The notes beneath the pieces were generated by a model, which saw only the letters and a list, made by a program, of their open reading frames with translations, made no database searches and was not told the DNA's origin. A stretch of 27,668 bases of DNA, taken from a virus. The translations under genes were made by a program, and so were the position numbers. This document shows, piece by piece, positions 1-27,668 of this stretch. The DNA is taken from IMG/VR virus record IMGVR_UViG_3300018428_000133, positions 1 through 27,668 of that record. One strand, written 5' to 3'. The first letter of the stretch is position 1. The number at the start of each line of letters is the position of its first letter.

Positions 1-3000
1 AAACCAGGACTTTATGCAAACTTTGATTACAAAATTAATCAATTCGCTGATTATTATGATCTCGATAGCGATAATTTTGATGTAGAACAACAAAGACTTG
101 CCCAACATTTAATAGGGTATCAAAAACGTCAATACTTAGAAAATATTATAAATGACGATGTTAGCCAGTATAAGTTTTATCAAGGATTTATTCTAGACAA
201 AGGTACAAAAAATTCACTTACAAAACTTTTTGATGCTCTAGCTAGTGCTAATCAAGATAGTTTAGAATTTTATGAAGAATGGGCAATTAAAGATGGCCAA
301 TATGGTGCTAGTGAAGGTTTTGAAGAAGTAGAATACTTATTAGATGAAAAACAATTTAGATTAGATCCTCAACCAATTGAACTAGTTGATCAAAAAACTT
401 CAGCAACTGATTTAGTATATAGAATTTTACCTTATGAAACATATTTAAAATCAAAAGATTATGATCACAAACCTTTTCCAACAAAATATATTGCAAAAGG
501 TTATACAAAAGATAGTGGTTATGTAAATCCCCAAGATATTGATGCAAGAATAGGATCGTATAATGATATCCTATCACAAGACTTTACAACACTGCCTAAC
601 CAAGGTTATGTATGGGTTGGTAATGTTAATGAAACTTGGAATGTATATCAGCATGTAGCTACGGACTACAAAATAGAATCAATAGAAAGTGGTACTGGTG
701 AATTTACAATACTGCTTGGATCAACACCATTAGATATTGACACAGGTGAAATATTAGGAATAACTGATGTAATTACAACTAGTTTTGATGCTGCGAGTCC
801 TGATGATAGTACAGTGCAAATAACACAAACAGAAAATCCGTTGCAAGGATTTTTTAAGGTTAAAAGTGTATCTCTTAATAAAGTTGTATTTGAGACGAAT
901 GAAAATATAGCAGAAATTGAAAATTGTACAGGTGTGTTAACAAAATTTATTTCCTGCAGAAAAACAGATATTATAGATGCAAATAAATTTGCAGAAAAAG
1001 AAATGGATCCTGGTGAAAAACTATGGATAGACAATGATGGTTCAGGACGTTGGGTAGTTTTACAAAATCAAAATAGATATACAGAACTTCAAGAGATTAG
1101 TAATACAGAATTAGGTACAGGACATGAGTATGGTAAAAGTTTATCTGTTGATGATAGGAATGTATTACTAGCAGTAGGTGCACCTGAAGTTGATGACGGA
1201 AAAGTTTACATTTATAACAGAGCATCTAATAGTTTAAATTACACATTACAACAAGTTATAGAAGCAGACACAAGTATAGCAGACTCAGGTCAAAACTTTG
1301 GAGCAAGTGTAAGTCTAAGTGGAGATGGGCAGTTCTTGTTAGTAGGTGCTCCTAAAGCATCTAATGTAAAAACTAATTTCAAAGGAGACTTTGATTCTAC
1401 ACAGTCTTTTGCGGCAGGAGATATAGTTAGAGAAGATGACAGTTTATGGTCAGCAGATGTTGCAATTGAAAGAGCTGTTGATAATATAGAATTTTCTTCT
1501 TTTGATAGTGTTGCACAAATTAATTATCAAATCAACAATGATACAGTTGACAGAGAAGATATTCCGGTACTTTTAACAGGTGATTATCCTTTCAAAAATA
1601 TTACTACAGATCACTTTTTAATAAGAGCACCTAAGGATATGTATGAAGGATCAGGAGTAGGTGATCAAATTTATCTACGTTGGAACAATTTGTCAAACGC
1701 AAATCAAGATCAAATAGATCTAGTTAGTACATCTCCATTTGGTGGTTCAAATCCTTATATAACAAAAGAATATTTAGAAAGTGCAGATACACATACAATA
1801 GATATAAAAGTTGACGCTATTTTATTTGTAGACGCATCCAACAACATACCGTTAGTTGGCGACACTGTGACTACACAAGGTGCGACAGGTACAGTTGTTT
1901 ATACACATAACGAAGAAGCACAACTTACAATATATGTAGGAAGTGTAAACGGCGAATTCCCAAGTGAAAACAGTTTGTTTATTAATGGAAATGATTTTGT
2001 TGGTGAGTATGAAAGAGTAGGTCCGGCAGAAACTATAGACACATCAAGTGTATATGGCGGATATTGGTTTATAAGAACAAGTAATCCTTATCCTATCGGC
2101 AATGTTAACAACGATCCAGCATACGGACTTGTGTACAAAGATATTATCACTGCAATTACAGGCGGCGATAGCACTAGCAGCACAAGATACTATTATCAGA
2201 GTTTAGATTACAGTACTTCTTTACAGAACAGTGAATCTGTTATAAACAGCTATATACAATCTTTAAGTTTTGAGGGTTCTCCGGGACCTGAAGGCAACAC
2301 CGATCCAATATTAAGTTCTAAATTTGTTGTTAGAGTACCTGAAGCACTTAGTAGTGTTAGCTCTCCAGGGGATGAAGTAGAACTATATGTTAATAATTTG
2401 CCAGATATAACAACAACTTTAGAATTTACAGGACTTGTTTCTTTAGGTGAAGGTGAAACTCTTACACAATTAGTGACCGGTGCAACATGTATCACAGTTG
2501 AAAGTGTCACAAATTCAACTACTGTCAAAGTACAACGTGTCACAGGTAATTTTGATACTATCAATTTAATTACTGCAAGTAGTTCGGGCACACTTGCTTC
2601 TACTTTAGGCGGCATACCTGTCACAGATAAACTAGAAGATCCTAGTTCAATAAACCTTGCTTACAGTATCACTAACAAGAAACACACAATTGACGATATA
2701 TGGGACGGATATATTGCATATAGAAATACAAAATTTTTAAATGGTGAACCATTTGAACCATTGGTAGGACAAACTGTAAGAGATAAGTCTACACTTGCTA
2801 CAGCAGAAGTTGCATTTTATCAAAGAAGTTTAAATGATGTTGTTATATTTGTAAAAAATGTAAGTGGTAATTTTAGCAAAGGTAATCAGTTTGGTGACAA
2901 TGCAGAAATAGAATTTTTACCTTTTATTTCTGGGCCTGATCCTGATGTATATGGTAGAGCAGGAATATATACTGTTCCTCGTGTAATGGGACAAATACAA

Positions 3001-6000
3001 AGAGTGAGTTTAGGTTATACTTCTCAAGGTATAGGAAAACTATTTGTATTTGATGCTGGAATAAATGTTCCGTATACTGGAGGTAGTTTCTTGTTCGATC
3101 ACCAATTAGGTGCTAAAAAAGTCACAAATATTTTAACAGGAGACTTTTTATACTTAGAGCCAGATAACAATTTTGAGTATTGGTTGTACAAAGAAGAAAA
3201 TGTTTTAGGTATTCCAAGACCAGCTAATAGACCTAGTAGTAGTAATCTTGATTGGACTGAAACTTTCAAAATACCTACTAGTGGATCTGGAGATGTAGGA
3301 TCATTTACTAATGAAGGTATCTATTACATTTACAGAAGAACGTTGGCAGGTAATTTCCTAAGTTTAGGCAGCTATGTTGCACCTGAAAGAAAAACAAATA
3401 ATTATGTAGGACAAAATGTTCATATTGCAAAATCTACTCAAGATGTTTATAGAGGTTATGTTCATGCACCTGGTGATGGCACACAGGTTAATCCTGGCAA
3501 GATTTATTTTATTAAAAACGGAACTGAAAACAATGTTTTGTTTAATTGGGAATATGCAAAAAATAAAAAATTTAAAGGTGAGTTTAGTGATGAAAAAACT
3601 TATTTTATAGGTGATATAGTTTATCTAGATAATAAGTTATACAATGCAATAACAAATATAAATCCAGGATCATTTGATACTAACCAATGGGATAGCACAG
3701 ATGATTTAATAGATTATGTAGGCTACGTGCCTAATGATACAGGCTTAATAGTCCAAAACGATAGTTCTTATAGTGCAGAGAATCCATTTGATTCAACACA
3801 AATAGCTAGTGGCGACAGTTCTGTCTTGGATCAAGGTAGTCTATACGAGTTTGCATCTAGTTTTGATACCACACCAAATGGAGAAGTTTTAGTTGTAAAT
3901 GCAAAATACGGCAATGACAAACCTAACCTTGCTGTTATTTACAGGATAATACAAGGCCAATATTTACGTAGTCAACAGATTGCTGCTCCTAGCGATACAG
4001 AGGCATTTGCAGAAAAAGTAGCAATTAGTAATGATGGAAAATTATTAGCTGTATCTGCTCCTTACGATGATAGTCAAAAAACAAACCAAGGTAAAGTTTA
4101 CATATATTCTTTAAACAACGGACTATTTGAATATAGTCAAACATTGTTAAGTCCTCTAGATAATAAGAATGAGCTTTTTGGATCAGTAATTGATTTTGAC
4201 GGCAATAGATTACTTGTAAATGCAAGAAACGGTGATAATACAGAAACTACTACTTTTGATTTTTACAGTGGTAGAAAAGAAGGATATGTTTTAGATGCAA
4301 CATCGAATCCTAATTCAGTATCAACTACATTTGATAAAGAATTTACCAAGTTCAAAGAAAACTTTATTGATCAAGGAAGTTTATATATCTACGAAAACGT
4401 AAACGGAAATTTACTGTACGGGCAACAATTATTTTACAAAAATGAAAATAGTCCTGTATACTACTTTGGTAGAAACACAGTATTAAAAAATAATCATGTT
4501 TATGTAGGATTACCAACTGTATCGAGCAATAGTTTGTTTACAGGTACAGTTGTAGACTTTAGATTACCTGAAAGATCAAACATATACAACAGACTGAGAG
4601 AATCTAAAGATCCTGTAAACCTAGAAAAAATTAAACGTGTTATATTATACAATAGAAAAACTAACAAGTTATTAACTTACTTAGATTATATTGATCCTAT
4701 ACAAGGTAAAATAGCAGGACCAGCAGAGCAAAATCTTAGTTATAAAACTTATTATGATCCTGCATCTTACACTGTAGGAACAGGAAGCGTTGTTGTAAGT
4801 CCTACTAACTCTTGGGGACCTGCACAAGTAGGACAACTTTGGTGGAATCTAACTAATGCCAAATTTATAAATCCTTACCAAGGAAATTCTATTTACAGTT
4901 CAAATAATTGGAGCTCATTGTTTGACGGAAATACAATTGATGTTTATGAATGGGTTGAATCAACAGTTCTTCCGAGTAAATGGGATCAAGTCCAAAGCAC
5001 AAGTGAAACTTTAGATAGAGGTATCTCTGGAACAAGTTTATATGGTGATACAGCATATGCAACCAAGCAAGTTTATGATAAAGTAAGTCAATCTTTACAA
5101 ACCTACTATTACTTTTGGGTGAAAAATAAAAAAACAATACCTAATAAAGAATTTAGAACAATGAGTAGTTTTGATGTTGCGAATCTTATAAGTGATCCAA
5201 AAGCACAAGGGTACAGATTTGCTGCATTTTTAAGTAATAATAGTTTTACAATTTATAATTGTGATAATTTACTATCAGACGATGATGTAGCATTTAGTGT
5301 TCAATATTGGACAATTGATAACCAACAGATAAACATCCATAATCAATATCAAATTATAACTGAAGGGTTGTCAACAAGTAAACCTAATAGAGATATTGAA
5401 CGTAAATGGTTTGATAGTTTAATTGGTTATGATGAACAAAATAAAATAGTTCCTGCACCTGACTTATCACCTAAACAAAAATACGGTATACTTAATAGTC
5501 CTAGACAAAGTTGGTTTGTCAACAAGCAAGAAGCATTAAAACAAGTTATAGAAAGAGCTAACATTGTTCTTAAAAAGAATTTAATAGTTGATGATAAAAG
5601 TTTATTAAAATTACAACTTGAAGATCCAGCACCAACTGCAATTTCTAGAAAGTATGACACTACTGTAGAAACAGTTGCAGAACTTGAATTTATTGGAGTT
5701 GCAAAAGCTCAACAAGCATCGGTCCAACTAGTAATAGAAGATGGTGTTATAAAAGACATTAATGTATTAAATGCAGGTAGAGGATATCTTGTAGCACCAA
5801 CATACACAATCAACGGCACAGGATCAGGTGCTGAAATTGAATTTACAATTAATAACCTTGGTGTTATAACTAGTGCAACAGTTGTTAAAGGTGGATCTAA
5901 CTACAGTCCTACAGATACTATCACTGTAAGAAAATATACTGTCCTTGTAAAAAATGACACATCTATTCAAGGCAAGTGGGCATTGTATGAGAGAGATAGT

Positions 6001-9000
6001 GATTTAAGATCTTGGCTTAGAATTGCCAGCCAGTCATATGATGTTAAACTATTCTGGGAATATGTTGATTGGTATGCTGAAAACTTTAATGAATTTACAG
6101 AAACAAATTTTGTAATAGACAATGCATACGAATTACAAGGTTTAGATGACGAACTTGGCGATATTATTAAAATTAATTCAATTGGTTCCGGCGGCTGGTT
6201 GTTATTGCGTAAAATTGATGTCAGAGAAGATGTAGATTATACCGTAAACTATGAAACTATAGGTAGACAAAATGGTACTATACAATTTAAAAACACTTTG
6301 TATGATACTCAAGCAAGTGCAACAGGCTTTGATATTATAAGTTTTGATACAGAATTTTTTGATAGTGTTCCTTCTATAGAAATAAGACAAATACTAAATG
6401 CAATTAAACAAGATTTGTTTACAGAAGAACTTTCTATAGAATATAATAATCTATTCTTTGCTAGTTTAAGATATGTGTTTGCTGAACAAGGATATGTAGA
6501 TTGGGCATTTAAGACAAGTTTTGTAAAAGCAAAACATAACGTTGGTCAACTTAGAGAAGATATTACCTTCAATAATGATAGTTTACCTAGTTATGAAGAT
6601 TATTTAGAAGAAGTAAAACCGTTCAAAACAAAACTAAGAGAATATATAAGTGCTTATGAAAAAATAGAAGACAGCAATAGTAGAATTACTGATTTTGATT
6701 TACAACCTAGTTTTGATGATGATACAAAAAGTATCAAACCGCAAGATGTAAAAGTTGTAAACAACAATCTAATAGGAGTTAATGATAAACTAGAAACTTA
6801 TCCATTCAAAAATTGGAAAGATAATGTAGGATTTATTGTTAAGGAAATACAAATTGCAGACGGTGGCAAGGCTTACACACAAGCACCTCAAATATTACTT
6901 ACAGGCGGTGGAGGATCCGGCGCAACAGCCATTTCAAAACTTGGTGCAGATGGAAAAATTACTAAAATAGAAATAACCAATCCAGGAAGCGGGTATTTGA
7001 GTGCTCCATTAATAACAATCAATGGCACACTAGGAGAAGGCGGAAGAGATGCAAAGTGCAGTGTAATAATAGGCAATAGTTTACCAAGGTCATTGTTAAA
7101 TGTAATTAAATTTGATAGGGTGTCAGGAAATTATTTAATTACATATCTTGAAGAGGCAGAAACGTTTATGGGCACAGGATCAAGATACGTTTTTGATTTA
7201 AAATGGCCTATGGATTTACAAAGCACACAAGTTGAAGTAGTAGTTGATAATGTAGTGCTACTGCGTAGTGAATATTCGTATGAAAATGTAAAAGACACAT
7301 CTAAAACATACACTAGGTACAACGGTAGAATTATATTACGCACACCTCCATCTAACAACACATCAGTTCAAGTCAATTATAAGAAAGCAGTAAGTTTGTT
7401 AACAGCCCAGGATAGAATAAATCTTGCGTATAATCCTAGCACGGGACAATTTGCAAAAGATTTAGGTCAATTAATGGATGGTGTTGATTACGGCGGAGTA
7501 GAAGTTAAAAGTTTTGATTTCGGCGGACCAACTGGCTGGGATACAGGTCCGTGGTTTACAAGTGAATACGATACATATGATACTACCTACGAAGATGAAG
7601 TTTTTAAATTAGATGGAAGCACAATTACACTTACTTTGAACAAACCTTTAGAAAGTGGTGTCACATATAATCTTTATAAAAATGGCGTTAGATTAGATGA
7701 TCCAGATTGGGTAGACGATAGCACTCAATTTACAAACCCTAATGCAATCATGCGTTCTATAATAGGTGACGGAACACAAACAGTTATTGAATTAGATGAG
7801 CTTGGAATTCCAACAGCTGCAGATGATGAAATTGTAATACGTAAATCTACTAGTGATGGTAGCTTTTTACCACTGCCAGGAACTTACGATACTTTGATTG
7901 AAGGCGGCGGCTTGCAGTATGATACAGCACAAGGAATATTAGCCGAAGAAATTAATATTGATGGAGATGGTTTCTTTACACCTACAAATAGTGGCGGCCC
8001 AGATGAACAACTTCCTGGAAGAGTATTTGACGCGGTTGACATAAAAGTATATGAAAGACCAACTACAGGTGCAAGTAAAGTTGTGTCGAGAAACTATACA
8101 GGCGATGGATCAACAAAATCTTTTGCAATTGGTACTAAACCTGTCACCAAAGAAAACTTATTTGTCAAAGTAGATTTTAGTATTAAAAAATTAGAAACAG
8201 ATTATACAATAAACTATGACACAGAAGAAGTCGAATTTACTACTGCTCCAGTAGCTGGCACAAAAGTTAATTTTGTCACATTAGAATACAGTGGCGCAAA
8301 TGTTTTAGATATAGACGAATTTATAGGAGATGGATCTACAGGTGACTTCCTAACAAATGTGACATACACAAACGATATGAGTAGTTTAGTCACAATTGAT
8401 GGTGAAACAGTTGCCCATACACTTGTAAGAAGTAATGAAACATACGCATCTGCAGATAGAGTAGTAATAAGATTTGCAGAACCACCTGCTTTAGACAAAG
8501 TTGTTAGATTTGCTATTTTTGAAGGTCAAGTGCAAAACTTTAGCACAGTATCAATTGATGAGTTCGAAAGCGACGGAAGCACCACTGCTTATACCTTAAC
8601 ACAAACTCCTTTCACAGCAAATCCTACAGAATGGTTTACTATTGTTAAGATAAATGATACTATCTTAAATGCGGGATACAATCAAAAATTTACTGTGTCA
8701 GATATTAGAGAATATCAATTAAAATTATGGCAAGTGCCTGTAGGATCTGTCACTAGTGATCAAATTAGAGTTTACTTAAATGGAAATGAACTTACATATC
8801 TACAAGATTTTGATTTATTAGGAGCTGGTCAGTTTGATCCAGCACTTCCTTTAGGACAACAATCAGGTAGTACAGTTATATTAAACCAAGGTATAGGTGA
8901 ATCAGGAGACATACTTCGTGTATATATTTTAGGTTGGGACGATAGTACTCAAAGTGGTGGTGATTACAGATTTGGTTATTACAATGAATCAAATGAATTT

Positions 9001-10419
9001 GTAAAAACACCAGGTGTACTTTATATTAATAAAAATTATGCACTTGGTGATAAAATTACGGTTTATCAGTTTAGTAATCATGATAGTCAAGGAATTGAAA
9101 GACAAAACTTTGATGTAGTTGAAAGAACCACTTTATCACCAGGAGTAAACACAGGAAGCCAAATATTTGTAATAGATGGAAGTACAACAGATTTAAATCT
9201 TTTACCTGCACTTGATCCTAACAAATCTTATGCAGTATTCTTAAATAATGTCAGAAAAGATGATCCTAATTTTGATGGTAGTTCTCCAGTAGCAAATGTA
9301 AATGCAACCTGTAAAACAATCACAGGATCAAGCGCAAGCACAGTTAATATATTAGACGATTTTGGATTTACTACATCTACTGACGATGTAGTAGAAATAA
9401 GAGAAATAGGTGGAACAATTGAACCAGATGAAGGTACTGCTGATTGGTATGAGTTAAGACAACTTAAAGCAGGTTATATAAATCTTAGAACTCCGGCGGT
9501 AGACGACCAGTATGTTTGGGTAGTTAAAAATGGAAATCTACTCAATGCGTCAGTTGATTATGCTATCACAGCAGATAAAACAAGAATTAAATTAGTAGAA
9601 GAACTAGATGATAACGATGTTATAGAAACCTTTCATTTTGCTAATGATACTTTAGCTGCAAAATTTGGTTGGAGCCAGTTCAAAGATATTTTAAACAGGA
9701 ATGTATATAAACGCTTAGATGGAAGCAACAATGTAAGACTTGTTGAACCACTTAATTGGTATGACAAATATATCAATGTAGAAAATAGCGAATCATTACC
9801 AGATCCAGTACCCGGGTCTAAGTATCCTGCTATTGTTTATATAGAAGGAGAAAGAATTGAATATTTTAGAAAAGACGGATCTTATCTAAAACAATTAAGA
9901 AGAGGAACACTAGGAACAGGAGTGAAACCTGTATATGATATTGGAACAGAACTTTATGATATAAGTCAAACATCAACAGTTCCTTATAAAGATGAAACTT
10001 TAACAACTATATTCACAGCAGATGGTACTAGTAATACATATGAGTTAGATTTTACACCAGCAGATCCTAGCAGTAATGGTACAGCAATTGATACTTTTGA
10101 AGTTTTTGTAGCAGGACGTAGATTGCGTAAAACCACACTTGAATCATACGAATTAAATAGTGATGCTAGAACTAATTATGCAACTGAAGCACAAAGCATT
10201 AATCAAGATTCGCCGGAAGGTGATGTCACACTACCAGCAGAATTTTCTCTACAAAACGGCAATGAGCTTGTATTGTTAGAAACACCTGGTGAAAATCAAA
10301 AAGTAATAGTGGTAAGAAAACAAGGAAAGTTATGGAATAGTGCAGGAACACAGCTAAGTAAAGCTGATAGTGATATCAGCAGATTCTTGAGATCAGTATC
10401 CCCTGACTTACCCGGATAA
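1..10419 (+). CDS. Giant virion structural protein (5'-truncated by the window; 3472 residues visible)
   Basis: The frame is open from base 1 to the TAA at 10417-10419, so the gene begins upstream of the window; a GTG at 814 is only an internal codon. The protein resembles the very large beta-rich structural proteins of T4-like marine myoviruses, probably a component of the tail, baseplate or fibre network. Visible residues 1-130 form a helical region including the motif EFYEEWAIKDGQYG, which I recall from these giant proteins. Residues about 361-456 and 1279-1523 contain FG-GAP-like beta-propeller blades (motifs LLAVGAP, LLVGAP, LLAVSAP, KVYIY), separated by a long insertion. Residues 1919-1977 and 2281-2358 carry glycine-rich GxGYxxxP repeats. 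From about 2550 to the end there are repeated GDGST-type beta modules. The C-terminus ends with a K-x-G-x-x-W segment and FLRSVSPDLPG. No enzyme active site, signal peptide or membrane segment is evident. A late promoter box overlaps its stop codon. The structural role is confident; the exact virion position is not. Confidence 0.85.
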   Translation, partial: KPGLYANFDYKINQFADYYDLDSDNFDVEQQRLAQHLIGYQKRQYLENIINDDVSQYKFYQGFILDKGTKNSLTKLFDALASANQDSLEFYEEWAIKDGQYGASEGFEEVEYLLDEKQFRLDPQPIELVDQKTSATDLVYRILPYETYLKSKDYDHKPFPTKYIAKGYTKDSGYVNPQDIDARIGSYNDILSQDFTTLPNQGYVWVGNVNETWNVYQHVATDYKIESIESGTGEFTILLGSTPLDIDTGEILGITDVITTSFDAASPDDSTVQITQTENPLQGFFKVKSVSLNKVVFETNENIAEIENCTGVLTKFISCRKTDIIDANKFAEKEMDPGEKLWIDNDGSGRWVVLQNQNRYTELQEISNTELGTGHEYGKSLSVDDRNVLLAVGAPEVDDGKVYIYNRASNSLNYTLQQVIEADTSIADSGQNFGASVSLSGDGQFLLVGAPKASNVKTNFKGDFDSTQSFAAGDIVREDDSLWSADVAIERAVDNIEFSSFDSVAQINYQINNDTVDREDIPVLLTGDYPFKNITTDHFLIRAPKDMYEGSGVGDQIYLRWNNLSNANQDQIDLVSTSPFGGSNPYITKEYLESADTHTIDIKVDAILFVDASNNIPLVGDTVTTQGATGTVVYTHNEEAQLTIYVGSVNGEFPSENSLFINGNDFVGEYERVGPAETIDTSSVYGGYWFIRTSNPYPIGNVNNDPAYGLVYKDIITAITGGDSTSSTRYYYQSLDYSTSLQNSESVINSYIQSLSFEGSPGPEGNTDPILSSKFVVRVPEALSSVSSPGDEVELYVNNLPDITTTLEFTGLVSLGEGETLTQLVTGATCITVESVTNSTTVKVQRVTGNFDTINLITASSSGTLASTLGGIPVTDKLEDPSSINLAYSITNKKHTIDDIWDGYIAYRNTKFLNGEPFEPLVGQTVRDKSTLATAEVAFYQRSLNDVVIFVKNVSGNFSKGNQFGDNAEIEFLPFISGPDPDVYGRAGIYTVPRVMGQIQRVSLGYTSQGIGKLFVFDAGINVPYTGGSFLFDHQLGAKKVTNILTGDFLYLEPDNNFEYWLYKEENVLGIPRPANRPSSSNLDWTETFKIPTSGSGDVGSFTNEGIYYIYRRTLAGNFLSLGSYVAPERKTNNYVGQNVHIAKSTQDVYRGYVHAPGDGTQVNPGKIYFIKNGTENNVLFNWEYAKNKKFKGEFSDEKTYFIGDIVYLDNKLYNAITNINPGSFDTNQWDSTDDLIDYVGYVPNDTGLIVQNDSSYSAENPFDSTQIASGDSSVLDQGSLYEFASSFDTTPNGEVLVVNAKYGNDKPNLAVIYRIIQGQYLRSQQIAAPSDTEAFAEKVAISNDGKLLAVSAPYDDSQKTNQGKVYIYSLNNGLFEYSQTLLSPLDNKNELFGSVIDFDGNRLLVNARNGDNTETTTFDFYSGRKEGYVLDATSNPNSVSTTFDKEFTKFKENFIDQGSLYIYENVNGNLLYGQQLFYKNENSPVYYFGRNTVLKNNHVYVGLPTVSSNSLFTGTVVDFRLPERSNIYNRLRESKDPVNLEKIKRVILYNRKTNKLLTYLDYIDPIQGKIAGPAEQNLSYKTYYDPASYTVGTGSVVVSPTNSWGPAQVGQLWWNLTNAKFINPYQGNSIYSSNNWSSLFDGNTIDVYEWVESTVLPSKWDQVQSTSETLDRGISGTSLYGDTAYATKQVYDKVSQSLQTYYYFWVKNKKTIPNKEFRTMSSFDVANLISDPKAQGYRFAAFLSNNSFTIYNCDNLLSDDDVAFSVQYWTIDNQQINIHNQYQIITEGLSTSKPNRDIERKWFDSLIGYDEQNKIVPAPDLSPKQKYGILNSPRQSWFVNKQEALKQVIERANIVLKKNLIVDDKSLLKLQLEDPAPTAISRKYDTTVETVAELEFIGVAKAQQASVQLVIEDGVIKDINVLNAGRGYLVAPTYTINGTGSGAEIEFTINNLGVITSATVVKGGSNYSPTDTITVRKYTVLVKNDTSIQGKWALYERDSDLRSWLRIASQSYDVKLFWEYVDWYAENFNEFTETNFVIDNAYELQGLDDELGDIIKINSIGSGGWLLLRKIDVREDVDYTVNYETIGRQNGTIQFKNTLYDTQASATGFDIISFDTEFFDSVPSIEIRQILNAIKQDLFTEELSIEYNNLFFASLRYVFAEQGYVDWAFKTSFVKAKHNVGQLREDITFNNDSLPSYEDYLEEVKPFKTKLREYISAYEKIEDSNSRITDFDLQPSFDDDTKSIKPQDVKVVNNNLIGVNDKLETYPFKNWKDNVGFIVKEIQIADGGKAYTQAPQILLTGGGGSGATAISKLGADGKITKIEITNPGSGYLSAPLITINGTLGEGGRDAKCSVIIGNSLPRSLLNVIKFDRVSGNYLITYLEEAETFMGTGSRYVFDLKWPMDLQSTQVEVVVDNVVLLRSEYSYENVKDTSKTYTRYNGRIILRTPPSNNTSVQVNYKKAVSLLTAQDRINLAYNPSTGQFAKDLGQLMDGVDYGGVEVKSFDFGGPTGWDTGPWFTSEYDTYDTTYEDEVFKLDGSTITLTLNKPLESGVTYNLYKNGVRLDDPDWVDDSTQFTNPNAIMRSIIGDGTQTVIELDELGIPTAADDEIVIRKSTSDGSFLPLPGTYDTLIEGGGLQYDTAQGILAEEINIDGDGFFTPTNSGGPDEQLPGRVFDAVDIKVYERPTTGASKVVSRNYTGDGSTKSFAIGTKPVTKENLFVKVDFSIKKLETDYTINYDTEEVEFTTAPVAGTKVNFVTLEYSGANVLDIDEFIGDGSTGDFLTNVTYTNDMSSLVTIDGETVAHTLVRSNETYASADRVVIRFAEPPALDKVVRFAIFEGQVQNFSTVSIDEFESDGSTTAYTLTQTPFTANPTEWFTIVKINDTILNAGYNQKFTVSDIREYQLKLWQVPVGSVTSDQIRVYLNGNELTYLQDFDLLGAGQFDPALPLGQQSGSTVILNQGIGESGDILRVYILGWDDSTQSGGDYRFGYYNESNEFVKTPGVLYINKNYALGDKITVYQFSNHDSQGIERQNFDVVERTTLSPGVNTGSQIFVIDGSTTDLNLLPALDPNKSYAVFLNNVRKDDPNFDGSSPVANVNATCKTITGSSASTVNILDDFGFTTSTDDVVEIREIGGTIEPDEGTADWYELRQLKAGYINLRTPAVDDQYVWVVKNGNLLNASVDYAITADKTRIKLVEELDDNDVIETFHFANDTLAAKFGWSQFKDILNRNVYKRLDGSNNVRLVEPLNWYDKYINVENSESLPDPVPGSKYPAIVYIEGERIEYFRKDGSYLKQLRRGTLGTGVKPVYDIGTELYDISQTSTVPYKDETLTTIFTADGTSNTYELDFTPADPSSNGTAIDTFEVFVAGRRLRKTTLESYELNSDARTNYATEAQSINQDSPEGDVTLPAEFSLQNGNELVLLETPGENQKVIVVRKQGKLWNSAGTQLSKADSDISRFLRSVSPDLPG
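1081..1368 (+). other. FG-GAP-like propeller blades 1-2 within the giant protein
   Basis: Residues about 361-456 hold two blade-like units, each with the pattern 'YGxSLSxDxxxLLxVGAP...GKVYIY'. This is the hallmark of FG-GAP / integrin-alpha-type beta-propeller repeats. They stop abruptly before an FKGDF module at 1378; the same blade type resumes about 2.4 kb later. The domain assignment comes from motif reading only. Confidence 0.6.
1378..3670 (+). other. Large insertion splitting the propeller, bracketed by similar FKG[DE]F modules
   Basis: The insertion starts with FKGDFDSTQSFAAGDIV (from 1378) and ends with a related module, FKGEFSDEKTYFIGDIVYL (from 3571). Both resemble carbohydrate-binding-type 'GD+V...xxLY/W' beta modules. 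Between them, two pairs of segments are similar: a HFLIRAP...GDQIYLRWNNL unit (about 1608-1700) with a KFVVRVP...GDEVELYVNNL unit (about 2320-2400), and LVGDTV...VGSVNGEF (about 1850-1960) with LVGQTV...VKNVSGNF (about 2760-2880). The insertion therefore looks internally duplicated. Confidence 0.5.
3835..4575 (+). other. FG-GAP-like propeller blades 3-6 within the giant protein
   Basis: Residues about 1279-1523 contain about four further blade-like units. Their motifs include VAISNDGKLLAVSAP, GKVYIYSLNNG, FGSVIDFDGNRLLV and GSLYIYENVNG. Together with the two units at 1081-1368 they would make about six blades, a plausible number for one closed propeller interrupted by the intervening insertion. 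Confidence 0.55.
5755..5931 (+). repeat. GxGYxxxP glycine-rich beta module, copy 1
   Basis: It encodes an NAGRGYLVAPTYTING unit followed by a degenerate second turn, KGGSNYSPTDTITV. This repeat type is common in phage adhesins and giant tail proteins. It is related to the copy at 6841-7075 in the same protein. Confidence 0.6.
6841..7075 (+). repeat. GxGYxxxP glycine-rich beta module, copy 2
   Basis: It encodes ADGGKAYTQAPQILLTGGGG, then a short linker, then NPGSGYLSAPLITING. It has the same two-turn organisation as the module at 5755-5931, which supports duplication of the unit inside the giant gene. Confidence 0.6.
7648..7865 (+). repeat. Duplicated DDP/DDE beta module, copy 1 (giant protein C-terminal region)
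   Basis: Residues about 2550-2620 have the pattern YNLYKNGVRLDDPDW, then N-x-x-A-x-x-x-x-I, then IELDELGIPTAADDEIVIR. The same order of motifs recurs at about 9208-9420, so the two segments look like a diverged internal duplication. Confidence 0.6.
9208..9420 (+). repeat. Duplicated DDP/DDE beta module, copy 2 (giant protein C-terminal region)
   Basis: Residues about 3070-3140 read YAVFLNNVRKDDPNF, then NVNATCKTI, then VNILDDFGFTTSTDDVVEIR. They align by eye along their whole length with the module at 7648-7865. Confidence 0.6.
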
Positions 10420-10422
10420 ATA
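10416..10422 (+). promoter_or_regulatory. T4-type late promoter box (ATAAATA)
   Basis: The box overlaps the stop codon of the giant gene and lies 18 nt before the ATG at 10441. Its context is GATAAATAA. It matches the core of the T4 late promoter (TATAAATA), which is read by a phage sigma (gp55-type). The same box precedes the genes at 15053 and 16611. Confidence 0.6.
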
Positions 10423-10440
10423 ATGTAGTAGGATATAAAA

Positions 10441-11055
10441 ATGAGCGATAATTTACATGATAAAAGTGGTATACTAGTGAAAGGACATATAAAGATATAT
10501 GATCCTGAAACTAATCACGTGTACATAGACAAAAATAACGCTATTCACTACGAGAATATGAGTATTGCTCTCGCAGATAGTATAGGTAATAGAGGCCAAG
10601 GCTGGATTTATGAAATGAGCTTTGGTAATGGAGGAACTTCTGTAGATCCTACAGGAATTATTACATACCTTACGCCTAACTCTACAGGAACAAATGCAAG
10701 TTTATACAATCAAACCTATACGAAAATTGTTGATGATAATAGTGTTAACAATTTAGATCCTGTAAGAAACAAAATTGAAACAAGACATGTAAGCGGAACA
10801 AATTATACAGACGTTTTAGTCACTTGTTTACTAGATTATGGTGAGCCAAGTGGACAAGATGCGTTTGACACTGCTACTGATCAAAACAGTTTATATGTAT
10901 TTGATGAATTAGGATTAAAAAGTTATTCACCAGATGGAACAGGCAATTTAATTACTCATGTTGTATTCCATCCTGTGCAAAAAAGTTTAAACAGATTAAT
11001 CCAGATAGATTACACAGTAAGAATACAAAGTTTAGCCGGAATAGTTGGAGAGTAG
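10441..11055 (+). CDS. Virion structural protein, 204 aa, function unknown
   Basis: This is a soluble, beta-rich protein with no signal peptide, membrane segment or catalytic motif. The N-terminus reads MSDNLHDKSGILVKGHIKIY and continues with a GHIKIYDPETNHVYIDKNNAIHYENM-like region. Proteins of this kind occur beside tail-fibre genes in T4-like marine phages, where they are annotated only as virion structural proteins. Its place between the giant structural gene and three fibre genes, and its own late promoter box, support a role in the tail or baseplate, perhaps as a fibre connector (inference). The start at 10441 is supported by AGGA at 10430-10433. The gene ends 3 nt before the next ATG, so it is probably co-transcribed with the first fibre gene. 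Confidence 0.75.
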   Translation: MSDNLHDKSGILVKGHIKIYDPETNHVYIDKNNAIHYENMSIALADSIGNRGQGWIYEMSFGNGGTSVDPTGIITYLTPNSTGTNASLYNQTYTKIVDDNSVNNLDPVRNKIETRHVSGTNYTDVLVTCLLDYGEPSGQDAFDTATDQNSLYVFDELGLKSYSPDGTGNLITHVVFHPVQKSLNRLIQIDYTVRIQSLAGIVGE

Positions 11056-11058
11056 TAG

Positions 11059-11463
11059 ATGTCATATACAATAGCATATACTGATCAAGCTAACAAAGGT
11101 ACTATTACTATTGAAGATAATACTATCAATACAGAAACTTCATTAGGCTTACCTGGAAGAAATACTACAGCATATGGTACAACTATTGCTACAAACTTTT
11201 TACATTTACTAGAAAATTTTGCAAGTGCTACACAACCATCTACACCAGTTGAAGGCCAATTATGGTATGATGCAACACCGGGTGTAGAGCAACTTAAAGT
11301 GTTTGATGGTACTAATTGGGTTGCAAGTGGAGGGTTGAAAAAAGCAAGCTCTGCTCCTGATGCATCGCAAAGTCTTTTAGGTGACTTATGGGTAGACACA
11401 GATAATCAACAACTTTATCTATTTTCTGGATCTGGATGGGTATTAGTAGGACCAGAATTCAGC
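11059..11463 (+). repeat. Shared tail-fibre N-terminal module, copy 1
   Basis: It encodes about 135 residues with the core motifs NFASATQP, GQLWYD, LKVFDGTNW, GDLWVD, QLYLFSGSGWVLVGPEF. It is homologous to the starts of the genes at 13081 and 15053. It probably docks the fibre to a common site on the virion (inference). Confidence 0.75.
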
Positions 11464-13074
11464 GATGGTTTAGTCACTGGTGCAACACCTACAACAGTTG
11501 TGGGCACAGATGATCAAAATTACAATGTTTTACAAATTGAAGTCAATGCATCTCCTGTTGCAATAATTACTAGCCAAAGTTTTACACCAAAAGTTGTTAT
11601 TCCAGGATTTAGTACACTGCGACCTGGAATAAATCTTTCTGCTAACAATATTTCAGGAGATGGTGCTCCTAAATTTTATGGAACAGCAGAAAAGGCAGAA
11701 GGACTTATTGTAAGTGGAAACACAGTTGCTGCAGGAAACTTCTTAAGAGGTGACGTTGCAAGTACTACTGCGTTTCCTATAAATGTTCAAAATAACACAG
11801 GTATTAATTATGGTATAAATGCTGAAATGAATATTGGTGTTGAAGGAAATGCAGGTATTGTACAACATAACATTGCAGGTTCTAGTATAGATTTCAAAGT
11901 AAAAAATGATGGCGTATTAAAAAATATTTTAAGATTAGATAGTGATTTAAAAGTTGGTATTAATAATGTTGCACCTGATGAAGCATTAGATGTCACAGGA
12001 AACATTAAATCAAGTGGTACAATTAAATCAACTAGCACAACTAACAGCACAAATTTTAGCACAGGTTCAATTACTACACTAGGTGGATTAGGAGTATCTC
12101 AAGATGTAAATATCGGTGGAACTTTAAATACTGTTGGTACTATTACAACTAGAAATATACAGCCTGATCAAAATAACTTAAGAAATATTGGAAGCTCAAG
12201 TGCAAAATATGCAAACATGTATGCTACTACATTTGTTGGAAACTTAACTGGTAATGTAAGCGGTACAGTAAGTGGCAGAGCAGGGAGTGCAGATAGAATT
12301 ACATCTGCTTCAACTTTTAGAATTGCAGGTGATATAAGTGCTCCTGACGTAGTTTATGATGGTCAAACAGGAGGATCATTAAAAGTTTTCAACACTACTA
12401 TTAGTAATGAAATTGTTGCTGGTAAAACAGCAGTGCTTGAATCACAAGCAGACGATGAATTTTTAATAAACAGAATAACAGGGGATACTGGACTTAAAAA
12501 GATCAGTAGACAAAATCTATTTGCAGCCATTAATGGTACAACGCCTGTCGGCACAGTTGTTCCTTTTGCTGGAGGATCTGCTCCTACAGGATGGTTATTA
12601 TGTGATGGTAGAGAAGTATTAATTAGTGCATATAACCAACTTTATAACGTAATTGGAAATAATTATAAACCGTCACCAGCTGTTGGGTATTTTGGATTAC
12701 CTGATTTAAGAGGTAGGTTCCCATTAGGTGCTGACAATATGGGCGGTACAAGTGCTGATACAGTTTTAGATGCAGCAGCAGATACAGTTGGTGCTAAGTC
12801 AGGTACTGAAACAATTTCTATACAAACTAAAAACTTGCCAGAACACGAACACGATCTAAGAGGCGAAAGCGGAGATCAATATTATGCAATTAGGGATGTT
12901 GCAGGCACACCAACTGATAACGATGCAATTATATATGATGCACCAACAGGTACAGGTGCTGGCCAAGCATATCCTGCAAGTGGTGGCGTGTTGACTGATG
13001 AAAGTTTAGGTACAGCAATAAATGTAATGAATCCATTCCTAACAATGAATTTTATAATATACACTGGAGGGTAA
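11059..13074 (+). CDS. Tail fibre protein with C-terminal phage tail collar domain, 671 aa
   Basis: This is a receptor-binding or short tail-fibre type protein. Residues 1-135 form a module shared with the next two genes (NFASATQPSTPVEGQLWYD; then LGDLWVDTDNQQLYLFSGSGW). The middle part is a fibrous shaft with a KYANMYATTFVGNLTGN unit typical of marine T4-like fibres. From about residue 493 there is a clear phage tail collar domain: GTVVPFAGGSAPTGWLLCDG, then GLPDLRGRFPLGADNMGG, as in T4 gp12. An H596-E-H598 motif follows, similar to the metal-binding HxH of gp12-type trimers. The start is supported by GGAGAG at 11047-11052. It is expressed late, probably from the promoter at 10416. It most likely acts at the baseplate or fibre tip in host attachment; the exact receptor is unknown. 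Confidence 0.88.
   Translation: MSYTIAYTDQANKGTITIEDNTINTETSLGLPGRNTTAYGTTIATNFLHLLENFASATQPSTPVEGQLWYDATPGVEQLKVFDGTNWVASGGLKKASSAPDASQSLLGDLWVDTDNQQLYLFSGSGWVLVGPEFSDGLVTGATPTTVVGTDDQNYNVLQIEVNASPVAIITSQSFTPKVVIPGFSTLRPGINLSANNISGDGAPKFYGTAEKAEGLIVSGNTVAAGNFLRGDVASTTAFPINVQNNTGINYGINAEMNIGVEGNAGIVQHNIAGSSIDFKVKNDGVLKNILRLDSDLKVGINNVAPDEALDVTGNIKSSGTIKSTSTTNSTNFSTGSITTLGGLGVSQDVNIGGTLNTVGTITTRNIQPDQNNLRNIGSSSAKYANMYATTFVGNLTGNVSGTVSGRAGSADRITSASTFRIAGDISAPDVVYDGQTGGSLKVFNTTISNEIVAGKTAVLESQADDEFLINRITGDTGLKKISRQNLFAAINGTTPVGTVVPFAGGSAPTGWLLCDGREVLISAYNQLYNVIGNNYKPSPAVGYFGLPDLRGRFPLGADNMGGTSADTVLDAAADTVGAKSGTETISIQTKNLPEHEHDLRGESGDQYYAIRDVAGTPTDNDAIIYDAPTGTGAGQAYPASGGVLTDESLGTAINVMNPFLTMNFIIYTGG
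13066..13071 (+). promoter_or_regulatory. Strong ribosome binding site (GGAGGG) for the second fibre gene
   Basis: GGAGGG lies inside the last codons of the upstream fibre gene, 9 nt before the ATG at 13081. No promoter box is seen in the 6-nt gap, so this gene appears to be translated from the upstream late transcript. Confidence 0.65.
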
Positions 13075-13080
13075 TAATTA

Positions 13081-13485
13081 ATGAGTTATAGATTAAACAG
13101 AACAGACGGTGAATTACTTGTTGATCTAACGGACGGTATTTTAGATAATACTACGACTGACATTACCCTTATAGGAAAAAATTACAAAGGTTTCGGCGAA
13201 TTCATAAATGAAAACTTTATCAAAGTTATGGAAAATTTTGCTTCCACTAGCCAACCGGCTAATCCAATGATTGGCCAATTGTGGTTTGATAAGCAAGACA
13301 ACAGATTAAAGGTATATGACGGAACATCATTTAGACCAGCGACCGGCAGTGTTGTAAGTAGTACACAGCCTAGCAATTTAAATGTTGGTGATATTTGGAT
13401 AGACAATGAAGAAAATAAATTGTATATCTGGGACGGAACAGATCTAACTCTTATAGGACCTGAATATAGCGCGGCACAAGGCAAA
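13081..13485 (+). repeat. Shared tail-fibre N-terminal module, copy 2
   Basis: It encodes ENFASTSQP, GQLWFDKQDNRLKVYDGTSF, GDIWIDNEENKLYIWDGT and LIGPEYS. These match the corresponding motifs in copies 1 and 3 in order and spacing. It shares an additional LIGKNYKGFGE-type segment with copy 3, making those two the closer pair. Confidence 0.75.
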
Positions 13486-15012
13486 ACAGGATTTGAAGTT
13501 GCATCGCAAATTGATTCATCAGATATTCAGAGAACTATATTAAAGTTGTTTATAGGTGGCAGTTTAGTAGGAATATTCAGTCCAGAAACTTTTTATGTTC
13601 CTGCAGAATTTGCAATTCCTAGTTATCCTCAAGATCCAGACGACATCCAAACGCCTAAAAGACAATTATTAGAAAAAGGATTTAATGTTGTAAATTCTGG
13701 ATTCTTGTATAATGGTACAGCAACAAGTGCAAAAGGCCTAGTAGATGATGCAGGTGTTGTTAAAACAAGTGACAACTTTATTCCGTCTGACGCAAACGGT
13801 TCTACAACAGGTAGTTTAAGAATTAAAAATAGTGCAGGATTAAGTGTAGGCATTGGTGAAACTGAATATGCTATTCTTAAAATTTCTGGCACTACTACAA
13901 TGCTTGAAACACAGCAGTCTAATGCTGATTTTGCTCTAAGAGTTAGATCAGGAAGTAGTTTTTATTCGGCACTTTATGTAGATACAGATGTACAAAAAAT
14001 GGGATTGTTTAAAACAAATCCTTCGTTCACACTCGATGTTGAAGGCGACGGAAAGTTTTCAAGTAATCTTACAGTGGGAGGCAACCTTACTGTAGAAGGA
14101 GATTCAACTTTTATTAATTCAACAACTTTAAGAGTTGAAGATAAAAATATTGAATTAGGACTTTTAGATGATAGTACAGAAGGTGACGACACAGCAGTAG
14201 ATGGTGGCGGCATAATTTTAAGAAGTAGTGAAGGTAGTAAAGATTTAACATGGGAACAATCTACAGCATCTTGGACAAGCAATCAAGACTTTGACCTAAT
14301 TAACACGCCAAGTAATCCTGTGCCAGCATTTAAAATCGACGGCACCGAAGTTTTAACAAAAACAACTTTAGGTGCTACAGTTATTAATAGTAGTTTAACT
14401 AGTGTCGGAACATTGAGCGAATTAACAGTAGACGACATTAATCTTAATTCTGCAACTATAACAAGAATAAATGGAACAGGTTTAAATTTTGTAGCGGGCG
14501 GCACAATAACAATTGACAGTCAGAATATAGATGGTGTAGCAACACCAACAACTAATAATCATGCTGCTAATAAATCTTATGTAGATACAGAGATAGCAAG
14601 TCAGGATGTAATTTTTAGTATAGATGCTACTGGATTATCAGATCCTAATGATATTACAACAGTAAATGGGCCTACAACAAGTATAGGCACAATTTTACAA
14701 ACACTTAAACCGGCAGCTAGTGTTGAAGACGGAACTGAAGCAAAATTATGGGTAATTTCATATTCTAGTAGTACAGTTAGTGGTATTACAGTTGATATTA
14801 CTACAAGTCCTGACACAAGCGGCGTTTTAACAAAATCCTTTGTTTCTGTTGACTCAAATGGTACACAAAATGAATCAGCAATCCAAGATATTTCACAAAG
14901 CAATGACGCAAGTGGTACAATTTCGTTGAATCCTGTAAGATACTTGTATATCTATACAGCAGGCGGAGGAACATGGAGCTTCACTAGTAGAACGCTTCAA
15001 AGCATAACTTAG
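13081..15012 (+). CDS. Tail fibre protein, 643 aa, paralogue with a different tip
   Basis: Residues 1-135 repeat the module of the preceding fibre (ENFASTSQPANPMIGQLWFD, then VGDIWIDNEENKLYIWDGT). The shaft contains beta-helix-like tandem short repeats (GKFSSNLTVGGNLTVEGDST, about residues 322-341). It is followed by RVEDKNIELGLLDD and a GGGI...W...WTS segment that is very common in marine T4-like fibre proteins. The C-terminal about 105 residues are a serine/threonine-rich beta segment ending in GGGTWSFTSRTLQSIT, with no collar or peptidase motif. It is probably a structural tail fibre or adhesin. It lies in the same transcript as the 671-aa gene and ends before a new late promoter box. The shared start and unlike end suggest duplication followed by replacement of the tip. 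Confidence 0.85.
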   Translation: MSYRLNRTDGELLVDLTDGILDNTTTDITLIGKNYKGFGEFINENFIKVMENFASTSQPANPMIGQLWFDKQDNRLKVYDGTSFRPATGSVVSSTQPSNLNVGDIWIDNEENKLYIWDGTDLTLIGPEYSAAQGKTGFEVASQIDSSDIQRTILKLFIGGSLVGIFSPETFYVPAEFAIPSYPQDPDDIQTPKRQLLEKGFNVVNSGFLYNGTATSAKGLVDDAGVVKTSDNFIPSDANGSTTGSLRIKNSAGLSVGIGETEYAILKISGTTTMLETQQSNADFALRVRSGSSFYSALYVDTDVQKMGLFKTNPSFTLDVEGDGKFSSNLTVGGNLTVEGDSTFINSTTLRVEDKNIELGLLDDSTEGDDTAVDGGGIILRSSEGSKDLTWEQSTASWTSNQDFDLINTPSNPVPAFKIDGTEVLTKTTLGATVINSSLTSVGTLSELTVDDINLNSATITRINGTGLNFVAGGTITIDSQNIDGVATPTTNNHAANKSYVDTEIASQDVIFSIDATGLSDPNDITTVNGPTTSIGTILQTLKPAASVEDGTEAKLWVISYSSSTVSGITVDITTSPDTSGVLTKSFVSVDSNGTQNESAIQDISQSNDASGTISLNPVRYLYIYTAGGGTWSFTSRTLQSIT

Positions 15013-15021
15013 TATGAAAGC

Positions 15022-15028
15022 ATAAATA
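15022..15028 (+). promoter_or_regulatory. T4-type late promoter box (ATAAATA)
   Basis: CATAAATAAC lies in the 40-nt gap between two fibre genes, 24 nt before the ATG at 15053. An AGGGG at 15040-15044 serves as ribosome binding site. A second, overlapping A/T-rich string (TTAAATAAATG) touches the start codon and is less likely to be a promoter. Confidence 0.65.
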
Positions 15029-15052
15029 ACATATACAATAGGGGTTAAATAA

Positions 15053-15451
15053 ATGGCATACACAATTAACAGATATACCGGAACCCAGCTAACGGTGGTT
15101 GAAGACGGTACAGTTGATCAAACTACTGATCTTAAACTGGTCGGAAAAAACTATGCTGGATATGGTGAAATACAAAATGAAAATTTTGTCTTTCTTTTAG
15201 AAAATTTTGCTGGTGCGAGCCAGCCACCAAAAGCACTTAACGGTCAAATTTGGTTTGATACTGCAAACAGCAAATTAAAATTTTATGATGGTACAAAATG
15301 GCGCACAACAGGCGGCGCAGAAGTAAGTTCTACTACCCCTGCAGGACTTGCTCAAGGTGATTTTTGGTGGGATACTGCCAATGAACAGTTGTATGCTTAT
15401 AATGGAACATCTTTTGTACTAGTAGGACCACAAGGTATTGGCGAAACAGTC
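15053..15451 (+). repeat. Shared tail-fibre N-terminal module, copy 3
   Basis: It encodes LVGKNYAGYGEIQNENFVFL, ENFAGASQPP, GQIWFDTANSKLKFYDGTKW and GDFWWDTANEQLYAYNGTSF. It is clearly homologous to the other two fibre starts and closest to copy 2. Confidence 0.75.
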
Positions 15452-16570
15452 ACTCAATTTCAAAGTGTTAACATAAGAGATAACACAGCAGTTTCAAGAC
15501 CTGTAATTAGATCTGTAATTAATGACGAAACTATTCATATTATTTCTGCACAGCAATTTACAATAGGTACAGAGGATGCTGCTACTTATCCAGGTTTTGA
15601 TGTTATCCGTCAGGGTATTACCCTTAAAAATACAATTAACAGCACAGGCGGCGTGACATCTACTGCACACAGATTTTGGGGCACAGCATCAAATGCTGAA
15701 AAATTAAACGGTTTAGATGCAACAAACTATGTTGTTTCGAGACCAGGTGAAACAACAGAATTTACAACACTTACTGAGTTTGCAGATATTGGACTTGCAG
15801 TTGGAGACTCTAATGATTTAGCAATTAAAATTGTTGACGATAACAAAGGATTAATTGCTAATGAAGTTGGCCAAGCAATGTATTTCCAAGTAAACAACTC
15901 AAGTGCTGCACAAAAAATGCCAATGAGGCTTTCTGCAAATGCAATATTACCTGGCTTTGCTAATGTATCAAGCTGGACAGGAACAGAAACAGTAGACATT
16001 GGTGCAAGTTCTAACAAATTTTCTACAATGTATGCAACAACATTTAACGGTAGTGCAACAGAAGCACAAACATTAGATGTTGGTGGTACAGCAAGATCAG
16101 CATCAACAGCTGCAACTTCTAATACTATTGCAGCAAGAGACGGAGCAGGACATTTATATGCAAATGTATTCCAAGGAACTGCTACATCTGCACAATTTGC
16201 TGACTTAGCAGAAAAATACACAGCAGACAAAGACTATGAACCAGGTACGGTATTAGTATTTGGTGGAGAAGCAGAAGTCACAGAATGCACAATGTTCTGT
16301 GATCAAAGACTAGCTGGTGTTGTTTCAACTAATCCAGCACATTTAATGAATGATAGCATTGACGGTGTAGCTATAGCACTAAAAGGTAGAGTGCCTTGTA
16401 AAGTAGAAGGTGCTGTAAAGAAAGGTGATTTACTAGTCACTGGTCCTACAGCAGGTACAGCTACATCATTGCGTCCTGATAGCGCATCACCAAATGCATG
16501 GTGTGTAGTGGGCAAAAGTCTAGAAGATAACAATGATCCAGGAATCAAAATTATTGAAGTTGCTGTATAA
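15053..16570 (+). CDS. Tail fibre protein with peptidase-G2-like C-terminal domain, 505 aa
   Basis: Residues 1-135 are the third copy of the fibre docking module (ENFAGASQPPKALNGQIWFD, GDFWWDTANEQLYAYNGTSF, VGPQG). The middle has the same fibre signatures as its paralogues (FWGTASNAEKLNG; KFSTMYATTFNGSATEAQ). The C-terminal about 130 residues begin with QFADLAEKYTADKDYEPGTV and contain KGRVPCKVEGAVKKGDLLVT. This resembles the peptidase G2 / intramolecular-chaperone type end found on many phage fibres, which can be removed by self-cleavage in characterised members. The catalytic residues cannot be assigned with confidence here, so activity is an inference. It is expressed from its own late promoter and is a likely adhesin. 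Confidence 0.82.
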   Translation: MAYTINRYTGTQLTVVEDGTVDQTTDLKLVGKNYAGYGEIQNENFVFLLENFAGASQPPKALNGQIWFDTANSKLKFYDGTKWRTTGGAEVSSTTPAGLAQGDFWWDTANEQLYAYNGTSFVLVGPQGIGETVTQFQSVNIRDNTAVSRPVIRSVINDETIHIISAQQFTIGTEDAATYPGFDVIRQGITLKNTINSTGGVTSTAHRFWGTASNAEKLNGLDATNYVVSRPGETTEFTTLTEFADIGLAVGDSNDLAIKIVDDNKGLIANEVGQAMYFQVNNSSAAQKMPMRLSANAILPGFANVSSWTGTETVDIGASSNKFSTMYATTFNGSATEAQTLDVGGTARSASTAATSNTIAARDGAGHLYANVFQGTATSAQFADLAEKYTADKDYEPGTVLVFGGEAEVTECTMFCDQRLAGVVSTNPAHLMNDSIDGVAIALKGRVPCKVEGAVKKGDLLVTGPTAGTATSLRPDSASPNAWCVVGKSLEDNNDPGIKIIEVAV

Positions 16571-16576
16571 CTATAG

Positions 16577-16583
16577 ATAAATA
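16577..16583 (+). promoter_or_regulatory. T4-type late promoter box (ATAAATA)
   Basis: GATAAATATG lies 27 nt before the ATG at 16611 in a 40-nt intergenic gap. An AAAGGA ribosome binding site follows at 16598-16603. This is the third late box in the structural block. Confidence 0.65.
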
Positions 16584-16610
16584 TGTACGTAGTTTATAAA
16601 GGAAATTATT

Positions 16611-17570
16611 ATGGCAGTTAGCGTCGGAGATGAAATTCAAGCAGCTCAATATAACGGCTTGCAAAGTAGAGTAGATACAATTCTTGGTGTAGGGTCAGGT
16701 CAAAGCGGTTATGGCCAATCACTAGCAAGTTCACAAGTATCAGTAGGTGCTGTTGTTCAAGCCGCTGACATGGATAATCTTAGAACTGATATAAACAAAA
16801 TTAAAAATCACCAAGCAGGTACTGATGCATCTATAGGCAATATTGCTGTTGGACAAATCATTGGTGCTGATAGAAGTGAAACTAACATAGGTACAGGTGT
16901 TTATCAAACAGACGAAGGTTTTAACGATTATGATACTGCAATTACAGATGTAGAAGGAAACTTATTTGACATTGCAGAAAGTTCTGTGGAAGCAAAACTT
17001 ACCAGCACTAGAAGTACATCATGGGGTGGCGGTGGCGGTGGTACCGTGACACATACATTTACAGTGACTTTTAGTGATGCCAACCAAAGAAGATATTTTT
17101 TCAACAGCGGAGGCGAAATACGTTTCAGTGCAAGTTTAACAGGTAGCTCAGGATCTAAATACAATAATTGGAATACACTGTTAACTAACATGGGTACAAT
17201 TAAGTTTGGATACACAGCTACAACAGCTACAGGATCAGGAACTGCCCAAGCAATTGGTAATTATGATTTGACAACAAGTTATCAAACAATTTTTCAAAAA
17301 AACGGTAGTGGTGTTTATGCAGAAAACCAATATCAACTTGATGCAAGAGCTGACAGCAGCACAGTGCTAAGATTTAGAGTAAGTTTTGAAGATAACGACT
17401 TAGGAGATCAACAACCAGTTGGCCCCCAAGGTATTCAACCAAACCCAGCAGGACCAGCAGTTGACGAACCTGTGACAGGTACACTAACAAGCACTATACA
17501 ACAACTAAGAGCTACTGGATCAAATGTTGAAGTGACGTCACCTGCGTTCTCAACAACTTCAAACCTATAA
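16611..17570 (+). CDS. Virion structural protein, 319 aa
   Basis: The N-terminal third consists of alternating helical repeats of the form VGxxIQAAQYNGLQSRVDTI and VGAVVQAADMDNLRTDINKI, separated by GVGSGQSGYGQSLASSQVS. I recall this GSGQSGYGQ signature from structural proteins of T4-like marine phages. A polyglycine hinge (WGGGGGG, near nt 17025-17040) leads into a beta-rich domain with RRYFFNSGGEIRFSASLTGS. The protein has no enzyme motif and no membrane segment. It is the last gene of the late block, has its own late promoter, and is followed by the sigma70 promoter of the next module. The most likely role is a tail or fibre accessory protein; the exact position in the virion is unknown. 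Confidence 0.75.
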   Translation: MAVSVGDEIQAAQYNGLQSRVDTILGVGSGQSGYGQSLASSQVSVGAVVQAADMDNLRTDINKIKNHQAGTDASIGNIAVGQIIGADRSETNIGTGVYQTDEGFNDYDTAITDVEGNLFDIAESSVEAKLTSTRSTSWGGGGGGTVTHTFTVTFSDANQRRYFFNSGGEIRFSASLTGSSGSKYNNWNTLLTNMGTIKFGYTATTATGSGTAQAIGNYDLTTSYQTIFQKNGSGVYAENQYQLDARADSSTVLRFRVSFEDNDLGDQQPVGPQGIQPNPAGPAVDEPVTGTLTSTIQQLRATGSNVEVTSPAFSTTSNL

Positions 17571-17582
17571 TCACACTAGAGG

Positions 17583-17611
17583 TTGACAAACCCATAATTT
17601 TGTTATATAAT
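17583..17611 (+). promoter_or_regulatory. Consensus sigma70 promoter (TTGACA - 17 bp - TATAAT)
   Basis: TTGACA at 17583-17588 and TATAAT at 17606-17611 are separated by exactly 17 bp, a perfect match to the bacterial housekeeping consensus. It sits in the 67-nt gap between the structural block and the gene at 17638. No late box is present here. The host RNA polymerase would therefore transcribe the downstream module early, before the phage late sigma acts. Confidence 0.9.
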
Positions 17612-17637
17612 TATATGACAAATAAAGGAGTTTTCGT

Positions 17638-17973
17638 ATGGATAAAAGGTTGTTAGACGCAGTTGAATTTGCAAATTATTCAAGAACACTATACAATCAG
17701 AAAAAGTTAGCAAAACAAAAATTTTTAGATGCGTGTATTTTTTATTATAATGCTGGAAAGTTCCATGTAGATATTAATTTGATTACATATTGTATAGATT
17801 TAAAAAATGGCTCTATTCTTTTAGATTCAAATCAAAATCCTATCAAAGTAGAAGATGCAAAAAACTTTTTAGAAAATATAAAAAACTTGTACCATACAGC
17901 TTTACAACAGTATTATGATGAATATACTGAAATAACAAGCAGTAAAACAGTGCAAGGAATTGTTAATGTCTAA
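17638..17973 (+). CDS. Conserved phage-type hypothetical protein, 111 aa
   Basis: This is a small, mostly helical, lysine- and tyrosine-rich protein. It has no cysteine cluster, membrane segment or catalytic motif. I do not recognise a characterised family, although small proteins of similar design (an N-terminal 'LLxAVEFANY' helix and a C-terminal 'YHxALQQYYDEY' helix) are familiar from T4-like marine phages. It is the first gene after the sigma70 promoter and has a strong ribosome binding site (AAAGGAG at 17624-17630, 7 nt spacing), so it should be made early and abundantly. The next gene starts inside its last codons (8-nt overlap). Confidence 0.75.
   Translation: MDKRLLDAVEFANYSRTLYNQKKLAKQKFLDACIFYYNAGKFHVDINLITYCIDLKNGSILLDSNQNPIKVEDAKNFLENIKNLYHTALQQYYDEYTEITSSKTVQGIVNV
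17954..17958 (+). promoter_or_regulatory. Ribosome binding site deciding the start at 17966
   Basis: AAGGA is 7 nt before the ATG at 17966. A TTG at 17960 in the same frame would lie only 1 nt after it, so the ATG is the likelier start. Confidence 0.6.
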
Positions 17974-18775
17974 AGGATGTTTGTTATTTGCATTTAACAA
18001 TGAAAAAATAGACTATGTAAAACAGGCAGTCTATTGTGCAAAAAAGATTCAAAAACATTTAAACGTTCCTGTGTCACTTGTAAGTGATATAGAAGTTGAT
18101 AATCCTGTGTTTGATAAAGTTATAGCTTTTGACAAAGAACTTGCTTACTCGATGAAAACTTATCGAAGTCATACAACTTCTTTTAAACTTTCTTTCAAAA
18201 ATGTTGCAAGGATTTATAGTTATGATTTAACACCATATGATTCTACTCTTGTTTTAGATACAGATGTTTTGATATGTAATAATGAGATTGCAAAATGTTT
18301 TGACAGCAACGCAGATCTTATGATGTATAGTAATGCACAGGATATAGGAAACTATATAGATAAAAAAGAATTTGAATGGATAAGCGATACAGGGTGTAAG
18401 TTTTATTGGGCTACTTGTTTGTACTTCAAAAAAACTAAAACAAATAAATTGTATTTTGATTTAGTTCAACACATTTATGATAATTGGGGATATTATAAAA
18501 CAATTTACCAAATACAAAACGCAGTATATAGAAATGACTTTGCATTTAGCATAGCAGCTCATATTATGAACGATCATTCAAAAGGAGATTTTATAGGCGA
18601 AATGCCTGGCACTTTACATTATTCTATTGATAAAGATATTATTCAAAGTATAAATGAAGACGATTTATTGTTTTTAATACACAATCCACAAAAAGGCAAA
18701 AACTTTTTTCCTGTGCGGACAAAGAATATGACAGTGCATTGTATGAACAAGTTTGATTTGGATAGATTGATATGA
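17966..18775 (+). CDS. Putative GT-A-fold glycosyltransferase, 269 aa
   Basis: It probably transfers a sugar from a nucleotide-sugar donor. Residues 1-40 form a GT-A-like start (CLLFAFNNEKIDYVKQAVYC, VSLVSD), and residues 94-103 carry TLVLDTDVLI. The D98-T-D100 is a DxD-type metal and nucleotide-sugar binding motif. A late HCMNKFDLD (H258) may be the C-terminal metal ligand seen in GT8-like enzymes (inference). There is no signal peptide or membrane span, so it is cytoplasmic. The start at 17966 is chosen over TTG 17960 because of the spacing to AAGGA. The gene overlaps its neighbours by 8 and 4 nt. The next gene is a diverged relative, so the two may act in sequence or together. Acceptor and donor are unknown. 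Confidence 0.72.
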   Translation: MSKGCLLFAFNNEKIDYVKQAVYCAKKIQKHLNVPVSLVSDIEVDNPVFDKVIAFDKELAYSMKTYRSHTTSFKLSFKNVARIYSYDLTPYDSTLVLDTDVLICNNEIAKCFDSNADLMMYSNAQDIGNYIDKKEFEWISDTGCKFYWATCLYFKKTKTNKLYFDLVQHIYDNWGYYKTIYQIQNAVYRNDFAFSIAAHIMNDHSKGDFIGEMPGTLHYSIDKDIIQSINEDDLLFLIHNPQKGKNFFPVRTKNMTVHCMNKFDLDRLI

Positions 18776-19524
18776 AACAAGGATATCTAATATACGCACA
18801 AGGCGACAAACACTTGAGGTATGCTATTGCATGTGCTGAAAGTTTAAAATCTTTTGATCAAAAGCCTATTTGTTTAGTTAGTGATAAAGACATTGCATCT
18901 ACAGTGTTTGATAATGTTGTTGTTGTAGAAAAAAACAGTGATAAGTTTCACGTCAAAAATAGATCAAAATTAATTGAATATTCTCCATTTGAAGAAACTA
19001 CAGTAATAGAAAGCGATTGTTTGATTACACAAAGTTTAGAAAACTGGTGGACAAAAAATAAAGACTGTGACTTAAAATTTATAAGTCAAGCATATACATA
19101 TAGGCAAGAACCTTTAGATATTTCATATGATAGAAAAACTTGGGCACAAAATGATTTACCTAATTTATATGTTGCTTGTCACTACTTTAAAAAGACAGAA
19201 TTTACAAAAAAGTTTTTTGATCTAGTTTACGAAATCAACACAAATGAAGAATTATACAAAGGTCATTTACCTAACAGAAGTCCCAAAGTTCCTAGTATGG
19301 ATGTAGCAATTTGTTTGGCTACAAAATTACTTGATTGCAATAACAAAGTTGCATACACAGGAGATGATCCTATGTTTATACACATGAAACCATATTCTCA
19401 AGGATTAGCAGAGCCTGAAGAAAATTGGTCAGAAAAGTTAGGTTTTTACAAAAACGGTAATGACGTATATATTGCAAATTTTAAACAACAAGGGATTTTG
19501 CATTTTATAGAGGATGTTGTTTAA
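18772..19524 (+). CDS. Putative glycosyltransferase, paralogue of the preceding gene, 250 aa
   Basis: The layout follows the 269-aa neighbour: GYLIYAQGDKHLRYAIACAE at the start, PICLVSD near residue 38, and VIESDCLIT at 78-86 where the neighbour has VLDTDVLI. The DxD position is therefore E80-S-D82, which may change metal or donor binding. Later features include VACHYFKKTEFTKKFFDLVY, similar to the neighbour's ATCLYFKKTKTNKLYFDLVQ, and histidines at 204 (FIHMK) and 244. It is cytoplasmic by sequence. It begins with an ATGA overlap and ends with a 1-nt overlap with the next gene. It is probably a sugar transferase or a catalytically altered partner of the upstream enzyme. Confidence 0.68.
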   Translation: MKQGYLIYAQGDKHLRYAIACAESLKSFDQKPICLVSDKDIASTVFDNVVVVEKNSDKFHVKNRSKLIEYSPFEETTVIESDCLITQSLENWWTKNKDCDLKFISQAYTYRQEPLDISYDRKTWAQNDLPNLYVACHYFKKTEFTKKFFDLVYEINTNEELYKGHLPNRSPKVPSMDVAICLATKLLDCNNKVAYTGDDPMFIHMKPYSQGLAEPEENWSEKLGFYKNGNDVYIANFKQQGILHFIEDVV

Positions 19525-20009
19525 TGTTTGTATATTACAATAGTGAAACTAGAGAAATAACATCAATATCAGCATCACAAAATAGTGAGGGTCCTTTTGT
19601 TGAAAAAGAAAAACAAGAAGTTCAGCCATTTATTGACGGTGAAAAAAATTTCATTGATTATATTATAGATGAACAAAGAAATATAGTAAACAAACACGAA
19701 ACTGTTATACCTTTTGATATAAATCAAAAAATACACAAACTAGAAGAAAGACCAAATGCAGATTTTACAGTAGTGCATACTAAAGATGGCTGGCAGTTTA
19801 AAAAAACATCTAGTGTAAATGATAATTTATATTTTATAATAACAGAAAAAAATAATCCTAATATATTATATAGAACTATGTATTTTTATGCAAGCCAAAT
19901 AGAAAATGAATTTTTAGTTCCTTTTGAAAACAATAAAGAAAAAAATTTAGATTGTAGCATATGGATACTAAACAAAAGTTTTCCTATATGTAGTTTGGAG
20001 ATAAGATGA
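19524..20009 (+). CDS. Hypothetical protein, 161 aa
   Basis: I do not recognise this protein. It is acidic and lysine-rich with a beta-like C-terminal half (NLYFIITEKNNPNILYRTMY, CSIWILNKSFPICSLEIR). It contains no DxD, no cysteine cluster and no membrane helix. Its start codon overlaps the previous stop by 1 nt, and its end overlaps the next gene by 4 nt, so it belongs to the operon. It may be a phage structural or accessory factor for the surrounding transferases, but this is only inferred from position. Confidence 0.65.
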   Translation: MFVYYNSETREITSISASQNSEGPFVEKEKQEVQPFIDGEKNFIDYIIDEQRNIVNKHETVIPFDINQKIHKLEERPNADFTVVHTKDGWQFKKTSSVNDNLYFIITEKNNPNILYRTMYFYASQIENEFLVPFENNKEKNLDCSIWILNKSFPICSLEIR

Positions 20010-22600
20010 GTAGAAAATTTAAAGTTTATGATTATGATATAATTTATCTCAGCTATGATGAACCAAATGCTGAAGAAAACTATTATGATCTAAAACAGCT
20101 TGTACCGTGGGCAAAACGTGTGCATGGTGTAGAAGGTTCAGATGCTGCACACAAAGCCTGTGCTGATTTAGCAGAAACAGAAAGATTTATTACCATAGAC
20201 GGTGATAATAAAATACATCACAGTTTTATAAATGAAATTTTACATTTTAAAGACGATGTAGATTTAAGCAAGTGTGTTGTCAGTTGGAGCGGATACAACA
20301 TTATTAACGGGTTGACATACGGTAATGGTGGGATAAAATGTTGGCCTACAGAAATGGTCAAGCATATGAAAACACATGAAAATGCAGACCCTAACAATTT
20401 AAAAGCACAAGTTGATTTTTGCTGGGATTTACAATATTTACAAGTTGACAAAACTTACAGTTATGTGCATAATAATGCTACACCGCAACAAGCATGGAGA
20501 GCTGGATTCCGCGAAGGTGTTAAGATGAGTTTGATTGAAGGTTTACCAGCAGATCCTAAACAATTTAATGAACAAATACCTAAGAAAAATTTAGATAGAT
20601 TAAAAATATGGGCAACTCTAGGTTCAGATGTAAAGAACGGAAAGTGGGCTGTCTATGGAGCCAGAGAAGGTTGTTATAAAACTATGTGTACTGATTGGGA
20701 TCATGTACATGTAAGAGATTTTGAATATTTAAACAATCTATGGAATACAGAGTACAGTAAGATAGAAGAAGACAAACTTGATTACGAAATCACAGGGTTA
20801 GGATATACACTTAATAACGATCTTGATTTAGGAATACCAGAAGACATCTATGACGAAAAACAAAGCAAGTTTTTCAAAAGTGTATATGTTCCCCCGCAAC
20901 GTACACCCCAAGACTTTCTAACAACAGAAGAATCATCTAATTATGATATTGTAATGATTTCATATAATGAACCTAACGCTGAAAAAAATTGGGAAAATTT
21001 AAAACAAAAATTTCCTCGTGCTAAAAGAGTACATGGTGTAAAAGGAATTCCAAAAGCTCATGTAGAAGCTGCAAAATTATGTACTACAGATTTAATTTGG
21101 ATAGTAGATGGAGATGCAGAAATTGTAAATGATTTTGTTTTTGATTATGTATCTCCTGAACATGAAAAGGACTACGTTAAAGTATGGCGTAGTATCAATC
21201 CTATAAACGGTCTTGAATACGGCTATGGTGGTGTAAAACTATTTCCTAGATTAGCTACACTGAACATGGATATCACAAAACCGGACATGACGACAAGTAT
21301 CAGTAGACATTTTAAACCAATTAAGGTTGTTAGTAATATTACAGCATTTAACACTGATGCGTTTAGTGCTTGGAAAAGCGGTTTTAGAGAATGTTGTAAA
21401 CTAGCTAGTGCTGTTATAGATAGACAAAAGCAAGATGAAACAGACCATAGATTAGACGTGTGGTGTAGTGATGCAGATAACACAATACCATTTTCTAAAT
21501 TTGCTGTTGAAGGAGCAAGAGCAGGTAGAGAATATGGTGAAATTAACAAAGACAATATAGAAAAGCTCAATCTTATAAATGACTTTGACTGGCTAGAGCA
21601 ACAATTTGATTATGCATACTCCAAAGAAGCTATATTAGAGTCAACAATAAAATCTGAAGAAATTGTCGACTTGCTAGATCGTTTTGAATATATGTACGAA
21701 GGACTTAGCGATGTAAGAAGGTTATATAATGATAAAGACATAAGCAGTGTGTTTAAGATAGCCAACAATGAAGAACTACGTAAAGCAGTCGTTGAAAAGA
21801 ATTTACATAGTATCTTTAGAATTATAGGAACCAATGATGATTTACGCAAGGCAGTGCTCGAACATAACTTTTATAGCATGGCACGCCTGTTGCCCGAAGC
21901 AGCAGATGAGTTTAGGTTATTACAAAATGATAAACATGCACTATGGCGTGTTCTAGAAAAATATACAGGAAGTTTATTTGTAAAGCCATTGAAAACTTTA
22001 TACCAAGAAGAAAATTTTGACAAGGATTGTATTAGTAGAGGACAATTAAAAAGTAAAAAATGGTTAGTAGACAAATTAATTCAGTGCAATTTGGATTTAG
22101 GTGTAGTTTTTTTATGTGCAGGTTGGTATGCAACTATTGTTCCTATGATACAAGAAGCAAACATAAAATTTAACAAGATTCGTAGTTTTGATATAGATCA
22201 AGATGTATGGAATATTGCTGAAACTTTTAATAGGCCGCTGACTGCTGACGATTGGCGATTCAAAGCGCAAACATTAGATATTCATGATATTGAATATGAC
22301 AACTTTCATTATTCTACTATAAAGAGTGACGGTAGTATTGAACAGTGCAAAGATAGTGCCAACACAATTATTAATACTAGTTGTGAACATATCCAGAATT
22401 TTAATGATTGGTATAACAAAATACCACAAGGAAAACTTATATGTTTACAAAGCAACAATTATATTGCTATAGATGAGCATGTTAATTGTGTAAGCAGTTT
22501 AGAAGAATTTGCAAAACAAACACCTATGTCAGAACTTTTATATGAAGGTGAATTAGATTTAGAAAAATATAAGAGATTTATGCGAATAGGATACAAATGA
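20006..22600 (+). CDS. Trimodular protein: two glycosyltransferase-like domains plus methyltransferase-like domain, 864 aa
   Basis: Residues 9-250 and 313-540 are tandem copies of one domain. Each has YDI[IV]x[IL]SYxEPNAE, K/RRVHGVxG, a DGD motif (D65-D67; D368-D370) and a NGLxYGxGG[IV]Kxx[PW] signature (101-114; 401-414). They look like GT2-like nucleotide-sugar enzymes. Residues 570-640 hold short helical repeats (EELRKAVVEKNLHSIFRI / DDLRKAVLEHNFYSMARL). From about 675 to the end is a Rossmann-like segment with VVFLCAGWYATI, then IRSFDIDQDVWNIAE, then NTSCEHI (790-796), resembling class I SAM methyltransferases found in phages. A GGAG at 19997-20000 precedes the ATG. It overlaps both neighbours by 4 nt. 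It could assemble and methylate a sugar, but substrates are unknown. Confidence 0.7.
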   Translation: MSRKFKVYDYDIIYLSYDEPNAEENYYDLKQLVPWAKRVHGVEGSDAAHKACADLAETERFITIDGDNKIHHSFINEILHFKDDVDLSKCVVSWSGYNIINGLTYGNGGIKCWPTEMVKHMKTHENADPNNLKAQVDFCWDLQYLQVDKTYSYVHNNATPQQAWRAGFREGVKMSLIEGLPADPKQFNEQIPKKNLDRLKIWATLGSDVKNGKWAVYGAREGCYKTMCTDWDHVHVRDFEYLNNLWNTEYSKIEEDKLDYEITGLGYTLNNDLDLGIPEDIYDEKQSKFFKSVYVPPQRTPQDFLTTEESSNYDIVMISYNEPNAEKNWENLKQKFPRAKRVHGVKGIPKAHVEAAKLCTTDLIWIVDGDAEIVNDFVFDYVSPEHEKDYVKVWRSINPINGLEYGYGGVKLFPRLATLNMDITKPDMTTSISRHFKPIKVVSNITAFNTDAFSAWKSGFRECCKLASAVIDRQKQDETDHRLDVWCSDADNTIPFSKFAVEGARAGREYGEINKDNIEKLNLINDFDWLEQQFDYAYSKEAILESTIKSEEIVDLLDRFEYMYEGLSDVRRLYNDKDISSVFKIANNEELRKAVVEKNLHSIFRIIGTNDDLRKAVLEHNFYSMARLLPEAADEFRLLQNDKHALWRVLEKYTGSLFVKPLKTLYQEENFDKDCISRGQLKSKKWLVDKLIQCNLDLGVVFLCAGWYATIVPMIQEANIKFNKIRSFDIDQDVWNIAETFNRPLTADDWRFKAQTLDIHDIEYDNFHYSTIKSDGSIEQCKDSANTIINTSCEHIQNFNDWYNKIPQGKLICLQSNNYIAIDEHVNCVSSLEEFAKQTPMSELLYEGELDLEKYKRFMRIGYK

Positions 22601-23112
22601 AACAGAATCTAATTGTAATAGATAATTTTTATGACGATCCTGATACTATTAGAACATTTGCTTTAGAACAAGATTTTAATGTAAAAGGTAATTACCCAGG
22701 TAAACGTACAAAAAGTTATCTAAGTGCAGAAGCAAAGGAAAAAATTCAGTCTATACTAGGAGAAGTATCTTGGCACGATATAGATGGTGGTACAGGCAGT
22801 TTCCAATATACTACTGCGTTAGAAACTAGCTGGATACACAAGGATACTACAGAATGGGCAGGAGTTTGCTTTCTCACACCAAATGCACCATTAGACAGTG
22901 GGACAATATTGTTTAAAGATAGAAAAATAGATAATGAAAAAGAAGTTTATGATTTGACAAAATTTGAAAAAGACACTATAATATCAAATGTATACAATAG
23001 GTTAATATTGTATAGAGGAGACCTGTTGCATAAAAGCAATAATTATTTTGGTTTAGATAGAAATGATGCTCGATTGTTCCAAGTTTTCTTTTTAGGAGAA
23101 TTATATGCTTGA
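22597..23112 (+). CDS. 2OG-Fe(II) oxygenase-like protein, 171 aa
   Basis: The size and motif order fit a small 2-oxoglutarate and iron-dependent dioxygenase of the DUF6445-like type. The start LIVIDNFYDDPDTIRTFAL is the typical opening, and YPGKRTKSY follows. The candidate metal triad is H81-x-D83 (WIHKDTTEW) and H145 (GDLLHKS), and R159 (DARLFQVFFL) is placed to bind 2-oxoglutarate. Such enzymes hydroxylate proteins, nucleobases or small molecules. There is no signal peptide. It starts inside the last codons of the 864-aa gene (4-nt overlap) and overlaps the following gene by 8 nt. The family call is fairly firm; the substrate is unknown. Confidence 0.75.
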   Translation: MKQNLIVIDNFYDDPDTIRTFALEQDFNVKGNYPGKRTKSYLSAEAKEKIQSILGEVSWHDIDGGTGSFQYTTALETSWIHKDTTEWAGVCFLTPNAPLDSGTILFKDRKIDNEKEVYDLTKFEKDTIISNVYNRLILYRGDLLHKSNNYFGLDRNDARLFQVFFLGELYA

Positions 23113-23326
23113 GGAAATGACTATTAGACAACTACAGCAAGAATGTGCTAGAGCTCTTTCTACCATGGAAGCAACAAACAACAACATTTACCAGTTTAAT
23201 AAACAAGCATTTCATAATAGCCACAATTGGTATAAAGCAGTAATTACATGGTATATAGAACAATATGGTGACTTACCTAGCAAAACTGGACCTGGTACAA
23301 AAGTAAGGTTGGTTTTAGATGTATAA
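23105..23326 (+). CDS. Small hypothetical protein, 73 aa
   Basis: I do not recognise this gene. The N-terminal half is helical (IRQLQQECARALSTMEATNN), the middle is rich in N, H and W (FHNSHNWYKAVITWYIEQYG), and the end is basic to beta-like (PGTKVRLVLDV). It has one cysteine. The start at 23105 is preferred because AGGAGA lies about 6 nt upstream, inside the oxygenase gene; a downstream ATG at 23117 has a poorer spacing. It lies directly before a SPASM radical SAM gene with an 8-nt overlap. That position is compatible with a modified peptide or an accessory protein, but the sequence lacks an obvious leader and core division, so this remains speculative. Confidence 0.6.
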   Translation: MLEEMTIRQLQQECARALSTMEATNNNIYQFNKQAFHNSHNWYKAVITWYIEQYGDLPSKTGPGTKVRLVLDV

Positions 23327-24383
23327 ATTAGAAGATATAAAAACTATTCATTTGGAAGTCACACAAAATTGTCAAGCAAGTTGTCCTATGTGTGATCGTA
23401 ATATGAATGGCGAAGGAATAAATCCACATATCAATTTAGACGAACTGTCTTATAAAGACTGCACAAAGATATTTAATGCATCCTTTATAAAACAATTAAA
23501 TACTATGTATATGTGTGGCAACTTAGGAGATCCTATTGTTGCAAGAGACACACTTGAAATATTCCAATACTTTAGAACACATAATCCTAACATGTGGTTG
23601 AGTATGAACACTAATGGAGGAGCAAAAGATGTCGACTGGTGGAAAAAACTTGCGATGGTATACGGACGTATGGGTGCTGTTATTTTTAGCGTGGATGGTC
23701 TTGAGGATACTAATCACATTTACAGACAAGGTGTAGTTTGGAAAAATGTAGAACGCAACATGCGAGCATTTATTGATGCTGGCGGCAGAGCTCGTTGGGA
23801 CTTTTTAATTTTTGAACACAATCAGCATCAAGTTGAACAAGCCGAAGCTCTTGCTAAAGAGTGGGGTGTTGAAAAATTTATGAAAAAGAAGACTGGAAGA
23901 TTCATTGACACAAATTCAAATAAAAAAGAAAAGCATCAAGCCAAAGACCGTAAAGGCCAAGATTCGGCAGAACTTAAAAAGCCGGAAGCAAAATACCAAA
24001 ACAAAGCACTTACTAAACAGGAAAAACTTTTAGAAAAATACGGTAGCATGGACAAATACTATGATGCTGTTCCTATTGTTTGTAAGGTAAAACAAGAAGG
24101 CAGTCTTTTTATAACAGCAGAAGGACTTGCTATGCCTTGTTGCTGGACCGCTGGTCGTATGTACAAATGGTGGCATAAAGATCCTAAAGTAGAACAAATA
24201 TGGGATTTTATAGACAAAGATTCTTTAGATGCAAAAAAAGGTTTAGATAAAGTTTTTGCCACAGGTATATTTGAAAATATACAAGACAGTTGGACAAAAA
24301 GTAGTTGTGCAGAAGGTAAACTTAAAGTTTGTGCAACTAAATGCGGTGCAGAATGGGATCCTTTTATGGAGCAATTTAAATGA
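23319..24383 (+). CDS. Radical SAM protein with C-terminal SPASM-type cysteines, 354 aa
   Basis: This is a SAM-cleaving radical enzyme. The iron-sulfur motif is C18-x3-C22-x2-C25 (NCQASCPMCDR). GNLGDP (68-72) and FSVDGLED (123-130) follow as expected for the radical SAM barrel. The C-terminal part carries extra cysteines at C255, C274-C275 (MPCCWT), C330, C338 and C342, consistent with a SPASM domain binding auxiliary clusters. A charged lysine-rich insertion lies at about 197-240. SPASM enzymes usually modify peptides or proteins, but some act on sugars or other substrates. It overlaps the 73-aa gene by 8 nt and the next gene by 4 nt. The class is firm; the reaction is unknown. Confidence 0.88.
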   Translation: MYKLEDIKTIHLEVTQNCQASCPMCDRNMNGEGINPHINLDELSYKDCTKIFNASFIKQLNTMYMCGNLGDPIVARDTLEIFQYFRTHNPNMWLSMNTNGGAKDVDWWKKLAMVYGRMGAVIFSVDGLEDTNHIYRQGVVWKNVERNMRAFIDAGGRARWDFLIFEHNQHQVEQAEALAKEWGVEKFMKKKTGRFIDTNSNKKEKHQAKDRKGQDSAELKKPEAKYQNKALTKQEKLLEKYGSMDKYYDAVPIVCKVKQEGSLFITAEGLAMPCCWTAGRMYKWWHKDPKVEQIWDFIDKDSLDAKKGLDKVFATGIFENIQDSWTKSSCAEGKLKVCATKCGAEWDPFMEQFK

Positions 24384-25174
24384 ATAGATTAGTAGGAAAA
24401 CTAGACAAATCAAAACCAATAATTGCAGTTGTTGGTTGCAGTTATTCACACTGGGACGATGGAGAGTGTTTTTTAGAATCATATCCTGCTCTTATTGCTA
24501 AAAATTATCCAGACTATAATGTAGTAGATTTATCTGCACCTGGATCAAGCAATGATAGTGCATATATGAGATTGTTTCATTTTGAACATTTAACAGGATA
24601 CAAAATTAATAAAGTTTTATTTCAACTTACACACTTTGGCAGAGAGCTTGTATTTTTTGATTGGCGTGTTAAAAACTTTAATTTATGGAAAGAAGGATAT
24701 TATGCAAAAGATAATTATGTTTACACTAAAGGAGATTTTAGTGATGACGTAAATCTAGTGACAGCAACTATAGCTTTTGATCATCCTTGGAGTGAGAGGA
24801 CTAGAAAACTATTAAGTAAACATTTTAAATTAAAAGAAAGTATGCTAACAAGATTTTTTATTACCAAATTTTTAAATGATGAATCCGTATGGAAATTACA
24901 AAAAGAAATTGATTTAGTTAACGGACATTATGGCAAAAATAATGTTTTACTTTACAGCTGGCATAGAAATTTAGATACAACTACAAAAACTGCACGTAAA
25001 GATCTGAAAGTTCCTGCTATGCCTGATAACTATGCTGGTTCTGTAGAAGAATGGATTGGGTTTAAAAGATTTAATAAACTTGGTGTAGACGATGCACCGC
25101 ATTATGACGGAAGAGGTCATCAAATAGTATATAAACATCTAGAACCAATGATAGATAGTTTACTCAAAAATTAA
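24380..25174 (+). CDS. SGNH-hydrolase-like protein, 264 aa
   Basis: It is probably an esterase or acyl-transfer-type hydrolase of the SGNH fold. The nucleophile block is AVVGCSYSHWDDG with S21. G55 lies in SAPGSSNDS, and N58 is a candidate for the oxyanion asparagine. The last block is D238-A-P-H241-Y-D-G-R-G-H (Asp and His of a DxxH dyad, followed by the usual GH). Phage SGNH proteins of this type often act on O-acyl groups of polysaccharides, which would fit the sugar-related neighbours. There is no signal peptide. It starts with an ATGA overlap and is followed by a 16-nt gap, the only gap inside the operon. The fold assignment is moderately sure; the substrate is unknown. Confidence 0.75.
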   Translation: MNRLVGKLDKSKPIIAVVGCSYSHWDDGECFLESYPALIAKNYPDYNVVDLSAPGSSNDSAYMRLFHFEHLTGYKINKVLFQLTHFGRELVFFDWRVKNFNLWKEGYYAKDNYVYTKGDFSDDVNLVTATIAFDHPWSERTRKLLSKHFKLKESMLTRFFITKFLNDESVWKLQKEIDLVNGHYGKNNVLLYSWHRNLDTTTKTARKDLKVPAMPDNYAGSVEEWIGFKRFNKLGVDDAPHYDGRGHQIVYKHLEPMIDSLLKN

Positions 25175-25190
25175 GATAAGTACGTATATA

Positions 25191-26603
25191 ATGACAGATA
25201 AAACTAAAATTTCAGAAACATTTTGTGCTTTACCTTGGCTACACCTTAGCAGTAGACCAGATGGTAAGATGAGAACATGCTGTACGTCAAATGCAAGCAG
25301 TGTGCAAGATCCAGATTCTAATATAAAAATTGGAGGAGGTGAAGTCGGTGTTGTAAAAAATGATGACGGTGTACCAGCAAACTTTAATCACACTTCTTTA
25401 GAAGAAGCATGGAATTCGTCTTACATGCGTAATGTTCGTAAAATGATGTTGCGCGGTGAAAAACCTGCAAGTTGTCTTAAGTGCTACAAGGAAGAAGAAT
25501 CAGGACATTTATCAAAACGTAATTGGGAGACAGAATACTGGGGTCATAGATATGACCTACAACAGTTAGTTGACGAAACTAAAGAAGATGGTAGTATTCC
25601 TCCTAAGATACGCTACATAGATCTTAGAATGGGTACAAAGTGCCAATTAGCCTGTGTAATGTGTAGTCCTCATGATAGTTCGGGTTGGATCAAAGACTGG
25701 CAAGATATGTATCCACAGATACAAAATGAAAAGCTAAAGAACACAAGTGGCTGGCATAACAAAGGACAAAATCACGGAGCAAGTTATAATTGGCATAAAA
25801 ACAATCCACGTTTTTGGAAAGAGCTTATGGAGCAAATTCCACACATGTATCAATTGTATTTTGCAGGCGGAGAAAGTTTAGTAATTGACGAACACTACGA
25901 ACTTCTTGAAGAATGTATCAAGCGTGGACATGCAAAAAATATAGAGCTACGTTATAATTCAAATGCAGTCGAATGGCGAGAAGATTTATTTGACCTTTGG
26001 GCAGAATTTAAACGTGTGCGTTTCCATTATTCAATAGATGCACTAGGTAGACAGAATGATTACATACGCTATCCTAGTCTATGGGATCATCAAGCAGAAC
26101 AAATGTGGAAACTAGATGCTACAGGACCAAATGTTGAAGTCACAACAGCAATAACTATTATGGCTCTTAATATTGCTTATATTCCTGATTTTATTCAATG
26201 GAAAGTTGAACAAGGATTTTCAAAATGGAATAAATGGCCTTTGGGTGCTGGTGGTATAAACATGCACTTTGCATATTGGCCACCTCAATTAAATGTAAAG
26301 ACATTACCGTTAGAACTTAAAAAACAAATTACAGACAAATATGAAAATGAATTTTATCCTTGGCTAAACGAAAACTGGCAAAAGTTTACAGGTGTTAAAG
26401 AAGCAGGTATTACTAAAGAACAATGGCTGAATGCTCCGTACGGTAAAAAACGATATCAAGGTATAATAAATTTTATGAATGCAGAGGATTGGTCAGCACG
26501 TATGCCAGAATTTAAAGAGTGGATAAAGTTAGTTAACAAACAACGTGGCTTTGATGACTTTGAAGAAATATTCCCAATATTCAAAGGAGTTATAAATGAG
26601 TAA
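25191..26603 (+). CDS. Radical SAM protein with N-terminal twitch-type cysteine cluster, 470 aa
   Basis: The protein has two iron-sulfur regions. Residues 1-110 hold an N-terminal cluster-binding region (FCALPWLHLS with C12, C30-C31, and SCLKCYKEEESG with C95 and C98), the pattern of twitch-containing radical SAM proteins. The core motif is C151-x3-C155-x2-C158 (KCQLACVMCSP), followed by FAGGESL (225-231) and a SIDA segment (281-284). The order, auxiliary region first and barrel second, is typical of a family frequent in marine phages whose reaction is unknown. Here the gene follows an SGNH hydrolase-like gene after a 16-nt gap that lacks a strong ribosome binding site, and it overlaps the next gene by 8 nt. 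The next gene is a homologue. Confidence 0.85.
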   Translation: MTDKTKISETFCALPWLHLSSRPDGKMRTCCTSNASSVQDPDSNIKIGGGEVGVVKNDDGVPANFNHTSLEEAWNSSYMRNVRKMMLRGEKPASCLKCYKEEESGHLSKRNWETEYWGHRYDLQQLVDETKEDGSIPPKIRYIDLRMGTKCQLACVMCSPHDSSGWIKDWQDMYPQIQNEKLKNTSGWHNKGQNHGASYNWHKNNPRFWKELMEQIPHMYQLYFAGGESLVIDEHYELLEECIKRGHAKNIELRYNSNAVEWREDLFDLWAEFKRVRFHYSIDALGRQNDYIRYPSLWDHQAEQMWKLDATGPNVEVTTAITIMALNIAYIPDFIQWKVEQGFSKWNKWPLGAGGINMHFAYWPPQLNVKTLPLELKKQITDKYENEFYPWLNENWQKFTGVKEAGITKEQWLNAPYGKKRYQGIINFMNAEDWSARMPEFKEWIKLVNKQRGFDDFEEIFPIFKGVINE

Positions 26604-27668
26604 ATGCACATTTTGTCCTTTACCTTGGAATAGTGTGAACATGCGTAATAACGGTGATTTACGTATATGTTGTAATACAAACAGCTACACAGAAAATAGA
26701 GGAATTTTACGCAAGGAAGATAAAACACCTTTCAATGCTGGTAAAGACGACTGGAACGAAGCAAGAAATTCAAAAGTTCTAAAAGAAGTGCGAGCAGCGA
26801 TGATGAAAGGCGAATGGCATCCTGAGTGCGAAAGATGCAGACAAGAAGAAGTTAATGGTATTAGAAGTCGTAGAGAATATGAAAATGACGATTGGGGAAA
26901 ATGGTATGGTGATATTTCATTAGAAAAAGTTTTGCCTCACACACAAGAAGACGGGACAATCGAAACAGAAAAATTACCAATTGACTTTTTAGATGTTAGA
27001 TATGGTAATTTTTGTAATTTAAAATGTCGTATGTGCGGTCCAACAGATAGTCATCAATGGTACGATGATCATGTTGCAATCTCCGGAGGTACAGGATTTA
27101 GAGACAGTAGCGGTAGAGTGGATCTTGTAAAAAATGAAAAAGGGCGTTGGACTACTGATGTATTTGATTGGTTTCAAAATAATAAAACATATTGGGATAA
27201 TTTTGAAGAACATGCTCCTAATGCAAAAAAACTATACATTGTTGGAGGTGAACCTTTAATAATTGAAGAACATCAAGAAAGTTTAGAACGTTTGGTCGCA
27301 AGTGGAAAGAGTCATCAAATACAACTAGAATATAATAGCAATCTTACAATGGTTCCTGATAGGCTAGTGCATTTATGGGAACAGTTTAAACAAATTCGTA
27401 TTGGTGTAAGTATTGATGGCATAAATGATGTATTTAATTATCAGAGAACACCTGCTAAATTTAGTGCTGTTTATAAAAACATGATGCGATTGCAAGAAAA
27501 TGATAGGATAAATTTAAAGGCATGGTTTGCCTTTACAGTGACTCCATTTAATGTTTTTCATTTGCCTGAGTTTATGAAATGGAAACTAACAGAAAGCGGA
27601 CTTACAAAATTTAATCCTGTTGACGGTGCTAGACCTGTGATAACACCGCATATGTGTCATAGTCCTAA
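26596..27668 (+). CDS. Radical SAM protein with N-terminal twitch-type cysteines (3' end beyond the window; 357 complete codons seen)
   Basis: This is a homologue of the previous protein and is open to the window edge. The N-terminal region has C4/C7 (MSKCTFCPLPWNSVN), C25-C26 (LRICCNT) and C78/C81 (PECERCRQEE). The radical SAM motif is C140-x3-C144-x2-C147 (GNFCNLKCRMCGP), followed by VGGEPLI (GGE at 217-219) and SIDG (272-275). AAAGGAG precedes the ATG and the start overlaps the previous stop by 8 nt. Its longer insertion after the motif (about 150-205) differs from the 470-aa protein. It probably works with its neighbour in the same modification pathway, each enzyme on a related substrate or step (inference). 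Confidence 0.82.
   Translation, partial: MSKCTFCPLPWNSVNMRNNGDLRICCNTNSYTENRGILRKEDKTPFNAGKDDWNEARNSKVLKEVRAAMMKGEWHPECERCRQEEVNGIRSRREYENDDWGKWYGDISLEKVLPHTQEDGTIETEKLPIDFLDVRYGNFCNLKCRMCGPTDSHQWYDDHVAISGGTGFRDSSGRVDLVKNEKGRWTTDVFDWFQNNKTYWDNFEEHAPNAKKLYIVGGEPLIIEEHQESLERLVASGKSHQIQLEYNSNLTMVPDRLVHLWEQFKQIRIGVSIDGINDVFNYQRTPAKFSAVYKNMMRLQENDRINLKAWFAFTVTPFNVFHLPEFMKWKLTESGLTKFNPVDGARPVITPHMCHSP

Follow-up and report, generated by a model that had tools for sequence, protein, structure and literature searches.

A conserved cassette of glycosyltransferase and radical SAM genes beside the fibre genes of a marine jumbo phage: an early-type island that may remodel the host surface

A cassette of eleven genes directly downstream of the fibre genes in a marine jumbo phage may be an early-type accessory island that remodels the surface glycan of the infected cell, most likely lipopolysaccharide, a reading to which we give about an even chance. 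The window, i.e. the whole stretch of DNA analysed, is a linear 27.7-kb IMG/VR fragment (27,668 nucleotides; IMGVR_UViG_3300018428_000133) whose end cuts the last gene. The eleven genes follow the last fibre gene on the + strand (17638-27668) and overlap or nearly abut. An earlier, sequence-only reading had listed here glycosyltransferases (GTs), a methyltransferase (MT), an oxygenase, an SGNH enzyme and radical SAM (rSAM) proteins; all of these gene types were found and are co-directional, but h111, h73 and a 161-aa gene (h161) also belong to the cassette. The features of the window are listed below.

1..10419, + strand: giant baseplate/structural protein, C-terminal part (3472 aa in the window); homologue of Atu_ph07 gp180 and the Phosso giant virion protein (BLASTP E 5e-33 to 5e-35)
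10441..11055, + strand: s204, conserved structural gene, marker of the jumbo-phage clade
11059..17570, + strand: tail/fibre genes tf671, tf643, tf505 and fib319, upstream border of the cassette
16611-17570, + strand: fib319, last fibre gene, part of the tail/fibre block
17583..17611, + strand: conserved sigma-70 type promoter, TTGACA-17-TATAAT, perfect consensus, 26 nt 5' of h111
17638..17973, + strand: h111, conserved 111-aa protein, first cassette gene
17966..18775, + strand: GTa, GT8/glycogenin-like glycosyltransferase (alternative TTG start at 17960)
18772..19524, + strand: GTb, GTa paralogue, GT8/glycogenin-like; PHROG_1903
19524..20009, + strand: h161, variable protein
20006..22600, + strand: GT-GT-MT, 864 aa, GT-A + GT-A + helical region + class I methyltransferase
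22597..23112, + strand: 2OG-Fe(II)-oxygenase-like protein (DUF6445 / PHROG_1644)
23105..23326, + strand: h73, small conserved protein, always 5' of rSAM354
23319..24383, + strand: rSAM354, radical SAM protein (CxxxCxxC) of a subfamily other than NF033640
24380..25174, + strand: SGNH-type hydrolase or acyltransferase
25191..26603, + strand: TwA, N-terminal-twitch radical SAM protein, NF033640
26596..27668, + strand: TwB, second NF033640 radical SAM protein, cut by the contig end

The structural genes identify the phage as a T4-like marine jumbo phage of Rak2/Polybotosvirus type. The s204 product is 55-56% identical to its homologues in Sinorhizobium phage Phosso and Agrobacterium phage Atu_ph07, with Rak2-like jumbo phages next, and tf505 shows the same affinity. 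Records of marine relatives are as long as 306 and 330 kb, and Gp23 capsids occur in several of them. Because the structural genes match those of Phosso, Atu_ph07 and Rak2-like phages, a pelagimyophage origin was rejected; the cultured pelagimyophage Mosig also has no NF033640 gene.

The GT, methyltransferase and SGNH assignments held when profiles and structures were compared. A GTa/GTb profile (41 members) matched glycogenin-1 (GT8) in the PDB with E 2.4e-6 over about 99 positions, and D82, taken as the DxD criterion, is invariant in the 41 sequences; singly, neither GTa nor GTb matched Pfam Glyco_transf_8. The N-terminal two thirds of the GT-GT-MT protein consist of two halves that resemble each other and both contain a DGD motif. 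In its predicted structure (pLDDT 83.5), the front of the protein resembles the two-domain K4 chondroitin polymerase (K4CP; Foldseek E 3e-6, with a low TM over the whole model), and residues 654-864 are predicted to adopt the class I methyltransferase fold (NodS, Z 15.9 over 162 residues, rmsd 2.6). By sequence, the protein had no match in the PDB. It is fused in the window and split and interrupted in many relatives. The SGNH profile found thioesterase I, an SGNH enzyme, with E 9e-4; block I (GxS) reads GCSYS, block V (DxxH) reads DAPHYDGRGH, and G19, S21, D237 and H241 are invariant in 8 relatives. For the 2OG-like protein, DUF6445 and PHROG_1644 were the only family matches, and an HxD...H...R pattern was read by eye.

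Two of the radical SAM proteins belong to NF033640 (NCBIfam N_Twi_rSAM), a family of no known function that is abundant in these phages. Against its curated cut-off of 170 bits for the full protein, TwA scored 415.7 bits (E 2e-124) and TwB 306 bits (E 4e-91), although TwB is incomplete at the contig end, while rSAM354 fell below it at 38.4 bits. All three contain CxxxCxxC and scored 30.3-34.8 bits for PF04055 (cut-off 29.5 bits) in a six-frame search; two of them gave 28.5-29.0 bits in a second Pfam search, making the Pfam match borderline. The three radical SAM enzymes claimed earlier are thus present, the third as an incomplete gene, and three is the low end for such loci, in which the median is 6 (loci of 19 kb or more). 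Fifteen longer records of relatives contain 6-21 NF033640 matches each. TwA had no match in the PDB by sequence.

The claim that the cassette is expressed early is supported at the promoter level, since a conserved TTGACA-17-TATAAT precedes h111 and none like it lies 5' of the structural genes of the window. Sites scoring 11/12 or 12/12, always with a 17-nt spacer, were found in 53 of 63 distinct upstream regions of h111 orthologues, and shuffled controls of these regions scored >=11/12 in 0 of 63. Within 100 nt upstream, the best scores were at most 10/12 for the other genes of the window and at most 9/12 for the structural genes. The 306-kb relative has 44 such sites genome-wide, compared with 10 in shuffles, and one of them, at 277427, is directly 3' of the fib319 homologue. 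By analogy with T4-like phages generally, promoters of this class would be early.

Relatives of the cassette proteins are numerous in IMG/VR and scarce among cultured phages. At least 329 IMG/VR stretches are related to the GT-GT-MT protein and at least 105 to TwA; among 50,697 cultured-phage records, relatives of these proteins were found in 1 and 3, respectively. The backbone order (fib319, h111, GTa, GTb, GT-GT-MT, h73, rSAM354, TwA) is constant in all loci that could be compared, with each neighbouring pair conserved in 84/84 to 113/113 loci tested, some of which overlap or are near-identical and are therefore not independent. h73 lies upstream of rSAM354 in all 73 distinct pairs, with a gap within 50 nt in 32. 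Variable inserts among the backbone genes hold extra rSAM genes, GTs and SGNH proteins, the last being numerous in the islands of relatives, and their content differs strongly from one relative to another. Pfam searches with 131 island representatives identified UDPG dehydrogenase, NAD-dependent epimerase, cytidylyltransferases, carbamoyltransferase, Asp/Arg hydroxylase, nitroreductase and FkbM methyltransferase.

Interpretation of the set as a decorating pathway is supported by the GT, MT and SGNH assignments, together with the sugar-modifying enzymes that the islands of relatives add. GTa, GTb and the tandem GT-A protein would be the sugar-adding enzymes; the fused methyltransferase, the 2OG-like protein and the SGNH enzyme could cap or trim these sugars by methylating them, hydroxylating them, and removing or transferring acyl groups. 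The radical SAM proteins may perform C-H chemistry on the sugars (epimerisation, dehydrogenation or deoxygenation), of the kind that BtrN and NeoN, both SPASM/twitch enzymes, carry out on aminoglycoside rings. A surface changed in this way might block superinfection or re-adsorption of progeny. The early timing, the substrate, the site of the glycan and the biological purpose of the cassette are what we infer from this gene content and its setting.

The context that weighed most comes from the cultured Vibrio phage K566. Interspersed among its NF033640 genes are two GT8 genes that pass the Pfam cut-off and one GT4-like gene, and the NF033640/GT8 cluster lies beside LpxC (E 1.3e-40), which catalyses the committed step of lipid A synthesis. 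The likeness to the window is in the pairing of NF033640 rSAM genes with GT8 genes; in contrast to the window, the K566 cluster is beside lipid A genes with no tail genes adjoining in the stretch seen, and its proteins are 20% identical. BLASTP of GTb against the K566 GT4-like protein gave no similarity. A PagP gene beside the K566 LpxC was discarded as a candidate, being the depositor's annotation only, which Pfam did not confirm. KVP40 also has related rSAM genes, one of them two genes away from a Glycos_transf_1 gene. The separate early-type promoter and the GT8/LpxC context in K566 led us to favour host-surface remodelling over virion decoration. The sequence-only reading had offered both a modified glycan on the adjacent fibres and an altered host surface; the latter is now preferred and the former less so, though the cassette abuts the fibre genes. 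Counting against a surface glycan, the window contains no complete sugar-nucleotide pathway, LpxC was absent from the marine jumbo records checked, and SPASM/twitch rSAM proteins act more often on peptides.

The slot occupied by the cassette holds a different set of genes in Phosso and Atu_ph07. There, the giant baseplate protein, s204 and the tf505 homologue are followed by a cupin gene, an rSAM gene, a gene for a protein of ~300 aa and more rSAM genes. The ~300-aa protein ends in CHTSCHASCHSSRSRR in Phosso and CHSSCHASCHNSRSRR in Atu_ph07, with the tail consensus CHxSCHxSCHxSRGRR. In Atu_ph07 this protein is gp170 (RefSeq tag), and CDS 170-215 form the virion-protein-rich cluster of that phage (PMC6102473); its place at the boundary of this cluster suggests that gp170 is present in the virion. 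A DNA-pattern scan of IMG/VR yielded 41 proteins, 170-300 aa long, that have the CHxS tail at their C-terminus. In 40 of the 41, an rSAM gene is nearby on the same strand, and in 34 of the 41 an rSAM gene ends -16 to +11 nt from the CHxS start. Pattern matches that were not C-terminal tails had no rSAM genes, with two exceptions; in these, a Peptidase_S74 chaperone (44.8 bits) or a Hint domain (58 bits) comes after the motif. Domains of both types process themselves, and the mature protein may therefore end at the motif. Alignment of 32 CHxS proteins showed invariant columns only in the tail, where the scan pattern itself fixed C, H and most S, the SRGRR end being outside this selection.

The tail is confirmed by cases found independently of the pattern, namely Phosso, Burkholderia phage S13 and Pseudomonas phage pPa_SNUABM_DT01; in S13 and pPa_SNUABM_DT01 the CHxS block also includes cupin and 2OG genes. 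The phiKZ-like phages of Burkholderia and Pseudomonas have rSAM genes coupled to a CHxS-tailed protein. The CHxS proteins form PHROG_35144 (function unknown), and their nearest NCBIfam, a weak match, is TIGR04135, an rSAM-modified FibroRumin RiPP target (E 0.012). For the body of the protein, none of 250 PDB chains compared reached Z 2. The rSAM cassettes of these loci probably carry out a RiPP-like maturation of a virion protein. More specifically, we consider it somewhat likelier than an even chance that in Atu_ph07, Phosso and the phiKZ-like phages a translationally coupled SPASM-type rSAM enzyme, partnered by cupin and 2OG proteins, modifies the invariant CHxS tail of a virion protein. We know of no earlier case of RiPP-like maturation of a virus particle. 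The papers on these phages class their rSAM genes as accessory or unusual (PMC11898562, PMC8066314, PMC12390700), and no paper found in the open PMC literature mentions the CHxS tail or an rSAM substrate. These systems share with HxsA/HxsB/HxsC, FibroRumin and CXXX-repeat rSAM-RiPP systems a short C-terminal Cys/His/Ser repeat next to a SPASM-type rSAM, but differ from them in that the repeat is carried by a phage protein of 170-300 aa and not by a small peptide. The window itself has no CHxS: the motif, as a protein ending in CHxSCHxSCHxSRxRR beside a KTTETC-type rSAM and a cupin, was absent from the window and from related marine records, and neither Cys repeats nor CHxS were found in the fibres and small proteins of the window group. 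One pattern match, TGCCACTGGTGTTGCCACTGGTGTTGC in G009, reads CHWCCHWCC, not CHxS, and was set aside as unrelated. Since the window group lacks the motif, the CHxS cassette is a sister system at the same slot and does not explain the window, and it is unlikely that the window's own cassette is a maturation device of this kind acting on its fibre.

It is also possible, though we regard it as doubtful, that the cassette acts on the fibre of the phage itself, with the GTs glycosylating and the rSAM and 2OG enzymes hydroxylating or crosslinking fib319 or another tail protein and so altering receptor binding. This is consistent with the constant position beside fib319, which adjoins the cassette in 84 of 84 loci, and with the rSAM genes flanking the Cys/His/Ser-tailed gp170 type of protein at the same slot in Atu_ph07 and Phosso. 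The cassette, however, is under its own early-type promoter, the CHxS motif is missing from the window group, and fib319 has no conserved C-terminal or Cys-rich motif. The rSAM families also differ; BLAST of the window proteins against 120 rSAM proteins of CHxS loci gave no match. Profile comparison of fib319 with the CHxS protein gave a weak match (probability 31%). In every relative, the cassette is directly 3' of the fibre genes, a placement also compatible with virion decoration and to that extent a point against a host-surface role.

If the genes were instead a loose pile of unrelated early genes at a tolerant insertion site, with no common product, the strong variation in insert content among relatives would be expected; the constant order of the backbone and the narrow content (GT, SGNH, MT and rSAM) argue against this, and we think it quite unlikely. 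Least probable, and very unlikely in our view, is a diffusible secondary metabolite or RiPP directed against rival cells or phages, with h73 or h111 as precursor. rSAM-rich gene clusters are usually RiPP makers, and the invariable position of h73 before rSAM354 would suit a precursor. On the other hand, h73 and h111 are conserved over their full length with no variable core and no Cys/Trp-rich tail, the genes of the window include no transporter or leader peptidase, and several GTs are present. A halogenated metabolite cluster has been proposed for jumbo cyanophages (PMC7824862), which speaks for such a product.

The favoured host-surface reading has precedents in a known class of island. The host recognition cluster of pelagimyophages combines GTs (GT8 most common) with radical SAM cassettes and is hypervariable, beside VrlC and tail fibre genes (PMC7029224), and the island in the window likewise lies beside fibre genes and contains GTs and rSAM genes. 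Of the VrlC to gp14 stretch by which such a cluster is recognized, the window contains the giant baseplate protein, fibres and GTs, and the gp14 end lies beyond it. The window differs from the pelagimyophage cluster in belonging to the Rak2/Polybotosvirus jumbo clade, in its fixed backbone and conserved early-type promoter, and in having relatives with up to 21 NF033640 matches. A change of the host surface was proposed by the authors for the GT clusters of both pelagimyophages (PMC7029224) and jumbo cyanophages (PMC7824862), with the rSAM chemistry unnamed. The earlier statement that no characterised pathway has this composition agrees with our finding none in the open PMC literature, but the class of island was already known (PMC7029224).

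Radical SAM arrays in phages have been termed highly unusual (PMC12390700). They carry no assigned role, and two kinds can now be told apart. One, represented by the window and Vibrio phage K566, is early-type and GT-linked, contains NF033640, and points to host-surface chemistry; the other is coupled to the CHxS tail, for which a candidate substrate can be named, and occurs in cultured phages that are tractable in the laboratory. The CHxS pattern also occurs in contigs of cellular genomes, where the matches listed set a lower bound on its spread. NF033640 was present in 1 of 289 sampled alphaproteobacterial genomes, so that no bacterial neighbourhood of the family could be read. The positive genome is a genome bin in which two contigs carry NF033640 genes, and a CHxS locus was also found there.

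The C-terminal tail CHxSCHxSCHxSRxRR was invariant in proteins from L179, L180, L271, L272 and L184-L256:

L179:25415-26335, CHxS protein of Phosso
L180:23119-24009, CHxS protein of Atu_ph07, gp170
L271:10060-10620, CHxS protein
L272:10025-10561, CHxS protein
L184-L256, further CHxS proteins
L199:2486-3433 and L233:1-1239, CHxS motif, then a Peptidase_S74 or Hint domain

At phage tail loci, the genes for CHxS proteins and SPASM-type radical SAM genes are coupled in translation, a pairing that probably serves the RiPP-like modification of a virion protein. At L199 and L233, the Peptidase_S74 or Hint domain that follows the motif may be cleaved off, leaving the motif exposed.

Genes of the twitch-type radical SAM family NF033640 occur in another setting in a cultured Vibrio phage:

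L165:10464-23250, NF033640/GT8 cluster of Vibrio phage K566

Here GT8 genes alternate with NF033640 genes, adjoined by LpxC and an annotated PagP, a cluster likely to serve lipid A/LPS remodelling. The records G008 (330 kb) and G009 (306 kb) come from uncultured jumbo phages, marine and of the Atu_ph07/Rak2 type, and contain 14 and 16 NF033640 matches respectively. Because the island occupies both ends of the G009 record, that genome is either circular or circularly permuted.

The tandem glycosyltransferase–methyltransferase protein, fused in the window (20006-22600), is split in many relatives (compared: L060, L063, L070) by radical SAM genes inserted between the two GT domains, with flanking order kept. 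Another island gene, L109:925-1965, looks like an amidinotransferase from its N-terminal sequence.

Follow-up and report, generated by a model that had tools for sequence, protein, structure and literature searches.

Gene content of the window

The stretch of DNA analyzed here, called the window, is the whole of a 27,668-nucleotide IMG/VR virus record (IMGVR_UViG_3300018428_000133), and the end of the record cuts the gene for rSAM_B. ORFs were called mechanically, and the families named F0 to F100 are Louvain clusters of our own. No tRNA genes were found in the window, which holds the following features.

1..10419, + strand: very long virion structural ORF, 3472 aa, open at its 5′ end
10441..16570, + strand: fibre/collar-type structural genes (starts at 10441, 11059, 13081 and 15053), assigned from ORFs and sequence features
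16611..17570, + strand: F22, fibre/virion-like protein, 319 aa
17638..17973, + strand: F16, small protein of 111 aa, after the fibre gene and ahead of the two GT8 genes
17960..18775, + strand: GT8-type (glycogenin-like) glycosyltransferase, D100 and D102 conserved
18772..19524, + strand: second GT8-type glycosyltransferase, same family as 17960..18775
19524..20009, + strand: 161-aa cassette protein, in the same slot in viral loci
20006..22600, + strand: F5/F2-type protein, 864 aa, with two putative GT-A-like repeats and a C-terminal class I methyltransferase fold
22597..23112, + strand: DUF6445/PHROG 1644 protein, 171 aa
23105..23326, + strand: 73-aa protein, conserved in 67 to 68 viral loci
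23319..24383, + strand: rSAM_F1, radical SAM protein (PF04055) with C-terminal auxiliary cysteines, 354 aa
24380..25174, + strand: 264-aa protein with a GDSL-like GCSYS start, seen by eye only
25191..26603, + strand: rSAM_A (N_Twi_rSAM), 470 aa, with an N-terminal twitch (C12/C30/C95/C98) and then a CX3CX2C barrel
26596..27668, + strand: rSAM_B, second N_Twi_rSAM, 357 aa visible, open at the contig end

The structural gene that starts at 15053 belongs to a family that recurs in other loci. A profile of both window GT8 proteins and their relatives matched glycogenins (1.8e-5), and a protein similar, by eye, to the 161-aa cassette protein lies at L185:17400-17891. The 864-aa protein was modeled with a pLDDT of 91.2. 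In a fold search, residues 668 to 864 matched NodS-type methyltransferases (Z score of 16), and this methyltransferase end alone was reported. Both N-terminal F5 repeats contain a conserved DGD motif, and on the strength of this motif they are predicted to be GT-A-like; the GT2 match of the protein was weak (E = 0.023), profile comparison gave no link between the F5 repeat and GT8, and the repeat had no PDB match. Homologs of the 864-aa protein are present in Bdellovibrionota cassettes. The 264-aa protein had no Pfam, NCBIfam or credible PDB match and has about 10 relatives within the arrays described below; an SGNH label for it was rejected, as it found no support in profile searches.

rSAM_F1 carries CX3CX2C near its N terminus and further cysteines at its C terminus, and residues 13 to 164 match PF04055. 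These features agree with the first-pass annotation, which had described a third radical SAM protein with C-terminal auxiliary cysteines at this position. rSAM_F1 scored below every NCBIfam cutoff (best, TIGR04317 at 1e-12). Against NF033640, the family of rSAM_A and rSAM_B, it reached 38.4 bits over the barrel part only, where 170 are needed, and is thus not a member. The 73-aa protein shows 54 to 80% identity across viral loci and often lies directly before the F1 gene.

rSAM_A and rSAM_B belong to one uncharacterized radical SAM family

The reading frames of rSAM_A and rSAM_B overlap by a few bases and run in the same direction as that of rSAM_F1. Both proteins are members of a single known, functionally uncharacterized family, NCBIfam NF033640 (N_Twi_rSAM; curated cutoff, 170 bits). 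The model matched rSAM_A over its full length (415.7 bits; 2e-124) and rSAM_B over its visible part (306.0 bits; 4.1e-91); relatives of rSAM_B are about 440 to 460 aa long. The two proteins align with each other over 368 aa (31% identity, 50% positives, E = 4e-61). The earlier suggestion of a homologous adjacent pair, for which both genes had been correctly delimited, is therefore borne out. Two findings could have spoken against it, an alignment confined to the cysteine motifs or placement in unrelated families. Instead, the alignment runs along the entire shared length and both proteins fall in NF033640.

In rSAM_A, the motifs FCALPW (C12), TCC (C30, C31) and CLKC (C95, C98) are followed by the barrel motifs CX3CX2C (C151, C155, C158) and GGE (226-228). 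rSAM_B has FCPLPW, ICC, CERC, CNLKCRMC and GGE in the same order. Together with the NF033640 matches, these motifs substantiate the claim that auxiliary cysteines precede the barrel in both genes. Among 90 array relatives, C12, C30, C95, C98, C151, C155 and C158 (rSAM_A numbering) are invariant, as are G226-G227-E228, N258, S281 and R293. A Pfam SPASM match lies ahead of the barrel in rSAM_A (residues 12 to 99) and, slightly below the cutoff at 20.0 bits, in rSAM_B. All three window radical SAM proteins exceeded the 29.5-bit PF04055 cutoff in the genome search, while two of the three were marginally below it by hmmscan (28.5 and 29.0 bits).

The N-terminal position of the twitch is not new, since NF033640 is already a curated family with the same domain order. 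That model names the architecture only; the array layout, the partner radical SAM proteins and the sharing between phages and Bdellovibrionota lie outside it. No characterized enzyme of the N_Twi_rSAM family was found in the sources searched.

An AlphaFold2 model of rSAM_A (mean pLDDT, 92.4) gives the predicted general fold and not the substrate. In a structure search, the barrel of the model resembled SkfB, CteB, SuiB, BlsE, viperin and anSME (Z scores of about 11), and SkfB was the sole match of the rSAM_A family profile among PDB sequences (1e-7). SkfB, CteB, SuiB and anSME share both the barrel fold and the auxiliary cluster cysteines with rSAM_A. In these enzymes, however, the twitch/SPASM region follows the barrel, while in rSAM_A and rSAM_B it precedes it.

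The pair opens a longer radical SAM array

Two viral scans yielded 105 and 55 relatives. Each of the 37 related virus records encodes 4 to 25 PF04055 proteins over the whole record, although these records are partly nonindependent owing to strong overlap (e.g., L026/L027 and L032/L033/L034). The highest counts were 25 in 76.8 kb, 23 in 179.6 kb, 21 in 170 kb and 16 in 330 kb. IMG/VR records are fragments, and for some of the top-ranking ones (G023) no capsid gene was seen in the fragment; the 170-kb record with 21 radical SAM proteins also has a gp23 match. Up to 14 NF033640 members occur per virus record, and flanks contain up to 8 N_Twi-type proteins per 21 kb by a loose profile that may catch other radical SAM proteins. 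The three radical enzymes in under 5 kb that the first-pass annotation had counted are present, but with 4 to 25 in related records they are not the whole set. The pair in the window is the cut-off start of a longer radical SAM array that lies beside tail-fibre genes.

Orthologs of rSAM_A were found at 84 distinct viral loci, 76 of which have at least 4 kb of upstream sequence and 49 at least 9 kb downstream. An F1 gene lies upstream of rSAM_A in 69 of the 76, immediately so in 51, and further CX3CX2C ORFs follow rSAM_A in all 49 (median, 6). A B-like gene occurs within 10 kb of rSAM_A in 33 of the 49 loci and is the very next gene in 9, and a third radical SAM family, F7, lies near rSAM_A in 16. 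The idea that the genes always travel together did not hold up, given a B-like gene next to rSAM_A in so few loci. We likewise rejected a strict rSAM_A-rSAM_B pair as the unit of the array, as the link between F1 and rSAM_A is tighter. The order fibre-F16-GT8-GT8-F25-like-F5 was seen in 22/22 viral loci that have F16. The conserved set thus comprises rSAM_A, rSAM_B, F1, the GT-A-like/methyltransferase protein and the GT8 proteins, and relatives have more radical SAM proteins and sugar- or group-transfer enzymes downstream.

Array content differs between loci. Other genes encode PP-loop proteins, an SDR, UDP-glucose dehydrogenase, carbamoyltransferase and DegT aminotransferase, as well as amidinotransferase/dimethylargininase-like, Asp/Arg hydroxylase and nitroreductase families. 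The variability would suit a selfish or nonfunctional expansion of a mobile radical SAM family with little function for the phage, but rSAM_A, rSAM_B and rSAM_F1 are under purifying selection (dN of 0.08 to 0.15 versus dS of 1.1 to 2.9; dN/dS of about 0.05 to 0.1) and the catalytic motif, with CX3CX2C and GGE-like elements, is kept in 471/471 N_Twi proteins of the arrays. We consider this the least credible of the explanations weighed here.

The many radical SAM genes, combined with amidinotransferase/dimethylargininase-like, carbamoyltransferase, aminotransferase, PP-loop and hydroxylase genes, also resemble a biosynthetic cluster, which could make a RiPP-like or other small product (a toxin, a siderophore-like compound or a signal) released during infection or predation. 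A RiPP maturase would be expected beside a conserved precursor with a variable core, and a search of the arrays for conserved ORFs of 20 to 84 aa with ATG, GTG or TTG starts gave no convincing precursor and no precursor-like small-ORF family. The loci that were inspected likewise revealed no exporter or NRPS/PKS gene, and a small product seems unlikely. The 73-aa protein, which alone among small coding-strand proteins was widely conserved, was rejected as a precursor or substrate: it is uniformly conserved, and no relative was found in cultured phages or in the chromosomal Bdellovibrionota loci.

Phages that carry the array

The phage context proposed for the pair was upheld. The first 2000 aa of window ORF1 are similar to structural proteins from RaK2-like jumbo phages and from Salicola phage SCTP-2, and T4-type gp23 was found in 8 of 17 related records tested. 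One related record has a major capsid protein (MCP) 71% identical to that of Vibrio jumbo phage 2.275.O; in another, the MCP is 69% identical to that of Stenotrophomonas phage DLP6 and 63% to that of Pelagibacter phage Mosig. These two kinds of MCP place such genes in at least two phage lineages. In the window, as in a pelagimyophage-type host recognition cluster, tail fibres and GT8 genes occupy a variable island of what is, judging from gene order and from gp23 in relatives, a T4-type phage. vrlC was not identified in the window, which is too short to place the array relative to vrlC/gp14.

Cultured phages are poor in these genes. Four that were checked had 0, 0, 2 and 6 PF04055 matches, with no radical SAM genes found in the jumbo relatives 2.275.O and SCTP-2. 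The only cultured-phage matches to rSAM_A and rSAM_B came from Vibrio phages K566 and K567, alongside a single-cell virus, at 20 to 29% identity. K566 and K567 carry a small array, which in K566 has five N_Twi members and six PF04055 matches; their members are about 20% identical to rSAM_A, and no A-type ortholog was found there. The K566 array (L138, 161548-168284) is partly annotated as hypothetical. Pelagibacter phage Mosig EXVC030M (Kyanoviridae) has radical SAM genes, annotated as MoaA-like, between the tail fibres and VrlC, in a host-recognition region (L136, ~55 to 72 kb) that also contains carbamoyltransferase, aminotransferase, nitroreductase, methyltransferase and Asp/Arg hydroxylase genes. 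This set of enzymes resembles that of the arrays, but Mosig has only two PF04055 matches and no N_Twi member.

Bdellovibrionota relatives and origin of the cassette

The closest cellular relatives of rSAM_A are in Bdellovibrionota MAGs, mostly at 52 to 62% identity. At a threshold of 1e-50, and with phyla as given in the record titles, 74 of 240 sampled genomes in the phylum of G047 were positive, compared with 2 of 299 in the phylum of G284, one of them the center genome. N_Twi members numbered 4 to 42 per genome in 18 genomes, although in three of them (L149, L161 and L163) the contigs may be phage sequence assigned to the wrong bin. Contigs of up to 936 kb and housekeeping genes in the inspected flanks (L153, L184/L185 and L183) indicate that the Bdellovibrionota loci are chromosomal. 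Among 21 bacterial loci, F1 was present in 17, F7 in 17 and both in 16; an F5/F2-type gene was present in 14, and a B-like gene lay nearby in 6. The bacterial core therefore consists of the radical SAM genes rSAM_A, F1 and F7, mostly with an F5/F2 gene and often beside GT2 glycosyltransferases. NTP transferase, choline-kinase-like and GDSL genes also adjoin these cassettes, as in the array of G060 (main contig, 2.66 Mb), where one NTP transferase, one choline-kinase-like, three GDSL and one GT2 gene were seen.

Several loci deserve separate mention. In a Bdellovibrionia MAG, 30 kb flanked by housekeeping genes (G043:C1:745513-774880; L181-L182) contain about 15 radical SAM genes, N_Twi members among them, plus one amidinotransferase-like and two Asp/Arg-hydroxylase-like genes; no obvious glycosyltransferase was seen in this chromosomal array. 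On contig 21 of G055 (Bdellovibrionales; L185:10060-18799), rSAM_A and F7 are followed by F22, F16, two GT8 genes, a 163-aa gene and F5. The order from the fibre-like F22 to F5 is that of the window itself, the F22 homolog (L185:14388-15314) is 31% identical and the F16 homolog 32% identical, and the neighboring genes, named by eye, are pheT-, trmD- and rnhB-like. The contigs at L145, L146, L149, L151, L161 and L163 were assigned to MAGs from Rickettsiales, Gammaproteobacteria, Neisseriaceae, Planctomycetota, Chloroflexi and Acidimicrobiaceae, but they appear to be phage sequence in the wrong bins.

In the rSAM_A tree, phage and Bdellovibrionota proteins form one clade (support, 100/100), and with rSAM_B as the outgroup, the phage proteins are nested inside the bacterial diversity. 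The few rows under other phyla (L146, L149, L161 and L151) appear to be strays or phage contigs that were binned wrongly. The rSAM_B clade likewise holds phage and Bdellovibrionota members (support, 99/93). In the F7 tree, made by a quick method and with weaker support (88), the main phage clade lies beside the same Bdellovibrionota loci (L170, L152, L148 and L154). Since both clades contain Bdellovibrionota orthologs, the split between rSAM_A and rSAM_B is older than their presence in these phages, and the earlier idea that the pair was duplicated in a phage must be abandoned. The trees favor, but do not prove in direction or host, a transfer of the cassette from a Bdellovibrionota-type donor to phages.

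Possible products of the array

The phages that bear the array probably build or decorate an unusual surface molecule. As the main reading, with a probability of roughly 0.45, we propose multistep radical decoration of a surface glycoconjugate in the host-recognition region. This reading rests on the neighbors (GT8, GT2, methyltransferase and nucleotide-sugar enzymes) and on the location beside fibre genes. Of the genes that a glycan-biosynthesis cluster might contain, the window has GT8 and the methyltransferase fold; UDP-glucose dehydrogenase, carbamoyltransferase and DegT come from other arrays, and bacterial cassettes adjoin GT2, NTP transferase, choline-kinase-like and GDSL genes. The array would lie within the tail-fibre region, where host recognition is encoded, of a large marine phage of the T4 type, and a Bdellovibrionota-type donor would have supplied the cassette. 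In the course of an infection, the enzymes would act in series on one surface-exposed glycoconjugate: GT8/GT2-type enzymes would lay down sugars, and the methyltransferase would cap them. The barrel cluster of each radical SAM enzyme would make a 5′-deoxyadenosyl radical while the predicted twitch cluster positions or oxidizes the substrate, and each enzyme would thereby add a C-H-activation step (oxidation, epimerization, cross-linking or group addition). The product may decorate virion fibres or the infected-cell surface and so alter adsorption or block superinfection, and differences in how many radical SAM genes, and which ones, a phage carries would give each lineage its own decoration.

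Against this reading, the nearest solved barrels are those of peptide maturases (SkfB, CteB, SuiB and anSME), which favors peptide or protein substrates. In addition, the GT-A assignment of the F5 repeats is motif based, the fibre and GT8 block next to the bacterial core is a single case (L185), and the G043 array has no obvious glycosyltransferase. The barrel similarity underlies an alternative in which protein itself is the target of the radical SAM enzymes, with a virion fibre such as F22 or a surface adhesin as the likeliest candidate. This would resemble twitch/SPASM peptide chemistry (thioether, C-C bond or epimer formation), with the GT8 pair glycosylating the same fibre. The invariant fibre-F16-GT8-GT8 order in 22/22 viral loci and its recurrence with rSAM_A and F7 on one Bdellovibrionales chromosomal contig are consistent with such a role, as is the recurrence of Asp/Arg-hydroxylase-like genes, whose known members act on protein side chains. 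F22 is a poor general substrate, however: most bacterial cassettes are without F22 and F16, and of 240 sampled genomes a single one, G055, has F16. We therefore rejected the F22 fibre as a universal substrate. Direct protein modification is somewhat doubtful in our estimate and ranks below the glycoconjugate.

Phages elsewhere apply radical and glycosyl chemistry to DNA, and the carbamoyl-, methyl- and PP-loop-type enzymes present here could in principle hypermodify phage DNA bases against host nucleases. However, the core is found on Bdellovibrionota chromosomes without an evident DNA modification system, the phage copies sit in the tail-fibre region, and the nearest barrels are, again, peptide maturases. 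Protection of phage DNA is thus highly improbable as the function of the array.

Relation to known systems and significance

A pelagimyophage host recognition cluster contains GT8 genes, suggested to alter the host O-chain, and radical SAM cassettes (PMC7029224, 2020). That report gives the cassettes a single sentence, which names neither a family nor a count nor a function, and the phage in the window seems to be a relative of RaK2/2.275.O-type jumbo phages. Elsewhere, radical SAM genes have been reported as abundant or annotated phage genes, without analysis (PMC7150976, PMC9301287). Subscription papers and preprints aside, no paper was found on the arrays, on their sharing with Bdellovibrionota or on their function, and literature searches on radical SAM proteins in Bdellovibrio or jumbo phages and on the N-terminal twitch likewise yielded nothing on this system. 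The arrays also differ from the peptide maturase systems in that no precursor peptide was found in them.

The arrays represent a large uncharacterized set of radical enzymes with a permuted order of the auxiliary cluster, with up to 25 radical SAM genes per related virus record versus few or none in the cultured phages checked. Vibrio phages K566 and K567 and Pelagibacter phage Mosig are cultured entry points for related gene sets. More tentatively, large marine phages of the T4 type and Bdellovibrionota may share an undescribed multienzyme radical SAM pathway, in which a core of three radical SAM enzymes with GT-like/methyltransferase proteins, possibly extended to as many as 20 to 40 radical SAM genes, would lead to a new class of radically modified surface glycoconjugate, or to a fibre modification, for attachment to host or prey. 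The shared cassette connects host recognition by phages with the biology of the Bdellovibrionota in a specific way that can be put to the test.
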